Part shown: piece after piece, positions 1 to 64,000 of the stretch | How the letters are laid out: each line of letters begins with the position of its first letter | How positions within the stretch are numbered: the stretch's first letter is position 1 | Assembly (NCBI RefSeq): GCF_035573695.1 | Contig: NZ_CP121694.1 | Location: 472,501 to 536,500 of the forward strand | DNA length: 64,000 nt | Source of the DNA: Metallumcola ferriviriculae | GTDB lineage: Bacteria > Bacillota > JADQBR01 | Reading direction: 5' to 3' | The notes under the pieces: model-generated | The model's database searches: none | What the model was told of the DNA's origin: nothing | What the model saw: the letters and a program-made list of their open reading frames with translations, nothing else | Program-made: the position numbers and the translations under genes

Positions 1-957
1 AATAAATTTGAGTCATACATTTCTAAAGAGAGCAGTTTTTTGGTGAATAACCTATTGCTTGTGGGTGCTGCCTTTGCAACCTTCTGGGGTACTATTTTCC
101 CATTGATTTCTGAAGCGGTAAGAGGGGTTAGAGTTACGGTAAGTGTACCTTTTTTCAACCAGGTAAACGGGCCAATCCTATTAGCTACGATATTTGTGAT
201 GGGTGTTTGTCCCTTGATTGCTTGGCAAAGGGCGTCTTTGAAGAATATAGCAAATAGCTTCTTGTGGCCCTTGATTCTGTCAGTGCTGATTGGCGTTGGG
301 CTGTATTTGTATCTGCCCGGACATGAATTATATGGAGCGCTTGCCTTTTTGGTAGCCACATTTGTAATGTTGACTATCCTCCAGGAATTTTACCGGGGCG
401 TGCGTGTGCGCCGGCGTATGACAGAGGAAGGGTTCTTGACAGCGTTTGGGAGATTAATGACACGAAACCGCAGACGTTATGGTGGTTATACTATTCACCT
501 TGGCATTATTTTGATCTCTCTAGCAATTATTGGCAGCGGTGCATATAAGCAGGAAGTTACCAAACAGGTATCCGTAGGGGAGACTATTACTATTGACGAT
601 TATGCCATTACCTTTAACGGTCTCCGCCAGCGTCAGGAAGGCGAAAATGATGTAGTATACGCTGAAATGCCGGTCATGAAAGACGGCCAGGTAATAGGCA
701 CGATCACTCCAGAAAAAGTCTTTTATGCCACATGGGAGCAACCGTCTACAGAAGTTGCAATTAAGGGCACTTTAGTAGAAGACTTATATGTAATTCTGGC
801 TACATGGGAAAACAGTGGTCAGACGGCGACATTTAAGGTTCATGTTAACCCATTGATGAGTTGGATGTGGATAGGCGGTTATATTTTGGTTCTAGGCACT
901 ATTTTCGCTGTCTGGCCTGGAAAGGGCAGCCAGTTAGGCCCTAAATATACCCAATAA
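1..957 (+). CDS. ccmF: Cytochrome c maturation protein CcmF, C-terminal part (cut by window start)
   Basis: CcmF is the membrane core of the System I heme lyase, which attaches heme to apocytochrome c on the outer face of the membrane. The frame is open from base 1, so the start lies outside the window. The visible part has several hydrophobic segments and the polar stretch typical of the CcmF C-terminus before a final membrane helix (WMWIGGYILVLGTIFAVWP near the end). The first in-frame residues (ESYISKESSFLVNN) read as an internal CcmF loop, so the internal GTG at position 40 is not the true start. It is followed 13 bases later by ccmH and heads the visible ccm operon. The ccm context makes the assignment firm. 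Confidence 0.9.
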   Translation, partial: NKFESYISKESSFLVNNLLLVGAAFATFWGTIFPLISEAVRGVRVTVSVPFFNQVNGPILLATIFVMGVCPLIAWQRASLKNIANSFLWPLILSVLIGVGLYLYLPGHELYGALAFLVATFVMLTILQEFYRGVRVRRRMTEEGFLTAFGRLMTRNRRRYGGYTIHLGIILISLAIIGSGAYKQEVTKQVSVGETITIDDYAITFNGLRQRQEGENDVVYAEMPVMKDGQVIGTITPEKVFYATWEQPSTEVAIKGTLVEDLYVILATWENSGQTATFKVHVNPLMSWMWIGGYILVLGTIFAVWPGKGSQLGPKYTQ

Positions 958-970
958 GGGAGTTGAGCAG

Positions 971-1456
971 ATGAAATACAAGGATGTCCGTTGGGTTTTG
1001 GCAGTTGTGGTGTTTATTCTAATATTTGCGGCACCGGTATCTGCGCAAAACTTTGTGGTGGATGAAGAAGTTTTTAAGGAAGTAGAAGCCGATTTAATGT
1101 GTACGGATGGCTGTGGTATGTACCTCAAGGCATGTGATAATGCCACTGCACAGCAGATGCGTAAAGAAATTAGAGAAAGACTGTCACAAGGAATGACACC
1201 TGAACAGATTTACGGGTATATGATTAGTGTTTACGGTGAAGAAGTAATGGCTGCACCACCGCCAAGCGTTCCTTTTAATATTACTGCATGGGTTACACCT
1301 TTCCTCGCTATTCTAGGCGGGGGGTTAGTGATTTACACAGCATTGGACAAGTGGGTTTTTTATAATAATAATGAGAAAGAAAACAGTGGTGTTGATGAAA
1401 CTGACTTGGCCGAGTACGATGAGATCGTTGAAGAAGAAATGAAGAAATATTACTAG
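971..1456 (+). CDS. ccmH: CcmH/CycL-family thiol-redox protein of cytochrome c maturation
   Basis: CcmH keeps apocytochrome heme-binding cysteines reduced and delivers them to CcmF. The 161-residue protein has an N-terminal signal or anchor (residues about 7-26), a cysteine motif LMCTDGCGM at about residues 42-50 followed by another Cys (KAC), the helical NrfF/CcmH region (MRKEIRERLSQGMTPEQI), and a membrane helix at about 109-126 with an acidic cytoplasmic tail. The usual redox motif is LRCxxC; here the two first cysteines are separated by three residues (CTDGC). The ATG is preceded by GGGAGTTGAG. It lies 13 bases after ccmF and 27 before the ccmI-like gene. Confidence 0.85.
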   Translation: MKYKDVRWVLAVVVFILIFAAPVSAQNFVVDEEVFKEVEADLMCTDGCGMYLKACDNATAQQMRKEIRERLSQGMTPEQIYGYMISVYGEEVMAAPPPSVPFNITAWVTPFLAILGGGLVIYTALDKWVFYNNNEKENSGVDETDLAEYDEIVEEEMKKYY

Positions 1457-1483
1457 GGTTGGCCCGGACAGGAGGGGGAGCAG

Positions 1484-1879
1484 TTGGAATTAGTAATTGG
1501 GTTGATATTGGTGGTGGCTTCCGTATTTTTAGTGGGCTACCCGCTGATAAAGAAAGATGATGATTATAAAGCATTAGATAGAACTTTAGATTTTGATGCG
1601 GAGGATTCATTAGAACGCCAGAAAGAATCTGCCTTTACTACCTTAGGAGAAATAGAATTCGACTACCGTATGAAGAAGCTATCCACCGAAGACTATGACC
1701 GTTTAAAGGCAAAGTACAAGCGCCAGGCAGTGGCCGTTTTAAAGGCGGAGGAAAAGGAACTTGACCTTACGGGCGACCGTGAAATGGCAGAGCTCGAGAA
1801 AGAATTGGAGCGGGAAATAGAACAAGAGATTGAAAGAGAAGTACAGCAATTAATGGAAGAGGAAGAAAAAGAAATATAA
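1484..1879 (+). CDS. CcmI-like small membrane protein
   Basis: This 131-residue protein has one N-terminal membrane helix (residues 1-20) followed by a charged, largely coiled-coil cytoplasmic region very rich in Glu and Lys. That architecture resembles the N-terminal part of CcmI, the apocytochrome chaperone subunit, without its TPR domain. It starts at TTG 1484 behind a strong GGAGGGGGAG ribosome-binding site. It sits between ccmH and an exported protein in the ccm operon, so a role in cytochrome c biogenesis is likely. The assignment to CcmI rests on position and topology rather than on a catalytic motif. Confidence 0.6.
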   Translation: MELVIGLILVVASVFLVGYPLIKKDDDYKALDRTLDFDAEDSLERQKESAFTTLGEIEFDYRMKKLSTEDYDRLKAKYKRQAVAVLKAEEKELDLTGDREMAELEKELEREIEQEIEREVQQLMEEEEKEI

Positions 1880-1908
1880 ATCTTGCCCAAGGTTTGGAGT
1901 GACTTGAT

Positions 1909-2943
1909 ATGAATAGAAAGTTACTGGCGCTTTTTCTGATGGTGGGGATTTTAATATTTGCCGCATCCTTGCCGGCCATGGCTTATCCAGGAATGTCCGA
2001 TAGCGAAGGGAATACCGCACAGGGCGAGTCCCCTGGGGGGATTATCTTTGAAGCACATCACTTTTTTATTACACCCAATGAAACAGGAATAGAAGTATCC
2101 GAAACCTATGTTATTAATAACCCCGGTGAGGCGGTAACCGGGGACAAGACGATAGAATTAGCAGTTCCTGAGGGTGTTACCGAAATTATACCTTATAGAG
2201 GATTAGAAGAGGGAGCGTATCAGTTAGATGAAGGCAATTTGGTTCTTTCCCAAGAAATAACCCAGGGTCAGAATGTCATCGCTTTTGGCTATACAATAAA
2301 GTCGGACGATACTACCTTTCCATTTAAAGAGACCGTAAATTTTAGTACATCCTTCGTTTCTGTTATCCTTCCTCCTCATGGTATGGCGGTCACCAACGAG
2401 GATTTCACTGATGACGGTGTGCAGCAATTTGATGAGAACACTCAATATAAGGTTTTCAGCAAGTCTCAGTTGGAGCAGGGTACGGAATTAAACTTTCAAG
2501 TTGCTTTTTCCGGGAGCGGGCCTGCCGCTTCAGGGGGGACAGACCCTCATAATGAAGGTGGTACGGGTGCGGTAACTCAAGCAGCTCCTGAATTTCATAG
2601 TGCCGGTCACATCCGCTTTTGGCAGCAGTCACCATTCGCTGGTATGAATGCACACTTGTTTCTGTTTCTTGTAATCGTAGTACCTATTGCTGCTACCGGC
2701 TACTATTTCTATAGGCGCAGTCAGGATGCTGCGGAAATGGCGAGGGCTAATAGCGAAGATGAGGAAGAAGAACAATTCCAAAAGCTTCTAAAAAAGCAAG
2801 ATAGCTTAATGAGTAAGTTAAAAGAGTTAGAAATGCAGCGAAAGAATAAGGAAATAGATGACGAAACCTACAATAAGTTAAAGGACACATACAAAAAACG
2901 TCTTATCAAGGTAAGGGCAAAGCTGAAGGAATTTGTCGGCTAG
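1909..2943 (+). CDS. Exported membrane-anchored protein of the ccm operon, function unknown
   Basis: I do not recognise a named family. The 344-residue protein has a signal peptide (residues about 1-25, cut near AMA-YP), an extracytoplasmic beta-rich region (about 40-200), a Gly/His-rich linker (about 200-225), one membrane helix (about 249-266) and a highly charged C-terminal coiled coil (about 280-344). The coiled coil resembles that of the preceding ccmI-like protein. It lies between ccmH/ccmI and ccmA, and its stop codon is directly followed by the ccmA leader in the same reading frame. It may scaffold the heme-lyase complex or present apocytochrome; this is inference from position. Confidence 0.6.
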   Translation: MNRKLLALFLMVGILIFAASLPAMAYPGMSDSEGNTAQGESPGGIIFEAHHFFITPNETGIEVSETYVINNPGEAVTGDKTIELAVPEGVTEIIPYRGLEEGAYQLDEGNLVLSQEITQGQNVIAFGYTIKSDDTTFPFKETVNFSTSFVSVILPPHGMAVTNEDFTDDGVQQFDENTQYKVFSKSQLEQGTELNFQVAFSGSGPAASGGTDPHNEGGTGAVTQAAPEFHSAGHIRFWQQSPFAGMNAHLFLFLVIVVPIAATGYYFYRRSQDAAEMARANSEDEEEEQFQKLLKKQDSLMSKLKELEMQRKNKEIDDETYNKLKDTYKKRLIKVRAKLKEFVG

Positions 2944-2955
2944 GGGGTTTTTCCC

Positions 2956-3657
2956 ATCATTAGAGCTGAAAATATAGTAAAGACCATTGGTTCAAAAGAT
3001 ATTTTAAAAGGAATAAACCTTCATATCCGCCCAGGAGAATTTGTCAGTGTCTTGGGACCAAATGGGGCAGGCAAGACCACTCTGCTGAAAGTTTTAACTT
3101 TACTAACTCCAACTAGCAGCGGGGAAATTCATATAGCTGGCAGAAAGGTATCTGGGAATAGCCTGGCAGAGCGGAAAAAGATGGGCGTTATTTCTCACAG
3201 CACTTTTCTGTATGGCAATCTTACTGCTTATGAGAACCTGATGTTTTATGGGCGCCTATATGATGTGGATAATCTGAAGCAGCGCATCAAGGAAGTAATC
3301 AATGAAGTAGGGCTTCGATACAGCTTGAATGATCCGGTACGGACTTTCTCTAGAGGCATGCAGCAGCGATTGGCCATTGCCAGGGCAATCATCCATAATC
3401 CCGATATTTTGTTTCTTGATGAGCCGTATACCGGGTTGGACCAGCATGCTATTGAAATACTGAATAAAGTACTGCTTAACCTTGCTAACCAACAGCGTAC
3501 CATCTATATGATCACACATAACTTTGAACAAGGACTCAATCTTAGTGATCGGGTAATTATTCTGGTGAGTGGAAGGATAGTTTTCGAAGCTCCCGGAAAA
3601 GAAATGGCTTTGGAAAAGTTGAAGGAAAAGTATTTGCACTGCGTGGAGGAAAACTAA
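2956..3657 (+). CDS. ccmA: Heme exporter ATP-binding subunit CcmA with a non-canonical start
   Basis: CcmA is the ATPase of the CcmAB(C)D transporter that releases holo-CcmE during cytochrome c maturation. It shows a Walker A (GPNGAGKTT), an ABC signature-like FSRGMQQRLAIARA, a Walker B (ILFLDEPYTGLD) and the H-loop ITHNF. The family N-terminus (IRAENIVKTIGSKDILKG) is fully encoded upstream of the first TTG (3052), down to a stop at 2941-2943. In that stretch there is no ATG, GTG or TTG. The best start is ATC 2956 (or ATT 2959), 8-11 bases after AGGGGG. It overlaps ccmB by one base (TAATG). Confidence 0.85.
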   Translation: MIRAENIVKTIGSKDILKGINLHIRPGEFVSVLGPNGAGKTTLLKVLTLLTPTSSGEIHIAGRKVSGNSLAERKKMGVISHSTFLYGNLTAYENLMFYGRLYDVDNLKQRIKEVINEVGLRYSLNDPVRTFSRGMQQRLAIARAIIHNPDILFLDEPYTGLDQHAIEILNKVLLNLANQQRTIYMITHNFEQGLNLSDRVIILVSGRIVFEAPGKEMALEKLKEKYLHCVEEN

Positions 3658-4334
3658 TGGGCTTTTTCGCTAAGGTTGGCAACATTGTGTGGAAGGATTT
3701 GGTTACCGAGTTTCGAACCAAAGAGATGCTTAGTGCTATGCTGATTTTTTCGGTATTGGTAATTGTAATTTTCGCCTTTGCCTTTACCCCTACCCGGGAC
3801 TTAACTAGTAAGGTATTTCCGGGCATTATCTGGGTAGCGTTTACTTTTTCCGGTATATTGGGGTTGAATCGGTCCTTTCTTAATGAAAAGCAAAATGAAA
3901 CTTTATTGGGTCTGATGTTGGCGCCAGTGGACCGAACTGCCATCTATTTTGGCAAAGTTATCTCTAATTTGGCCATGATGTTGATTATGGAAATCATTTC
4001 TTTACCGTTGTTTTTTGTATTATTCGATTATCGTTTTAGCGGTTCTTTGCTGCAGTTATTATTAGTAATATTTCTTGGGACGCTTGGTTTTATTGCGGTC
4101 GGAACTTTTTTAGCGGCATTGGCGGCCAATACCAGAACTAGTGAAATTTTACTACCAATCATCCTTTTTCCCATATTGGTTCCGGTGATTATCGCCGCGG
4201 TCGAATCCACAGGTTTAATTTTAGCAGGGCATGCTTTTGCTGATTTCTCCGGATGGGTGAAGTTGATTGGGGTATACGATGTGGTTTTTCTGGTAGTTCC
4301 CTTTATATTATTTGATTATGTACTGGAGGTTTAA
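3657..4334 (+). CDS. ccmB: Heme exporter membrane subunit CcmB
   Basis: CcmB is the permease partner of CcmA in the cytochrome c maturation ABC complex. The 225-residue protein has six predicted membrane helices and the typical CcmB opening, in which a short cytoplasmic helix with the sequence WKDLVTEFRTKEMLSA precedes the first membrane segment. The ATG overlaps the stop codon of ccmA, and ccmC starts two bases after its own stop, so the three are translationally coupled. Length and position match the family. Confidence 0.88.
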   Translation: MGFFAKVGNIVWKDLVTEFRTKEMLSAMLIFSVLVIVIFAFAFTPTRDLTSKVFPGIIWVAFTFSGILGLNRSFLNEKQNETLLGLMLAPVDRTAIYFGKVISNLAMMLIMEIISLPLFFVLFDYRFSGSLLQLLLVIFLGTLGFIAVGTFLAALAANTRTSEILLPIILFPILVPVIIAAVESTGLILAGHAFADFSGWVKLIGVYDVVFLVVPFILFDYVLEV

Positions 4335-4336
4335 CT

Positions 4337-5047
4337 ATGCTGAAGTCCTCAAAAACCCATAGTATATTGGGATGGATATCATTCATTGCCATATCAGTTG
4401 GGCTTTATATGGCGTTTATCTATGCTCCCGTTGCGGTTAACCCGAGTACCGGCAAAGCATTTATCTCTCAGAAAATATTTTACTTTCATGTGGCGTCGGC
4501 ATGGAATGCCTTTCTTGCGTTTTTTGTAGTATTCATCGCCAGTATTGGTTACTTAAAGAATCGGAACCCTAAATGGGATATTGTAGCCAAAGTATCCGCG
4601 GAAATCGGAGTGGTATTTACCACCATAGTATTGGCTACCGGGCCTATCTGGGCTCGGGCAGCTTGGAATCGCTGGTGGGACTGGGAACCGAGACTTACCA
4701 CTACCATGATACTTTGGTTTATTTATCTGGCTTATGTTTTAATTAGATCATCCAGCCTTGAAGGCGAGAAAAAAGCGACGATGGCTGCCGTATTCGGCAT
4801 TATTGGTTTTCTTGATGTGCCTATTGTATTTTTTGCAATCAAGTGGTGGGGGTCCCGCTATCATCCAGTAGTGTTGGAAGGAGCCGGTGGAGGGGGATTG
4901 GCGCCAACTATGCTGCAGGCATTGATTGTAAGCGTTATAGCGTTTACCTTTCTTTATTTTTATCTGCTACAAAAAGGGATTTACGTTGAACATACGGCTG
5001 AAAAAGTGAAAAAGATTAAAGAAAAGTTAAGGGCTAAAACTCATTAG
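4337..5047 (+). CDS. ccmC: Heme handling protein CcmC
   Basis: CcmC binds heme at the outer face of the membrane and loads it onto CcmE. The 236-residue protein has six membrane helices and the tryptophan-rich heme-handling signature (WNRWWDWEPRLTT) at about residues 112-124. Histidines that can act as axial ligands lie in the flanking loops (FHVASAWNAF near 52 and the SRYHPVV loop near 175). It follows ccmB by two bases. The start ATG has a good GGAGG at 4325-4329. Confidence 0.92.
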   Translation: MLKSSKTHSILGWISFIAISVGLYMAFIYAPVAVNPSTGKAFISQKIFYFHVASAWNAFLAFFVVFIASIGYLKNRNPKWDIVAKVSAEIGVVFTTIVLATGPIWARAAWNRWWDWEPRLTTTMILWFIYLAYVLIRSSSLEGEKKATMAAVFGIIGFLDVPIVFFAIKWWGSRYHPVVLEGAGGGGLAPTMLQALIVSVIAFTFLYFYLLQKGIYVEHTAEKVKKIKEKLRAKTH

Positions 5048-5092
5048 GTCTAGAGGGCGAAATAAATCGGCGATTACTAAGGAGGTTGGCAA

Positions 5093-5224
5093 ATGAGTTA
5101 TGTTGCTGCTGCGTATGGAGTGATTTTTGCACTGATATTTATGTATACATTAATACTGGGAGGTCGGCAGAACAAGCTGGCCAAGGAAGTGGAGATGTTA
5201 CAAGAAGCGGTAAGGGACCGGTAA
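5093..5224 (+). CDS. ccmD: CcmD-type small membrane protein
   Basis: This 43-residue open frame starts at ATG 5093 behind the strong ribosome-binding site AAGGAGG. It has one membrane helix (about residues 5-23: an aromatic/aliphatic stretch ending YTLILGG) and a charged cytoplasmic tail. That size, topology and location directly after ccmC are those of CcmD, which stabilises the CcmABC-CcmE complex. CcmD proteins share little sequence, so the call rests on context and topology. Confidence 0.7.
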   Translation: MSYVAAAYGVIFALIFMYTLILGGRQNKLAKEVEMLQEAVRDR

Positions 5225-5236
5225 GAGGAGGAGACA

Positions 5237-5746
5237 ATGAATAAGAAAAGATTTATATTATTTGCCTTCGTGCTGGTGGTAGCACTGGTGGTGTCCTGGA
5301 ATCTTACTAAGTCGGAGGCGCTGCCTACCCTCAATGCTGAAGAATTTCCAGCCGAGCTTGCCGGGATGCCGCGGGTTGAGCTTTCTGTGGGGCCTGACGC
5401 GGTGAAAAATATTAGCGGCCTGCACGGTACGGATATCGAGATTGTTGAAGGTTTGGTCGCTATCTACAGCACTGCTAAGGAAGACCGACAAATGATTGTC
5501 TGGGTATCGGAATCTAGGAACAAGCAGGAAGCAACGAAGCTTTTGACTATTATGGATAACATGATGCCTAATAGCAGCGCCTTTTCTAACTACCAAGTTA
5601 AGATATTAAACGGCCGCACGTATTATTATGTTACCGGAATCGGCATGGATAACTATTACTACCAAAAAGGGAAAAGATTGTATTGGGTCGCTATTAAAGA
5701 TAAGGATCCAGAAACCGTTTTGCTAAATATCGTAGATAGGTTTTAA
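5237..5746 (+). CDS. Exported protein at the end of the ccm operon, function unknown
   Basis: The 169-residue protein has an N-terminal signal anchor (about residues 5-22) and a soluble outer domain without cysteines. It starts at ATG 5237 behind AGAGGAGGAG, 12 bases after ccmD, and is the last gene before a rho-independent terminator. I recognise no catalytic motif; the segment with IVWVSESRNKQEA and a Tyr-rich stretch (TYYYVTGIGMDNYYYQ) are its most distinctive parts. Its place in the operon suggests an accessory role in cytochrome c assembly. Confidence 0.6.
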   Translation: MNKKRFILFAFVLVVALVVSWNLTKSEALPTLNAEEFPAELAGMPRVELSVGPDAVKNISGLHGTDIEIVEGLVAIYSTAKEDRQMIVWVSESRNKQEATKLLTIMDNMMPNSSAFSNYQVKILNGRTYYYVTGIGMDNYYYQKGKRLYWVAIKDKDPETVLLNIVDRF

Positions 5747-5750
5747 GCGG

Positions 5751-5778
5751 ACAGTCCTAATTAGGGCTGTTTTTTTTA
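5751..5778 (+). terminator. Rho-independent terminator of the ccm operon
   Basis: An 8-bp stem (5751-5758 with 5763-5770, one G-T pair) and AATT loop are followed by a run of eight T residues. It lies five bases after the last ccm-operon gene. Confidence 0.85.
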
Positions 5779-5781
5779 TTT

Positions 5782-5908
5782 GTCTATCGCTGGGTGATAA
5801 CACCTTTGAGCGCATTAGTGCGATAAAATCCCGCATCAAAATGCGCCCGAGAACAATGGGGCGTCATTACCTACGTGATTGAAGAGAGTAATTACCAATG
5901 AGATAGAC
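5782..5908. other. Intergenic element with nested hairpins closed by a 7-bp helix
   Basis: GTCTATC (5782-5788) pairs with GATAGAC (5902-5908). Inside lie a GGTG-ATAA-CACC hairpin (5793-5804), CGCA-TTAG-TGCG (5811-5822), CGCAT-CAAA-ATGCG (5832-5845), a CGCCC/GGGCG helix (5844-5863) that competes with it, and ATTAC/GTAAT (5866-5892). It lies between the ccm terminator and a possible TATAAT at 5921-5926. It could be a small RNA or a cis-regulatory fold; I match it to no known class. Confidence 0.35.
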
Positions 5909-5986
5909 GAATAAGTATTGTATAATTTAAGAGAGGAGCGAGACGGGGAGAAAACGGAGTTGTTTTATTTAGGGGGAGGGTTTTAT

Positions 5987-6868
5987 ATGCTATACCTGCG
6001 GGAAATGGCTTTCGAGCCCAGGTCCTGGGGTTTGGTGCTGCGCAATATGCTGGTAGCTGTCATGCTGGTGGTATTTAGCATGTTCAGCAACAATCCGAAT
6101 TTACCTAAATCTGCGGCCTATAAACTGGTGCGTCAAGTGGTTCGTCTGCAAACCGATATTAAAACACGTAATTGGATGCAGCTTTCCGGCGACCACTTCT
6201 ATCTGCGTTATAAGGCTCAAGATGCCCTAGTAGCGCAGATGGTTTTAGATACAGCGGAAAAGGCTTTCGGTCCGGCCAACGGCATCCTAGGGGCAGTACC
6301 GGATGATAAAATTCCTATCATTCTTTACCCCGATAAGGGTGCATTGAATAGAAGTTTTGGCTGGGATGCTGACCAAAGTGCCATGGGCGTCTACTGGGCC
6401 GGAGTAATACGGATTCTGTCGCCCACTGAATGGGTTCGGGGAGAAACTTACCAAGAAAGAGAAGAATATTTCGTCAGTAACGGGCCTATGGCTCACGAAT
6501 ACACCCATATGATAGTTGATTACAAGACTGGGGGTAATTACCCCCGGTGGCTTACTGAGGGAATTGCTCAATATGTTGAACGAGAGCTGACGGGATTTCA
6601 ATTTAAGGTGCCAGCCATAAACAGTCCGGAGGAGCTTTATTCAATCGCCCAAATGGATGGTCAATTTGATCTGTTATCCAGCCAAAGTGTGGCTTATTGG
6701 CAGTCGTTGGCCATGGTTGAGGATATGGTTGATCTAAAGGGCATGGATGGAGTGCAGCATCTGTTGGCTCGGTTAGGCGAAGGGAGAACTTTTGCTAATA
6801 CTTTTAAGGAAACGTACGGCATGACACTGGAAGGGTTTCAAAACAGGTTTACACATTCTTTTAAATAA
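5987..6868 (+). CDS. Exported gluzincin metallopeptidase (peptidase MA-like)
   Basis: The protein has a zinc-peptidase motif HEYTH (residues about 170-174) with a downstream glutamate in WLTEGIAQYVE (about 191), the arrangement of gluzincins of the peptidase MA-like group. A hydrophobic segment near residues 18-33 is probably a signal or anchor, so it should act outside the cytoplasm. The frame is open from TTG 5918, but ATG 5987 is preceded by GGGGGAGGG and begins just before the hydrophobic segment, so I start it there (293 residues). The substrate is unknown. It appears monocistronic. Confidence 0.75.
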   Translation: MLYLREMAFEPRSWGLVLRNMLVAVMLVVFSMFSNNPNLPKSAAYKLVRQVVRLQTDIKTRNWMQLSGDHFYLRYKAQDALVAQMVLDTAEKAFGPANGILGAVPDDKIPIILYPDKGALNRSFGWDADQSAMGVYWAGVIRILSPTEWVRGETYQEREEYFVSNGPMAHEYTHMIVDYKTGGNYPRWLTEGIAQYVERELTGFQFKVPAINSPEELYSIAQMDGQFDLLSSQSVAYWQSLAMVEDMVDLKGMDGVQHLLARLGEGRTFANTFKETYGMTLEGFQNRFTHSFK

Positions 6869-6885
6869 GTTAATTATTATTTCCG

Positions 6886-6912
6886 CCCCTTACTATTGCG
6901 TGTAGTAAGGGG
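6886..6912. promoter_or_regulatory. Dyad over the blaI promoter -35: candidate BlaI/MecI operator (or terminator)
   Basis: CCCCTTACTA (6886-6895) and TAGTAAGGGG (6903-6912) form a perfect 10-bp dyad around 7 bases. The TACTA/TAGTA half-sites are like those of BlaI/MecI operators, and the -35 hexamer lies in the centre. It could also end transcription of the peptidase gene, but only a weak T stretch follows. Confidence 0.5.
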
Positions 6913-6924
6913 TTGTATTATAAT
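6896..6924 (+). promoter_or_regulatory. Sigma-A-type promoter of the blaI operon
   Basis: TTGCGT (6896-6901) and TATAAT (6919-6924) are separated by 17 bp, an ideal vegetative promoter. It is 32 bases upstream of the GTG start of the BlaI-family gene. Confidence 0.65.
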
Positions 6925-6955
6925 TGATGTAGGGTTTGTGAAAGGGGTGTACAAA

Positions 6956-7381
6956 GTGTCTTTTAAGTCTTTGATCGGTGAATTTAAACCGAAGAAAAAA
7001 GGTCTGGGTAAGGTAATGGGGCATTTGGAAGCGTCTATCATGGAAATTATCTGGGATAAGCAGGAGGCTACGGTCCGAGATGTTTTTGAAACCCTTTCTT
7101 TGTCAAGGGATATTGCTTATACTACAGTGATGACCATTATGAGCCGCTTGGCGGACAAGGGAATGCTGAACAAACATAAGGATGGAATTGCCTATCTTTA
7201 CCGGCCTGCCTTGGGTAGGGAGGAGTTCACTCAGTCTATAGTGGATGAAATACTCAATGGCTTATTCGAGGACTATGCAGACGCTGCTTTTTCACATTTC
7301 ATTCATCGGGTAGAAGAGGACGAAGACAAAATATCCGAATTGGAACGGTTAATAAAGCGGCATCAAAATAAAGGAGAGTAG
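6956..7381 (+). CDS. BlaI/MecI/CopY-family transcriptional repressor
   Basis: Winged-helix repressors of this family bind dyads in the promoters of peptidase, beta-lactamase or metal-export operons and are inactivated by an adjacent membrane peptidase. The helix-turn-helix region (MEIIWDKQEATVRDVFETL and YTTVMTIMSRLADKGML) is characteristic. I start at GTG 6956 because AAAGGGG stands just before it; the in-frame upstream codons from 6896 overlap the promoter. It is followed two bases after its stop by an M56 peptidase, the usual partner, and probably controls the operon to 12087. Confidence 0.85.
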   Translation: MSFKSLIGEFKPKKKGLGKVMGHLEASIMEIIWDKQEATVRDVFETLSLSRDIAYTTVMTIMSRLADKGMLNKHKDGIAYLYRPALGREEFTQSIVDEILNGLFEDYADAAFSHFIHRVEEDEDKISELERLIKRHQNKGE

Positions 7382-7383
7382 TC

Positions 7384-8349
7384 ATGTCCTTAATTTATGC
7401 ATTTACTCATACATTTGCATCATACGTCCTATTCGGCGGGATGTTTGTCTATCTTACTTACTTGGTATGTTCTAAATTATTGAGCAATCGTTGCAGCAAG
7501 CTGCGCAGCGGCTTTATGTGGTTTGCACTGCTGATTCCTTTTATTACTTATTTTGCATTGAAGGTACTCTTCCCGCGAATTGGAAATTACCACGATAATC
7601 TTATTTCTGGCACATTCTGGTTTACCCTTTTTGACCTTGCCTGCCAGGTGGGCTATTGGACATCATTAATACTTACACCTTTAGTCTTTGCTTGGGTAGC
7701 GGTAATTGGAATAAGGATATTCTATGTGTTTTTGTCAGGGCATAAATTCCGCCAAATCAATCGAACGGCCAGGAAGGAAGATTACCATCAGTTGTTCTCT
7801 ATGATAGATGAGGGAGCTGCAAGGTTAGGTATAAAAAGCCCTGAGGTATTTGTGTTAGCGGGATGGCCGGATACCTTTACATTTGGTATTTTTCGTCCTG
7901 CGGTAGTGTTTGGGGAGGACATGCTTGGGTTGGATGATCAGGACCTGCGAGCTGTGATTGCACACGAACTAGCACATATTTATCGCAAGGATGCGCTGCT
8001 AAGTGTGATTGCTGCTTTCATGCGGGATTTGATGTTCTTTAGTCCGATTAGTCACTGGGCCTTTAACGGATTGATGACGGCCAAAGAGGAGATGGCTGAC
8101 GATATCGCGTCAAAACTGGTTGGCGACCGGCTTCAATACGGATCAACTTTAATCAAAGTATGGAAACTATTTAACGGTGGTAACGGGTCGGTTAATCATA
8201 ATGTTTATCCGGCGATGGGCATGACCCAGGGCAATTTAACTCGCAGGGTGGAAAGATTAGTTAACCCGGGGAGAATGACGGCATTGCCCAAAATTACTTT
8301 TTTGGTGATGGGACTAGTCATTATAAATTTACTGTCATTTATCTGCTAG
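7384..8349 (+). CDS. M56 (BlaR1-like) membrane metallopeptidase without a sensor domain
   Basis: Membrane helices occur at about residues 10-30, 44-62, 76-110 and at the C-terminus (305-320). The HELAH zinc motif is at residues 194-198, with a further ligand likely in KEEMADD (about 234-240). BlaR1 proteins carry a C-terminal extracellular penicillin-binding sensor; this protein ends at 321 residues, so what it senses is unknown. It forms a repressor/protease pair with the upstream BlaI-family gene, two bases away, and probably cleaves it on stimulation. Confidence 0.8.
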   Translation: MSLIYAFTHTFASYVLFGGMFVYLTYLVCSKLLSNRCSKLRSGFMWFALLIPFITYFALKVLFPRIGNYHDNLISGTFWFTLFDLACQVGYWTSLILTPLVFAWVAVIGIRIFYVFLSGHKFRQINRTARKEDYHQLFSMIDEGAARLGIKSPEVFVLAGWPDTFTFGIFRPAVVFGEDMLGLDDQDLRAVIAHELAHIYRKDALLSVIAAFMRDLMFFSPISHWAFNGLMTAKEEMADDIASKLVGDRLQYGSTLIKVWKLFNGGNGSVNHNVYPAMGMTQGNLTRRVERLVNPGRMTALPKITFLVMGLVIINLLSFIC

Positions 8350-8368
8350 AATACGGAGGAGGGCATTT

Positions 8369-8959
8369 ATGTCTGATAGGAAAAAGACCAAAGAAGAATT
8401 TTTGAGTGGGAAACAAAGATACCGCGGACCCAATAGGGTGGTTTTTTTAGTTTTTTTAATAGTTGCAGTAGTCGGAGTGGGTTGGTTTGCTTTTATGGCC
8501 AGGGATAGTGCCCAGTTACCGAAGCGATATGAAGGCGGCAACTATAATATCGGGGAGACACCCCAATATAAAGGGCAGACCATTAGTATGACTGACATTA
8601 CAAGTGAAGTCAAGGATGGTAAAATTGTCATACCATTAGACAAGATCATAGAAAGTAATATTATTTATACACAGTATAATGCTGGTGGCGAAGCGAAAGC
8701 AATTACAGCTTTTATTACTCCGTCTGGGCATCTTTCTGCAAATATGGCCATGTGTGAGCCGTGCCGCTCAGAAAGATTCCATATCCAGGATAATGTATTA
8801 GTATGCGATACCTGTGGTACAAGGTGGTATTTGAACGATCTTAATGGGATATCCGGTGGGTGCGTGAAATACCCTCCCGAGGACCTACCATATGAAGTAA
8901 AAGACGGCCAGGTTTTGATTCCTGCAGATATCGTAGAGGAATGGCAGCCAAGAATATAA
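8369..8959 (+). CDS. DUF2318-family membrane-anchored metal-binding protein
   Basis: DUF2318 proteins are thought to bind iron-sulfur or metal centres and are usually next to iron-linked transporters. This 196-residue protein has an N-terminal membrane helix (about 27-45) and the family cysteines CEPCRSERF and CDTCGTRWYL followed by GGC. The region after the cysteines (LPYEVKDGQVLIPADIV) is also typical. It is preceded by GGAGGAGGG and followed by an FtsX/ABC/FtsX exporter set, with which it probably works. Substrate unproven. Confidence 0.8.
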   Translation: MSDRKKTKEEFLSGKQRYRGPNRVVFLVFLIVAVVGVGWFAFMARDSAQLPKRYEGGNYNIGETPQYKGQTISMTDITSEVKDGKIVIPLDKIIESNIIYTQYNAGGEAKAITAFITPSGHLSANMAMCEPCRSERFHIQDNVLVCDTCGTRWYLNDLNGISGGCVKYPPEDLPYEVKDGQVLIPADIVEEWQPRI

Positions 8960-8974
8960 CCGGAGGTATGACGC

Positions 8975-10132
8975 ATGCGGTTAGACAGTATCGCCATTAA
9001 CAGCTTAAAAAGACGAAAAGTAAAAATGGCATTCCTGCTTTTGGGCATGGTAGTGGCCATGGGTACAGTGGTAACAATGTACAGTATTACTACTGCCATG
9101 AATCAAGAGTTGGCCAATACTTTTGACGAAATTGGCGCTAATATTATGGTAATGCCTAAAAATGATGACCTTTCCTTGTCTTACGGCGGGGTGAACATTC
9201 CGGCGGGGAATGGCGAAGGGTCTATGCTGACAAATAACGACATTATTAAGATTAATACTATACCCAACCGAGATAACATTGCCTTTGTGGCACCCAAGAT
9301 ATTAGGTTTGGCTGAATTTAATGGTCAGGACCTGATGCTGGTGGGAGTAGACTTCCCCTATGAGCTTAAATTAAAGAAATGGTGGCAGTACCGGGGTGAA
9401 AAACCGGTGGCGGTTGACCATTTGCTGCTGGGCAGTACGGTGGCCAAAAAGTATGGTAAAGACCCCGGTGACAGCATGGAGATTAAAGGCAGGAAGTTTA
9501 AGGTGGCCGCAGTGCTAGAGCCTCAAGGGACAGAGGAAGACGGACTGGTATTTATGCACCTGCTCACTGCCCAAGACCTACTGGGAAAGAAAAATAAATT
9601 AAGTTTTATCGAGGTGGCAGCATATTGTACCACCTGCCCTATCGACCAAATTACCACTGACATTGAAAAAAGTGTCCCCGGCGCTAGGGCAACTGCTCTG
9701 GCAGAATCCGTCAGGGCTAGGCAGCAGGTGATAGATCGATTCACCAATTTTTCTTTCGCTGTGTCCCTGGTGGTAGTGCTTATCGGTGCATTGGTAGTTA
9801 TGCTTACAATGATGTCATCAGTTAGTGAGCGAACGGCTGAAATCGGTATTTATAGAGCCATGGGTTTTCGTAAAAGTAATATTTTTGAAATTATTCTTAC
9901 TGAGGCCGGGGTTATCGGTATCGTCGGCGGCGTGCTTGGCTATGTGGTTGGCATACTAGCAGCGAAGCTCTTAGCCCCGGGAATTGCTCAGATGCAGATC
10001 AGTATCCCCTGGAACCCTTTAATAGGGGTGACAGTGGTACTAATTGCCACAGCAGTAGGTATCTTGGCCAGTGCGTATCCTGCAATTCAGGCAGCTAAGC
10101 TTGATCCCGTGGAAGCACTACAGTATATCTAG
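8975..10132 (+). CDS. FtsX/MacB-type ABC transporter permease (first copy)
   Basis: The 385-residue protein has the four-helix MacB/FtsX layout: one N-terminal helix (about 18-40), a large extracytoplasmic domain (about 45-255), and three C-terminal helices (about 265-380) with the family motif ERTAEIGIYRAMGFRKSNI between the second and third. It is paralogous to the permease at 10921-12087, and the ATPase lies between them, so the transporter is probably a heterodimer. Such type VII ABC systems move substrates from the membrane or outer face rather than across the cytosol. The extracytoplasmic domain has a CTTC motif near residue 223. Confidence 0.85.
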   Translation: MRLDSIAINSLKRRKVKMAFLLLGMVVAMGTVVTMYSITTAMNQELANTFDEIGANIMVMPKNDDLSLSYGGVNIPAGNGEGSMLTNNDIIKINTIPNRDNIAFVAPKILGLAEFNGQDLMLVGVDFPYELKLKKWWQYRGEKPVAVDHLLLGSTVAKKYGKDPGDSMEIKGRKFKVAAVLEPQGTEEDGLVFMHLLTAQDLLGKKNKLSFIEVAAYCTTCPIDQITTDIEKSVPGARATALAESVRARQQVIDRFTNFSFAVSLVVVLIGALVVMLTMMSSVSERTAEIGIYRAMGFRKSNIFEIILTEAGVIGIVGGVLGYVVGILAAKLLAPGIAQMQISIPWNPLIGVTVVLIATAVGILASAYPAIQAAKLDPVEALQYI

Positions 10133-10146
10133 CAGGAGATGATAGG

Positions 10147-10884
10147 ATGAGCTTAATCCAAGTAAAAGACGTCATGAAAATCTACCAGAGCGGTGGTGAG
10201 CAAGTACGGGCCTTGGACGGGGTTAACCTGGAAATAAGAGAAGGCGACTTTACCGCTTTAATGGGTCCTTCCGGTTCCGGGAAAAGCACTTTGCTCACCG
10301 TTATGGGTGCTTTAAATCCACCCAGCGAAGGTAAGGTAATAATTGACGATATTGATGTTTACCAATTAGCGGTTGAGCGGCGGGCAGATTTTCGCAGTAA
10401 TTATATCGGCTTTGTTTTTCAACAGTTTCAACTGATTTCATACTTAACTGCGGTGGAAAATGTAATGCTGCCTTTGGCAATCTTGCGCTATTCCCAAAAA
10501 GAACAATTGGATTTGGCCAATAGCGTACTGGAAAAGGTAGGCCTGGCCCAAAAGCGTAACCGCCTGCCCAGTCAGCTTTCTGGCGGTGAGCAGGAGCGAG
10601 TGGCAATTGCCCGGGCCATAGTCAACCAACCACCAATCGTATTTGCTGATGAACCGACAGGCAGCTTAGATACCAAGACCGGTGAGGAAATTATGGGTCT
10701 ATTTCAATCGCTGAATAATGAGGGATTAACCATCGTTATGGTTACCCATAACGAAGAAAATTTAAACTATGTCAAACATGCAGTTTCTGTTCGTGATGGA
10801 GTTGTGGACACTGAGAGGCGAACTGAAGTGTTGGGTGGGCATAATTCCCAAACAAACTTAGTATCAGACAGCCAAGCATTGTAG
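10147..10884 (+). CDS. LolD/MacB-type ABC transporter ATPase
   Basis: The ATPase shows Walker [10 protein letters not shown], signature [14 protein letters not shown], Walker [13 protein letters not shown] and the H-loop VTHNEEN, all typical of the MacB/LolD/FtsE branch. It stands between two FtsX-type permeases and presumably powers both. The C-terminal 30 residues after the H-loop region are variable and polar. The ATG is preceded by AGGAGATGATAGG. Confidence 0.9.
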
Positions 10885-10920
10885 CATCTAAAAGTAAGCT
10901 ACTGAAACCAGGAGGGTGAC

Positions 10921-12087
10921 ATGTATCTCAGGGATATAGCTATCAGTAACCTTAGGGTAAGAAAATCAAAGATGCTTTTTTTGATATTGGGTATTGTTTT
11001 AGGCATTACCACCGTGGTGGCCCTCACTAGTATTACCGTTGCTATGGAGGAACAATTAGAGAGCAACTTTAAAGCAATGGGCACCAAGGTTTTAATTACC
11101 CCCATATCCAAGTCACTATCTCTTTCCTATAACGGAGTGAGTGTGGCATCAGCAACTTCCTATCAGAGTGCTGGAATCCCCGATGGAACATTGACTGGCT
11201 TAGACAGCTATAGCCAGCGGGGTGTAGGGATTATCTCGCCTAAGCTGGTACGGCCTGCTGAGATTAATTCTACCAGGGTGCTGGTGGCCGGTGTTCGCTT
11301 TGACGGTGAGACACGCCTTAAGCCATATTGGAAAATAGATGGTAGGGTTCCAGGTGCCGACGAAATTATGTTAGGTGCGGTGGCTGCTCAAAAGCTGGCA
11401 CTAAAGGTAAACGACACCGTGGAAATAGCAGGGCAACCTTTTACTGTGGCCGGTGTGCTTCAGGAAACTGGTGCTGCCGAAGATAAATTAGTACAGATGG
11501 AATTATCCAAAGCCCAAGAAATTTTTAAAGAGCCCGGGGCGGTTTCTTTTGTAGAGTTGAATGTAAAGAATGTACCCATAGAAAACGAATCAGAAATCAA
11601 TCCGGTGGTAAAAAGCATTCAGGAAGAGTTTCCCCAGGTAAATGTTAAAGTCATCAAGGATCAGACAGAAGCACGGCGAGAAGTAGTTGAACGCTTCGCC
11701 AAGTTCTCTTTACTTGTTTCTATCGTGGTGTTGTTTATCGGCTGCCTTATTGTTTTGACTACTATGATGGCTTCGGTAAAAGAACGTACGCGGGAAATAG
11801 GAATTTTTCGAGCCATTGGTTTTCGTCAGCAGCACATTATTAAGATTATTCTAACCGAAGCACTGATAATAAGCTCTTGCGGCGGCGTTATCGGCTATAT
11901 AGCTGGAGTAGTCTTAGCTAAAGTGACCGCACCGTTTATTGCTCAGATAGATGTACAGGTAGGGTGGAGCTTAGGGATAGGCTTGGCTGCCATTTTGGTC
12001 TCGGCACTGGTAGGGTTGCTGTCAAGTGCTTATCCCGCGTACCAGGCGGCGAAACTGGATCCAGTAGAAGCATTTCGATTTATCTAA
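10921..12087 (+). CDS. FtsX/MacB-type ABC transporter permease (second copy)
   Basis: The 388-residue paralogue of the permease at 8975 has the same plan: an N-terminal helix (about 18-40), an extracytoplasmic domain (about 45-260) and three C-terminal helices, with KERTREIGIFRAIGFRQQHI as the cytoplasmic motif. It lacks the CTTC motif of its partner. It ends the operon that starts with the BlaI-type repressor and is followed by a terminator. The ribosome-binding site is CAGGAGGGTG. Confidence 0.85.
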   Translation: MYLRDIAISNLRVRKSKMLFLILGIVLGITTVVALTSITVAMEEQLESNFKAMGTKVLITPISKSLSLSYNGVSVASATSYQSAGIPDGTLTGLDSYSQRGVGIISPKLVRPAEINSTRVLVAGVRFDGETRLKPYWKIDGRVPGADEIMLGAVAAQKLALKVNDTVEIAGQPFTVAGVLQETGAAEDKLVQMELSKAQEIFKEPGAVSFVELNVKNVPIENESEINPVVKSIQEEFPQVNVKVIKDQTEARREVVERFAKFSLLVSIVVLFIGCLIVLTTMMASVKERTREIGIFRAIGFRQQHIIKIILTEALIISSCGGVIGYIAGVVLAKVTAPFIAQIDVQVGWSLGIGLAAILVSALVGLLSSAYPAYQAAKLDPVEAFRFI

Positions 12088-12098
12088 CGTTACCTTGG

Positions 12099-12126
12099 AA
12101 AAATCCCCGGAAGTATGGGATTTTTT
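12099..12126 (+). terminator. Rho-independent terminator after the FtsX/ABC operon
   Basis: AAAAATCCC (12099-12107) pairs perfectly with GGGATTTTT (12117-12125), giving a hairpin with a built-in T run. Confidence 0.8.
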
Positions 12127-12202
12127 CATCTTTAATACAGGAATACTACAATTTATTGCGAATACTGATAGTATTGACCCTAATTAGAGAGAGGTACTTA
12201 CA

Positions 12203-13453
12203 TTGAGCAAGTTTATTGTCAGGCCTAACGGGCCTTTAAAAGGAAAAGTAAATATCAGTGGTGCAAAAAATGCAGCATTAGCTATCCTTCCTGCAGCTTT
12301 GATGGCGCCGGGAAGGGCGACTTTAGAGAATGTACCTGATATAGAAGATACCCAGGTGATGGTGGAGATATTAAAGAGCCTAGGGGTGGATATCAATCGC
12401 ACGGGGGATACCTTACACCTGGATATTCCGGATAAACCGGAAACAACTGTCCCGTATCCTTTAGCGAAAACTATTCGTGCTTCCAACCTTTTGTTGGGGG
12501 CGCTTCTGGCCAGGTGCGGCAGAGCCGCAGTACCCATGCCTGGGGGCTGTGATATTGGTGCTCGCCCGATAGACCTTCACTTGAAAGGATTTCAAGCTAT
12601 GGGTGCGGAGGTTACCTTATCCCAAGGCGCCGTGGTTGTGGAAGCTAAACAACTGTATGGTGCTAAAGTATATCTGGATTTTCCCAGTGTGGGTGCCACG
12701 GAAAATATTATGATGGCTGCCTGCTTTGCAGAAGGCAAAACAACCATAGAAAACGCTGCTAAGGAGCCGGAAATAGTTGATTTGGCCAATTTTTTAAACG
12801 CCCTGGGTGCCAAGGTGCGGGGAGCCGGTACAGACATTATTCGCATTACCGGCATGGGACCGTTAAAACCAGTCAATTATTCAGTAATTCCGGACCGCAT
12901 CGAAGCGGGGACTTTTATGGTAGCTGCTGCTATTACGTGCGGGGAAATTCAATTGACCAATGTAATTTCTACCCACCTTCAGCCATTGATAGCGAAGCTA
13001 AAGGAAGTGGGGGTAAATATAACTGATAACAACGGACTGCTGACAGTACGGGGCAGTAAGTATCTTATGCCCGCTGACATAAAAACGCTTCCCTATCCGG
13101 GATTTCCTACAGACCTGCAGAGCCCAATGATGGCCTTGCTTACCATGGCTGAGGGCACTAGTATCATTGTGGAAAACATCTTTGAGAACCGTCTGGGCTT
13201 GGCGTCTGAATTAAAACGACTGGGTGCTTCCATTAAGATTGAAGGACATACCGCCATTATTCAAGGTGTGTCGCATTTGACAGGAGCGAAGGTAAGAGCA
13301 CTTGACCTGCGTGCAGGCGCAGCCTTGGTGTTGAGTGGTTTGGTTGCCTCGGGCGAGACAGAAGTTTGCCACGCCAAGGTCATTGAGAGAGGATACCAGC
13401 GACTTGATGAAAAACTGCGGTCTCTTGGAGCGGATGTAGAATTGGTGAAATAA
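12203..13453 (+). CDS. murA: UDP-N-acetylglucosamine 1-carboxyvinyltransferase
   Basis: MurA transfers enolpyruvate from phosphoenolpyruvate to UDP-GlcNAc, the first committed step of peptidoglycan synthesis, in the cytosol. The 416-residue length is standard. The substrate-contact lysine is in GAKNAA (K22), and the catalytic cysteine that fosfomycin alkylates is present in PGGCDIGARP (C116), so the enzyme should be fosfomycin-sensitive in principle. It starts at TTG 12203 behind AGAGAGG. It appears monocistronic, with terminators on both sides. Confidence 0.95.
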   Translation: MSKFIVRPNGPLKGKVNISGAKNAALAILPAALMAPGRATLENVPDIEDTQVMVEILKSLGVDINRTGDTLHLDIPDKPETTVPYPLAKTIRASNLLLGALLARCGRAAVPMPGGCDIGARPIDLHLKGFQAMGAEVTLSQGAVVVEAKQLYGAKVYLDFPSVGATENIMMAACFAEGKTTIENAAKEPEIVDLANFLNALGAKVRGAGTDIIRITGMGPLKPVNYSVIPDRIEAGTFMVAAAITCGEIQLTNVISTHLQPLIAKLKEVGVNITDNNGLLTVRGSKYLMPADIKTLPYPGFPTDLQSPMMALLTMAEGTSIIVENIFENRLGLASELKRLGASIKIEGHTAIIQGVSHLTGAKVRALDLRAGAALVLSGLVASGETEVCHAKVIERGYQRLDEKLRSLGADVELVK

Positions 13454-13461
13454 TGAAAGCC

Positions 13462-13489
13462 GGCCTTCTGCAACAGAGGGCCCTTTTTG
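13462..13489 (+). terminator. Rho-independent terminator of murA
   Basis: GGCCTTCT (13462-13469) pairs with AGAGGGCC (13475-13482, one G-T pair) and is followed by CTTTTTG. Confidence 0.75.
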
Positions 13490-13535
13490 TTGGACAGAAT
13501 ATTCAGGAGTACGGGAGAGGAGAATAAACTCACAC

Positions 13536-14324
13536 ATGCGTTTCAGTACTTTATTCAGCGGCAGCTCCGGTAACGCCATTTACATAGAAAGCGATGAAAG
13601 CAGCATACTGGTGGATGCAGGATTGAGCGGAGTTAGAATACAGACAGCATTGGAAACAATCGGTCGCAGTGCTTCTCAGCTGGATGCCATCCTAGTCACC
13701 CACGAGCATAGGGACCATATCTGCGGGGTGGGGGTGTTGTCCCGGCGTTTTGATATACCAGTACTTGCAACCAAAGACACCTGGACAGCTATGAAAAGTA
13801 CCGTGGGAAAGATAACCGATAAAAATAAAATTTGTTTGGGCCCTGGCGAAAGAAAGGCAGTTCAGGACATTGGTATCGATTTCTTTGCTACATCCCATGA
13901 CGCAGTTGACCCTTGCGGCTATGTATTTAGCCATGGACATGAGAGGATGGGCCTGCTTACCGATACAGGGTGCCTTCATGAGCACATGGATGAGGCACTT
14001 ACTGGGTGCCAATGTTTGGTACTGGAAGCAAACCACGATATGGAGATGCTGATAAATGGTCCCTATCCGTGGCACCTTAAACAGCGTATTAGAGGGAACC
14101 GGGGACACCTATCCAATGATGCTGCCGGGGAAGCGTTGAGTCGCTTTGTAACCGCAGATACCTGTCGGGTGGTACTGGCTCATTTGAGTGCAGAGAATAA
14201 CCTGCCCGAGCTGGCCATGGCAGCAGCAGTAGGTATTATGGAACAATTGGGTCGCCGGAGTGTTTCCGTCTCGGTTGCGCCGCGCTATCAACCGCTGCCG
14301 TTAGCGGCTGTGGGTGAAGAATAG
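13536..14324 (+). CDS. yycJ: YycJ/WalJ-type metallo-beta-lactamase-fold hydrolase
   Basis: A 262-residue metallo-beta-lactamase-fold protein of the YycJ/WalJ family, which is linked to cell-wall and cell-division homeostasis downstream of the WalRK system and is predicted to be a nuclease. The zinc motif is THEHRDH (about residues 55-61), with further ligands in ATSHDAVDP, LEANHD and VLAHLS. The order yycJ - htrA - rlmH is widely conserved in Firmicutes, which supports the name. No walRK genes are visible immediately upstream. Confidence 0.88.
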   Translation: MRFSTLFSGSSGNAIYIESDESSILVDAGLSGVRIQTALETIGRSASQLDAILVTHEHRDHICGVGVLSRRFDIPVLATKDTWTAMKSTVGKITDKNKICLGPGERKAVQDIGIDFFATSHDAVDPCGYVFSHGHERMGLLTDTGCLHEHMDEALTGCQCLVLEANHDMEMLINGPYPWHLKQRIRGNRGHLSNDAAGEALSRFVTADTCRVVLAHLSAENNLPELAMAAAVGIMEQLGRRSVSVSVAPRYQPLPLAAVGEE

Positions 14325-14363
14325 AAAGCCAGTTTTTGGGATAAATAAACAGTGGAGGGAAAT

Positions 14364-15521
14364 ATGATGCAACAGTTCTATGACGATTACAGGCCTCGGC
14401 GTTTTGGCTTTCTTCGTACTATCGTGGTAGCAATAATCAGCGCAGTTGTGGGCGGGTTGGTGGCGTTGACTTTTTTTCCATATTTCAGTTCCCAAGGTGC
14501 ACTGCCCCAGCCGTCGCCAGGACAGGATAATAGTTATCTTCAGCAGCCCGCCAATCCGCCAGTGGTCGTTCAACCCGGTGATAACCCGGTAGTCACTATC
14601 GCAGAGACGGTAGGCCCGGCAGTGGTTGCCATTAATAATATTCAGGAAAACCGCGGTGGTTTCTTTTCCAGTCCCCACGGGGCAGTTTCCTCGGGTTCCG
14701 GCGTGATATTTGATGCCCAAAAAGGGTATATCGTTACTAATTTCCACGTGGTCGCTGATGCGAATCGCTTGATAGTCTATCTTGATGAAGAGCGTCAGTA
14801 TGAGGCAAAGCTTGTGGCCGGAGACAGCCGTACCGACTTGGCCGTTATTCAAATTGATGCACCTGACCTTCCCGAAGCAAGGTTTGGTAATTCCGCGCAG
14901 CTTAAAGTAGGCGAAACTGCCATCGCTATCGGTAACCCTCTGGGACGTTTTGCCCGTTCGGTCACGGTAGGTGTCATCAGTGCTCTAGATCGTGAGCTTA
15001 TAGTACAATCTGCTGCGGGTGAAGAAGTAACCCTGCAATTAATACAGACCGACGCAGCCATTAACCCTGGTAATAGCGGCGGTGCCTTGGTGAATACCAG
15101 GGGAGAGCTGGTGGGAATTAACAGCGCGAAGATTGCCCGACAGGATATTGAGGGCTTAGGTTTTGCCATCCCCATCGACGACGCTCGGCCGATAATAAAG
15201 GATCTAATAAGCAAAGGATACGTCAGCAGACCCTTTATCGGTATTTTTGGCTTCAGTGAAATATCGGAACAGATGTCCAAGTGGTATGAAATGCCTGTAG
15301 GGATATACATAGGCGGTGTAGTGGAAAATGGCCCGGCGGCTAAAGCAGGCATGCAGGAGCGGGATGTAATGGTTTCCTTGGACGATAAAAAATTGGAGAC
15401 CACGGCAGATCTATATGACTTCTTGAATAATCATTCCCCGGGGGATAAGGTGACTGCTGCTGTTATCCGTAACGGGAAAAAAATAAAAGTAGAAGTAACT
15501 CTGGGCGAGATGCCGAGATAA
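14364..15521 (+). CDS. htrA: HtrA/DegP-type membrane-anchored serine protease
   Basis: The protease has an N-terminal membrane anchor (about residues 17-38), a Pro/Gln-rich linker, a trypsin-like domain and one C-terminal PDZ domain (about 285-380). The catalytic triad is visible as His128 (TNFHVV), Asp158 (SRTDLAV) and Ser238 (NPGNSGGAL). It degrades or refolds misfolded proteins outside the membrane. The frame opens at GTG 14352, but that codon lies within the GTGGAGGG ribosome-binding site, so ATG 14364 (or 14367) is the start. It is downstream of yycJ as in other Firmicutes. Confidence 0.93.
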   Translation: MMQQFYDDYRPRRFGFLRTIVVAIISAVVGGLVALTFFPYFSSQGALPQPSPGQDNSYLQQPANPPVVVQPGDNPVVTIAETVGPAVVAINNIQENRGGFFSSPHGAVSSGSGVIFDAQKGYIVTNFHVVADANRLIVYLDEERQYEAKLVAGDSRTDLAVIQIDAPDLPEARFGNSAQLKVGETAIAIGNPLGRFARSVTVGVISALDRELIVQSAAGEEVTLQLIQTDAAINPGNSGGALVNTRGELVGINSAKIARQDIEGLGFAIPIDDARPIIKDLISKGYVSRPFIGIFGFSEISEQMSKWYEMPVGIYIGGVVENGPAAKAGMQERDVMVSLDDKKLETTADLYDFLNNHSPGDKVTAAVIRNGKKIKVEVTLGEMPR

Positions 15522-15536
15522 TGGGAGCGAATATAT

Positions 15537-15704
15537 ATGTATGTAACGTGTATTGAACACCTTGACCGGGCTGTGGACGAGTTTGTGGAGGTCTATGAAA
15601 GCCCGCCGGATATTTATTTTTTGGAAAAAGTCACATTCACCGATTGGATCAGCCCCCATACCTGTGATTTTTGTGACCATACGCCAAAGTATTTGATAGT
15701 ATAA
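15537..15704 (+). CDS. Small CxxH/CxxC protein (BA_5709 family)
   Basis: A 55-residue protein that begins MYVTCIEH and ends with CDFCDHTPKYLIV, so it carries the paired CxxH and CxxC motifs that define this small Firmicute family, found between htrA and rlmH. The four ligands suggest one bound zinc. It starts at ATG 15537 behind GGGAGCG and ends 12 bases before rlmH. Function unknown. Confidence 0.8.
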   Translation: MYVTCIEHLDRAVDEFVEVYESPPDIYFLEKVTFTDWISPHTCDFCDHTPKYLIV

Positions 15705-15716
15705 CGGGGAGATACC

Positions 15717-16196
15717 ATGCGCGTCACAATAATTGCAGTAGGAAAGCTGAAGGAAAAATATCTGGTGAATGGGTGTAAAGAATATCTAAAACGTTTAGGC
15801 AGGTATGGTAATTTCACCGTGGTGGAGCTTACCGATGAACCCTGCCCGGCCAATGCCTCGGCAGCGGAAGAAGAACAGGTGCGCCACAAGGAAGGAAACA
15901 AGATACTGGCTTCCCTTCCCAAAGACAGCCAGGTCATCGCCTTAGATGTGACCGGGGATAAGACAGACTCGCCAGGCCTTGCCCGGCGAATAGAGAACCT
16001 AGCCCTCCGCGGTAACAGTCACCTAACATTTATCATCGGCGGCAGCCTAGGCCTAAGTGCTAAAGTAATAGACAGGTCCCACTGGCGCCTGTCCTTTTCT
16101 GATTTTACCTTCCCCCACCAACTCATGCGGCTGATATTATTAGAACAGTTGTATCGGAGTTTTAAGATTAATAGGGGGGAAACGTACCATAAGTAA
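15717..16196 (+). CDS. rlmH: 23S rRNA (pseudouridine-1915 N3)-methyltransferase RlmH
   Basis: RlmH is the SPOUT-class enzyme that methylates pseudouridine 1915 in helix 69 of 23S rRNA, using S-adenosylmethionine. The 159-residue length, SAM-binding FIIGGSLGLS (about 105-114) and the C-terminal FPHQLMRLILLEQLYRSFKI region are diagnostic. The last codons (RGETYHK) resemble the conserved 3' end of orfX/rlmH that is the attachment site of staphylococcal SCC elements. Here a 26-bp sequence starting in those codons recurs at 18211, so rlmH is the left border of a genomic island. Confidence 0.95.
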   Translation: MRVTIIAVGKLKEKYLVNGCKEYLKRLGRYGNFTVVELTDEPCPANASAAEEEQVRHKEGNKILASLPKDSQVIALDVTGDKTDSPGLARRIENLALRGNSHLTFIIGGSLGLSAKVIDRSHWRLSFSDFTFPHQLMRLILLEQLYRSFKINRGETYHK

Positions 16197-16205
16197 CGGA
16201 TAATT
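16180..16205 (+). repeat. attL-like 26-bp direct repeat in the rlmH 3' end
   Basis: This 26-bp sequence covers the last rlmH codons and contains CATAAGTAACGG. It is identical to 18211-18236, and its last 18 bases (16188-16205) occur inverted at 18181-18198. It marks the left edge of the island. Confidence 0.75.
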
Positions 16206-16498
16206 ATGGATCATGATTTTTGAAAAAGAAGTTATCTATTGTCAGGAGCATGGCCTATAATGGATTATGCATAGTTTTATTATATTTTTAGCGGATAATT
16301 TAAAAATTTGACTAAAAACAAGTATTTTTCCAATACTACAAATATATATCCTAATTTTGTTATTAGGGAATGGAGGATTTTAAGCACCTTCTGTCAAAGT
16401 AATGAAAAACATTATTTTGAAGTTGTAATACACTATTTAGTATATATAGTATAGATTCTAGTAAGTGTTAGTATGCCTTATAAGAGAGGGTTGCTAAA
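16206..16498. other. A+T-rich leader of the first cassette
   Basis: No convincing gene is present. The composition shifts abruptly to A+T-rich after rlmH. A possible promoter for the next gene is TTGAAG (16417-16422) with TATATA (16441-16446), 18 bp apart. Confidence 0.4.
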
Positions 16499-17209
16499 AT
16501 GATTAAGAAATATAATAATGCGCCTATAACAGAGGCATTATGCGAGTTCTCCTTTGCTTCACAACAAGATTGGGACTGGACTATTCCTGGCCTAATTTAT
16601 GAGAGAATTAAAGTAGATTACCCTAAAAAGAAGCAAGTTCAACAGCATACGGTTGAATTGAATATTAATGAAGACGGGATGAAAAACCCTAGCCCTGTTG
16701 AAATTGGGATTTCGAAGATGCAGTTCTTTAAAGAGGATGAAAGTTCTTTAGTACAGATTGCACCTAATGTTTTGGTAATAAACCAACTAAAGCCTTATCC
16801 AGGATGGAAAGTTTTTAAAGAGCAAATCGATAAGATGTTGTCATTGTATGAAAGCGTTGCTAGTCCGGAGGGGATAAATAAAATAGGGGTGCGATATATT
16901 AATAATTTTTCTTTTGATGAGGATATTACCATTTCTGAATACTTTAATATAAAACCAAGTTATCCATTATCAAGAGAAAGCAAATCATTTTTAATGCGAA
17001 ATGACTTGCTTTACGAAGAGTGTAAATCTGTTTTGAATTTAATTATGGCTAAGAAACCAGATGATAAATCTATTATTTTAGATTTTAATTTTACAACAGA
17101 TCAAATGAATTTAGATAATGCTACCCAATGGATTGAGGAGGCACATTATAATATTGAGGAAGCTTTTGAAGCCTGCTTAACAAGTAATTTAAGGGAAATC
17201 ATTGAGTAA
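16499..17209 (+). CDS. TIGR04255-like family protein, first gene of the mini-cassette
   Basis: The 236-residue protein opens with KKYNNAPITEALCEFSF and has a central KIGVRYINNF segment, which I recognise as the pattern of the sporadically distributed TIGR04255 family. That family has no established biochemical function. The protein is soluble, with no membrane helix or obvious catalytic motif. It starts at ATG 16499 after GAGAGGG. It overlaps the next frame and lies in a three-gene unit bounded by 26-bp att-like repeats. Codon and base use are A+T-rich compared with rlmH, which supports horizontal transfer. Confidence 0.6.
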   Translation: MIKKYNNAPITEALCEFSFASQQDWDWTIPGLIYERIKVDYPKKKQVQQHTVELNINEDGMKNPSPVEIGISKMQFFKEDESSLVQIAPNVLVINQLKPYPGWKVFKEQIDKMLSLYESVASPEGINKIGVRYINNFSFDEDITISEYFNIKPSYPLSRESKSFLMRNDLLYEECKSVLNLIMAKKPDDKSIILDFNFTTDQMNLDNATQWIEEAHYNIEEAFEACLTSNLREIIE

Positions 17210-17228
17210 ACAAAAGGAGGTGTGTTCC

Positions 17229-17591
17229 TTGACAATAAGGGCTACTTATAATGATATATACGCGGAATTCAAAGGGGCTATTAATAATAGTGTTATGCAA
17301 AGTATCGACAACCAACAGTATTTTTCTCGGAAAAAGGATCCAATTATAAATAGCGTATTATTTGTGGATTATGAAGTTTTAGCTCAAGATGCAGCATCTT
17401 ATTTAGAGGCAATGGAACCTATTAGAGGAAAAAAAGAAATCATAGATCCTGAATTAATTGAAGAATGGAAGCCTATGCCACCTAAAAGAGTATCAACAAT
17501 TGAGGTTAGTGTTAAAAGGAAAAAAGGTAAATTTACTTCAAGGTTTTGTGAGGATATAAACGAAATATATTTAGATGACTTTGGGGAGTAA
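17229..17591 (+). CDS. Hypothetical protein, second gene of the mini-cassette
   Basis: A 120-residue soluble protein I do not recognise. The frame is open from TTG 17202, but AAAGGAGGTG at 17212-17221 places the start at TTG 17229, seven bases downstream. The sequence has no membrane segment; the C-terminal half (KRVSTIEVSVKRKKGKFTS) is basic. It is tightly packed between its neighbours (19 bases after one, 5 before the other), so the three genes are probably one operon and one functional unit. Confidence 0.55.
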   Translation: MTIRATYNDIYAEFKGAINNSVMQSIDNQQYFSRKKDPIINSVLFVDYEVLAQDAASYLEAMEPIRGKKEIIDPELIEEWKPMPPKRVSTIEVSVKRKKGKFTSRFCEDINEIYLDDFGE

Positions 17592-17596
17592 TTCAT

Positions 17597-18127
17597 ATGG
17601 TTGCTATAGAATATCCTTGGTATATGATGGTTAAAGGGTCGAGTATTGAGCAAGGTGATATTATCAGGGACTGCCCTGTGATAAAACCGAACATAGAAGT
17701 ATTATCGGGTGAGAATACTAAAGTTACTGCTGAAGAATACGATGTAGTTGTAATGTCTCAGTCTTGCGATTTACAACAGCGTAAGGTGGAATTAGTTTTG
17801 CTTTGCCCTATTTTTTCGTTAGATGAGATTATTGATTACTATGGGGGTAATAGCAAAGAGCGGCGAAAAAGAAAAGAAGCAATTAAGAAAGGTCAAATAC
17901 ATCACCAACACTTATTACACAAATATGAAGATGATGAAGTGCCCATACCAATATCTGTTGTAGATTTTAGTAAAATATTTAGCGTGCCTATAGAATTTTT
18001 AATGCAATTTGCGGAAGACCAAGGGCATAGAGTTCGGTTGTTACCACCTTATAGAGAACATTTATCCCAATCTTTTGCGAAGTTCTTCATGAGGGTAGGG
18101 CTACCTACTCCAATTAAACTGGAGTAA
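17597..18127 (+). CDS. Hypothetical protein, third gene of the mini-cassette
   Basis: A 176-residue soluble protein. It has a distinctive VVVMSQSCDLQQRKV segment (about residues 50-64) after an N-terminal region with QGDIIRDCPVI (about 20-30), and a His-rich stretch (IHHQHLLHKYEDDE, about 101-115). I assign no function; the Cys/His pattern could bind a metal. It ends the operon, directly before a strong terminator. Confidence 0.55.
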   Translation: MVAIEYPWYMMVKGSSIEQGDIIRDCPVIKPNIEVLSGENTKVTAEEYDVVVMSQSCDLQQRKVELVLLCPIFSLDEIIDYYGGNSKERRKRKEAIKKGQIHHQHLLHKYEDDEVPIPISVVDFSKIFSVPIEFLMQFAEDQGHRVRLLPPYREHLSQSFAKFFMRVGLPTPIKLE

Positions 18128-18165
18128 AAGAGAAGGTTTAGTAAAGATAAACCTTCTCTTTTCTG
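18126..18165 (+). terminator. Strong rho-independent terminator of the mini-cassette
   Basis: A perfect 15-bp stem (18126-18140 with 18148-18162) with a 7-base loop ends in TTTTCTG. It overlaps the stop codon of the last cassette gene. Confidence 0.88.
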
Positions 18166-18180
18166 TTATATGTTAATATA

Positions 18181-18198
18181 AATTATCCGTTACTTATG
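18181..18198 (-). repeat. Inverted copy of the att-like end sequence
   Basis: These 18 bases are the exact reverse complement of 16188-16205 and of 18219-18236. They give the 2.0 kb cassette terminal inverted repeats, and with 18219-18236 form a large dyad around ACCCGTTACGC (18200-18210). Confidence 0.75.
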
Positions 18199-18210
18199 AC
18201 CCGTTACGCA

Positions 18211-18236
18211 AAACGTACCATAAGTAACGGATAATT
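18211..18236 (+). repeat. attM-like 26-bp direct repeat between the two cassettes
   Basis: Identical to 16180-16205 in the rlmH 3' end. The bases before it (ACCCGTTACGC, 18200-18210) recur before the right-end copy at 29765-29775. It is the junction between two tandem cassettes. Confidence 0.75.
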
Positions 18237-18248
18237 TTGTTGAATAAA

Positions 18249-18277
18249 AGAGACTTCCTTTAGATCCGGAAGTCTCT
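18249..18277 (-). terminator. Hairpin, terminator-like for leftward transcription
   Basis: AGAGACTTCC (18249-18258) pairs with GGAAGTCTCT (18268-18277). On the minus strand it is followed by TTTTATTC, so it could stop leftward transcription at the cassette border. Confidence 0.5.
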
Positions 18278-18586
18278 CAAGATATCAGGTCCTATGGTCT
18301 GCTAAGTTTTGTAAAAATGTTGTAGGAATTTTGACTGACATTGTGGTTTTCCTACGCTGCGCGGCCATAAACATATGAGTTGGTCTATAAGAAATTTCGG
18401 ATACTCCTATGGTCAATCATTTTTGATAACTCTGAAGTATCATTGGGCATACAACAATAGTAGTACTTTTTTCCCGAGCCGCTCCGGCAATTTCCATTTT
18501 TGATTGCTAATATGGAAGGAAATTCTAATTAGAATATAGAAGAGTAAGTGGCAATGCAATTCCAAAAACCGAAGAGGATGTACAAA
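18278..18586. other. Non-coding left flank of the restriction-modification cassette
   Basis: I see no gene in this stretch. It holds the leader of hsdM; the frame that opens at GTG 18548 has no ribosome-binding site, so I treat 18548-18586 as untranslated. Confidence 0.4.
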
Positions 18587-20146
18587 ATGGCGAAGAGCAA
18601 AAAAAATGTCAACAAGGAAGAACCAATTGAAAAACTGCTATGGAAAGCAGCAGATAAACTTAGAAAAAACATTGATGCAGCCGAATATAAGCATATTGTA
18701 TTAGGCTTGATTTTTTTGAGATATATCTCTGATGCTTTTGAAGATTTATACCGTAAGCTGGAAAAAGGTGAACGTGAATATGTCGGTGCTGACCCTGAAG
18801 ACAAAGATGAGTACAAGGCAGAAAATGTCTTCTTTGTTCCTGAAAAGGCCCGCTGGTCTTATCTGCAGTCTAGAGCAAAACTACCGGAAATCGGCAAAGA
18901 CATGGATAGTGCAATGGATGCAATAGAAAAAGAGAATCCCTCTCTCAGGGGCGTTCTGCCTAAGGTTTATGCAAGAGGAAATCTAGACCCTACAAATTTA
19001 GGTGGATTAATTGACTTGGTTGGGAATATCGCTCTTGGTGACGCCAAAGCTAGAAGTGCTGATATTCTTGGTCATGTTTTTGAATATTTCCTTGGAGAAT
19101 TTGCTTTGGCTGAAGGTAAAAAGGGCGGGCAGTTCTACACCCCTAGAAGCGTCGTTGAGTTGCTTGTAGAAATGTTAGAGCCATATAAAGGTAGGGTATT
19201 CGACCCATGCTGTGGCTCAGGTGGGATGTTCGTTCAGTCGGAAAAATTTGTGCAGGATCATCAGGGAAATGTAAACGATATCTCCATTTACGGACAGGAG
19301 AGCAACCAAACCACCTGGCGTTTAGCGAAGATGAACCTTGCCATTCGAGGGATCGACAGTTCACAGGTAAAGTGGAACAACGAAGGTTCATTCCTAAACG
19401 ACAGTCATAAAGATTTAAAGACTGATTATGTCATTGCCAATCCGCCTTTTAACGACAGCGACTGGAGCGGTGATTTGCTCAGCAAAGATGGCAGATGGAA
19501 ATATGGCACACCTCCCATCGGTAACGCAAACTATGCCTGGATACAGCACTTTATCTATCATCTTAGTCCAAGCGGACAAGCCGGATTTGTCCTAGCGAAG
19601 GGATCGTTGACTTCCAAAAGTTCCGGTGAGGGCGATATTAGAAAAGAGCTTGTCGAAGCCCCGTTGATTGATTGTATTGTAAATCTGCCTGCAAAGCTCT
19701 TTTTGAATACGCAGATTCCTGCCTGCTTGTGGTTTGTAAGTAGGGATAAAGAAAACGGTAAATTCCGTAATAGAAAGAACGAAATTCTGTTTATCGATGC
19801 CAGAAATATGGGGCACTTGATAAATAGAAGGACTAGGGAACTGTCTAAAGAGGATATTCAAAAGATAGCGGATACCTATCATAATTGGCGTAATCCTGAT
19901 GCGAACTATGAAGATATAAAGGGTTTTTGTAACTCTGCATCTATTGATAGGGTTAGAAAACTGGACTATGTACTTACTCCAGGAAGGTATGTCGGCTTGC
20001 CTGTCGAAGAGGATGATTTTGATTTTAATGAACGATTTACCAAGCTGAAAGCGGAATTTAAAGAGCAGCTTAAAGAAGAGGAAAGACTGAATGAGTCAAT
20101 CATTGAAAATCTTGCCAAGATTGTTGTTAGTAAAGATAAAGAATAA
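18587..20146 (+). CDS. hsdM: Type I restriction-modification methyltransferase subunit HsdM
   Basis: HsdM is the adenine-N6 methyltransferase of a type I system, working as M2S1. The 519-residue protein has the N-terminal helical HsdM domain (about 10-150), SAM-binding motif I ([12 protein letters not shown]) and catalytic motif IV (NPPF in [14 protein letters not shown]). I choose ATG 18587 because GAGGATG lies just upstream, rather than the GTG at 18548. HsdS follows 33 bases later; hsdS is broken, so modification depends on whether its fragment still works. Confidence 0.93.
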
Positions 20147-20179
20147 GGCGGAGAATTCACAGGCTGGAAGTGAAAAAAC

Positions 20180-20940
20180 ATGAGTGATTGGAAGGAATGT
20201 AAGTTAGGCGAAGTTTTAAAGTTTGGAAATGGAAAATCGCGTCCCAAGTCCCAAGGTTGTTTTCCTGTTTATGGCGGGAATGGTATTCTAGGGTCTTCTG
20301 ACTGTACAAATTATGAGGGGGAAACAATTATTATTGGGAGAGTGGGAGCTAACTGTGGCTCAATATATTATGAAAACAATCCTATATGGATTTCTGATAA
20401 TGCATTAGCAGCTAAAGCAAAATCAAATAACAGCACCAAATTTTTATACTATTTTCTAGGGAATCTTGGCTTGAACCAATATGCTGAAGGGTCCAGTCAT
20501 CCTTTGATCACGCAAACTCTTCTTAGTTCAATTGACATTGATATATGCGTTAATATAGAAGAACAAAAAACCATAGCTTCTGTGTTGAGCAGTCTTGACG
20601 ATAAAATAGACCTGCTTCATAGGGAAAATAAAACCCTTGAAGCAATGGCGGAAACGCTCTTCAGGCAGTGGTTTGTGGAGGAAACAGAAAAAAACTGGGA
20701 AAAAGGAACGCTGGGGGAAATAGCTTCTTTCAATAATGGGAAGTCAAGGCCACAAGAATCTTTAGGTGGCTTAGTTCCCATCTACGGTGGGAATGGGATA
20801 TTAGGATATACAGATCAATCAAACCATGAAGGGATTTCAATAATAATTGGTCGGGTTGGTGCATATTGTGGAAGTCTTTACATAGAACATAGACCTATTT
20901 GGATTAGTGATAATGCCTTATATGCAAAGCCAAATTATAA
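20180..20940 (+). pseudogene. hsdS: Type I specificity subunit HsdS, 5' part (interrupted by IS3-family element)
   Basis: This encodes the first target-recognition domain (residues about 1-115), the first conserved helical spacer (EEQKTIASVLSSLDDKIDLL and a following helix) and most of the second recognition domain, up to AKPNY. The IS starts inside that domain at about base 20941; reading on into it adds about 58 foreign residues to a stop at 21118. The two recognition domains are close paralogues: both carry NGKSRP, YGGNGILG, IIIGRVGA and PIWISDNAL. The remainder of the gene is at 22456-22737. Confidence 0.88.
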
Positions 20941-21033
20941 TGTACCCATGAATTCAGACAAAATTTTCGACAAACTAAGTGAACCTGATATAATAAACGG
21001 CAGGAAAACTGTCAGAAAGAAGGTTCATACAAA

Positions 21034-21369
21034 ATGGGAAGACGAAAATTTACAGCCGAATTCAAAACTAAAATCGTACTGGAGCTACTCAAAGAAGAAA
21101 AACAGATCGGCGAACTAGCAGCCGAACATGAGTTAAGCCCCAATCAACTGCGCAACTGGAAAAAAGATTTTTTAGAGAATGCACCACAGGTGTTCTCACA
21201 AAGCAAGCAAGAAAAAGAGCTTCGTGCCCAAGAAAAAGCTTTGGACGAAGAAAGAACCGAATTAATGGCAAAAGTCGGTCAACTCACTATTGAGAATGAC
21301 TGGCTCAAAAAAAAATCTAAAGAAGTTCTTGGGGTCGACTGGGAGAATAAGTCTGGTTTCAAAAAATAA
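21034..21369 (+). CDS. IS3-family transposase OrfA (HTH protein)
   Basis: OrfA is the 111-residue DNA-binding partner of the IS3-type transposase. It begins MGRRKFTAEFKTKIV, has the helix-turn-helix GELAAEHELSPNQLRNWKKDF and a C-terminal leucine-zipper-like helix. It overlaps OrfB by 80 bases. OrfB lies in the +1 frame relative to OrfA, not the -1 frame usual for programmed fusion in this family. An A-run (about 21306-21314) lies in the overlap. A fusion would therefore need an unusual shift, or the copy carries an indel. Confidence 0.85.
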   Translation: MGRRKFTAEFKTKIVLELLKEEKQIGELAAEHELSPNQLRNWKKDFLENAPQVFSQSKQEKELRAQEKALDEERTELMAKVGQLTIENDWLKKKSKEVLGVDWENKSGFKK

Positions 21370-22177
21370 CAAACTGCCGGTTAATCGGCAATGCCAGTTA
21401 CTTGAGATCAATAGAACCAGTTTTTATTACACACCTAAAGAACCTGACAGAGAGCGCGAAAATATGATTAAAAACAGGCTTGATTACTGGCATACCAAGA
21501 TGCCATATCTAGGGGTTAGGAAGCTTCGCAAAAAGCTACAGAATGAAGACCACATTAAGGTTGGCCGTAAGTTAATTAAACGCTATATGGACGAAATGGG
21601 AATATATGCGGTCTATCCTAAACCCAACCTGTCAAAGCGTAATAAGCAGCACAAAATCTATCCTTACCTGTTAAGAAACCTAGATATTAATCGGGCAAAC
21701 CAGGTTTGGGCCATTGACATTACCTACATTAAGATGGGCAGAAGTCATATGTATCTAACAGCCGTCATCGACTGGTATAGTCGTTACATAGTAGGCTGGG
21801 AACTATCAGATACTTTGGACACCGCACCGGTGTTAGCAGCAGTTAAAGAAGCTATCAACAGATACGGCACGCCGGAAATTATCAACAGCGATCAGGGGTC
21901 TCAGTTCACAAGCGCTGATTACACAGAATATTTAAAGAGCGTGAACATCAGACAAAGCATGGACGGCAAGGCCCGTTGGATTGATAATGTTATCATAGAG
22001 CGATGGTTTAGAAGTCTAAAAACCGAACAAATCTACACACATGAATATCTAACACCTAGAGACCTAAGGATCGGTATTAGAGAATATATCCAAGAATATA
22101 ATATAGAACGGCCACATCAAACCCATGACTACCTAACTCCTCAAGAAGTCTATCTGGGGATAAGCAAGGCAGCTTAA
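21290..22177 (+). CDS. IS3-family transposase OrfB (DDE catalytic protein)
   Basis: OrfB holds the catalytic rve-type domain. The DDE residues are visible in AIDITYIKM (first Asp), INSDQGSQFTS (second Asp) and IERWFRSLKTEQIY (Glu). An N-terminal HTH_21-like region (RENMIKNRLDYWHTKMPYLGVRKL) precedes it. The first annotatable ATG is 21290, but recognisable OrfB sequence begins only near SLVSKNNKLPVNRQC (about 21350), so translation may depend on frameshifting from OrfA. The frame is otherwise intact. Confidence 0.87.
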   Translation: MRMTGSKKNLKKFLGSTGRISLVSKNNKLPVNRQCQLLEINRTSFYYTPKEPDRERENMIKNRLDYWHTKMPYLGVRKLRKKLQNEDHIKVGRKLIKRYMDEMGIYAVYPKPNLSKRNKQHKIYPYLLRNLDINRANQVWAIDITYIKMGRSHMYLTAVIDWYSRYIVGWELSDTLDTAPVLAAVKEAINRYGTPEIINSDQGSQFTSADYTEYLKSVNIRQSMDGKARWIDNVIIERWFRSLKTEQIYTHEYLTPRDLRIGIREYIQEYNIERPHQTHDYLTPQEVYLGISKAA

Positions 22178-22455
22178 TAATAGCAAGACATATCGTATAT
22201 CAAAGTCAAGTAGGCTGATGGATAGTGCCGCCATGTGGACAACCCTCCGCTACGCTCCAGGTTGACGCACAAGGCTTGGACAACAAAAACCGTGTTGTCC
22301 ACACTCTCCACAGCCTCGGCGACTGGTCTAAAGTTTACGACGACGATAAAATCATTTCAAAAGAGGCAACTAATAGCATCGTTATTGCTGCTACTAAATG
22401 GGAATATCTGGTTCACTTAGAAAATTAAAATTTCTGTCTTGACAAGGGGGACACT

Positions 22456-22737
22456 TTAAATAAACAAGAACATACCACATATCTATTTTATCTCCTAAAG
22501 ACTTTAAACTTGAATAAAATGGCTGAAGGATCGGGCCACCCTTTGCTAACTCAATCTCTTCTAAAATCTATTGAAATAGATATACCTACAGAGAGACTTA
22601 TAAGATCTTTTGATAACAGTGTTAAGTTTTTGTTGAAAAAAATTGATTCTAATAGTAAACAAATGACTACTTTAGAAAAAGTTCGGGATACTCTATTGCC
22701 AAAGCTTATGAGGGGCGAGGCTAGAGTTAAAATGTAA
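22456..22737 (+). pseudogene. hsdS: HsdS 3' fragment downstream of the IS3-family element
   Basis: In frame from 22456 this encodes the end of the second target-recognition domain (YLFYLL, MAEGSGHPLLTQSLLKSIEIDIP) and the last conserved helical region (KKIDSNSKQMTTLEKVRDTLLPKLMRG). It matches the end of the first domain of the same protein (YAEGSSHPLITQTLLSSIDIDI), which proves it is the missing piece. It has no start codon or ribosome-binding site of its own worth trusting. Confidence 0.85.
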
Positions 22738-22749
22738 ACAAGAGTACGG

Positions 22750-25700
22750 GTGGTATCCGGGGATAAGAAGGTGAACAGGGTGACAAATAGAATAACTGAA
22801 AATTCAATAGAGAAATTTGCCATTCAGTTGTTAGAAAAAGTTGGCTACCAATATATTTATGCCCCAGATGTAGCACCTGACAGCGTTTCGCCTGAAAGGA
22901 AATCCTTTGAAGATGTATTACTGCTGGAACGTCTACAAAAAGCCGTTGGCAGAATAAATCCGAAAATTCCGGTAGATGTAAGGTTAGATGCAATCAAAGA
23001 AATACAGCGTCTAAGTTCACCTGAACTTATTGCCAATAATGAAGCTTTTCACCGGATGCTTACCGAGGGCATAAACGTAAGCGTTCAGAAAAACGGAAAT
23101 GATAGAGGTGATTTAGTCTGGCTAGTAGACTTTAATCAACCAGAAAATAACGAGTTTATTATTACTAACCAATTTACAGTAATCGAAAACGGCGTCAATA
23201 AGCGTCCGGATATTATTCTTTTTGTAAATGGCTTACCTTTAGTAGTCATTGAGCTTAAAAACCCAGCAGATGAAAATGCCACAGTTAAATCAGCTTTCAA
23301 GCAATTTCAAACCTACATGGAAACTATCCCGAGTCTCTTTACTTACAATAGTATCATGGTTATTTCCGACGGTCTGGAAGCAAAAGCAGGTTCGCTTTCA
23401 GCTGGGTTAAGCCGCTTTTTGACCTGGAAATCCTCTGATGGTAAAACAGAAGCATCCCCACTAATTGGACAACTGGAAACTCTGATTAAAGGAATGCTCA
23501 ACAAGGAAACATTACTAGACCTAATTAGCCATTTCATTGTATTTGAAAAGTCCAAAAAAGAAGATAAGGAAACCGGTGTCATAACCATTCAAACGGTAAA
23601 AAAATTAGCGGCCTACCATCAATATTATGCAGTAAACAGAGCTGTAGAATCTACCTTGAGAGCCGCAGGCTATCTATCCCATTGTTGGAGTGGCTTAGAT
23701 ATCGCAATGGAATCACCAGAGAGCTATGGGCTGAATGGTGTGAACCAACAACCAACAGGAGACCGCAAAGGGGGCGTGGTCTGGCATACCCAGGGAAGCG
23801 GAAAATCATTATCCATGGTGTTTTATACTGGGAAAATTGTGCTTGCAATGGACAATCCGACTATAGTGGTTATAACAGATCGTAACGATTTGGACGATCA
23901 GTTGTTTGATACGTTTGCTGCTTCAAAACAACTTCTTAGGCAAGACCCTATGCAGGCTGAAGACAGAGGACAATTAAAAAAACTGCTAAAAGTCACATCA
24001 GGAGGCGTAGTTTTTACTACCATACAGAAGTTCCAACCGGGTGAAGGTAATGTCTATGAAGAGCTGTCAGATAGAAAGAACATCATAGTAATAGCTGATG
24101 AAGCCCACAGGACCCAATATGGTTTTAAAGCAAAAACAGTGGATGCTAAGGATGATCATGGGAATATAATCGGTAAAAAGATTGTTTATGGATTTGCTAA
24201 ATATATGCGGGATGCCCTGCCCAATGCAACTTACCTTGGTTTTACTGGAACGCCAATAGAGAAAACGGATGTAAACACACCTGCTGTTTTTGGGAATTAT
24301 GTTGATGTTTACGATATATCACAGGCGGTTGATGATGAGGCAACCGTAAGGATTTACTATGAAAGTAGATTGGCAAAGATTAGCCTCAGCGGGGAAGGTA
24401 AAAAGCTGGTGGCTGATTTAGATGAAGAACTAGGTGAGAATGATTTGGCAGAAACCCAAAAAGCCAAGACAAAATGGACACAACTTGAAGCTTTGATTGG
24501 CAGTGAAGACCGGGTAAGGCAAGTTGCACAGGACATTGTCAATCATTTTGAACTAAGACAAGAAGTTTTTGAAGGTAAGGGAATGATTGTGGCGATGTCA
24601 AGAAGAATCGCTGCCGATCTATATGGGGAAATTAATAAAATTAGACCAGAGTGGCATAGCGATGACTTGAAAAGGGGCGTCATCAAGGTAATCATGACCT
24701 CTTCATCATCCGACGGACCGAAAATGTCAAAACATCATTCAACAAAACAACAAAAAAGAATGTTAGCAGACAGGATGAGAGATCCGGAAGACGAATTGCA
24801 ACTGGTAATTGTTCGGGATATGTGGCTTACTGGTTTTGATGCTCCTCCGCTACATACCATGTACATCGACAAGCCTATGAAGGGTCATAACCTAATGCAG
24901 GCTATTGCAAGAGTTAACAGAGTATATAAAGACAAGCCTGGTGGTTTAATAGTTGACTACATTGGCATTGCATCAGACCTGAAAAAAGCCTTATCATTTT
25001 ACTCTGACAGTGGGGGGAAAGGTGACCCCGCCATTGCTCAGGAAAAAGCTGTTCAATTGATGCTAGAAAAGCTGGAAGTTATTTCGCAGATGTACCATGG
25101 ATTTTCCTATGAGGACTACTTTGGTGCAGATACGTCAAAGAAACTATCGCTTATTCTTGCAGCCGAGGAACATATTTTAGGCCTTGAAGATGGCAAAAAA
25201 AGATACATAGACGAAGTAACTGCATTATCTAGTGCTTTTGCAATTGCGATTCCCCATGAACAAGCAATGGATGTCAAAGAGGAAGTTTCGTTTTTTCAGG
25301 CTGTGAAGGCCAGGTTGGTGAAGTTTGATAGCACCGGTACAGGTAAAACTGACGAAGAAATTGAAACCGCCATCAGGCAGGTTGTTGATAAAGCCTTAGT
25401 ATCAGAGCAAGTAATTGATGTCTTTGATGCTGCAGGTATTAAGAAACCGGATATTTCCATACTTTCAGAAGATTTTCTTTTGGAAGTAAAAAACATGGAG
25501 CATAAAAACGTTGCTCTAGAAGTGCTTAAGAAACTGCTAAATGATGAAATAAAAGCAAGGACCAAAAAGAACCTGATACAAAGTAAGGCCTTAATGGAGA
25601 TGCTTGAAAAATCCATCAAGAAATACCACAACAAGATAATAACAGCGGCAGAAGTTATCGAGGAATTGATTGAACTCGGTAAGAATATTCAAAAGATGGA

Positions 25701-26010
25701 CAAGGAACCTCATGAAATGGGGTTGTCAGAATACGAGTATGCTTTTTATACAGCTATTGCAAACAATGATAGTGCCAGAGAACTAATGCAAAAAGAACAG
25801 CTGCGAGAATTGGCTGTAGTCCTCTTTGGTAAAGTGAAGGCAAACGCCTCGATAGACTGGACAATAAAGGAAAGCGTGAAAGCCAAGTTAAAGGTGATTG
25901 TAAAAAGGACTTTAAGGCAATATGGTTACCCTCCAGATATGCAGAAACTTGCAACAGAGACAGTGTTGAGGCAGGCTGAAATGATTGCAGAAGAGTTAAC
26001 CCAGAGTTAA
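22750..26010 (+). CDS. hsdR: Type I restriction endonuclease subunit HsdR
   Basis: HsdR provides ATP-driven DNA translocation and cleavage. The protein (up to 1086 residues) has the N-terminal PD-(D/E)xK nuclease (RPDIILF and VIELK, about 151-170), helicase motif I (WHTQGSGKS, about 342-350), the DEAHRTQYG box, LGFTGTPI (motif III) and the C-terminal helical region that binds the methyltransferase. The start is uncertain: GTG codons at 22750, 22771 and 22780 are all in frame; 22780 gives the usual N-terminus. Frame intact. Confidence 0.93.
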   Translation: MVSGDKKVNRVTNRITENSIEKFAIQLLEKVGYQYIYAPDVAPDSVSPERKSFEDVLLLERLQKAVGRINPKIPVDVRLDAIKEIQRLSSPELIANNEAFHRMLTEGINVSVQKNGNDRGDLVWLVDFNQPENNEFIITNQFTVIENGVNKRPDIILFVNGLPLVVIELKNPADENATVKSAFKQFQTYMETIPSLFTYNSIMVISDGLEAKAGSLSAGLSRFLTWKSSDGKTEASPLIGQLETLIKGMLNKETLLDLISHFIVFEKSKKEDKETGVITIQTVKKLAAYHQYYAVNRAVESTLRAAGYLSHCWSGLDIAMESPESYGLNGVNQQPTGDRKGGVVWHTQGSGKSLSMVFYTGKIVLAMDNPTIVVITDRNDLDDQLFDTFAASKQLLRQDPMQAEDRGQLKKLLKVTSGGVVFTTIQKFQPGEGNVYEELSDRKNIIVIADEAHRTQYGFKAKTVDAKDDHGNIIGKKIVYGFAKYMRDALPNATYLGFTGTPIEKTDVNTPAVFGNYVDVYDISQAVDDEATVRIYYESRLAKISLSGEGKKLVADLDEELGENDLAETQKAKTKWTQLEALIGSEDRVRQVAQDIVNHFELRQEVFEGKGMIVAMSRRIAADLYGEINKIRPEWHSDDLKRGVIKVIMTSSSSDGPKMSKHHSTKQQKRMLADRMRDPEDELQLVIVRDMWLTGFDAPPLHTMYIDKPMKGHNLMQAIARVNRVYKDKPGGLIVDYIGIASDLKKALSFYSDSGGKGDPAIAQEKAVQLMLEKLEVISQMYHGFSYEDYFGADTSKKLSLILAAEEHILGLEDGKKRYIDEVTALSSAFAIAIPHEQAMDVKEEVSFFQAVKARLVKFDSTGTGKTDEEIETAIRQVVDKALVSEQVIDVFDAAGIKKPDISILSEDFLLEVKNMEHKNVALEVLKKLLNDEIKARTKKNLIQSKALMEMLEKSIKKYHNKIITAAEVIEELIELGKNIQKMDKEPHEMGLSEYEYAFYTAIANNDSARELMQKEQLRELAVVLFGKVKANASIDWTIKESVKAKLKVIVKRTLRQYGYPPDMQKLATETVLRQAEMIAEELTQS

Positions 26011-26052
26011 AGAAAAGTAAAGTCATGTTTTTCGCAGTTTGAGGTGAAATTT

Positions 26053-26848
26053 TTGAGCTTATTTTATAGTGAACTGAAGCATTTAGTTACTCCACAGTCT
26101 GCAAAAGAGCTAGTTGACTTTAACACTGAACAATCAATCGGTGTAAGTGGGCGTTTTGCTGAAGCACTATTGCTAAACGATGCAGTCAATATCCCTATTG
26201 GCGGTCCTGCTTTAGAAATAGTGGCTTTGATAAGATTGTTAGGTCAAAATGGGCTTGAAGCAATTTTCGACGTAGGGGCCTTAACTTTTAGTTTTCACCC
26301 TGGGACGTTTGCATATATTTCCCAATGCAAATAGAAGAGCCTTGTCACTAAAAAATGGACCTGGTATTACGTGGGTTAAGGGTAAAGGAAAAGAATGGGA
26401 GGAACCAATTGAAGCGGTCAAGTTCGCGTTAATAAAGCAATTGAATTATCCTTTTGGCAAAGCACGTAGATTTGCCCGAAAGGTTGAAAAATTTACTTCC
26501 TTTATACCTCATAAAGAAATATATGAAGGTATTGAGATATCCACGTATGAGACTGCACTACCTATTATCGCCCAAACAACCAATTTCAATGACCTGAGTG
26601 TCCTAAAGAACCTTGACAATAAAAAGGATAAAGATAAAGTTAGGCTACTTCTAGATATTGCAAAAGCTAACCTAGATCTTTCTTGTGCATCCTATTTAGA
26701 TTGTCAATCTGTTTATGGCAATGAGTTAACCTGGCAAATTTTTGGTAAAGCTGTTTCAGGGAGCAAAGAAGATTTATCCAAAATAAATAGGATATTAGAG
26801 TTTGAAGATATACCAAAGTCAAGCGGGGATGGTTTGCCTCGGAAATAG
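26053..26848 (+). pseudogene. Unrecognised gene with a frame break near 26309-26334
   Basis: The first part runs from TTG 26053 (ribosome-binding site GAGGTG) to a stop at 26334. The second is open in the next frame from about 26309 to 26848. The protein text continues naturally across the break (about 90 residues ending FAYIS, then RRALSLKNGPGITWVKG), which suggests one gene with a one-base frameshift, or programmed shifting. I do not recognise the family. It follows hsdR by 42 bases in the same direction. The region is A+T-rich like the rest of the island. Confidence 0.5.
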
Positions 26849-26853
26849 TAAGT

Positions 26854-27144
26854 ATGAGGACTGACGGCAATGTCGAGAAATTTAGAGAATGGTTAAGGGA
26901 TTTGCCGTCTTATCCTGATAAAGATTTGCTAAAAGCGTATTATGAAAGCTTTTCAAAAATTAAAGGTGATAATCTTCCGGTTAAAACATTACGTTTCGGA
27001 ATTCCTGCTTTCCTGGGCCTGTTGGGGCCTATTGGAACGGCAATAAGTGTTTCAATTTCAGTAGCGGACGCGTTCTGGGGTAATCGAGTCATTAATGGCT
27101 GGAACCCTAAATTGTTTATTGAGAAACATTTTAGGTATAAATAG
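26854..27144 (+). CDS. Small hypothetical protein with hydrophobic centre
   Basis: A 96-residue frame starting at ATG 26854, five bases after the stop of the preceding frame and in a different frame from it. It has a hydrophobic Gly-rich segment (PAFLGLLGPIGTAISVSI, about residues 50-67) between charged ends. It could be an independent small membrane protein or the last part of the frame-broken gene before it. The ribosome-binding site is poor, which favours coupling to upstream translation. Confidence 0.45.
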   Translation: MRTDGNVEKFREWLRDLPSYPDKDLLKAYYESFSKIKGDNLPVKTLRFGIPAFLGLLGPIGTAISVSISVADAFWGNRVINGWNPKLFIEKHFRYK

Positions 27145-27368
27145 AAAATCGTTAAACCAAATTCACCTATCCCTTCTACGTCTTGTTGGCCAAAAAGGTC
27201 CTTTTAGTCCTAAAACTTCAATCTTTGTTTTATGTAATCTGGGGTTGCAAAACGAGTATTCATCGTGTCTCTAATATTGTGCAAAGCAGAACGGAATTAA
27301 ACAAAAGACATATTTTAACAAAAAAAATTGGAATCATGAAATGAACTCATTTTCGGAGGTAAAAATAT

Positions 27369-28076
27369 ATGACTGTTCTAACAGCAGAAAAATTGATGAA
27401 GCTGACCTCGCAAGACTTAACTAAAAACATAGAATTGCACGTCCATGATTGCCCGGCAAGAATATCATTAATGATATCCCGTCCAAATTTATTAGATTAT
27501 TGGTCTGATATTTTAACAGACCTTTCAACGAACATAATTCTGAAGGAAATAGGGTATGACCTATTGTCATCAATATATATAAGTACTAATGGCATGTATA
27601 GAAATGCTTACATAAGTTTGAGAAGTGCAGTAGAGCTAGGCATAAGCTTTTTCTATTTTACCGACCATAACTACCATTTTTTGCAATGGAAAAGAAATGT
27701 ATTTGACATGACATGGAGCAGGTTAGTTGACGTAGATAAGGGAGTTTTATCTAATAAATATCTGTCTTTATTTAATGAGGCTTTTAACACCGAATTATTC
27801 ATAGAAACAGTAAAAGAAATATATAGAAATTGTTCGGAATATGTCCATGGAAAATATGAATATATGCATTCTATAGGTACTCAAAGGATTACCTATGATA
27901 AAGCAAAGTTCATGCAATGGAGTACTATATTTTTGAGGACAGTGGAACTCCTACTAATATTACTTTCAGTAAGGTTTACCGAAAAAATTAATGACTTAAA
28001 CCAAGACCATAAGGAAACCATGAATGAAATTTATAAAAATTTGGGATTTGGGGAGTTGGAAATAAATAATGAGTAA
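27369..28076 (+). CDS. HEPN-like protein, first gene of a two-gene unit
   Basis: The 235-residue, mostly helical, soluble protein has RNCSEYVH at residues 153-160. That fits the R-x(4-6)-H signature of HEPN-fold ribonucleases, with Asn after the Arg. The segment MYRNAYISLRSAVELG (about 76-91) resembles a helix seen in HEPN-like proteins. It starts at ATG 27369 behind CGGAGGT and overlaps the downstream ATPase gene by eight bases, so the two are translationally coupled. HEPN proteins paired with NTPases are a frequent design in phage-abortive and toxin systems. Function here is inferred, not shown. Confidence 0.5.
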   Translation: MTVLTAEKLMKLTSQDLTKNIELHVHDCPARISLMISRPNLLDYWSDILTDLSTNIILKEIGYDLLSSIYISTNGMYRNAYISLRSAVELGISFFYFTDHNYHFLQWKRNVFDMTWSRLVDVDKGVLSNKYLSLFNEAFNTELFIETVKEIYRNCSEYVHGKYEYMHSIGTQRITYDKAKFMQWSTIFLRTVELLLILLSVRFTEKINDLNQDHKETMNEIYKNLGFGELEINNE

Positions 28077-29736
28077 TGTTATGCTAGATGATTTCATTTT
28101 TAGAACAGAGGATATTAAAGAAGAAGAACTTCTTGATTTGTACGTAGAGTCAAAGATGGACAGAGAGAATATAAACTTTATCAAAACAAAAGCTCCGCTT
28201 TTATTAGTCGGAAGCCGAGGTACTGGAAAAACGATGCTATTAAGGGTAGCGGAAAAGGAATTAGACGATTCTTTTGAGCAAGAAAGGGTTCTTTGTGTTT
28301 TGGTTAGCTTCAAAAAAGCTATTTTTTTGGAAGCAGTAGAAGACCCTCAATACTTTAGACAGTGGATGATAGCGAAAATACTTTTTACATTAAAAAGAAA
28401 AATTGAAAAAAAAGGTCTTATGCTCTCTGAACCGGGCATCTTTGCGCGTTATTTCGACATTGGTGCAGGCCAGGACGAGACCCTTACTGATAGACTAGGG
28501 GGATTTATTAAAGTATTAGAACAATCATCACGGAAAAGAGACTTTGACGTAAAAAATGAAATACGGAAAATCATGAATTATGATACGGAAGATATAGAGA
28601 TATTGAATGAAGTTGACTATTTGCATGCTTTAGTTGAAGACCTTTGCCAAGTACTAAATATTGATAGACTCATTTTTTTGTTTGATGAAGCCTGCCACAA
28701 CTTTATTCCTTCACAACAAAGGCAATTCTTTACGTTATTTAGGGATCTAAGGTCATCACTTATTTCATGTAAGGCAGCAGTTTACCCTGGAATAACCTCT
28801 TATGGAACGTTTCAACAATTTCATGACGCTTCAGTTAGAAAAGTGGAACGTGACCTTCAAGAACCAGGTTTTGTGCCATTAATGAGGGAAATTGTTAGAA
28901 ACCAGGTGAGTGATGAGATATATAAAAAGTTAGAGCAACAAGGGGAACTCTTTGATTGTTTGATATATGCTGCTACTGGTAACCCAAGATTATTGTTAAA
29001 GAGCATCTATTTATCTACTAGCAAAAGTTTTAACTCCAACAATGTGAATAATACTTTAAAAGAGTTCTATAGAACAAACATATGGAACGAACATACTAAA
29101 TTGGGTGAGATCTACAGAGGGCACAAAAGTTTAGTTGACTGGGGAAGGGACTTTATTGAGAAGGTTGTATTAGTCGATACAAATGAAAAAAATGAATCAA
29201 GAATCAATGAAGGACGAACACAACAAACGATTTATTTTGCTATACATCGTGATGCTCCCGAAGCAGTAAAACATGCAATTAGAATTCTTGAGTATTCCGG
29301 GATTGTATCAATTGAGACTGAAGGAACAAGAGTAAGAGGGAAAGTTTTTGATAGATATCAAATAAATATTGGAATCATATTAAGTACAGTTAAGACTCCT
29401 ACTTTATTAGCCAGAAACTTAATACAGGGGTTATCAGTAAAGCTATATACAGATTATGGAATGAATTCGCCGCACTACCAAGGCATTACCCATTTTTCGG
29501 AAGATCAGGTTAATTTTAATGATGTTATTGAACACGTGTTACGAATATCGGTTGAGGGACTGGATATAACAGAATTTCAATGTCAACGAATTAAAGAAGC
29601 TGGATTTAAAACATTGGGCGATATACTAGAGGGCAGCGAGGATAACTTGCAAAAGGCTGTAAACATTGGACCGAAAAGAGCTAGAAGAATTTGGAATGTA
29701 GCCTATAATGCTACTATGGAATATTTTTCGGGTTAA
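28069..29736 (+). CDS. AAA/ORC-like P-loop ATPase with C-terminal helix-hairpin-helix region
   Basis: The 555-residue protein has Walker A GSRGTGKT (48-55) and Walker B LIFLFDEA (201-208), like ORC/Cdc6-type AAA or STAND NTPases. A middle region (about 250-430) has a possible winged-helix section (AIRILEYSGIVSIETEGTRVRG). The C-terminal 55 residues (IKEAGFKTLGDILEG, NIGPKRARRI) look like the helix-hairpin-helix of the RNA polymerase alpha C-terminal domain, so nucleic-acid binding is likely. It is coupled to the HEPN-like gene by an eight-base overlap. I infer a sensor/effector pair acting in defence. Confidence 0.65.
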   Translation: MSNVMLDDFIFRTEDIKEEELLDLYVESKMDRENINFIKTKAPLLLVGSRGTGKTMLLRVAEKELDDSFEQERVLCVLVSFKKAIFLEAVEDPQYFRQWMIAKILFTLKRKIEKKGLMLSEPGIFARYFDIGAGQDETLTDRLGGFIKVLEQSSRKRDFDVKNEIRKIMNYDTEDIEILNEVDYLHALVEDLCQVLNIDRLIFLFDEACHNFIPSQQRQFFTLFRDLRSSLISCKAAVYPGITSYGTFQQFHDASVRKVERDLQEPGFVPLMREIVRNQVSDEIYKKLEQQGELFDCLIYAATGNPRLLLKSIYLSTSKSFNSNNVNNTLKEFYRTNIWNEHTKLGEIYRGHKSLVDWGRDFIEKVVLVDTNEKNESRINEGRTQQTIYFAIHRDAPEAVKHAIRILEYSGIVSIETEGTRVRGKVFDRYQINIGIILSTVKTPTLLARNLIQGLSVKLYTDYGMNSPHYQGITHFSEDQVNFNDVIEHVLRISVEGLDITEFQCQRIKEAGFKTLGDILEGSEDNLQKAVNIGPKRARRIWNVAYNATMEYFSG

Positions 29737-29764
29737 CTAAACGTTTCCAAACTTTAACCGTTTC

Positions 29765-29804
29765 ACCCGTTACGCAGAACCGTATCACAAGTAACGGTAA
29801 TTTT
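29765..29804 (+). repeat. attR-like degenerate repeat at the right end of the island
   Basis: Aligned with 18200-18236 it keeps ACCCGTTACGC, then GTATCACAAGTAACGG and TAATTT with only single-base changes and gaps. It is the third copy of the rlmH-end sequence and the likely right border. A further perfect 8-bp dyad, AACCGTTA/TAACGGTT, lies at 29834-29853. Confidence 0.65.
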
Positions 29805-29849
29805 TACCCATTGGCATTCAGGCTTTAATTATCAACCGTTACCATTAAC

Positions 29850-29924
29850 GGTTACAGAGGACTAAAAACATTTGTGAACAACCAAGAGGAAGCTAAGAAG
29901 TTCTGGACGCAAAAACTTAATTTT
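29850..29924 (+). pseudogene. VOC/glyoxalase-family gene, 5' fragment
   Basis: Reads VNNQEEAKKFWTQKLNF from GTG 29874 (open from about 29844), the usual first beta-alpha unit of VOC metalloenzyme-fold proteins. It stops at the IS1182-like element. The 6-bp AATTTT at 29919-29924 is repeated at 31824-31829, and joining the two restores the frame exactly. Confidence 0.7.
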
Positions 29925-31823
29925 GATTCCCCTGCAAAAACCCCTAAAAAAAGGTCTTAAAAAGGAAGATTTTACCCCCTTCGCGTCGAAGTAATAATGG
30001 TAGAAACCATTGGTAGGTCTACACTTGAGGCGAAGGGGCGTGCAAAGAATGTTTAGAAAAAACGATGGTCATTTGCAGGAAGAATTGTTCAGTCACTATC
30101 AAACCATGAACCCTAAAATAGCTAAAATGCTGAAAGATACCTGGGCACCGATTTTTTATGAGCATGTCTTTTGTAAAATAGATGAAGAAGTGTTTGCTCC
30201 ACTTTACTGTTTTGATAACGGCAGGCCTAATTTCCCGGTAAATATCCTTTTATCATTGGAATTAATAAAGAATATGTTCGACTACACAGATGAAGAAATC
30301 TTAGAACAATTCTATTTCAATTATCAGGTAATCTACGCTTTAGGTATCAAAAATATTGGCGAAATATACTTTGCTGAACGCACCCTGTATGAATTTAGAG
30401 AACGCCTCGTCAACTACGTTAAGGAACACCCCGATGAAGAAGAAATCATGTTTAAGCAGTTTGAAATCTTAACTCGGCATTTCATCGATAAAGCCAATAT
30501 TAAAACAGACGAACAAAGAATGGACTCAACCTATGTTACCCCTAATATTAAAAGAGCTGGAAGGTTATCCCTTGCTTATGATTTTTTAGAAAAAGCCGTG
30601 AAAGCAATACCTCAAAAACATTTAAGCAACTCACTAAAAGAAGTACTGGAGCCTTCCTTCAAGACCAAACTGCTGTTTAAAACCAAGGCCAGTAAGATAA
30701 ATGCCAAGCTTGAGACAGTACTCATACTTTGTACAGAAATTTATGACCTCGCTAAAGCAAAACAACTAACTTCAAAAGAGGAAATCAAACTGTTAGCTCG
30801 TTTTCTCAATGAACAAGCACATTATGATACAGAAAAGAAAGTCTGGGTGCCCGAAGATAATAAAGAAATTTCTTCCGCATCCATGCAGTCTGCCCATGAT
30901 ACGGACGCTACCTTTAGAAATAAAAACGGTAAGACGAACCAAGGCTATGTTGTTAATCTAGCTGAAACATGTTCGAAAGATAATCCGGTGCAGCTAATTA
31001 CAGATTACGATCTGGATGTCAATATAAAAAGCGATACAGAACTGGCACGAAAACGTGTAGATACTATCAAGAAAAATACTGATGTTACTGACCTCTACGT
31101 AGATGGCGGCTATTACGGCGAAGAAACAATTAACAAAGCTGATGAAGCAGAAGTCAAACTGCATTTTACAGACATGACCGGCAGGAAAAGTACCAGTAAC
31201 AAATTACCTCTGACAAACTTCAACTTCAATGAAGAACATGAGGTGGAAAAATGTCCTGCAGGTAAAATACCACTTCGAAGCGACTATAGTAAGAAATCTA
31301 AAAGTACAACGACCCATTTTGAGAAGTCAGAATGCCTTTATTGCCCCATAAGAGAGCATTGTCCCGTAAAGCCGCAGAAAAAATCAATGGTACTGAGAGC
31401 CAGTAAAAAAGCAATACTAGCAGCCAACACCCGCCAAGAAATTTCAAAAAAGGAAATACGACGTGAAAACACCAGTAAAAGGGCTGCCATAGAGGGTACC
31501 AACTCTGCAATTAAAAGGGGCCAAGGTGCTAACAAACTTAGAGTAAGAGGCCTGATCAAATGTCAGTTACAAATTGGCCTCAAGGTAATTGGTCATAACT
31601 TCAAACAATTTTCCCGAGCAATGAATAAGCCTAAACCAAAAGGCAGGGAAGTGGTGTGTCCAATGTAGAGCAAAACACAGTGAAAACAAGGATTTATTGA
31701 TGTATATGTACATCATATACCTGAAAAAATCCGGCTTTGAGGTAACTAAACAAAAAATGAGCTTATTTTAAATTCTCCCAAGGGGTTAATAGGGGGTAAT
31801 CACTCCCTTTCAGCAGGGGAATC
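29925..31823 (+). mobile_element. IS1182-like insertion sequence (1899 bp) in a VOC-family gene
   Basis: The ends are GATTCCCCTGC (29925-29935) and its exact reverse complement GCAGGGGAATC (31813-31823). A 6-bp target duplication AATTTT flanks them. One transposase gene lies inside. A stem pairing CCCCTTCGC (29976-29984) with GCGAAGGGG (30030-30038) sits just before the transposase start and could block read-through translation or transcription from outside. Confidence 0.85.
30049..31668 (+). CDS. IS1182-family DDE transposase
   Basis: The 539-residue transposase has the N-terminal DUF772-like region (NFPVNILLSLELIKNMFDYTDEEILEQF), a catalytic Asp in RMDSTYV, the second Asp in LYVDGGYYGEET, and the Glu region KRAAIEGTNSAIKRGQG. 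A Cys-rich insertion (CLYCPIREHCPVK) near residue 435 is typical. I start at ATG 30049, which follows GAAGGGG and the hairpin; the frame is open from 30010. It appears intact, so the element may still be mobile. Confidence 0.88.
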   Translation: MFRKNDGHLQEELFSHYQTMNPKIAKMLKDTWAPIFYEHVFCKIDEEVFAPLYCFDNGRPNFPVNILLSLELIKNMFDYTDEEILEQFYFNYQVIYALGIKNIGEIYFAERTLYEFRERLVNYVKEHPDEEEIMFKQFEILTRHFIDKANIKTDEQRMDSTYVTPNIKRAGRLSLAYDFLEKAVKAIPQKHLSNSLKEVLEPSFKTKLLFKTKASKINAKLETVLILCTEIYDLAKAKQLTSKEEIKLLARFLNEQAHYDTEKKVWVPEDNKEISSASMQSAHDTDATFRNKNGKTNQGYVVNLAETCSKDNPVQLITDYDLDVNIKSDTELARKRVDTIKKNTDVTDLYVDGGYYGEETINKADEAEVKLHFTDMTGRKSTSNKLPLTNFNFNEEHEVEKCPAGKIPLRSDYSKKSKSTTTHFEKSECLYCPIREHCPVKPQKKSMVLRASKKAILAANTRQEISKKEIRRENTSKRAAIEGTNSAIKRGQGANKLRVRGLIKCQLQIGLKVIGHNFKQFSRAMNKPKPKGREVVCPM

Positions 31824-31975
31824 AATTTTGTATTCAAATTGGAGCAATCAATGGGACCAAACATGAAATGGCTAGAAGTGGGTCCAGTCAAAGTGAATTT
31901 ACCACTTTTGCTTTATATGATAAGAATTTAATGAATCCCAAAATCCATCAGCTAATGTTTCACATCCCTAACTAT
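31824..31975 (+). pseudogene. VOC/glyoxalase-family gene, 3' fragment, also frameshifted
   Basis: From 31824 the frame reads FVFKLEQSMGPNMKWLEVGPV, continuing the fragment at 29850-29924. Near 31913-31920 an apparent two-base insertion (TATAT for TAT) shifts the frame; in the new frame YDKNLMNPKIHQLMFHIPN follows. The C-terminal part of a VOC domain is missing, since the sequence runs into the gerC gene on the other strand. Confidence 0.6.
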
Positions 31976-33093
31976 CTAAACAACCCTGTCCTCTGGGTTG
32001 TGAACTTTGTACTTACGTTAAATTTAACTGTGGGGTAAACCTTGTGCCAATCATTTTTATCCCATTTATAGGGGTAATTCAATCTGAACTCTTGTCCAAA
32101 ACCTACCGCATCAGCATTTAAGGCCTGTAGTTTGACCAATAATTCCTCAAATTTCCTTTTGGTGTACTGTTCAGCCAGCTTTTCAAAATGTTTTTGGTTA
32201 GCTATACTGACTTCCTTCTGCCGGGGATTAATATCCGCAACCTTTGCTAAAATATCTGTCTTTACATCAAAAATTAGTACATTGTTAACAAAACGTGGTT
32301 CAATTTTAGTCTTAGAACTGACATTGGAAAATGAAATATATTTATCATCTTGAGGCACTGTTAGATTTCCTGAGGCGGTGTCTTTTAATAAGGCCAGCAT
32401 CCTAGTCTCATCTAATGTAAGTTCTCCCACCATTTGACCCTGCGAAAAAAGAGCGACTCCGGCAATTCTATATTGGCCTTGGGAAGGTTCAATTAGCGGA
32501 ATTACAAGGTCGCTGGTTCCATTGTCCAAAATTTTATAGACTTCCCAAAGGCTAATGGGTAATGCAAGATTGCTTTTAGATTTTGACCGAAAAAAGGTCA
32601 TAATATATTCACCGGGAATAAAATTGTTTTTGATTTTTCGATCAAGTACTCCTTTTGGGTCTGATTTAGTAATCATGACATTCGCATCCGGAGGAACTGT
32701 AAACCTACGGCCAATAAAATCTAATAAGTTATTAATATTATCCTCGGCAGCTTCATCTGATAACATTATGGCATGGGTTTGACCTAAAAAAAGATTTCTC
32801 ATAATATTGGATTGCAGCTCATTCCAAGCGTCCATTAAGCTGTTTCCTTCCGCCGAAAATGCATAGTGCCGCTTTTCAAACTCTTGGCTGGTTCCGACTA
32901 CGGAGGGCATTAAGCTCCCGGGCACGTGTATTGCTACACCAATTCTAAAGGCGTGCTGATCGCCCTTATCGAAAAAAACGGCATTAACTGTCCCCCGCCG
33001 GTTAATCTCTTCAACATCCCAACAACCGGATAAGAACAACATCCCAAAGAGCAATAATGAAACAAAAAGCATTCTACGCATCGGTCGGTTCAC
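31972..33093 (-). CDS. gerC: Ger(x)C-family spore germination lipoprotein
   Basis: The C subunit of a GerA-type germinant receptor, anchored at the outer face of the spore inner membrane. The 373-residue protein has a lipoprotein signal ending LSGC (lipobox Cys at about residue 24) followed by WDVEEINRRG, the family hallmark. It overlaps the start of its operon partner gerB by 20 bases. It is the last gene of a minus-strand gerA-gerB-gerC operon. The precise receptor (GerA, GerB, GerK) cannot be told from sequence alone. Confidence 0.9.
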   Translation of the reverse strand: MNRPMRRMLFVSLLLFGMLFLSGCWDVEEINRRGTVNAVFFDKGDQHAFRIGVAIHVPGSLMPSVVGTSQEFEKRHYAFSAEGNSLMDAWNELQSNIMRNLFLGQTHAIMLSDEAAEDNINNLLDFIGRRFTVPPDANVMITKSDPKGVLDRKIKNNFIPGEYIMTFFRSKSKSNLALPISLWEVYKILDNGTSDLVIPLIEPSQGQYRIAGVALFSQGQMVGELTLDETRMLALLKDTASGNLTVPQDDKYISFSNVSSKTKIEPRFVNNVLIFDVKTDILAKVADINPRQKEVSIANQKHFEKLAEQYTKRKFEELLVKLQALNADAVGFGQEFRLNYPYKWDKNDWHKVYPTVKFNVSTKFTTQRTGLFR

Positions 33094-34171
33094 CTCTTCC
33101 CAAAAACCTAACCAAGAGCCATGAAACCAATGGTATCAGCACAATGACAGCTAAGCCGCTAATCCGTAAATATGTAAATAGTTGTAGGACAAGCGGGCCC
33201 CCGGTAACAGACGTTAACAGGAAGAACATCGGAAGAAATAATATCAAAATAAACCACTTGTAGTTCAATGTGCTAAATAACTCTGTCAAACCTTGGGCTA
33301 TAACATAGTTCAGGGCACTGATTGTAATCAATAGTTGAGTCATCCACACTATAAAAAGAAACATCCCAAAAGTCTGCAGTATAAAGGGGATGTCAGCTTG
33401 CCATGTCAACTCTATAAGCGACCAATGGTAACGCAATGTACCTTCAGCACCAAAAACACCTAGTGTACCAAATACAATTGAAAACATCAAAAGGCTGGCT
33501 AGTGCGGATGCCCAAATGATTATCTGCCTGCCTTTGGTTTTTTCGGTAAGGTATTGATAGGTCATAAAAACCAGGGCCAAAGGAAAAAACATATTGGCTG
33601 AATGCAAACTACCCATCGGAAGTTTAAAACCGTCAAAATAAAACACAGGTCTGATCTGATCCAAATCAACGTTTTTATAAGATAAGGCAATCACTAGCAC
33701 CGTAAATATTAACGCAAGCGGAAAAACAAAAGCTGCTAGCCGGCTAATGGTCTCAATGCCTTTTAGAGATATGTACACACTTGTTAGAAGTACGGCAAAT
33801 AAGATAACAGAGTCCGGAGTTCGTTGCAAAAAATATATATTACTTACATCAACAACTGATTTTAAAGACCAGGCGGTAATGGCGAATAAAAACAATAAGA
33901 AGATAAAACCAAGGATTTTACCGAAGGCGTTACCAAAGATATGCGGCAGGTATTCAATAATAGATTTATCAGGAAACTTTTTTCCTAAATCAACTGCTAT
34001 TAAGATAATCGGAAGCATCAGGATAAAGGCTAAGAGGATGCCTAAATACCCATTATGGCCGATATATTTTGCTTCAATATGTGACGCATCCGTTAATCCA
34101 AAACTGAGGATTGCGGTGTAGAGTAACATAAACATCAGGCCCGGACCAATACCTGTTTTCTCTGGCAGCAT
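33074..34171 (-). CDS. gerB: GerB-family spore germination permease
   Basis: The B subunit of a GerA-type receptor is a ten-helix APC-superfamily membrane protein that binds the germinant. This 365-residue protein has about ten hydrophobic helices and the family-like region GYLGILLAFILMLPIILIAV. Its start overlaps the stop of gerA (base 34171), and its end overlaps the start of gerC. The set indicates an endospore-former. Confidence 0.9.
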   Translation of the reverse strand: MLPEKTGIGPGLMFMLLYTAILSFGLTDASHIEAKYIGHNGYLGILLAFILMLPIILIAVDLGKKFPDKSIIEYLPHIFGNAFGKILGFIFLLFLFAITAWSLKSVVDVSNIYFLQRTPDSVILFAVLLTSVYISLKGIETISRLAAFVFPLALIFTVLVIALSYKNVDLDQIRPVFYFDGFKLPMGSLHSANMFFPLALVFMTYQYLTEKTKGRQIIIWASALASLLMFSIVFGTLGVFGAEGTLRYHWSLIELTWQADIPFILQTFGMFLFIVWMTQLLITISALNYVIAQGLTELFSTLNYKWFILILFLPMFFLLTSVTGGPLVLQLFTYLRISGLAVIVLIPLVSWLLVRFLGRGEPTDA

Positions 34172-35718
34172 TATTCTTCATCTCCTTGATCTGAGTTAAG
34201 GCGGTCTTCCTGTTGAGGCCGGTACATAGGTGGTCTTCTAAAGCTAGCCCACCAAGGAATTCTAAAATAGGCATCGATCATATCTACCGGCAAGGGAGGG
34301 CTCCATGGCGCTAAATATGAAACCCCAAACGATTTTAAGCCGGACAGATGGGCTAATACAATAGTTCCGGTCAACACCAAGCCCGGCACCCCTAAAGCGG
34401 CCCCTCCCAGGAGCAGGAAGTAGCGCACCAATCGCCATGCCTGCTCTATTTCTTGGTCTGCAGTTGCAAATGTAGCCAAGACAGTAATAACCATCACTGC
34501 AAGAGTTGCTCCAGAAACTACGCCGGCTTGGGTTGCTGACCAACCTAGAAGAATTCCTCCCGCTACACCCAAAATAATGTCTACTCCTTTTGGAACACGG
34601 AGGATTGCTTCCCTAAATACTTCAAACGTTATCAGCACAACAAGCATTTCCACAATTACCGAGAAAGGTACGGTAGTTCTGCCTGAAGCCAGTACTAGGA
34701 CAACGCTTGCCGGTAAGATTTCCGGGTTTATGGCAACTGCTGAGACATACAAGCCGGGTAGAACTATTGATATGAGAGTGCCGATGGCACGGATAATACG
34801 TAAAAATGTGCCTACCCAATAGTTAAAATAGAAATCTTCAGGGCTTTGATATAATTCTGTAGCAGTGACCGGTGCGATTAAGGCAAAAGGTGACCTGTCC
34901 ACAATTAGTGCTACTCGCCCCTCTAACAAAGCACTGGCAACTTTATCGGGGCGCTCTGTTGATTGAAGTAAAGGAAAGGGTGTTAATTTATTGTCCGCTA
35001 TTAGTTCCATAATATAGCTGCTGTCTAAGATTCCATCTATGTTAATCTGCTCAAGCCTTTTATGTACTTCCCCGACAATGTCCGGGTTCACCACATCATT
35101 AAGATACACTATCGCAACCTTTGTTTTAGTGCGTTCACCAATATGTTTTGCATCTATCCTTAGGTTAGGGTCTTTAATGTATCGTCTAACCAAAGAGAGA
35201 TTGTCTGTTAGGTCTTCAATGAATCCTTCCCGTGGTCCTCGTACAACTCTTTCTTTGGGTTCTTCAATCATCCGACGAGGATAACCGGGAAAAGAGACGG
35301 TCAACACTTCATTAGCGGCAGCCAGGAAAATTAAGGTCTCGCCGCTTAACAAACCTTCAATGGCTTTGTGAAGATTACTATATCTTTCTATCTTAGCTGA
35401 TAATAATAAAAGTTCAGTAATTCTCACATCCAGACCGCCATCATTAACCTGAGTAAATTTACTGATAGGTTTTACCACATTGGACGCGATTAAATGACCA
35501 TCAGCTAAGGAAGCTAAGTACACCACTGCAGCTATTGCTTGACCGTTATTGTTAATTTGCTTAACAACTAGGTCGTCCGGCTTTCCTATCGATCGTTCAA
35601 TTGTTTCTAAGTTAGTGGCAATTTCTTCACTTATATTCTGATGTTCAATGACGCTGGAATGTACTCTATCAGATTGCGGTGCTTTATTGGATTTTTTTAA
35701 ATACTTATCTAACAACAT
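34171..35718 (-). CDS. gerA: GerA-family spore germination protein
   Basis: The A subunit of a germinant receptor, which oligomerises into a ligand-gated ion channel. The 515-residue protein has an N-terminal soluble domain (about 1-235), then the conserved PFPLLQSTERPDK and VDRSPFALIAP segments, and five or more C-terminal membrane helices (about 285-450) ending in a Pro-rich tail. I choose ATG 35718 because GGTAGGTG stands before it; the longer frame from 35733 lacks a ribosome-binding site. It heads the gerA-gerB-gerC operon. Confidence 0.9.
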   Translation of the reverse strand: MLLDKYLKKSNKAPQSDRVHSSVIEHQNISEEIATNLETIERSIGKPDDLVVKQINNNGQAIAAVVYLASLADGHLIASNVVKPISKFTQVNDGGLDVRITELLLLSAKIERYSNLHKAIEGLLSGETLIFLAAANEVLTVSFPGYPRRMIEEPKERVVRGPREGFIEDLTDNLSLVRRYIKDPNLRIDAKHIGERTKTKVAIVYLNDVVNPDIVGEVHKRLEQINIDGILDSSYIMELIADNKLTPFPLLQSTERPDKVASALLEGRVALIVDRSPFALIAPVTATELYQSPEDFYFNYWVGTFLRIIRAIGTLISIVLPGLYVSAVAINPEILPASVVLVLASGRTTVPFSVIVEMLVVLITFEVFREAILRVPKGVDIILGVAGGILLGWSATQAGVVSGATLAVMVITVLATFATADQEIEQAWRLVRYFLLLGGAALGVPGLVLTGTIVLAHLSGLKSFGVSYLAPWSPPLPVDMIDAYFRIPWWASFRRPPMYRPQQEDRLNSDQGDEE

Positions 35719-35921
35719 AACCACACCTACCATGCAATAATATTAATACTTTTTCCTTATAAGTAGTTATATATGTAGTGATTGTCAAAGTTCTTATATA
35801 GTACCGGGGATGTGACGTTAGATTAGCATGGAATGAACAAAAGTGGGGAAGTCCCCGAACTAGGGGTTCTTTACCTTTTTTAGGAATTGAAGTAGATTTT
35901 CAAACAAGGTGGGAGAAGTTT

Positions 35922-36038
35922 TTGAAAAGAGTATTTAACACCCCGCTTGAATATGCCTGGGCGCTAGGCGGATTTCCGGGAGAACAAATGGCATGGATGT
36001 TAAATTTTTTTCTTGCCCCTAATCTAAGTAACAAATGA
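35922..36038 (+). CDS. Possible small protein (38 residues)
   Basis: A short frame starts at TTG 35922, behind AAGGTGGGAGAAG, and encodes a Trp/Phe-rich peptide (EYAWALGGFPGEQMAWMLNFF in its middle, in which a short amphipathic helix is possible). It lies between divergent minus-strand units with no visible promoter. It may be a relic rather than a gene. Confidence 0.25.
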   Translation: MKRVFNTPLEYAWALGGFPGEQMAWMLNFFLAPNLSNK

Positions 36039-36083
36039 AAAATGCCTGCTCCAAAAATTTAGGGGTAGGTCTTGGAGTAGGCA
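36036..36083 (-). terminator. Rho-independent terminator of the minus-strand small gene
   Basis: TGCCTGCTCCAA (36043-36054) pairs with TTGGAGTAGGCA (36072-36083) with one G-T pair. On the minus strand it is followed by TTTTTCAT. Confidence 0.75.
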
Positions 36084-36111
36084 AGGCAAATTAATGCTAG
36101 TAGACTAAACC

Positions 36112-36552
36112 TTAAGAAAACACTTGACCTTGAAGTATTACCTCACCTATGCGGTCAGATCCTAATTGAGGCCTGACTTCAGCTATTATAGTAGGTAATG
36201 TTCCACCAAATTCCAATAAGGTTGTGCCCACCCAGTTCTCTTTATCCTTTGTGGGTATTAACGGTATTGTGGCTAATGGTTCAAGGGAATCTGGAACTGT
36301 GAGAGTAGCCACGTAGCTGTCATATGGACCGAAGGTATCTGGGTCAGGCAGGTTGATTCCCAAGATTGTAACTCGCTGAAGTGGTGGGGTAAATGTTGTT
36401 ATTTCAAAGACCGAAGCTCCTGCTATAAAGAGGTCCTCAGCATGTTCCGTGGGGTACAAAGGGTTAGTTTCAATAAATAGTTGTCCCGTGTCGTTATTGT
36501 TTTGATTTTCAGTAATATTTTTTTTAGTCCAATTATTATCAGCGTCTGCCAT
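36112..36552 (-). CDS. Hypothetical protein, possibly a spore or surface protein
   Basis: A 146-residue protein with no signal peptide, an Asn/Asp-rich N-terminus and a beta-rich remainder (SVFEITTFTPPLQRVTILG and later VILQGQVF). It has no cysteine. ATG 36552 follows GAGGAGGTG; the frame three codons longer starts inside that ribosome-binding site. I recognise no family. It is monocistronic with its own terminator. An IS was inserted immediately upstream (36583), which probably separated it from its promoter. Confidence 0.6.
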   Translation of the reverse strand: MADADNNWTKKNITENQNNNDTGQLFIETNPLYPTEHAEDLFIAGASVFEITTFTPPLQRVTILGINLPDPDTFGPYDSYVATLTVPDSLEPLATIPLIPTKDKENWVGTTLLEFGGTLPTIIAEVRPQLGSDRIGEVILQGQVFS

Positions 36553-36582
36553 AGTATACACCTCCTCTTCTCTTAGATGCTA

Positions 36583-38302
36583 TATAGGCGTTTGCAAAAC
36601 GCCGCAACCCTTGCAAATTCTATCTTTTTTCTTGCTTAGTTATATAGAACTCCTCACTTGTCTTGTGTAAAATATAGTTAACAGGCAATATCTACATTCA
36701 ACAAGAAAGGAGATCTATTCTGTGAAATTTAAACAATTATCCCTATCTGATATTTATGACGGTTGTCTTGATTTCGTTGATAAGGATAAACCTCGGTTTC
36801 TAGCGCTTCTTGAAGAGCATATTCAACTTTCAGAGTATATTTCGCTGAGTTTCTATCAGGCTTTTTACAAGCACTTTGGTCGCAAACGAAAATTTAAGCT
36901 TGAGTCTTTTCTTTATGCACTCATCATTCAGAGAATCTTTTCTATTCCTACAGATGCGCTTCTGATTATTTTTTTGAATTTTTCCAAGGAAATCCGTGAA
37001 TTCTGTGGTTTTTCTAAAGTACCTGATGCATCAAAATTTACACGATTTAAGCAAGATTTTTCTAAACATCTTCAAACACTTTTTGATAACCTTGTTGATC
37101 AAACTGAACCTATTTGTGAGCAAATTAACTCAGAACTTGCTTCATATCTCGTCTTTGATACCTCTGGCGTTGAAGCTTACGTTACTGAGAATAATCCTAA
37201 GTTTATCAATCGCTTAATCAAGCAGCTTAAGTCTCAATACAAAGGCAACTCTTCTGTTGACCCATACAAAATGGCATACGGCATTATGCCTTCCTGCGCA
37301 TCATCAAATCCAAATGTCAAACAGCTTTACATCAATGGCCATTTTTGCTATGTCTATAAATTTGGTATGCTCACAAATGGCCTTGGTATAGTCAGAAATA
37401 TTTCCTTTTTTGATGAAGACTTTATAAATGCACACCCTGAAATCCCAATAGAGAAAAAGTCTGATTCCCCTGATGAAGATAAATCCTTATCCGATTCTAA
37501 AGCACTTAAACCTGTTCTGCGCGACTTTTTTAAAACACATACTCATTTTAAACCCAGCACGTTTATTGGCGATGCTGCTTTTGATACAAACGATTCCTAT
37601 AACTTTTTATTGAAGGATTGTCACTTTTTAAAAACAGTCATTCCTCTGAACGAACGAGGTTCTAAGAACCTCCCTGAACCCGGGTTCAACGAATCTGGAC
37701 AACCTCTGTGTCCGTTAGATTCTTCTTTACCCATGAAATATGAAGGTAAAGCGCCCTTAAGGAGTGGCGTTGTTAGAGATAAATGGGTTTGCCCAAAAAT
37801 GAAGTGGAAAGGTTCTAAACGCATTACTTTATGTGAACATCCTTGCTCCGACTCTCCTTCTGGTAGAATGTTTTATACCTATCCTGAAAAAGACTTAAGA
37901 CTTTATCCTGGCATTATTAGAGACACCCCTGAATGGATTGATATCTACAAAAATCGTTGCGTTATTGAGCAAACCATTCAACACTTTAAATCCAATTTTG
38001 GCGTCGCCAACAGAAAAACTACAAATGCTTTAACCATTAAGGCTGACTTACTCCTTGCAGGAATTACTCAACTGCTTACCGTTATTCTTGCAGACAAACT
38101 CCATAAACACGAACTCATCAGAAGCCTTAAACCTCTTTTGGCTTAGCAAATCCTTTATACTTGCTCTTTCAACCCGCAAAATACTTGCGGTTATTTGTGC
38201 CGAATTTTTTCTGTCCAACCTCTGCTTAAAATTTTCTGTCCTCTTTATTAAACTTTCTGATTAGCTGCCTACGTTAAATTTTGAATTTCGCAATTACCTA
38301 TA
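36583..38302 (+). mobile_element. DDE-transposase insertion sequence with 7-bp target duplication
   Basis: The ends share an imperfect inverted repeat: TATAGG-N3-TTGC-AAA at the left (36583 onward) and its complement ending CCTATA at 38302. GATGCTA at 36576-36582 is repeated at 38303-38309. It carries one transposase gene. Its right end was later copied into the 229-bp duplication made by the neighbouring IS1634-type element. Confidence 0.75.
36722..38146 (+). CDS. DDE transposase (IS4/IS1182-like group)
   Basis: A 474-residue transposase starting at GTG 36722 after AAAGGAGATC. Catalytic residues are likely in VFDTSGVEAY (first Asp), FIGDAAFDT (second Asp) and CVIEQTIQHFKSNFGV (Glu). The N-terminus (SFLYALIIQRIFSIPTDALLIIFL) resembles the DUF772-like entry region of IS1182/IS5 relatives. 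A Cys-containing insertion (KWVCPKMKWKG, LCEHPCSDSP) lies before the Glu. The frame is intact. I am sure of the class, less of the family. Confidence 0.8.
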   Translation: MKFKQLSLSDIYDGCLDFVDKDKPRFLALLEEHIQLSEYISLSFYQAFYKHFGRKRKFKLESFLYALIIQRIFSIPTDALLIIFLNFSKEIREFCGFSKVPDASKFTRFKQDFSKHLQTLFDNLVDQTEPICEQINSELASYLVFDTSGVEAYVTENNPKFINRLIKQLKSQYKGNSSVDPYKMAYGIMPSCASSNPNVKQLYINGHFCYVYKFGMLTNGLGIVRNISFFDEDFINAHPEIPIEKKSDSPDEDKSLSDSKALKPVLRDFFKTHTHFKPSTFIGDAAFDTNDSYNFLLKDCHFLKTVIPLNERGSKNLPEPGFNESGQPLCPLDSSLPMKYEGKAPLRSGVVRDKWVCPKMKWKGSKRITLCEHPCSDSPSGRMFYTYPEKDLRLYPGIIRDTPEWIDIYKNRCVIEQTIQHFKSNFGVANRKTTNALTIKADLLLAGITQLLTVILADKLHKHELIRSLKPLLA

Positions 38303-38440
38303 GATGCTATATAGTACGCTGCATAATGAGAGCGTGTGCAGAAAAAATACAGGCATTGTAAATATTGCTTTATGCATACCGAAAAACTATAGATTTTTTA
38401 TGTTGGATTACTTGCGCAGCATAAGGTTATCTGCTATAAT
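38212..38440. repeat. 229-bp direct repeat, left copy (IS1634-type target duplication)
   Basis: Identical to 40452-40680 as far as I can read. It contains the last 91 bases of the preceding IS plus the sequence beyond it. The flanking bases differ on both outer sides, so the repeat ends are exact. Confidence 0.85.
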
Positions 38441-38466
38441 CCTGAGTTTTACAGCAAAAACGATTA

Positions 38467-38511
38467 AAAAAACCCGTTGCCCCAGTATTACCAAGGGCTA
38501 GCGGGTTTTGT
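38467..38511. terminator. Bidirectional terminator at the left end of the IS1634-type element
   Basis: AAAACCCG (38469-38476) pairs with CGGGTTTT (38502-38509). It ends transposase transcription on the minus strand and would also stop rightward entry. Confidence 0.7.
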
Positions 38512-38542
38512 ATTTTGTCAAAAACTTGTAGTGTATTGACAC

Positions 38543-40315
38543 TTATTTTTTGTATTGCAAAATTTTTTTGATCGCTGCCTGAGACATAATCTTTTTACTT
38601 AAGTCAAAGCCAAAGACAGACTCAATGGATTCTATTACATCATCTCGATAATCAAACAGGTAATAGTTTTGTTCCAAATAGGAGCAGGAATAGCTAATCA
38701 AAGAATTGCGAATCTGCTTCACAGTATGTTTTTTCTCTAGCATCTGTTCAAGAACCCGCATGATTACGAGTGCTACAAAACATACCAGAAAATGTGCTTC
38801 TACATGTGCATCTTTTTTTACATATACAGGTCTCGCCTTGAATTCACTCTTGATTACTTTAAAGGATTCTTCGATTTCCCAAAGTCCCTTGTAAATATCA
38901 CGAATTTCTCTATCTGATAAATGCTTTTCACTGGTAACAATGGAATAGTATCCATCATATTTTTCTTCCTTCTGAATTCTTGCTTCATTCAGGGAAAGAA
39001 CAAGCCCGTCAGGTATTTCACCTGTTTGTTTTAAGAATTTGATATTGCTTACATAGCCGGCAGCTCCAATGCTGGTAGCTCTTGTATATTTTCCGGGTTT
39101 GGCAATCAGTTCCTTTGCCTTCGCAATAGCCTTATCTCTGTCTTTTTTCTGTTTTTTGGCGTATTTATCGGAATAGTAGACCATCTGTTTCTGAAATATT
39201 TCCATCTTTTGGGCACGCTTGCCATCTGTTCCCTTTAACTGTATTTTCTTTGCATGAATGCGGAATTTGTGCTTAAAAAAGACGGTATTTCCATCCTTAT
39301 CTTCTTCTTTGTCTATTAAATAATCTTCCTGATTTAATACCCATTCTTTAAATTCTTTGTCAGCACCGAGAACACTCTGTCCATAAACATAGCCGTCATT
39401 ACCTGCCATGTCATCATGGTTCTTTCCCGAAAGAAAAGTGGTATTATCACTAGTGTTAAGCCCCCTGTCTGCTACAACGATAATACGTTCCAAGGCGAAA
39501 TCTCTCTTTACACGGCGAATTGTTGGAAGTAGAGAGAGTTTTTCACTTTCGCCACCAGAAAAAGTATTGAAGGCCATGGGGATTCCATTAGTATCCATCA
39601 GGAGTCCCATTTGAATGATGGGATCTTTACGGTGCTCTTTAGATGGGCCACGTTTTTTTTGACCCTTTTTAATCATATTCCCGTCTTCATCGTATTCATC
39701 TTCATCCTCATAAGGGATCTCGAAGTAGTAGTTGGTGACATCATAATATCCAAGCTGGTTATCTCTTGCTATAAGTTCCGATATTCTACTATGGAGATGC
39801 CGTTGGATCTCATTTGAATATCCGGCAAAGTAATCCAGAGCACGGTAAATGTCAGCCAGTGAAAAGTCAAAGGATTCAAAGAAATAATCCTTGGTTTCAA
39901 AGGCGTGTCTTTTTGATGAAGGAAATAAAAAGCGGTTGAAAATGAGCAGACTGAATATGCTGTTTAGGTTATAATCTACGATTAAATGCCTTTGCTTGTT
40001 CTGGAAATATTCTCTAAGACCAAGTAGAGAGTATACTGATTTTGGCACAGTATAACCAAGATTTTTGCGCAATGCTGCTTGATCCGGAAGCTTAGCTAAC
40101 AGGTCAAGTTCTAGTTTTTTTTGCGGAACTTCGTTCTTGGTACGTTCCTTTGCAACCCGCTTGAAATGTGCAATAGGATCAGGATATTCCTTTTCCAGAT
40201 CTTCAAGATAGCCAAGTTTCTCAACTGTTTTTTGTTTTACCTTTCCATTCTGTCTATAACCTTGGACAAAAGACAAATAGACCTTACCATTACTGATACT
40301 TTTCTTTACATACAT
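38543..40315 (-). CDS. IS1634-family transposase
   Basis: The 590-residue DDE transposase belongs to the IS4-superfamily IS1634 group. Its N-terminus (SFVQGYRQNGKVKQKTVEKLGYL) is characteristic, the first Asp lies in LGYYDVTNYYFE, the second in IIVVADRGLNTSDN, and the Glu in IYKGLWEIEESFKVIKSEF. An acidic stretch (YEDEDEYDEDGNMI) follows the first Asp. Start ATG 40315 lies behind AGAGGTG. The frame is intact, so the element could be active. Confidence 0.9.
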   Translation of the reverse strand: MYVKKSISNGKVYLSFVQGYRQNGKVKQKTVEKLGYLEDLEKEYPDPIAHFKRVAKERTKNEVPQKKLELDLLAKLPDQAALRKNLGYTVPKSVYSLLGLREYFQNKQRHLIVDYNLNSIFSLLIFNRFLFPSSKRHAFETKDYFFESFDFSLADIYRALDYFAGYSNEIQRHLHSRISELIARDNQLGYYDVTNYYFEIPYEDEDEYDEDGNMIKKGQKKRGPSKEHRKDPIIQMGLLMDTNGIPMAFNTFSGGESEKLSLLPTIRRVKRDFALERIIVVADRGLNTSDNTTFLSGKNHDDMAGNDGYVYGQSVLGADKEFKEWVLNQEDYLIDKEEDKDGNTVFFKHKFRIHAKKIQLKGTDGKRAQKMEIFQKQMVYYSDKYAKKQKKDRDKAIAKAKELIAKPGKYTRATSIGAAGYVSNIKFLKQTGEIPDGLVLSLNEARIQKEEKYDGYYSIVTSEKHLSDREIRDIYKGLWEIEESFKVIKSEFKARPVYVKKDAHVEAHFLVCFVALVIMRVLEQMLEKKHTVKQIRNSLISYSCSYLEQNYYLFDYRDDVIESIESVFGFDLSKKIMSQAAIKKILQYKK

Positions 40316-40392
40316 AAATTCACCTCTAATCCCATAATATCACAATACACGACGATATACAACATATAAATGCATAAAGATTGACAAAAGAA

Positions 40393-40412
40393 AAGCCCGA
40401 CTTCTCGGGCTT
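40393..40412. terminator. Hairpin at the right end of the IS1634-type element
   Basis: AAGCCCGA (40393-40400) and TCGGGCTT (40405-40412) form a perfect 8-bp stem with a CTTC loop, preceded by A residues and followed by GCGGTTTTTT, so it could act in either direction. Confidence 0.6.
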
Positions 40413-40451
40413 CAGAGCGGTTTTTTATATGTAGTTGGTGTAAAACAACGG

Positions 40452-40680
40452 TGTCCAACCTCTGCTTAAAATTTTCTGTCCTCTTTATTAAACTTTCTGA
40501 TTAGCTGCCTACGTTAAATTTTGAATTTCGCAATTACCTATAGATGCTATATAGTACGCTGCATAATGAGAGCGTGTGCAGAAAAAATACAGGCATTGTA
40601 AATATTGCTTTATGCATACCGAAAAACTATAGATTTTTTATGTTGGATTACTTGCGCAGCATAAGGTTATCTGCTATAAT
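40452..40680. repeat. 229-bp direct repeat, right copy
   Basis: Second copy of 38212-38440, on the other side of the IS1634-type element. It contains a decapitated piece of the neighbouring IS end (40452-40542). Confidence 0.85.
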
Positions 40681-41195
40681 GGCATCAAGCACCATCCCTA
40701 TAGAAATCTGGTTCAAATGTTCTTGAAAGACCATTTTGGTTTTTGCAGGTAGTTTAATCAGTCTAAGGATAGTGTTTTTTTCTTTACCAAAGTTGTTTCA
40801 ATTTTGTTAGGGTTTGATTAGTTGAAGTATAAGTTAGGAAGTGTATTAAGTATCTGTATGGTTACAAATCTAGGTAAGTTCAAATTAAGTATGTTAAGTT
40901 GTTCGGTTAAACTATAGGGATGGTTGCTAAAAGGGGTTTGCAATATTGCAAACCCCTTTTTAATTATTTTTGGAGGAAAGGTTTTTAGAAAAACTTGCGC
41001 CGGAATGTACGTACATGACAGGTTTCAGGCCCCTCAGCATAGGGCGCGGTTTTCATAAGTTATAATGGCTTTGCCGATTAGTTTAGGCGAAATTCTGATA
41101 TGCAGAAGAGGATATGTCTTCTAATAAGCGTTAACTATAGAGTGCTATTATGATAAAATAAGACTATACTAGCTGGTATAGGAAAGGTGAGGCCC
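40681..41195. other. Gene-free stretch before the LytS-type kinase
   Basis: No gene is convincing here. It holds the strong terminator at 40929-40965, a GGAGGAAAGG sequence at 40971-40980 without a usable frame, and a TATAAT at about 41061-41066 that may be a promoter. Confidence 0.4.
40929..40965. terminator. Strong bidirectional terminator
   Basis: AAAAGGGGTTTGC (40929-40941) pairs perfectly with GCAAACCCCTTTT (40948-40960), followed by TTAATT on the plus strand and TTTAGC on the minus strand. Confidence 0.8.
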
Positions 41196-42947
41196 ATGTG
41201 GCAGCTGATAATAGCTCTGGGACTGCGAATGAGCGTAGTGGCGACTTTAGCATTTATATTCACGAGGACAAGGTTGTCCAGGAAGCTTATTAAAAGACAA
41301 CTTACATGGAAGGATAAAGTACCCCTTATTCTAATTTTTGGCGGCATGGGAGTGTTGGGTACCTACAATGGTATCCAGATGGAAGGCGGTGCTATTGCCA
41401 ATTCCCGTGTGGTAGGAGTCATGACCGGGGGTCTGCTGGGGGGACCTGTAGTGGGAATAGCTGCTGGTCTAATTGCCGGTATTCACCGTTATTTTGCGGG
41501 CGGGTTTACTGCTCTGTCCTGTGCCCTGGCAACCGTCGTTGAAGGAGCTGTGGGCGGGCTGGTTTACCGTCATGTTGGCCTTGAAAAACTTAACTGGCAG
41601 GTTGCTCTTTGGGCTGGTTTTGCGGCGGAAATTGTTCAAATGATAATAATCTTGATAGTTGCTAAACCTTTTTCTATGGCCTTGGAACTAGTAAAAGTTA
41701 TCGGTATTCCAATGATTCTTGTAAATTCTGCCGGTGCCGCATTATTTATTATGATAATTCTTAGTATCTTTCAAGATCAGGAAAAAGCTGGTGCTGTACA
41801 AGCTCAAAAGTCTTTGGAAATTGCCGGTAAAACACTTTCGCACTTGCGGAAGGGCTTAAACATGGAGTCGGCTGCGAAGGTGGCAAGAATTATTTATGAT
41901 AATTGTGATTTTAAAGCGGTGGCCATAACTAATCAAGAGCAAATCCTTGCTCATATTGGTGCGGGAGGTGACCACCACCGCCCTGGCGCAACTAACTTTA
42001 CGGGTGCCACAAGAAAATGTTTAGCCGGTGGGCAAATTACATTAGCTAGAAGCAAAAAGGATATAAACTGCCAAAACTCTAATTGTCCCCTTGGCTCGGC
42101 GGTACTTGTTCCGCTTCGGCGTAAAGAGGCCATACTTGGAACTTTGAAATTATATCATGTTTCGGAGGGTTCCGTTAACACCATTGACCTTGAGTTTGCT
42201 AAGGGATTGGCACACCTGTTTTCCACCCAGTTGGAATTGGCAGCATTGGAAGAACAATCGAGGATGTTAGATAGTGTTAAACTAAAGGCCCTTCAGGCTC
42301 AGATTAACCCTCACTTCCTATTTAATGCGCTAAATACTATCGTTTCCCTGGTAAGGACAAAACCTGAAACAGCAAGGGAACTATTAATAGAATTAGGAGA
42401 TTTTTTCCGGAATAATTTAAAATATGGAGAGGATTTTGTATCATTGAAGCAGGAACTGCAGCATGTTCAGTCGTATCTGGCAATTGAAGTGGCCAGGTTT
42501 GGTGAAAAAATCCAGGTTCAATATGATATGGATGAAAGTTGCTTTGACAGGAGGTTTCCTGCCTTATTACTACAGCCATTGGTGGAAAATGCAGTTAAAC
42601 ATGGTATTCTTCCGCAAAAGGGTGGTGGTAAAATCATTATAACAGCTAAAGAGGACGATCAAGAGATGCAGGTATCTGTGGAAGACAACGGTGTCGGTAT
42701 GAATAGTAACACCATTAGTACACTATTTGAAAAGAAGTGTTCTTCAGCTTCCGGCATCGGCATCGGTATCGGTTTAACTAATGTAAATGAACGTTTAAAA
42801 AGTATATACGGAGTAGATTTTGCACTAATTATTAGAAGTTCACCCGGCGAGGGCACTGTTATGAGTTTTACTATACCATTTAAAACCATACGGGAGGTGG
42901 AAACGGATGTTGGAACCACCGGTGTTACGAGTGGTGTTGGTCGATGA
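41196..42947 (+). CDS. LytS/BtsS-type sensor histidine kinase
   Basis: The 583-residue kinase has the 5TMR-LYT membrane domain (about residues 1-190, with NGIQMEGGAIANSRVVGVM), a GAF domain (about 215-350), the His-kinase H-box AQINPHFLFNALNTI (about 365-380) and a HATPase domain (VENAVKHGI, DNGVGM). LytS-type kinases sense membrane state or, in the BtsS/YpdA branch, extracellular pyruvate. GTG 41187 lies in the ribosome-binding site GGTGAGG, so I start at ATG 41196. It overlaps the response-regulator gene and stands next to a cstA-type transporter, which suggests a substrate-sensing role. Confidence 0.85.
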   Translation: MWQLIIALGLRMSVVATLAFIFTRTRLSRKLIKRQLTWKDKVPLILIFGGMGVLGTYNGIQMEGGAIANSRVVGVMTGGLLGGPVVGIAAGLIAGIHRYFAGGFTALSCALATVVEGAVGGLVYRHVGLEKLNWQVALWAGFAAEIVQMIIILIVAKPFSMALELVKVIGIPMILVNSAGAALFIMIILSIFQDQEKAGAVQAQKSLEIAGKTLSHLRKGLNMESAAKVARIIYDNCDFKAVAITNQEQILAHIGAGGDHHRPGATNFTGATRKCLAGGQITLARSKKDINCQNSNCPLGSAVLVPLRRKEAILGTLKLYHVSEGSVNTIDLEFAKGLAHLFSTQLELAALEEQSRMLDSVKLKALQAQINPHFLFNALNTIVSLVRTKPETARELLIELGDFFRNNLKYGEDFVSLKQELQHVQSYLAIEVARFGEKIQVQYDMDESCFDRRFPALLLQPLVENAVKHGILPQKGGGKIIITAKEDDQEMQVSVEDNGVGMNSNTISTLFEKKCSSASGIGIGIGLTNVNERLKSIYGVDFALIIRSSPGEGTVMSFTIPFKTIREVETDVGTTGVTSGVGR

Positions 42948-43716
42948 CGAGGCTCCCGCTCGGGATGAAATTCAATATTTATTGGCTGAGTTACCGGATA
43001 TAATAATATGTGGGCAGGCGGATAATGGTAAATCAGCCTTGGATATTATTAGGGAAATTAAACCGGATGTTATATTTCTTGATATACAGATGTATGACTT
43101 AAATGGTTTTACAGTAGCTGAAATGCTGTTGCGAATGGAAAATCCCCCTTTAATTATTTTTATAACCGCCTATGAAGAGTACGCTGTACGTGCCTTTGAA
43201 GTTAATGCTATTGATTACGTTTTAAAGCCTTTTTCAAGAAAACGTCTTTATGATTCAGTTGACAAAGTACGAACCATTATTGCTAATAACGAGAAGGTAG
43301 ATTTTTTAAAACGGGTTACTTCTCTAATTGAAGCAAAAAGTAATTTATCAAAAGAAAATTTGCTAGTGCCCTCATGTAATAAATATTTCAAGTTTACTGT
43401 GGAAAGAGACGGGAAAATATTTCCCCTTGATACAGACGAAATATATTTTGCTTATGTGGAAAATAAAGAAACTAAATTAGTTACCCAAAAAGGCGAATTT
43501 TTTGTTAATCGCTCACTTCAGTCTTTAGAGGAAGAGTTTGCGGACAAAGGTTTTTTTCGTACACACAAAGCCTGCGTGGTAAATTTAGATCAGATTGATG
43601 AAATAATTCCCTGGTTTAACTGTACCTTTAAACTGGTAATGAAAGATACAAACAAGACAAAAGTACCGGTTAGCAGGACTTATGGTAAAGAACTAAAGAA
43701 GCTTTTTAATCTGTAG
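42907..43716 (+). CDS. LytT/BtsR-type response regulator (REC-LytTR)
   Basis: The 269-residue regulator has a receiver domain (acidic pocket VLVDDEAP, phospho-acceptor in VIFLDIQMYD, conserved Lys in YVLKPF) and a C-terminal LytTR DNA-binding domain (about 165-265, with FFRTHKACVVNLDQI). It starts at ATG 42907 within the kinase gene (41-base overlap) and is cotranscribed with it. It most likely activates the cstA-type gene downstream; two ACCAT motifs 13 bp apart upstream of that gene fit the spacing of LytTR operators. Confidence 0.9.
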   Translation: MLEPPVLRVVLVDDEAPARDEIQYLLAELPDIIICGQADNGKSALDIIREIKPDVIFLDIQMYDLNGFTVAEMLLRMENPPLIIFITAYEEYAVRAFEVNAIDYVLKPFSRKRLYDSVDKVRTIIANNEKVDFLKRVTSLIEAKSNLSKENLLVPSCNKYFKFTVERDGKIFPLDTDEIYFAYVENKETKLVTQKGEFFVNRSLQSLEEEFADKGFFRTHKACVVNLDQIDEIIPWFNCTFKLVMKDTNKTKVPVSRTYGKELKKLFNL

Positions 43717-43752
43717 GTTAGGCTGCCAAAAGTGCAGCTTAGCCCTTTTTTT
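43714..43752 (+). terminator. Rho-independent terminator of the two-component operon
   Basis: An 11-bp stem (43716-43726 with 43734-43744, some G-T pairs) and 7-base loop are followed by CTTTTTTT. Confidence 0.75.
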
Positions 43753-43881
43753 GTGTATTTTGGCGGCAATTGTTCCTGCTAAGGGCAAATTTTGTATATA
43801 ATTTTCTATAAATTCAGTTTATTCGGGAGAGTTCTTAGGAATAGTTGATACTTTTACTTTCTATTATGTTGAAGCAAAAAT

Positions 43882-43902
43882 ACCATTTGCCATAACCATA
43901 AT
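43882..43902 (+). promoter_or_regulatory. Candidate LytTR operator upstream of cstA
   Basis: ACCATTTG at 43882 and ACCATAAT at 43895 start 13 bp apart, the direct-repeat geometry known for BtsR-type sites. They lie about 130 bases upstream of the cstA-type start. Confidence 0.35.
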
Positions 43903-44013
43903 AGGGTTGACTCTGTTGAGTAATTGGCGGGGGGAGATATCATGTAAATATTAGATGTAATTATACTTTAATTGGTGGTTTATTAAGGGTTAATTTAGAA
44001 AGGAGGAACTATA

Positions 44014-45693
44014 TTGAACTCTCTTATTATTGCTGTACTGGCTTATGTAGGTTTTATCATTGCTTACCGCACATATGGTACGTATTTAAGCAAACGCATT
44101 TTCAATCTAGATCCAAATAGGCAGACTCCGGCCCACGAGTTTGAAGACGGTATGGACTTTGTACCCACCAAAAAGGAAATCTTATTTGGTCATCATTTTA
44201 CTAGTATTGCCGGGGCTGCGCCCATTGTCGGGCCGGCTATTGCCGTAATGTGGGGGTGGGTGCCGGCGCTATTATGGGTTGTCTTTGGTTCAATTTTTAT
44301 GGGTGCAGTGCATGATTTTGGTGCATTGGTATTATCAGCCAGACACCAGGGACGATCAGTCAGCGATATTACAAAAGATTTAATCGGCCCTCGGGCCAGA
44401 ACGCTCTTCTTACTGCTTACAATGTTTGCCCTTTTGATAGTTATTGCGGTATTTGGATTGGTAATCGCTGTTCTCTTTACTTCTTATCCTCAGAGTGTAC
44501 TGCCTATCTGGTTTGAGATACCAATTGCCATTGCTGTAGGCTATTATCTTTATAAGAAGTCGGGTAACAGCACTTTGGCCGGATTGGTGGCTGTTGTCTT
44601 AATGTACGTATTTGTGATTATTGGGGTATATTTTCCCATCGAAATACCGGCATTTATTGGCGGAAATATTATTTATACTTGGGTAGTTATCTTATTAATA
44701 TACGCATATATCGCTTCAACCCTGCCGGTGTGGGTGCTGCTTCAACCCCGCGATTATATCAATTCCCACCAATTATATGTCGGTTTGGGATTGATGTTCT
44801 TAGGACTGGTGGTCAGTCACCCGCCAATTGTGGCACCTGCAGTTAATATGAATGTGGCCGACGGGCCGGCATTTTTACCATTTTTATTCATCACCATCGC
44901 CTGCGGGGCCCTGTCCGGATTTCACAGCATGGCGGCATCAGGTACCACGGTTAAGCAGCTAGACAACGAAACCGATGCCAAAGCTATTGGTTATGGTGCT
45001 ATGCTGATGGAAGGTGCCCTGGCTGTTATGGCTATTTTGGCAGCGACTGCCGGGTTTAAGTCGTTGGAGGCCTGGAATGGGCATTATGCCAGTTGGGCAG
45101 CTGCCTCCGGTCTTGGGGCAAAGGTAGGTGCTTTTGTGGAAGGTGGAGCAACTTTCGTAAACGGGTTGGGTATCCCCTTGGATATCGCCACGGGCGTTCT
45201 AGCGGTGCTGGTAGTCAGCTTTGCCTCTACCACCCTGGATTCTGCCACCAGAATTCAGCGGTATATTATTGCCGAGTTGGCGGAAGACCTCAATATTAAG
45301 GTATTTACTAAGAGGCACCCGGCCACACTGTTGGCGGTAGTAAGCGCCTTTATTCTTGCTTCCATTAACGGTGGTAAAGGAGGCTTAATCCTGTGGCCGT
45401 TATTTGGTGCTACCAACCAGTTAATGGCGGGCTTGGCTTTATTGGTAGTTACCGTATGGCTGCTGAAATTGAAAAAGCCCACGGCAATCGCCATGGTGCC
45501 CATGATATTTATTATCTTTATGACATCCTGGGCCATGCTCATCAATGTACGTAATTTCATTGCCAGCGGAAATACGCTGCTGTTGGTGCTCAGTGTATTG
45601 ATGATAGCTTTGGAGATTTGGGTAATTATTGAGGCGATTTTTGTCTATAGCAGTACTAAGAAAACAATAATGGATGAAAATATTAAGGCTTAG
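44014..45693 (+). CDS. cstA: CstA-family carbon starvation transporter
   Basis: A 559-residue protein with about 15 membrane helices and the CstA signatures HHFTSIAGAAPIVGPAIAV and FHSMAASGTTVKQLDNE. CstA/BtsT family members take up pyruvate (BtsT) or peptides. The LytS/LytT-type regulators directly upstream mirror the BtsSR-BtsT arrangement of enterobacteria, so pyruvate uptake is the best guess. It starts at TTG 44014 behind AAAGGAGG and is followed by a terminator. Confidence 0.9.
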   Translation: MNSLIIAVLAYVGFIIAYRTYGTYLSKRIFNLDPNRQTPAHEFEDGMDFVPTKKEILFGHHFTSIAGAAPIVGPAIAVMWGWVPALLWVVFGSIFMGAVHDFGALVLSARHQGRSVSDITKDLIGPRARTLFLLLTMFALLIVIAVFGLVIAVLFTSYPQSVLPIWFEIPIAIAVGYYLYKKSGNSTLAGLVAVVLMYVFVIIGVYFPIEIPAFIGGNIIYTWVVILLIYAYIASTLPVWVLLQPRDYINSHQLYVGLGLMFLGLVVSHPPIVAPAVNMNVADGPAFLPFLFITIACGALSGFHSMAASGTTVKQLDNETDAKAIGYGAMLMEGALAVMAILAATAGFKSLEAWNGHYASWAAASGLGAKVGAFVEGGATFVNGLGIPLDIATGVLAVLVVSFASTTLDSATRIQRYIIAELAEDLNIKVFTKRHPATLLAVVSAFILASINGGKGGLILWPLFGATNQLMAGLALLVVTVWLLKLKKPTAIAMVPMIFIIFMTSWAMLINVRNFIASGNTLLLVLSVLMIALEIWVIIEAIFVYSSTKKTIMDENIKA

Positions 45694-45734
45694 AAAAACT
45701 TGGCAGGTGAAAAACTAAAATAAAATAGTGTAAC

Positions 45735-45769
45735 AAAAGGGCACTCCTGTTCAGCAGGGGTGCCCTTTT
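45735..45769 (+). terminator. Rho-independent terminator of cstA
   Basis: AAAAGGGCACTCCTG (45735-45749) pairs with CAGGGGTGCCCTTTT (45755-45769) over 15 positions with one G-T pair. Confidence 0.85.
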
Positions 45770-45834
45770 GAGGTGCTAAAAACAAGTAGCCAGTGCAGCC
45801 GGAGAGATACTTAAATTTAAGTTGATCAGACCTA

Positions 45835-45862
45835 TTGTAAAGTATAAACAGTATGATACAAT
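45835..45862 (+). promoter_or_regulatory. Possible promoter of the hydrogenase operon
   Basis: TTGTAA (45835-45840) and TACAAT (45857-45862) are 16 bp apart, about 70 bases before the first hydrogenase gene. Confidence 0.45.
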
Positions 45863-45929
45863 AGCTAGTATGCTTTAATTCAAATATGTAAAACTTTTAA
45901 TATTTGCAATTACTAAAGGGAGGCTTCTT

Positions 45930-47948
45930 GTGGTGGAGTCAGCACAGATGATGTTAATTGCTATAAGTGTTTTTGGAATTGGTGCCTTTAGCGGTTTATT
46001 ACTGGGTAGAAAAAGTAGGCTTAATAAAGAACTGCCTCTAATAATGGCGGGACTGGGCAGTGGTTTTTTTTTGGTTTTAGCTTTGGAAAATTTACTGCTA
46101 GGAGTACAGGTGGAGTTACTACTGCCAACAGGACTTCCTTTCGGATCTTTTAGTTTAGTAATTGATAAACTAGCAGCTTTTTTTGTACTCTTGACCTCGA
46201 TAATGGGTTTATTGGTTAGCCTCTTTTCTTGGGGGTATATGGAGGGGTTACGTGAAAAACATAATTTAGGTTACATAGGTTTTTTGTATAATTTATTTCT
46301 TTTATCTATGTTTTTGGTGGTTACTGTGGCTAATGGTTTTTGGTTTTTAGTGGTTTGGGAGGTCATGTCGGTAACATCTTTGCTGCTGGTGTTGGTTGAA
46401 CACCAGCTTAAGGAAGTGCGCCAAGCGGGTTTTATCTATGGAGTAATGACTCATTTTGGTACAGCCTTTATCATTGCCGCTTTTATGATTCTCTTTATCC
46501 AGGCAGGAACCTTTGACTTTTCAGGCTTTAAAGCGATTAGCCAGAATATTGACCTGCGATTAGCCGGAATGGTCTTTATGGCTAGTACAATTGGCTTTAG
46601 TACAAAAGCTGGTGTAATCCCTCTGCATGTCTGGCTGCCCCGGGCCCATCCGGCTGCACCCAGTAATATTTCAGCTTTAATGTCCGGAGTCATGGTTAAA
46701 ACGGCTATCTATGGGATGCTGCGATTTTACTTTGACCTGTTACCTAGTGGCCCGCCTTGGTGGGGAATAAGCTTGATCTCTATAGGGGTTGTTTCAGCTC
46801 TGTTAGGAGTAATTTATACAGTTGTCCAACAGGATATTAAAAAACTTTTGGCCTACAGTACGGTGGAGAATATGGGGATATTATTTACCGGAATTGGACT
46901 AGCCCTTGTTTTTAGGGCCCAGGGGCTGCCAAGTTGGGCAGCTTTTGCCATGATAGCAGTTCTTTATCATGCCATAAATCACGCTGTTTTTAAAGGACTG
47001 CTTTTTATGGGTGCAGGTTCTGTTTTACATGTCACCCATACTAAGGATATGGAAAAGCTGGGTGGCTTAATTCATAAGATGCCTTATACATCGTTTTTCA
47101 TGTTGATAGGGGTAATGGCAGTAATGGCGCTGCCGCCTCTCAATGGTTTCATGGGTGAGTGGTTGCTCTTCCAAGCTTTACTAGGGTTAAGCTGGAATCA
47201 GCTAGGTACCATTAGTTATGTCGGTGGCCCAATTTTAATCACAATTATTGCTTTGACTGGGGGGTTGGTTTTGGCCAGCTTTGTAAGGATGTATGGCATT
47301 ACCTTTCTGGCGTTACCGCGAAGTTCCCAGGCGCAAGATGCTGTTGAAGTACCCGGAACTATGAGTTCAAGTATGGGGGTTTGCGCAGCACTGTGCATAT
47401 TGCTAGGAATATTTCCTGGTGTAGTAGTGAGTATACTATCGGGAATTAGTTTAGCTTTAATCGGAGACCAAAAGGTGACTTCAGGAGACTTACTTGAACA
47501 GTTGACCATGACCACCGGGCAGATTTATCCACTTATAATATGGACTTCACTCATTTTGCTTGTTCCGGTCATCGTAATGGTCACTAGATTGCTTGGCGGT
47601 AAAACAACCAGGCGCAGAGCGGAGACTTGGTCTGGCGGAGTTTCAGCAAATCACTATATGGAATATACAGGTGCTGCTTTTGCCGAACCCCTCAGGATAA
47701 TTTTTGCGCGGGTGTTACAACCCCATCGAGAGGTTTTGCCTAATGCTGATCAGGCACCCTATTTTTCCAGCGGTCTATGTTACCGGGAAAAAGTAGTTTC
47801 AGTCGTTGAAATTTACTTATACCGTCCTGTGATGAGTATTTTCTATCAAACATGTAAATATGTACAGTGGATGCAAACAGGTAATCTTCATACTTATTTG
47901 ACTTATATGTTTATTACTCTTGTATTAGTTTTGTTGTTTACCAGATAG
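45930..47948 (+). CDS. hyfB: Hydrogenase-4 component B-like (HyfB), proton-pumping antiporter subunit
   Basis: HyfB/HycC is the large Mrp/NuoL-like subunit that couples hydrogenase activity to ion translocation. The 672-residue protein has about 14-16 membrane helices and the proton_antipo_M signatures (PLHVWLPRAHPAAPSNISALMSG, LLAYSTVENMG, and a conserved Lys/His-bearing helix with FKGLLFMGAGSV). It starts at GTG 45930 behind GGGAGG and is the first gene of the operon. The operon continues without promoter-sized gaps to 53102. Confidence 0.9.
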   Translation: MVESAQMMLIAISVFGIGAFSGLLLGRKSRLNKELPLIMAGLGSGFFLVLALENLLLGVQVELLLPTGLPFGSFSLVIDKLAAFFVLLTSIMGLLVSLFSWGYMEGLREKHNLGYIGFLYNLFLLSMFLVVTVANGFWFLVVWEVMSVTSLLLVLVEHQLKEVRQAGFIYGVMTHFGTAFIIAAFMILFIQAGTFDFSGFKAISQNIDLRLAGMVFMASTIGFSTKAGVIPLHVWLPRAHPAAPSNISALMSGVMVKTAIYGMLRFYFDLLPSGPPWWGISLISIGVVSALLGVIYTVVQQDIKKLLAYSTVENMGILFTGIGLALVFRAQGLPSWAAFAMIAVLYHAINHAVFKGLLFMGAGSVLHVTHTKDMEKLGGLIHKMPYTSFFMLIGVMAVMALPPLNGFMGEWLLFQALLGLSWNQLGTISYVGGPILITIIALTGGLVLASFVRMYGITFLALPRSSQAQDAVEVPGTMSSSMGVCAALCILLGIFPGVVVSILSGISLALIGDQKVTSGDLLEQLTMTTGQIYPLIIWTSLILLVPVIVMVTRLLGGKTTRRRAETWSGGVSANHYMEYTGAAFAEPLRIIFARVLQPHREVLPNADQAPYFSSGLCYREKVVSVVEIYLYRPVMSIFYQTCKYVQWMQTGNLHTYLTYMFITLVLVLLFTR

Positions 47949-47961
47949 GAGGATGTAGCTG

Positions 47962-48903
47962 ATGAATATAGTATTGACTGCGGTTTTGCAGGTTATCTTA
48001 TTGGTGGTTTTAGCCCCTTTGGTTACAGGTGTTATAAAAAAAATCAAGGCACATTTGCAATGCCGTATGGGAGCAGGAATTTTTCAGGTTTACTATGATA
48101 TTGGCAAACACATGAAAAAGGAAACGGTTATTGCTAACTCTGCTTCATGGATCTACATTGTTTCGCCCTACCTCGTCTTTTCCGCTTTAATTACTGCTGC
48201 TATGCTGCTACCGGTAATTGCAAAGGCACCTTTAAGTTTTACCGGGAATATATTTGTTCTAATCTACTTACTAGCTTTAGGGCGTCTAATGATGACTCTG
48301 GCTGCCTTAGAAAGTGGCAGTGCCTTTGGCGGCATGGCTAGCAGCCGTGAAGTATCTTTATCAGCTTTAATTGAACCCAGCTTAGTATTGGCATCAATTA
48401 GTTTGGCAATTAGTGGCGGTTCTACAAATCTTAGTACTATTATGGCCAATTTATCTGATCAGGGAGCAGGCCTACTAAACCCGGCGCATTTTTTGTCCGC
48501 TGCAGCACTATTAATAGTAGTGTTTGCCGAAATAGGTAGAATTCCTGTAGACAACCCGGACACCCATTTAGAGTTGACCATGATTCATGAAGGGATGCTG
48601 TTGGAGTATTCAGGTAAGGAACTGGCGCTGTTGATCTGGGCTGCCGCTGTAAAACAATTAATAATGCTCACTTTATTCTCTAATCTGTTTTTTCCATGGG
48701 GAATGGCTACTGGCTGGGGATGGGCACAGATTCCAATAGCAGTAATACTATATCTATTAAAAATTTTGGTTTTATCGGTACTTCTAGCCTTAATTGAAAG
48801 TGGTTATGCCAAAATGCGGCTTTTTAAAGTACCGGGCTTGTTGGCAACCAGTTTAGTACTGGCTTTTTTAGCAATAGTATCTCAGCTGATTTTAAGGGGG
48901 TAA
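47962..48903 (+). CDS. hyfC: Hydrogenase-4 component C-like (HyfC/HycD), NuoH-like
   Basis: A 313-residue membrane protein with about eight helices. The conserved loops CRMGAGIFQVYYDIGKHMKKE and EIGRIPVDNPDTHLELTMIHEG are those of HycD/HyfC/NuoH, which anchors the hydrogenase arm to the membrane and links it to ion pumping. It follows hyfB by 13 bases, with GGAGG before its ATG, and precedes hyfE by four. Confidence 0.92.
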   Translation: MNIVLTAVLQVILLVVLAPLVTGVIKKIKAHLQCRMGAGIFQVYYDIGKHMKKETVIANSASWIYIVSPYLVFSALITAAMLLPVIAKAPLSFTGNIFVLIYLLALGRLMMTLAALESGSAFGGMASSREVSLSALIEPSLVLASISLAISGGSTNLSTIMANLSDQGAGLLNPAHFLSAAALLIVVFAEIGRIPVDNPDTHLELTMIHEGMLLEYSGKELALLIWAAAVKQLIMLTLFSNLFFPWGMATGWGWAQIPIAVILYLLKILVLSVLLALIESGYAKMRLFKVPGLLATSLVLAFLAIVSQLILRG

Positions 48904-48907
48904 GCAA

Positions 48908-49540
48908 ATGAATGTCCTATTTTCGCTAATTGTAATTAGCGCTTTTTTGATGGTGGCAGGTAAGCGCATCGATTACGCCATCTGGCTGATGTCACTCCAA
49001 GGGTTTTTATTGGCACTAATCGGCACTGTTTTAGGTTTACAAGCAGGAAATGGCTATTTATATGCTAGCGCTTTTTTGTTGTTGATTGTGAAAGGAATAT
49101 TAGTTCCCGCGGCCTTGTTTTACATTGTGAGAAAGATCCAGATTCGCAGGGAGATAGACTTGGTTTTTAGCCCCAATGTTCTATTTTTACTAGCGGCTGG
49201 ATTGGTATTATTGTCATACTGGGTAGTATCGCCGCAAATTTTGCCCAGCGGTCTAGCAGCCAAGAGCGGGTTGCCGGTGGCCCTATCATTGTTGTTAATC
49301 GGCCTTTTAATTATGATTACCCGGAAAGTGGCTCTCAGTCAGTTAATAGGACTACTGATTATGGAAAACGGTTTATCGATGGCGGCAATGGCTGTCAGTC
49401 ATGGGATGCCATTGATGGTGGAATTGGGAATATTTTTTGATTTGCTTGTTGCGGTTTTAATTATGGGGCTATTTCTTTTTCGTATCGATAAGACATTTGG
49501 CAGCATTAATACTGATAAATTGAAAAGCTTGAAGGGATGA
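48908..49540 (+). CDS. hyfE: Hydrogenase-4 component E-like (HyfE)
   Basis: A 210-residue membrane protein with about six to seven helices, the usual length of HyfE. It is related to NuoK/MrpC-type small subunits, with a Glu-containing helix (IMENGLSMAAM) near residues 156-166. It starts at ATG 48908 after AAGGGGG and its end overlaps the hyfF start by four bases (ATGA). It is a structural part of the membrane arm. Confidence 0.88.
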   Translation: MNVLFSLIVISAFLMVAGKRIDYAIWLMSLQGFLLALIGTVLGLQAGNGYLYASAFLLLIVKGILVPAALFYIVRKIQIRREIDLVFSPNVLFLLAAGLVLLSYWVVSPQILPSGLAAKSGLPVALSLLLIGLLIMITRKVALSQLIGLLIMENGLSMAAMAVSHGMPLMVELGIFFDLLVAVLIMGLFLFRIDKTFGSINTDKLKSLKG

Positions 49541-51012
49541 GGCAGATGGTCATTTTAACATTATTTGCTCCTTTGGTTACGGCCATCAGCGGTTATTTGA
49601 TAGGTAAGCCGGCATTGCGGAATTGGGTTACCGGCATAGGGGCATTGACCACTTTCGTCTCCAGCTTAATATTGACTTGGCAAGTACTAACTGGGGAAGC
49701 GTTAACGGCAATGGACAGTTGGCTATATATTGATGCCTTTAGTGCATATTTGTTGGTTATTATTGGTTTAATTGGGCTAATAGCCACCCTTTACTCAATC
49801 GACTATATGCAACATGAGGTTGAAATAGGGATGATTGGAGTATCCCAATTAGCTACCTATTACTTATTGTTCAACATTTTCATCTTTACAATGGTTCTGA
49901 CTGTGATGGCTAATAACCTGGGACTGTTATGGATAGCTATCGAGGCTACTACGTTAGCCTCAGCAATGCTAGTAGGTTTTTACAAGCAGAAAGGTTCTTT
50001 GGAGGCAGCCTGGAAATATATTATTCTATGTACGGTCGGAATTGCTTTTGCACTATTGGGAGTTATCTTAACTTACTATGCCGCAAGTCAAATTGAGAGT
50101 GAAAGTGTACGCAGTTTACAATGGACTTTTTTAATGGCCAACAAGCAACAGTTAGATCCCCAGGTACTCAAACTGGCTTTTGTCTTTATTCTAATTGGAT
50201 TTGGCACAAAGGCCGGACTAGCACCTTTACACCATTGGCTGCCGGATGCCCATAGTCAGGCCCCTTCTCCTGTCAGTGCGGTCTTGTCGGGAGTCCTTTT
50301 AAACTGTGCACTCTATGGTGTAATTAGGTATCACCTACTATTATCCCAAATAGTAGGCAGTCAATTTTCGGGGAATTTACTGCTGATTTTTGGTCTTATC
50401 TCGATGGCCATTGCGGTACCTTTTATTTCACTCCAACATGATCTCAAAAGGTTATTAGCTTATTCTAGCGTTGAACATATGGGTATCATTGCGGCTGGGA
50501 TTGGTTTGGGTGGAAAATTGGCCTTGTACGGGGCTAGTTTGCACTTCTTAAACCATGCCGTAGCTAAATCCCTGTTATTTTTTTCGGCAGGCTCAGTCAC
50601 TCAACATTATGGTACGCGGCAAATGGCTCGTATCAGAGGAGCCATAACAGCTTTGCCTTTTTCAGGGGTGTTGCTGTTGCTTGGAAGTTTAGCAATTACC
50701 GGGGTTCCTCCATTCAGTATTTTTGTCAGTGAGTTTAGTATTATTACTGGTGGTTTTGCTCAAGGCAAATATCTTGCCAGTGGTTTATTTTTGCTTTTTA
50801 TAGCTTTGGTGTTCGCCGGTTTTATGTATCACATTTTGCAAATGGTCTTGGGTTTAAAACCTGATAGAGTAAAGGTGAGGCGAGAAAGTTGGTTGACTGT
50901 GACGGCTATGGGAATTCCTATAGTATTAATCGTGGTATTGGGGTTATATATTCCGTCCTTGCTTGACAATATGTTGAGTGAAGTTCTGGTAATATTAGGG
51001 GGAGGCAGATAA
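49537..51012 (+). CDS. hyfF: Hydrogenase-4 component F-like (HyfF), second antiporter subunit
   Basis: A 491-residue proton_antipo_M protein with about 14 helices. Motifs include GTKAGLAPLHHWLPDAHSQAPSPVSAVLSG (split here for brevity at APL), LLAYSSVEHMG and the LNHAVAKSLLFF helix. With HyfB it forms the ion-pumping pair. It overlaps hyfE by ATGA and ends one base before the large-subunit gene, so the operon is tightly coupled. Confidence 0.9.
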   Translation: MRQMVILTLFAPLVTAISGYLIGKPALRNWVTGIGALTTFVSSLILTWQVLTGEALTAMDSWLYIDAFSAYLLVIIGLIGLIATLYSIDYMQHEVEIGMIGVSQLATYYLLFNIFIFTMVLTVMANNLGLLWIAIEATTLASAMLVGFYKQKGSLEAAWKYIILCTVGIAFALLGVILTYYAASQIESESVRSLQWTFLMANKQQLDPQVLKLAFVFILIGFGTKAGLAPLHHWLPDAHSQAPSPVSAVLSGVLLNCALYGVIRYHLLLSQIVGSQFSGNLLLIFGLISMAIAVPFISLQHDLKRLLAYSSVEHMGIIAAGIGLGGKLALYGASLHFLNHAVAKSLLFFSAGSVTQHYGTRQMARIRGAITALPFSGVLLLLGSLAITGVPPFSIFVSEFSIITGGFAQGKYLASGLFLLFIALVFAGFMYHILQMVLGLKPDRVKVRRESWLTVTAMGIPIVLIVVLGLYIPSLLDNMLSEVLVILGGGR

Positions 51013-51013
51013 A

Positions 51014-52603
51014 ATGGCAGCAAAGAACCCGGCTGTTATTGGGTTGTTATTACAAGAATTTAGACAGAAGACTAAATTTGTGGGAGTTAAAGCTGGTAAT
51101 GAATATTATTTAGAGGTGGCGAAAGAGGCTCTGCCGGAAGTGAGCAGCTATTTGATTAAGCACTTGCGAGCTTCTTTGGCTACTATGATTGGCAATGATG
51201 AACGTGGTATTAATGGCAGTTTTCGTTTGTACTATTACTTTGCTGTTAACTTTGAAGAAATCTTTATTGTTATGACTATTGCCATAAACCCTACTGAACC
51301 GGCTTTTCCTTCTATCACGCCATCAGTACCTGCTGCCCACTGGTATGAGCGGGAAGTGCAGGATATGTTTGGATTAAAACCTGTTGGCCATCCCGACCCA
51401 AGGAGCTTGGTTCTTCATCATGATTGGTCACAAGGAACCCATCCCCTCCGCAAGGATTTTGATTCAGATTCCTTAGAAAAGATGCCGTCTCCTGATTACC
51501 ATTTTGGTGAAATAAAGGGAAGTGGACCTTTCTATCTACCGGTTGGGCCGATTCATGCCGGTATAATTGAGCCAGGGCATTTTAGGTTCAGCGTGGCCGG
51601 GGAAACTGTTCTCAATTTGGAAGCCAGGTTATTTTATACTCACCGGGGAGTAGAAAAGCTAGCAGAAGGCAGTACTTTAGCCGGTGTCTTAGCTTTGGCA
51701 GAGCGAACTTGCGGTGCATGCGCTTTTTCCCATAGTGTTTCTTTTTGTCACGCTATTGAACGCATAGGGAATGTCCAAATACCCGATAGAGCATTATCTA
51801 TCAGGGCAATATTATTAGAAATGGAACGATTATACAATCACATTGGCGATGTGGGTAATATTTGCGCTGGAGTAGGACTAGCGTTAGGAACCAGTCATGG
51901 TAACCGCATCAAGGAGGCGATTTTGCAGTTAAACCAGGGGTTGACCGGCAGCCGGTTCTTAAGAGGAATTAATACTATTGGTGGTTTGAAGAAGGACATT
52001 GCTGATCAGCAGCTTGCTTCTTTAGATACTCAATTGAAGCAATTAACAGAAGATTTTATTGACTTGGCTGAGGTTTTACTAGATCACGACTCTTTGATCC
52101 AGCGGTTGAGGGGTACCGGGAGGCTATCTTTGGTAGCTGTGCAGGATCTGGGGGTAGTTGGACCTGCGGCTAGAGCCTCTGGCTGTACCAAGGATTGGAG
52201 AAAAGATTTCCCTTATGGCATTTATGGGCAGCTGGACTTTGAGGTGGCTAGAGAAGAAGCGGGAGATGTATTGGCTCGATTTAAAGTACGTATCAATGAG
52301 GCGGTAACTTCTTTTAAAATAATATCCCAGTTGATTTGTCAGATACCTACCGGCCCGGTAGTACATCCTGTGGGAGAGTTACTTCCTTACCAAGCGGCTC
52401 TGGGTTGGAGCGAATCAGCTCGTGGCAGCAACCTGCATTGGGTAATGATTGGCCCAAATAATACCGTTTATCGCTATCGCATTCGTTCCGCTTCTTACTG
52501 TAATTGGCCGGCAGTACCTTTAGCTGTCCAAGGAAATCTTGTGCCAGATTTTCCTCTAATTAATAAAAGCTTTGAGTTGTGCTATGCTTGTACAGATCGG
52601 TAG
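51014..52603 (+). CDS. hyfG: Group 4 [NiFe] hydrogenase large subunit with NuoC-like N-terminus (HyfG/HycE)
   Basis: The 529-residue protein fuses a NuoC-like domain (about 1-150) to the NiFe large-subunit domain (about 165-529). Both nickel-binding cysteine pairs are present: CGAC (233-236) and CYAC (523-526). The protein ends at TDR directly after the second pair, at the point where HycI normally cleaves; no C-terminal extension remains to be removed. It starts at ATG 51014. It should produce or oxidise H2 on the inner face of the membrane. Confidence 0.92.
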   Translation: MAAKNPAVIGLLLQEFRQKTKFVGVKAGNEYYLEVAKEALPEVSSYLIKHLRASLATMIGNDERGINGSFRLYYYFAVNFEEIFIVMTIAINPTEPAFPSITPSVPAAHWYEREVQDMFGLKPVGHPDPRSLVLHHDWSQGTHPLRKDFDSDSLEKMPSPDYHFGEIKGSGPFYLPVGPIHAGIIEPGHFRFSVAGETVLNLEARLFYTHRGVEKLAEGSTLAGVLALAERTCGACAFSHSVSFCHAIERIGNVQIPDRALSIRAILLEMERLYNHIGDVGNICAGVGLALGTSHGNRIKEAILQLNQGLTGSRFLRGINTIGGLKKDIADQQLASLDTQLKQLTEDFIDLAEVLLDHDSLIQRLRGTGRLSLVAVQDLGVVGPAARASGCTKDWRKDFPYGIYGQLDFEVAREEAGDVLARFKVRINEAVTSFKIISQLICQIPTGPVVHPVGELLPYQAALGWSESARGSNLHWVMIGPNNTVYRYRIRSASYCNWPAVPLAVQGNLVPDFPLINKSFELCYACTDR

Positions 52604-52631
52604 AAGTAAGTAAGCTAAAAGGGGTGAAGAT

Positions 52632-53102
52632 ATGTTTGGGATTTTTATGAAGTCATGGCGGGTTGGAATAGTTACTAGACCTAAACAGAAGAAAAATAAA
52701 AACTTTGGTCGTTCTTGGCATATTCGTCATGTCGATTGCGGATCTTGTAATGGTTGTGATTGGGAGATGAATGCCCTATTAAATCCCGTTTATGACCTGC
52801 AACGTTATGGTTTGGATTTTGTAGCATCACCCCGGCATGCCGATATTCTGATGGTAACAGGATCTATGACCAAACATTTACAAGTTGCCCTGGTAAAGAC
52901 GTTTGAGGCTACCCCTGCCCCTAAACAAGTCGTTGCTGTGGGAGACTGTGCGTGTAATGGAGGCATTTTTAAAAATAGCTATGCTACTTTGGGTGGAGTA
53001 GAACAGGTTGTTCCGGTTAATATAAAAATTGCCGGTTGTCCACCATCCCCACAGGAAATATTGGATGTTTTAACGCGCAACCTAAGAAAATCAGTAGTTT
53101 GA
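52632..53102 (+). CDS. hyfI: Group 4 hydrogenase small subunit (HyfI/NuoB-like)
   Basis: The 156-residue small subunit has the ligands of one proximal [4Fe-4S] cluster, CGSCNGC near residue 36, GDCACNGG near 102 and GCPPSP near 136. It is short, like HycG/HyfI of energy-converting hydrogenases, and lacks a signal. It is the last gene of the operon; no HyfH/HycF ferredoxin-like subunit or formate dehydrogenase is encoded nearby. Its physiological electron partner is therefore unknown, perhaps a soluble ferredoxin. Confidence 0.9.
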   Translation: MFGIFMKSWRVGIVTRPKQKKNKNFGRSWHIRHVDCGSCNGCDWEMNALLNPVYDLQRYGLDFVASPRHADILMVTGSMTKHLQVALVKTFEATPAPKQVVAVGDCACNGGIFKNSYATLGGVEQVVPVNIKIAGCPPSPQEILDVLTRNLRKSVV

Positions 53103-53159
53103 TTTGAAAAAATATGGTAAGATGGAAAGTAGCAAATCATTATCAAGGAGGTTAATGAC

Positions 53160-53504
53160 TTGCAAAAAGAACTATTTCAATTTGAAGCGGATTTCTTTAA
53201 AGCATTATCTCATCCTGCTCGCATTGGTATTTTAGAAAACCTACGTTCAGCGGATAAGAATGTCAATGAGCTAAGCCAGATATTAAATTTAGAAGGCTCA
53301 GCAGTCAGTCAGCAATTAGCCCAGTTACGGGCGAAAAATATAGTAGTCGGTATTAAGGAAGGGACTAAGGTTACCTATTCTGTAAAAGATCCGCTTATTT
53401 TTCAGCTATTAGACGATGCTCGACGAATTTTTGACAATCATTTAGCTGAAACCCTTTCGCAGTGGAAAGAAATTAAACAGGAAATTAATAAAACCAGAGG
53501 CTAA
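53160..53504 (+). CDS. ArsR-family transcriptional regulator
   Basis: A 114-residue winged-helix protein with the ArsR core KALSHPARIGILENL, VNELSQILNLEGSAVSQQLAQLRAK (helix-turn-helix) and the wing GIKEGTKVTYSV. It has no cysteine, so a metal-thiolate sensor of the classical ArsR/CadC type is unlikely. It starts at TTG 53160 behind AAGGAGGT. It lies 57 bases after the hydrogenase operon and may regulate it; a weak TAAGAT just upstream could be its own -10. Confidence 0.85.
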   Translation: MQKELFQFEADFFKALSHPARIGILENLRSADKNVNELSQILNLEGSAVSQQLAQLRAKNIVVGIKEGTKVTYSVKDPLIFQLLDDARRIFDNHLAETLSQWKEIKQEINKTRG

Positions 53505-53553
53505 AATAGGAGGGCACTGAAAAACATGGTGTTTTGGCTAAAGCAATGTAATA

Positions 53554-53599
53554 AAAAAACCAGAAGATGAGATACATTATCTCAGTCTTCTGGTTTTTT
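53554..53599 (+). terminator. Rho-independent terminator after the ArsR-type gene
   Basis: AAAAAACCAGAAGA pairs with TCTTCTGGTTTTTT, with an inner TGAGATA/TATCTCA helix. It also could end the minus-strand ung transcript. Confidence 0.8.
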
Positions 53600-53758
53600 C
53601 TATATGCATGTAACCACCTGGGTTATCGCTTTAATTCTTACCCATTAGGGTTATAATTCTTTTTAAATTAAGAAATTTTTTTACTAATTTGGCATAGCCC
53701 CAATAATATAGCATATGCCAGAGGCGTCTATGTGTAATTGGGTGATTGTTATACTTCT

Positions 53759-54433
53759 TTATATATTTTCAATTTGCCAGTCAATAGGTTCCTTGCCTAT
53801 TGTATTAAGAAATTTATTAGCCTTAGAAAAAGGCTTGCTTCCAAAGAAACCTCGGTGTGCAGATAGTGGACTTGGATGAACGGATTTTATTATATAATGT
53901 CTGGAGTTTCTTATTATACCTAATTTAGATTGAGCATTCTTTCCCCATAATATGAAAACGGTAGGTTCTTCCCGGTCATTTAATAAATGAATTATCTTAT
54001 CAGTGAAATTTTCCCAGCCTTTATTTTTGTGAGAATTTGCTTGTCCTGCTCTAACTGTTAATACAGTATTAAGAAGCATAACCCCTTGGTCAGCCCATTT
54101 CTTTAAGTAACCGTTATTAGGGATATAACAGCCCAAATCACTATGCAGTTCTTTGTAGATATTCATAAGAGAAGGGGGCGCTGACACCTCTGGTTTTACA
54201 GAAAAGCTCAAACCATGGGCCTGACTGGGACCATGATACGGGTCCTGACCTAATATAACTACTTTTACATCCTTAAACTCTGAAAAGTGTAAAGCGTTGA
54301 ATATATCATACATATCTGGATATACAGTTTTTGTTCTGTATTCATTTATCAGAAACTTTCTAAGTTTTAAGTAGTAATCTCTTTCAAACTCCTCTTCCAA
54401 TAAAAAATGCCAATCATTTTCTAATATTTGCAT
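53759..54433 (-). CDS. ung: Uracil-DNA glycosylase (family 1)
   Basis: Ung removes uracil from DNA. The 224-residue protein has the catalytic water-activating motif [13 protein letters not shown] and the second motif [13 protein letters not shown]. Other Ung signatures ([22 protein letters not shown]) are complete. The start is ATG 54433, as the GTG three codons upstream is in the ribosome-binding site AGGGTG. It is monocistronic. Confidence 0.95.
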
Positions 54434-55028
54434 ATAAATCACCCTAATAAATTATACCAAAAAAATCGCAGCTAGTTTAGGGTTAAAACTAAGAGGTGAT
54501 GACCGTAAAAAATTAGAGGAATTGTATGGACAGGAGGAGAATGCTGACAACGCACACCACAGAGGATTCTTTTAACCCAGAAGTAAGGGGTCGCTTTTTT
54601 AATACAAAAAAAGCGACAGATTTATCAATACCCTCAAACTGTTACAGAATTACAAAGAAATAGCAAACCGCATTGCTACAACAGGTGATTTAAAAATTTC
54701 ACAGCGTATTGATTATTTAAAAACAAATGGCATTAAATCTATGGAATAGTGGTTACGGGCCCCACGAAAGAAATATTGAAGTTACAGGAAGAGCCATGGA
54801 TTGCTGGAATACATCTGGGTGAAGTAAAGTTATGGAACTGGGAAAAATAGATTATTCAAAAATTTGCGATTGGGAAGTTCTTTAAAAGATTTTCTTGTTA
54901 TTTAATATGCTAACTTTAGGGATAATGCTTATTTATTGGGAAGTTAAATTTGACTGCGATTTTACATGAAAATAAAAAAAACTGCGGAAAATAACAATAC
55001 CAACTGAGAAAGGAGTGAGTGAATTTTC
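54434..55028. other. Gene-poor stretch with an anti-sigma-like remnant
   Basis: No intact gene. It holds a perfect inverted repeat GTCGCTTTTTT/AAAAAAGCGAC near 54589-54616 and the broken anti-sigma-like frames at 54612-54850. An AGGAGGAG near 54531-54538 precedes a short meaningless frame. Confidence 0.4.
54612..54850 (+). pseudogene. Remnant of an anti-sigma-factor-like protein (Sigma_reg_C-like end)
   Basis: One frame reads FINTLKLLQNYKEIANRI ... RIDYLKTNGIKS, then a one-base shift near 54740 is needed to continue YGIVVTGPTKEILKLQEEP and GEVKLWNWEK to the stop at 54848-54850. This is the usual C-terminal pattern of a Firmicute anti-sigma family. The N-terminal part is absent. Best explained as a decayed gene. 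Confidence 0.5.
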
Positions 55029-55358
55029 ATGCAAAAATTTTGGATAACTTTGGCGGTTTCTATGTTTATGTTTGTAGCAGTATTGGGAGCATTCCCGGCG
55101 CTAGCAGCAGATGTAACAGCGGATCCAGGAAAGGTGACTGTACAGTTAACTGAAACCCAAAAGAAAGAGTTAGCGACTCTTCACAGAGAGATTCTTGATA
55201 AGAAGAAACAAGTGATATCCAAATATGTTGAGTATGGAGTCATTCCCCAAGAAAAAGCAGATAAGATTATGTCTCGGTTGGAAAAACGCTATGAGAGGCT
55301 TGAACAAAACGGTTTTATCCCACAACGGGGTAAATGTAAAAGAAAGCATTTCCAGTAG
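55029..55358 (+). CDS. DUF2680 (YckD-like) exported protein
   Basis: The 109-residue protein has a signal peptide (about residues 1-26, cut near ALA-AD) and the DUF2680 core (LTETQKKELATLHREILDKKKQVISKYVEYGVIPQEKADKI). It ends in a basic C-terminus. The role is unknown; such proteins are secreted in many sporeformers. It starts at ATG 55029 or 55030 area behind AAAGGAG. A terminator follows. Confidence 0.8.
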   Translation: MQKFWITLAVSMFMFVAVLGAFPALAADVTADPGKVTVQLTETQKKELATLHREILDKKKQVISKYVEYGVIPQEKADKIMSRLEKRYERLEQNGFIPQRGKCKRKHFQ

Positions 55359-55371
55359 TGTTAAGTGGGGG

Positions 55372-55405
55372 CTGCCCTAAACAATTGGGGCAGAACTCTT
55401 TTTTT
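55372..55405 (+). terminator. Rho-independent terminator of the DUF2680 gene
   Basis: CTGCCCTAA (55372-55380) pairs with TTGGGGCAG (55385-55393, one G-T pair), followed by a seven-T run after AACTC. Confidence 0.75.
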
Positions 55406-55565
55406 GTTGCACATGGGACTAAACCTTACTGAAGCAGGCAGGCCTCCTGACCACTATTCTTTAAACACGGACTATGTTACTGTTCGAATTGGCCAGCATG
55501 ACACAATATTTATCTACCAAATTCTGCTGGTTCAGCAGCCTGGGAAAGCAGCAGTCTGCCTACTA

Positions 55566-55757
55566 TTAACTCAATCTATTTTGTAATGATTTAATAGACT
55601 CTAAACTGCCACTAACTAAGATCCTATCATTAACCAAGATACTAGTATCGCCATGAGGTGTTATTGGAATAGCATTTCTATATATTCTAAATATCGGAGT
55701 AATAAAAGCAATCGCAACAACAATCACTAATGATCCAATTGTTAAGTTATGTTCCAT
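55566..55757 (-). CDS. Small membrane protein, possible internally deleted antiporter
   Basis: A 63-residue protein that starts at ATG 55757 behind GGAGG. It has one membrane helix (LVIVVAIAFITPIF, about 10-23), then HGDTSILVNDRILVSGS followed by LESIKSL, like the end of an RCK_C/TrkA_C domain. CPA2 antiporters have such a first helix at one end and RCK_C at the other; this could be a fusion of the two ends after loss of the middle. A genuine small protein cannot be excluded. Confidence 0.5.
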   Translation of the reverse strand: MEHNLTIGSLVIVVAIAFITPIFRIYRNAIPITPHGDTSILVNDRILVSGSLESIKSLQNRLS

Positions 55758-55883
55758 TAGCAGCCTCCTTCTACAATAATCTTCTTTTAAAAACTTTTTA
55801 ATATTATACTTTAGCTGAAGCAATTTTAACAAGCTTAAGTTTAAATTAAAGTGATAAATCCTTATCCGGAGGGTCCTTTTTTA

Positions 55884-55911
55884 TTGACTTTTTGAAGCAG
55901 ACTGATACAAT
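55884..55911 (+). promoter_or_regulatory. Promoter of the His/Cys-rich protein gene
   Basis: TTGACT (55884-55889) and TACAAT (55906-55911) are 16 bp apart. A perfect dyad, CTACCC-CGTTA-GGGTAG (55924-55940), lies just after the expected start point. Confidence 0.6.
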
Positions 55912-55923
55912 AAGAGTATGCCA

Positions 55924-55940
55924 CTACCCCGTTAGGGTAG
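55924..55940. promoter_or_regulatory. Candidate CsoR-like operator
   Basis: CTACCC (55924-55929) and GGGTAG (55935-55940) are a perfect 6-bp dyad with a 5-bp spacer. CsoR-type copper repressors bind TACCC/GGGTA dyads. No csoR gene is in the window. Confidence 0.45.
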
Positions 55941-56035
55941 GGTATTGAGCAGGGAAAAGAACTGCTTAGATTTAGCCGAAGCTACTACGCTAGTTAGTAA
56001 ATGTTTGATATTCCTAAAACAGGGAGGAATTTATT

Positions 56036-56227
56036 ATGTCCGATTTTTTCTATCAGTATGGGGATTGGTTTCTGTTCGGGGGACTAATGTTTTTTATGAT
56101 GCGTATGCATGGTAAAGGTGGGGGTTGTTGCGGCGGCGGTCACCATCAGCAAGGTGACAATAAGAATCATGGAACAGAAGATTGCCACCAGGAGCATGAC
56201 GCCAAACAGCATCATAAACATATGTAA
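56036..56227 (+). CDS. Small His/Cys-rich membrane protein (DUF2933-like)
   Basis: A 63-residue protein with one membrane helix (WFLFGGLMFFMMRMHG, about 11-26), a GGGCCGGGHH segment and a His-rich tail (nine His in the last thirty residues). The cysteines and histidines suggest binding of copper, zinc or another soft metal at the membrane. It starts at ATG 56036 behind AGGGAGG. The CsoR-like dyad in its leader supports metal control. Confidence 0.65.
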   Translation: MSDFFYQYGDWFLFGGLMFFMMRMHGKGGGCCGGGHHQQGDNKNHGTEDCHQEHDAKQHHKHM

Positions 56228-56403
56228 TTTACCACGCACCCGGTAACAAGTATAAGGTATCTATAAGCCTGCCTCCTGTTTATGGATGACATTCTTGGTT
56301 GCCTGGGTGCGAATTTGTTTTCATGACTGTTATTACCTGTTTATTTTTCCAGATAGGTATAGTAAGATGTAGGTATCAATGATCGGAGTAAGGGGAGATG
56401 CCC

Positions 56404-56910
56404 ATGGGTTTTTTTAAAAAAGTTTTTGGCGGCGGCGATAAGGGTAAGCCGGTGGTGCAGCGAAATGCCCTGAATTTAAAGGTAGGCGATATTGTCTCTT
56501 ATGACCTGGAGGATTATGTCGTTATAGGCGTCTTGGAATACAATGATGAAGGGTGGGTCTGGAGAGATTACCACCTGGAGTCAGAGGGTAAGCATATCTG
56601 GCTTTCTGCAGAACAGGATGACGAGCTGTATCTGGGTATTTTCGAAAAAATTAAGATGCCGTTGGAAAAGCCTGAGAAGCGTATTACCTATGATGGTGTC
56701 CATTTTGAATTGGATGAAGCCAGCACTGCCCGTATCACTGTGGTAGAAGGTCAGGTTGGTGCTAGAGTAGGGAATGAGGTCCGCTATTGGGACTACTGTG
56801 ATGATGAAGAAGAAAAATTTATTTCCATAGAGAATTGGGATGGAGATTTTGAGTGCAGCTACGGGTTTGAAATAGATCCACACGAAGTAAGCTTTATGGC
56901 GGGAAGCTAA
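56404..56910 (+). CDS. DUF4178 protein
   Basis: The 168-residue acidic, soluble protein has the DUF4178 pattern LKVGDIVSYDLEDYVVIGV at its start and a beta-rich remainder. The family is found next to PspA-type and polyamine-related genes and has no known enzyme activity. I start at ATG 56404, as AAGGGGAG is directly before the earlier ATG 56398 and would leave no spacing. It leads the six-gene cluster to 61475. Confidence 0.75.
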   Translation: MGFFKKVFGGGDKGKPVVQRNALNLKVGDIVSYDLEDYVVIGVLEYNDEGWVWRDYHLESEGKHIWLSAEQDDELYLGIFEKIKMPLEKPEKRITYDGVHFELDEASTARITVVEGQVGARVGNEVRYWDYCDDEEEKFISIENWDGDFECSYGFEIDPHEVSFMAGS

Positions 56911-56947
56911 AGGGAATACAAATACTAATTGATTAGGAGGTTTTTTA

Positions 56948-57622
56948 ATGGGATTGTTTTCACGAATGAGAGACATCAGTACGTCGCAGCTTAATCACCT
57001 ACTGGATAAGGCTGAGGACCCGGTGAAAATGTTGGATCAGTACATGAGAGATATGGAAGAGGATATTGCGGATGCAGAGAAGTCGGTAGCTAAGCAGATT
57101 GCTCTGGAAAAAAAGCTGCACCACCAGTTGACTGAGGCGCAGGAAATGGCCGAAAAAAGGCAGACCCAAGCGCTGCAGGCTTTGGAACAGGAAAAGGAAG
57201 ACTTAGCCCGTAAAGCATTAGAGGACAAGAAGCGGCACCAGTCCAAGGCAGACGACATGCAGGGCCAGTGGCAGGTGGCTAAGGAGAATGCCGATAAGTT
57301 GAAAGACCAGCTACAGCAGATGAAGGATGAATATGAGACACTCAAGGGTAAGAAGCAGACATTGCAGGCCCGGGCAGAGGCAGCTAAAGCCCAGAAAAAC
57401 ATCAACCAGGCTTTTAGTGGTATGGGCAGCGGCAGTGCCCGCAAGGGTTTTGATAAGATGGAAGAAAAGGTAATGACGCTTGAAAGCGAAGCAGAAGCTT
57501 CTAACGAAATGCGCTCCGGTTCAAGCAGCCTAGACAAGGAACTGGGAAGCTTGGGCGGGTCCGATGTAGATCGTGAATTGGCAGAATTAAAGGCGAAGCT
57601 TAAGAGTAACAAAGAGGAGTAG
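56948..57622 (+). CDS. PspA/IM30-family membrane-stress protein
   Basis: The 224-residue coiled-coil protein begins MGLFSRMRDISTSQLNHLL, with the N-terminal amphipathic helix of the PspA/Vipp1 family, and remains almost entirely helical until a Ser/Gly-rich stretch near 160-205. PspA polymers line the inner face of stressed membranes. Ribosome-binding site GGAGG. Its neighbours make a cluster comparable to E. coli yjfIJKLMC. Confidence 0.9.
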   Translation: MGLFSRMRDISTSQLNHLLDKAEDPVKMLDQYMRDMEEDIADAEKSVAKQIALEKKLHHQLTEAQEMAEKRQTQALQALEQEKEDLARKALEDKKRHQSKADDMQGQWQVAKENADKLKDQLQQMKDEYETLKGKKQTLQARAEAAKAQKNINQAFSGMGSGSARKGFDKMEEKVMTLESEAEASNEMRSGSSSLDKELGSLGGSDVDRELAELKAKLKSNKEE

Positions 57623-57652
57623 TACTCCTCTTTTCTCTAGGAGGACTTTATT

Positions 57653-58195
57653 ATGAAGCGTTGGTTGGCATTATTATTTGCGGTTACCACTTTTCTAGTA
57701 GTAGGGTGTACTGCTGCAACGGTGGAAAGTTATTTAGACAAAAATTATTCGTTGGTGGACGTGCAGCAGAGTCGTTATGGAACTAATGATGCGGCTCGGG
57801 TTTACCAGATACCTGATTCAGTGGACAATGCAGCGAAGTTTATAGCGGGCAAGTATCCACCTAAGTCCATGACTCCGCCGGGAACTGCTGAAGACCGCAG
57901 GGTATTGGTTTATCCGAAACTGGTGGTTGACATTTACTCCCAAGACGGGCAGACAATGGCTGAGGTAGCATCCCGGCAGTATATACGCGATCATTACTCT
58001 TCCGGTGGCTTCTTTCGGGGGTATTTGACTGCTGCAGTAATTGGAAATATTTTTAACGGACCTCGCAGCGTGAGGGATGGAGGTTTTTCGCCCTATACCG
58101 GCCGGAGCAGTGTACCCTCTTACGGTAAAACTGTTAGGGAGGGTTCGGTTGGCTCGCGTACTGTCCGCGGCGGCGGGATTTTCGGCGGGAAGTAA
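57653..58195 (+). CDS. DUF4247 lipoprotein
   Basis: A 180-residue lipoprotein: signal ends VVGC (Cys at about residue 19). A soluble domain follows, then a Gly/Ser/Arg-rich C-terminus (VREGSVGSRTVRGGGIFGG). I recognise DUF4247 from its pattern (SYLDKNYSLVDVQ and QYIRDHYSSGGFF) and its place after PspA. Function unknown; it acts on the outer face. Ribosome-binding site AGGAGG. Confidence 0.75.
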   Translation: MKRWLALLFAVTTFLVVGCTAATVESYLDKNYSLVDVQQSRYGTNDAARVYQIPDSVDNAAKFIAGKYPPKSMTPPGTAEDRRVLVYPKLVVDIYSQDGQTMAEVASRQYIRDHYSSGGFFRGYLTAAVIGNIFNGPRSVRDGGFSPYTGRSSVPSYGKTVREGSVGSRTVRGGGIFGGK

Positions 58196-58217
58196 GAGTT
58201 AGGAGAGGAGTGTAAGT

Positions 58218-58616
58218 ATGGTTTTAATAAACCCTTTTGTAGATACGATACTCTGGTGGGCCATATTTTTTGTAGTAATGTTTGTGGCCATTAAAGTGTT
58301 TGATTTGGTAACCCCTTATAAGCTGAGTCAGGAGACTAAAGAAAAAAATGGTGCCTTGGGGGCGGTGCTAGGTGGGCTGCTCATTGGTATTGGTATTATT
58401 ATCTATAATGCCATGGTGCACAGTGATGGCTTGGTAAATGCCTTAATTTACAGTGCTTTGGGATTTGTACTTATGTTGGCGTCTTATTTCCTTTATGATT
58501 TGATCACTCCGGAAAAAATCAGTCAGGAAATTGATGATCATAATTTGTTGGTAGGATATAAAATTGCCGGGCTGTTTATTGCTGTAGCCTTAGTGGTCAG
58601 CGGCGCTATTACATGA
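58218..58616 (+). CDS. DUF350 (UPF0719/YjfL-like) membrane protein
   Basis: The 132-residue protein has four membrane helices in two DUF350 repeats (FFVVMFVAIKVFDLVTPYKL and LVLML-type second half with FYDLITPEKI-like sequence). E. coli YjfL, its relative, is also encoded next to a PspA homologue. It starts at ATG 58218 behind GGAGAGGAG and is followed by a terminator. Function unknown, probably membrane stress or ion homeostasis. Confidence 0.85.
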   Translation: MVLINPFVDTILWWAIFFVVMFVAIKVFDLVTPYKLSQETKEKNGALGAVLGGLLIGIGIIIYNAMVHSDGLVNALIYSALGFVLMLASYFLYDLITPEKISQEIDDHNLLVGYKIAGLFIAVALVVSGAIT

Positions 58617-58624
58617 TTCTTTCT

Positions 58625-58648
58625 AACCCTTCTTTTGAAGGGTTTTTT
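58625..58648 (+). terminator. Rho-independent terminator after the DUF350 gene
   Basis: AACCCTTC (58625-58632) pairs with GAAGGGTT (58637-58644), followed by TTTT. Confidence 0.8.
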
Positions 58649-58853
58649 ACTGACTACGCAGGAAACAGGATACAGCCCTTCTTTTAATTTATCATAAGGG
58701 ACGCAGCCCCTGGCGGGCGGGAAAAGTGGTTACCTTATACGTCGAAGGCGATGAAATGCTTTTTTCGTTGGCAGTTGTTGGGTAGTGGAATATTGTCATT
58801 TTACTGTTACAATTGATGTGATGATAGTCATATCTGGGTGAGGAGGAATTGAC

Positions 58854-60398
58854 TTGCCGGTCCTTAATCATAAGATGCAGAACTATATACAGAAAAACAA
58901 CCCAACGCTGATAATTTTCTCTTTGTTGATTGTTTCTACCTGTGCCATGAGTTACGAATATTTTCTGGGTGCTATGTCCAGCTACCTGCTGGGAGACGGG
59001 AGAATCCAGTGGGCATTGACTATTACGGCCATGATGGTTTCCATGGGGTTCGGTGGCTATAGCTCCCGTTATGTTAAAAGCCACGAGAAAATGGTGGTGA
59101 TTAATGAGCTGGCGATTGCATTTGCCGGTGGTTTTTCTACCCTTTTTCTTTATGCTTTCAATGTATACATCGGATCTGCTCAGGTGGTTACCTTGGGTTA
59201 TATTTCTATAAACGGTTTTATCCTGGGGTTTCAGGTACCCCTTTTTATGCATATCTTACGGAAAGCAGGAGAGTCTTTTGGTGATTTGGTGGCCAGGGTC
59301 ACCCTATTTGATTTTTTGGGTGCCGTACCGGCCGTAATTCTTTATATTTACCTAGTGAAAGGCGTAGGCTTGGTACAAGGTACAATGCTGCTGGGCTTGA
59401 TTAATGTAAGCGTAGTGCTGCTTGGTATAAAACTTTTTGAACCTGAGCTGTCCACCCGCTTTCGCCGGGTTGCAAAGATATTGGTTGTAGCCATTGTTTT
59501 ATTACTGCTGCTGGGACTTACCTTTGGTGAAAGAGCAGTGATGGGATTGGAGCGGCAGTTATATAATGACCGGATAGTATACCAGGAGCAGAGTGACTTT
59601 CAGCGCATTATTCTTACCAAGCGCGGGGAAGATTTGCGGCTGTTTCTCAATGGTAATATTCAATTTTCTTCGCTAGACGAATACCGCTATCATGAAGCAT
59701 TGGTACATCCGGCCATGGATTTGGCTGCTAACCGTGAGAAGGTACTGATATTGGGCGGCGGCGACGGCTTGGCGTTGCGGGAAGTGTTTAAATATCCTGA
59801 AGTGAAAGAAGTGACTTTAGTGGATCTAGACCCTGCTGTGGTAGGATTAGCACGTACCCACCCGGTCATTACCCGGCTTAACCGAGGCAGTTTGGACGAC
59901 CCTAGGGTACAAATTGTTAATCAGGACGGCTATAAGTTTTTGGAGCAGGGCAGCGGTTTATATGGTGTGATTATTGTTGATTTGCCCGACCCCAACAACG
60001 AGGCCTTGGCTAAGCTTTATACTCGCGAATTTTATACAATGGTAAGACGGCATTTAGCCAAAGGTGGCGCTGTAGCAATTCAGTCTACCTCACCCTACTA
60101 TGCGAATGAGGCCTTTTGGAGCATAGTTAATACAGTAGAAGCAGCGGGACTGGATGTGGCACCTTATCATACCTATGTACCAAGCTTTGGGGAGTGGGGC
60201 TTTACCTTGGCCTCTGATACTGCTATAAATAAAAGCAGGATAAAGGTCGAGGTATCTACAAGGTATTTAAAACAGGACATGCTGCCCGGTATGTTTGTCT
60301 TCCCCGGGGATGAAAGCGAAAGCACTAATGAAGCTGTTAATACCTTGATACATCCTGTGATAATAGATCTTTATCAGCAGGCCTGGGAAAACTGGTAG
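58854..60398 (+). CDS. Membrane-bound spermidine-synthase-like protein
   Basis: The 514-residue protein has seven or so N-terminal membrane helices (about 15-225) and a C-terminal spermidine-synthase-type Rossmann domain with VLILGGGDGLALREV (about 300-314), VDLDPAVV and VDLPDPNNEALAKLY. The catalytic Asp is therefore present, so aminopropyl transfer or a related reaction is possible. It starts at TTG 58854 behind GAGGAGG. It is clustered with PspA, DUF350 and the K+ channel; polyamine modification of an envelope substrate has been proposed for such clusters, and is inference here. Confidence 0.8.
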   Translation: MPVLNHKMQNYIQKNNPTLIIFSLLIVSTCAMSYEYFLGAMSSYLLGDGRIQWALTITAMMVSMGFGGYSSRYVKSHEKMVVINELAIAFAGGFSTLFLYAFNVYIGSAQVVTLGYISINGFILGFQVPLFMHILRKAGESFGDLVARVTLFDFLGAVPAVILYIYLVKGVGLVQGTMLLGLINVSVVLLGIKLFEPELSTRFRRVAKILVVAIVLLLLLGLTFGERAVMGLERQLYNDRIVYQEQSDFQRIILTKRGEDLRLFLNGNIQFSSLDEYRYHEALVHPAMDLAANREKVLILGGGDGLALREVFKYPEVKEVTLVDLDPAVVGLARTHPVITRLNRGSLDDPRVQIVNQDGYKFLEQGSGLYGVIIVDLPDPNNEALAKLYTREFYTMVRRHLAKGGAVAIQSTSPYYANEAFWSIVNTVEAAGLDVAPYHTYVPSFGEWGFTLASDTAINKSRIKVEVSTRYLKQDMLPGMFVFPGDESESTNEAVNTLIHPVIIDLYQQAWENW

Positions 60399-60425
60399 GG
60401 CAGATGGGTAAGGGGTGAATTAGTT

Positions 60426-61475
60426 TTGCCGTTCTTTTTTACGTTATTTCGACGCTTAAATATTTTTGGTCGCTGGCGTACACGCTATGGCATTTCAGTA
60501 ATATTGCTGTTAACCGTAGTCCTAGTAGGTGCTTCTTTAGTTATATACTTTGAACGGGGTGTCAATGACCAGTTTCATACCTTTGGTGACGGTGTCTGGT
60601 GGGCGTTAGTGACTATCACTACAGTGGGTTATGGTGATAAATTTCCGTTAAGCATTGGCGGCAGGGCTGTAGCCCTAGTAGTGATGATCGCAGGTATTGG
60701 TACCTTTGGTTATTTGGCGGGGTCGCTATTGGAAGATATTTTAAAAAGGGGGCGCGGCTTAATGCCGGTAAACTATTGTAACCATTTCGTGGTCTGTGAT
60801 TATAGTCATAAAACCAATGCCATTGTGGAGGAACTCTTGAAAGATGACTCGGCAGCTAAAATTGTATTGTTGGCAGACCGAGACGAAAACCCTATGCCCG
60901 GTCACGAGATACATTTCGTTAAGGGGTCAAGCACTGACGAAAATGCACTTAAAAAAGCCAATATTCAGCAGGCGCGGCTGGTAATTGTGTTGGCAGAAAG
61001 TTCTGTGGACGAGTCTTTGGCAGATTCCCATTCTGTCCTAACTACCTTGGCAGTACGTCATCTCAACCCTAAGGCGAAAATAATTGCGGAGGTACTGGAC
61101 CCGAAGAATATTTCTCATTTCCAACGAGCCGGTGCGGATGAAATTATTTCTTCCGGTGAATTGGCCAGCAGCTTGATTGTACGGGCAGGTCTTTACAGCG
61201 GCGGCAGCAGGCTTATTCGTGAGTTGGTTACCAATAAGTTTGGTAATGAGGTTTACGAAAGCATAGTGCCCAGCAACCTGAAAGGTGAGACTTTCGCATC
61301 GGCTGCCCGATTGGTCAGACAGCAAAGCGGTATATTGATTGGTATTAATCGTAATAATGAGGTTCTTACCAACCCAAATGATGAATTGGTGATAAAAGCC
61401 GGTGACCATTTAATTTATATTGCTCAGGAACCGATCCTCAATGAAAGCACAATAAGTGACACTTATGGTGCCTGA
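60426..61475 (+). CDS. Potassium channel with TrkA/RCK domains
   Basis: The 349-residue channel has two membrane helices around a pore with the K+ selectivity filter TVGYGD (about 74-79), then an RCK_N domain (about 118-240) and RCK_C (about 265-345, with NPNDELVIKAGDHLIYIA). MthK/YugO-type channels have the same plan. The RCK_N nucleotide-binding Gly-rich loop is reduced (HFVVCDYSHKTN). It starts at TTG 60426. It ends the envelope cluster. Confidence 0.88.
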   Translation: MPFFFTLFRRLNIFGRWRTRYGISVILLLTVVLVGASLVIYFERGVNDQFHTFGDGVWWALVTITTVGYGDKFPLSIGGRAVALVVMIAGIGTFGYLAGSLLEDILKRGRGLMPVNYCNHFVVCDYSHKTNAIVEELLKDDSAAKIVLLADRDENPMPGHEIHFVKGSSTDENALKKANIQQARLVIVLAESSVDESLADSHSVLTTLAVRHLNPKAKIIAEVLDPKNISHFQRAGADEIISSGELASSLIVRAGLYSGGSRLIRELVTNKFGNEVYESIVPSNLKGETFASAARLVRQQSGILIGINRNNEVLTNPNDELVIKAGDHLIYIAQEPILNESTISDTYGA

Positions 61476-61495
61476 CACCACAAGTGTCACTTATT
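61451..61495. terminator. Hairpin at the end of the K+ channel gene
   Basis: AATAAGTGACACTT (61451-61464) pairs perfectly with AAGTGTCACTTATT (61482-61495), with an inner GGTG/CACC helix. It overlaps the channel's last codons and lacks a T run, so it may stabilise or end the transcript. Confidence 0.6.
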
Positions 61496-61565
61496 GGCTT
61501 TGTACTGCGCAGGCTGACACTTCACAGATTCTATATTAGATTTACACATTTTAGACACTTAATTT

Positions 61566-61574
61566 TGGTATACT
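61566..61574 (+). promoter_or_regulatory. Extended -10 promoter of the DUF302 gene
   Basis: TGGTATACT is an extended -10 (TGnTATAAT type), about 30 bases before the start codon. No good -35 is visible, as expected for this type. Confidence 0.5.
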
Positions 61575-61603
61575 AGGACCAAAGTTTATTAGGAGGTTCA
61601 AAT

Positions 61604-61990
61604 ATGAATTTTGACTATGCTTTGGTTACTAAAAAGTCACTGGAACAAGCGGTTGATGATGTAAAAGAGGCATTGAAGGAACTTAAGTTTGGCACTCTGT
61701 GGGAACTAGACGTACCTTCGAAGTTGAAGGAGAAGGGCGTAGACTTCAAGGGAAAAGCCAGGATTTTAGAAGTATGCAACCCGCATAAGGCCAAAGCAGT
61801 GTTGGAAAAGGACATGAATGTAATTTATTTCTTGCCTTGCAAAGTGGTAGTGTATGAAGATCAAGGAGAAGTCAGGTTGGGTATGGTAAGGCCCACGGTT
61901 TTTATGGAAATGCTAGAAAGTGAAGGGCTGCAGGACTTTGCCCGGGAAGTAGAAGAAACTATAAAAACTGCTTTGCACAAAGCACAATAA
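61604..61990 (+). CDS. DUF302 protein
   Basis: The 128-residue soluble protein has the DUF302 pattern: KKSLEQAVDDVKEALKE at the start, GKARILEVCNPHKAKAVLE in the middle and LPCKVVVYEDQGEVRLGMV after it. The fold is known but no activity is. It starts at ATG 61604 behind TAGGAGG, as a single-gene unit with its own promoter and a hairpin behind it. Confidence 0.88.
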   Translation: MNFDYALVTKKSLEQAVDDVKEALKELKFGTLWELDVPSKLKEKGVDFKGKARILEVCNPHKAKAVLEKDMNVIYFLPCKVVVYEDQGEVRLGMVRPTVFMEMLESEGLQDFAREVEETIKTALHKAQ

Positions 61991-61996
61991 AATCCA

Positions 61997-62036
61997 ATAA
62001 GCCCACACCTCATTGAGAAATGAAGTGCGGGCTTAT
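61997..62036. terminator. Hairpin after the DUF302 gene
   Basis: ATAAGCCC-type stem, 61997-62013 with 62020-62036, nearly perfect over 17 bp. It may serve the plus-strand gene or a lost minus-strand gene. Confidence 0.65.
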
Positions 62037-62057
62037 CAATAGGCCGTTATTTGCTAC

Positions 62058-62093
62058 CTACATTCCCATGCCGCCGCCCTCATCCACACCGGA
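62058..62093 (-). pseudogene. Possible scrap of a groEL 3' end
   Basis: The minus strand reads SGVDEGGGMGM and a stop, like the Gly-Met tail of GroEL. The match is only eleven codons and overlaps a hairpin, so it may be chance. Confidence 0.2.
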
Positions 62094-62105
62094 GGGCCTT
62101 TTTTA
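62076..62105 (+). terminator. Terminator-like hairpin
   Basis: GCCCTC (62076-62081) pairs with GAGGGC (62092-62097) and is followed by CTTTTTTAT. It lies upstream of mqnB. Confidence 0.6.
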
Positions 62106-62262
62106 TTGAGTTAATTTTCTCAAAGGATAAAAAAGGGCTGGGGACATTTATCTAGAATTTTTTAAGTAAAGACACGAGCTTGCTGGGAATCAGTTGGGAT
62201 TAATTAGTAACTAATGCAAGTAACATGTAATAGAAGTAATTATGCCAAAAGGGGAAGCTAAA

Positions 62263-62949
62263 ATGAACATCAGGAATCAAGGGAAAAAGCCGGACACGAA
62301 GCTGAAGAAGCGTATTCTTGTAATAACTGCCGTCGCGGCGGAGAGGGATGCGGTGTTGCGGGGGTTAGGTAAAGATAAGCGCTTTGAAGTTTTAGCGGCG
62401 GGCGTTGGTTCGGCAGCTGCCGCAGTCAGTACCACGAAGGTGCTGGCTGCAAGCAAATACGGTTTGGTTGTCAGCGCCGGTATTGGCGGGGGATTTTCCG
62501 GACGAACTGAAGTCGGTTCTATCGTAGTGGCGAATGAGATTGTTGCTGCTGACCTGGGAGCGGAGACCCCTGAGGGTTTTAGCAGCTTGGATGAATTGGG
62601 CTTTGACTCAAGTCGCATGCAGGTTGATAATAGTTTGGTGAAAAAGGTCACTGAAGCATTACGTTCCGCCGGGATTTCGGTCGATACCGGAGCGGTACTT
62701 ACTGTGTCTACTGTGACAGGCACGACCAAGAGTGCCATAGAATTAGCCAAGAGAGTGCCGGGGGCAGCTGCTGAGGCAATGGAAGGGTATGGTACGGCTC
62801 TTGCGGCTCATGAATTCGGTGTGCCAATTTTGGAAATCCGTGCTATCTCAAACCCGGTTGGCGCGCGTGACCGAGGCGCGTGGCGCATCAAAGAGGCACT
62901 GGCCACATTGGAAGCAGCAAGTTCAGTACTATTGGGGGTGTTGGTGTGA
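62263..62949 (+). CDS. mqnB: Futalosine hydrolase
   Basis: MqnB splits futalosine to dehypoxanthinylfutalosine and hypoxanthine in the alternative menaquinone pathway. The 228-residue protein has the nucleoside-phosphorylase fold signatures VVSAGIGGGFSG, and EAMEGYGTALAAHEFGVP with the catalytic-region Glu/Met, then IRAISNPVGARD. I start at ATG 62263 after AAGGGGAAG; an in-frame ATG at 62242 is also possible. Its stop overlaps the mqnD start (GTGTGA). Confidence 0.9.
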   Translation: MNIRNQGKKPDTKLKKRILVITAVAAERDAVLRGLGKDKRFEVLAAGVGSAAAAVSTTKVLAASKYGLVVSAGIGGGFSGRTEVGSIVVANEIVAADLGAETPEGFSSLDELGFDSSRMQVDNSLVKKVTEALRSAGISVDTGAVLTVSTVTGTTKSAIELAKRVPGAAAEAMEGYGTALAAHEFGVPILEIRAISNPVGARDRGAWRIKEALATLEAASSVLLGVLV

Positions 62950-63788
62950 AAGTTGCTTTTTCACCATGTCCTAACGATACATTTATTTTTCATGCCTGGG
63001 TACATGGGCTAATACCCGGCGCACCCAAGATTGATGTTACCTATGCGGATATCGATATTACAAATAGTCTGGCTGCCAGCGGTAAGGGGCCTGATGTTGT
63101 AAAAATTTCATATGCTGCTTTACCTTGGGTCCTATCGGAGTACGCGCTGTTACCCTGTGGCGGTGCATTAGGTCGAGGCTGTGGCCCGCTGGTATTGACC
63201 CCAGGTAAGTTGGCTGACACCGAAGGGCCTGCGGCGTTAGCCGGCCGGAAGGTGGCGGTGCCTAGTGAACGGTCAACCGCTTACCTATTGTTTCGATTAT
63301 GGGCAGCTCAGCAGGTGCCCGGTGGTATAGGGGAGATTATCGTTCTGCCGTTTCATGAAATTATGCCTGCCGTGCGCGATGGTGAAGTTGATGCCGGGCT
63401 GGTAATTCATGAGGCGCGTTTTACTTATCCGGCCTATGGTCTGACTCTCTTGGCGGATTTAGGTAGTTGGTGGGAAGCGGATACCAAGCTGCCAATTCCT
63501 TTGGGGGCAATTATCGCAAGGCGCTCACTTGACCTGTCTGCCATAGCCGGTTGGATTCGAGCATCGCTCAAATATGCTTGGGAACACCCGGAGGCCTCAC
63601 AGCAGTTTATAATGCAGTACGCCCAGGAACTTTCGCCAGAAGTTGCCAGAGCGCATATCAATCTCTACGTAAACAATTTTTCCGCTGACTTAGGCGAAGC
63701 GGGATATAATGCGGTGTCCACCCTGCTTAAGCGGGCTTCGGACGAGGGATTAGTGCCAAAAGTAGATTTGGCGGCATTGCGGTCGTGA
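62946..63788 (+). CDS. mqnD: 1,4-Dihydroxy-6-naphthoate synthase
   Basis: MqnD converts cyclic dehypoxanthinylfutalosine to 1,4-dihydroxy-6-naphthoate, a late step of the futalosine menaquinone pathway. The 280-residue protein begins VKVAFSPCPNDTFIFHAWVHG, diagnostic for the family, and contains GLVIHEARFTYPAYGL with the catalytic-region His. GTG 62946 overlaps the mqnB stop; the frame is open from 62880 but that part is inside mqnB. mqnA and mqnC are not in the window. Confidence 0.93.
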   Translation: MKVAFSPCPNDTFIFHAWVHGLIPGAPKIDVTYADIDITNSLAASGKGPDVVKISYAALPWVLSEYALLPCGGALGRGCGPLVLTPGKLADTEGPAALAGRKVAVPSERSTAYLLFRLWAAQQVPGGIGEIIVLPFHEIMPAVRDGEVDAGLVIHEARFTYPAYGLTLLADLGSWWEADTKLPIPLGAIIARRSLDLSAIAGWIRASLKYAWEHPEASQQFIMQYAQELSPEVARAHINLYVNNFSADLGEAGYNAVSTLLKRASDEGLVPKVDLAALRS

Positions 63789-63856
63789 AAATTTATCTTT
63801 GGTGAGTAAAGAGTTGTGTAGAGGACAATGAGCGGTAAACCTATAGGGTGGTGTAA

Positions 63857-64000
63857 ATTATTGTACAAAGGTGTTCATGGTGCGGTGATAATGAGCTCTA
63901 TCTAAAATACCATGATGAAGAGTGGGGTGTCCCGGTTCACGATGACCGTACTCATTTTGAATTTTTGGTGTTGGAGTCTGCTCAGGCAGGATTGAGCTGG
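63857..64000 (+). CDS. tag: DNA-3-methyladenine glycosylase I, 5' part (cut by window end), non-canonical start
   Basis: The partial protein reads CSWCGDNELYLKYHDEEWG and then VPVHDDRTHFEFLVLESAQAG, clearly Tag, a base-excision enzyme for alkylated adenine. The zinc-ligand Cys of the N-terminus (CSWC) is present. The frame has a stop at 63854-63856 and no ATG, GTG or TTG before RCSWC, so the start must be ATT 63857 or 63860, just after AGGGTGGTG. The gene runs off the window. Confidence 0.85.
   Translation, partial: MIVQRCSWCGDNELYLKYHDEEWGVPVHDDRTHFEFLVLESAQAGLSW

Follow-up and report, generated by a model that had tools for sequence, protein, structure and literature searches.

A recombinase-free cassette at the 3′ end of rlmH carries a candidate tripartite toxin–antitoxin-like system with a predicted MazF-fold effector

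Three-component toxin–antitoxin systems are known in several forms, for example omega-epsilon-zeta, PaaR-PaaA-ParE and the chaperone-controlled TAC systems. Among mobile elements, staphylococcal SCC and the enterococcal cassette chromosomes use the 3′ end of rlmH as their integration site (PMC10061031, PMC6222049). SCC-like islands at rlmH, including tandem composites and restriction-modification cargo, have been described in several Bacillota by Bebel and Rice's group (PMC10061031), with the Enterococcus cassette chromosome as another rlmH case (PMC6222049). Here we analyse a 64-kb stretch of the Metallumcola ferriviriculae chromosome (the window), in which a small cassette (C1) with three genes (genes 1–3) occupies the chromosomal slot of the Staphylococcus methicillin-resistance cassette. 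Like the three-component toxin–antitoxin systems, C1 has its three genes in one direction, and regulation seems to have been split off from the antitoxin. Unlike them, it has an effector of a new family, and gene 1 belongs to TIGR04255 or, in some relatives, DUF6941, families that to our knowledge are not known from any three-component toxin–antitoxin system.

Tandem cassettes at the rlmH 3′ end

C1 spans positions 16200–18209 (about 2.0 kb) and contains three genes and no recombinase, with a GC content of 32.7% compared to 45.0% upstream. The sequence-only reading had placed the unit at 16206–18198 between att-like direct repeats. The cassette proved real with limits adjusted to about 16200–18209, and the repeats are present, though not anonymous: each repeats the rlmH 3′ end, an insertion site that had gone unrecognised. 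The left repeat consists of the final rlmH codons, placing the integration site of C1 at the rlmH 3′ end. Allowing up to three mismatches, GAAACGTACCATAAGTAACGG matches three times in the 64-kb window and not once in 100 shuffles; the third copy had previously been missed. From the positions of these copies the region consists of two tandem cassettes, of which C1 is the first (Table 1). At the C1 boundaries the direct repeat extends over 29 nt with 97% identity (16180–16208 and 18211–18239). The terminal inverted repeats were confirmed as an exact 18-mer; among 1000 random pairs of ends, only one scored as high as 16/18. Those of the second cassette (C2) are weaker (12/18).

The three genes are, as first read, tightly packed on the same strand. 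Each is preceded by a good ribosome-binding site as judged by eye, gene 3 starts 5 nt after gene 2, and the stem of the terminator-like hairpin is indeed perfect. A promoter of their own, also proposed, did not stand clearly above chance (18 sites found versus 11.6 ± 3.4 expected). The assignment of gene 1 to TIGR04255 holds, with a score above the NCBIfam cut-off.

Table 1. Features of rlmH and of cassettes C1 and C2 (window coordinates)
Feature	Position	Strand	Basis or remark
rlmH (23S rRNA pseudouridine-1915 N3-methyltransferase)	15717..16196	+	NCBIfam NF000985 218 bits (cut-off 172); Pfam SPOUT_MTase 1e-54
att copy 1, rlmH end/C1 left end	16179..16199	+	GAAACGTACCATAAGTAACGG
C1 terminal inverted repeat, left arm	16188..16205	+	exact 18-mer
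Gene 1 (P1), TIGR04255 family, 236 aa	16499..17209	+	TIGR04255 144.1 bits, cut-off 30 (NCBIfam)
Gene 2 (P2), antitoxin-like middle protein, 120 aa	17229..17591	+	position; marginal C-terminal motif match; alternative start TTG 17202
Gene 3 (P3), predicted MazF/PemK-fold effector, 176 aa	17597..18127	+	motifs QGD, QxCDL, YREHLSQ...RVGLP
Intrinsic terminator-like stem-loop, directly 3′ of gene 3	18126..18162	+	perfect 15-bp stem
C1 terminal inverted repeat, right arm	18181..18198	-	exact 18-mer
C1 right-end motif	18199..18210	+	ACCCGTTACGCA; common to C2 and relative's cassette
att copy 2, C1/C2 junction	18210..18230	+	1 mismatch to GAAACGTACCATAAGTAACGG
C2, second tandem cassette	18231..29776	+	about 11.5 kb, no recombinase
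HsdM-like (C2)	18548-20146		ORF, read by eye
HsdS-like (C2)	20180-21118 and 22510-22737		split by IS3-type element; read by eye
HsdR-like (C2)	22750-26010		ORF, read by eye
Two ORFs of no assigned family (C2)	at 26309 and 27369		
ORC/CDC6-like AAA+ (C2)	28069-29736		PF24389 1.4e-12
att copy 3, array right end	29777..29797	+	3 mismatches to GAAACGTACCATAAGTAACGG

The cargo of C2 resembles a type I restriction-modification set. Its hsdS-like specificity gene contains an IS3-type insertion (21034–22177) with two overlapping transposase ORFs, and a second copy, whose ORFs translate identically, is found elsewhere in the genome (L018, 12039–13182). The ORC/CDC6-like ATPase at the right end of C2 has a helix-hairpin-helix C-terminus and is preceded by an uncharacterised protein of 235 aa. 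Directly after the third att copy lies a transposase-like gene (30010–31668), which may mean that the array no longer has its original right flank. No tRNA was found in the 64-kb window and no RNA families around the cassette.

C1 and C2 resemble SCC, pseudo-SCC and enterococcal cassettes in their insertion at the final codons of rlmH, whose end recurs at the far boundary, in their direct and inverted repeats, and in forming a tandem composite with restriction-modification cargo. They differ in that neither carries a recombinase gene, C1 is merely 2.0 kb long, the right-end motif CCCGTTACGCA is their own and the bacterial lineage is another. The description of C1 as a cassette without a mobility gene was borne out, as no serine or tyrosine recombinase, and hence none of the ccr-type large serine recombinases of SCC, was found in the window; for this reason the array is pseudo-SCC-like at most. 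Most of the evidence is direct that C1 is a known kind of mobile-element insertion, at the rlmH site and in a recombinase-free pseudo-SCC form, and it was presumably mobilised by a serine recombinase acting in trans. The serine recombinases of this genome lie at 799–821 kb, with a remnant at 3372 kb. The 799–821 kb cluster (L017 and L018), which might have moved the cassettes, comprises six large serine recombinase matches, some overlapping pairwise, with uncharacterised genes between them; it comes after phage tail/amidase-like genes and possibly represents tandem islands at another hotspot.

In 41 genomes, counting the window, we looked downstream of rlmH for further copies of the genome's own rlmH end, and five were positive: the window, a member of the same family (L053), L055, L059 and L068. 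Other 18-mers of rlmH, used as a control, matched at up to three mismatches in 24 of 820 cases, so that a lone copy with three mismatches is weak; the positive genomes have copies with 0–2 mismatches or several copies. Just before the copy, nearly all positives have a motif of one kind (CGTTACGCA, CGTTACGGT or GATACGGT). The ends of the L053 cassette (CGGATAATT ... AATTATCCG..CCCGTTACGCA) are nearly identical to those of C1 and its cargo is different, as would be expected if cargo were moved in trans. That cassette (3188–8673) holds a DNA methyltransferase-like gene, an ATPase, two uncharacterised genes and a thyX-like gene. Large serine recombinases occur downstream of rlmH in L068 and L210; the latter, from the same phylum, lies close to rlmH (1150–2223) and is a candidate rlmH-targeting enzyme. 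One could suppose that chance or a generic duplication made the repeats, with no rlmH-specific element involved, as there is no recombinase within or beside the array and no empty rlmH site was observed in a close relative. Three att copies in one orientation together with exact inverted repeats, and an identical right-end motif in a same-family genome carrying other cargo, make this very improbable.

Co-occurrence of the three genes and modularity of gene 2

A profile search with gene 3 retrieved 122 relatives among the candidate stretches of a genome collection, of which the best 80 were analysed. Co-occurrence, which the sequence-only reading had proposed to look for at other loci, is frequent and contradicts the refuting condition named there, that the three are never found together elsewhere. 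Upstream sequence could be used at 75 of the loci: 56 have gene 1 ahead of gene 3 (TIGR04255 in 54, DUF6941 in two) and 19 have neither family. The remaining five of the 80 are cut off upstream. With few exceptions a small gene separates gene 1 from gene 3; the choice of ORF is uncertain at a few loci. Adding two prophage-like contigs, two relatives from the phylum, a plasmid copy and the window gives 86 annotated loci, with TIGR04255 in 56 and DUF6941 in six. Gene 1 is thus exchangeable, being TIGR04255, DUF6941 or absent. Genes 1–3 form a conserved and widely scattered system. Relatives of gene 3 span many phyla of bacteria and archaea and also occur in prophages and on one plasmid, from Methylocystis, where the trio adjoins an AbiJ/Abi_C (Abi-family) protein and a recombinase. 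Within the phylum of the window, gene 3 is present in 3 of 398 sampled genomes (its own included) and TIGR04255 in 4 of 398, three of these four loci having no gene 3 nearby. Phyla are intermixed in the gene 3 tree, in which several forks are weakly supported, and loci lacking gene 1 fall among those that have it: L104 and L130, with a RelB-like gene 2, group with the TIGR04255-bearing L076, and L124, with an AbrB-like one, lies inside a clade of TIGR04255-bearing loci. Apart from the window, no gene 3 locus was found beside rlmH, and the system is therefore not tied to rlmH islands.

Two observations concern the variety of these loci. In the prophage-like contigs (L072, 5088–6555; L073, 5077–6576) operons of DUF6941, a small protein and gene 3 lie near amidase/peptidase-like genes. 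In an archaeal locus (L135, 2970–3788) the gene before genes 2 and 3 has, on inspection by eye, the look of an Ntn-hydrolase/proteasome-type protein. It may be a third kind of gene 1, and our search found no family match for it.

The arrangement of C1 is that of a type II toxin–antitoxin pair, a small gene directly upstream of gene 3 in one operon, with the antitoxin identified by analogy. On sequence evidence gene 2 is modular. The C-terminal tails of gene 2 proteins from loci with gene 1 match those from loci without it, in several cases at E-values of about 1e-23 to 1e-6, and when tails were searched across all ORFs of the loci, 39 of the 40 ORFs matching at E<0.01 were gene 2, the other being an ORF at the same place in L129. 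The N-terminus is variable. In loci without gene 1 it is RelB-like in two cases (1e-9, above the curated cut-off, which no other antitoxin-domain type passed), with weak resemblance elsewhere to ParD (3e-4, 0.02), AbrB (0.03) and Phd (0.012). Beside gene 1, none of 56 gene 2 proteins has an antitoxin-type domain, from which we suggest that gene 1 may stand in for the DNA-binding or sensing half of the antitoxin. An antitoxin DNA-binding domain joined to the tail is found in the gene 2 of some relatives and was not seen in the window copy, which has no recognisable domain; its tail match is marginal (E 0.008–0.013), so that its antitoxin role is assigned by analogy.

Predicted structures of genes 3 and 1

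No credible match to the gene 3 family exists in Pfam or NCBIfam, with PF02452 matching none of 69 gene 3 sequences. PADLOC likewise had no credible match for the three C1 proteins and NCBIfam nothing useful for genes 2 and 3, and the gene 1 and gene 3 profiles retrieved no sequence from the PDB. Structure prediction and fold comparison, as recommended at the outset, showed a resemblance of gene 3 to MazF/PemK/Kid. For the AlphaFold model (pLDDT 93.7, pTM 0.87) ranks 1–34 of a fold search against the PDB are all toxins of this group, most with a probability of 1.00, the Foldseek similarity being moderate (best E 1.4e-3; TM about 0.4 by query and 0.6 by target), and several PemK-like proteins are among the leading matches in a viral structure library. 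Independently of AlphaFold, we compared the gene 3 profile with one of 26 MazF-family sequences, obtaining a score of 28 over 102 columns (E 7e-4) against 15.8 for the best of 30 column shuffles, 13.2 for the reversed profile and 12.7 for TIGR04255; as the HHalign probability is only 26%, this match is support and not proof.

The predicted structure of gene 3, supported by the profiles, is a PemK/MazF barrel with the same order of elements as in the MazF/PemK/Kid type II toxins (PF02452). It also shares with these toxins its place directly after a small antitoxin-like gene, and in some relatives this partner carries a RelB-, ParD-, AbrB- or Phd-type domain. In contrast, gene 3 is recognised neither by PF02452 nor by any other Pfam or NCBIfam model, is longer (176 aa) with a helical insertion, is usually accompanied by a third gene and has other invariant residues. 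We are moderately certain that the catalytic Arg (RP motif) and Thr of MazF are not conserved, the corresponding columns of the profile alignment appearing replaced. Invariant among the 69 gene 3 sequences are Q19, G20, Q55, C57, E154, R166, L169 and P170, and nearly so D21, D58, L59, F124, F160 and G168. The Cys/His clusters first noted in gene 3 do include Cys26, Cys70 and His105, which are conserved in 70, 80 and 64% of the sequences, and of these clusters C57 alone is invariant; a metal site or a thiol-based site is possible. As a tested defining feature is absent in each case, labelling the locus a true SCC or a MazF system would be unjustified.

Gene 1 also gave a confident model (pLDDT 93.2), in which the order of strands and helices resembles a duplicated TBP fold. 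Foldseek matches to AdoMet decarboxylase (AdoMetDC) and TBP are weak (E down to 1e-4, TM about 0.3), and comparing profiles of the two TIGR04255 halves did not detect the internal repeat expected for a TBP-like fold. TIGR04255 has few conserved residues, which fits a binding protein better than an enzyme. Purely as a hypothesis drawn from the model, gene 1 may bind DNA or act as a sensor.

Function of the operon

We consider it probable that genes 1–3 are an undescribed tripartite toxin–antitoxin-like system, with gene 2 as the antitoxin and gene 3 as a MazF-fold effector, carried by C1 as a recombinase-free rlmH cassette. Both suggestions of the sequence-only reading agree with this: an undescribed system, as the gene 3 family is without a credible database match and our literature search found no paper naming TIGR04255 or DUF6941; and a toxin–antitoxin function, supported by the predicted fold of gene 3 and the antitoxin domains in relatives. 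We infer toxicity, its neutralisation, regulation by gene 1 and a possible role in defence as follows. Genes 1, 2 and 3 would be expressed as one operon. Because its conserved polar site (Q55, C57, D58, E154, R166) differs, gene 3 probably uses a chemistry of its own against RNA or some other target linked to translation. Gene 2 would be the antitoxin, binding gene 3 through its conserved C-terminal tail, with an N-terminal part that may be exchanged. Gene 1 would supply in trans the role of the antitoxin's missing DNA-binding domain, acting as regulator of the operon and/or as a sensor of stress or phage. The net effect would be a stabilised cassette and, possibly, the arrest of infected cells.

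Phage defence by the operon is possible, and gene 1 could then be a phage sensor or trigger, gene 2 an adaptor and gene 3 the effector of a dedicated abortive-infection system for which cassette stabilisation was not the selected trait. An exchangeable gene 1 does look like a swappable sensor; prophages and a plasmid carry the operon, on the plasmid beside an Abi protein; the adjoining C2 carries a type I restriction-modification set; and some neighbours match the PADLOC models AriA, type I/III RM and HEC-01. The search for a defence-island setting nevertheless gave a mixed answer, PADLOC matches being only modestly commoner among near than among far neighbours, a difference too modest to be strong evidence, and we think this account somewhat unlikely. 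Rather unlikely is that gene 3 is a non-toxic RNA- or protein-binding subunit of a regulatory or housekeeping complex. The apparent loss of the MazF catalytic residues would suit such a role, and the fold can serve without RNase activity, as in CcdB and related members. Against it, Q55, C57, E154 and R166 are invariant over 69 divergent sequences, which is suggestive of an active site, an exchange of partner proteins with antitoxin domains is seen, and the patchy spread within the phylum is unlike that of a housekeeping gene.

The toxin–antitoxin-like reading extends, tentatively, to a widespread and so far unannotated tripartite system serving immunity or addiction in both bacteria and archaea. 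Its MazF-fold effector would have a new Q-x-C-D and R-E-H...R site in place of the RNase site and would be combined with interchanging parts, the DNA-binding half of the antitoxin or a TIGR04255/DUF6941 sensor-regulator. Through our analysis the uncharacterised TIGR04255 and DUF6941 obtain a first function that can be tested, as does an unnamed effector family whose relatives occupy 122 bacterial and archaeal genome loci. Should gene 3 prove toxic, an active site of a new kind would be added to the MazF fold, and the separation of gene 1 from the antitoxin would be a natural experiment on how toxin–antitoxin modules acquire regulators or sensors.
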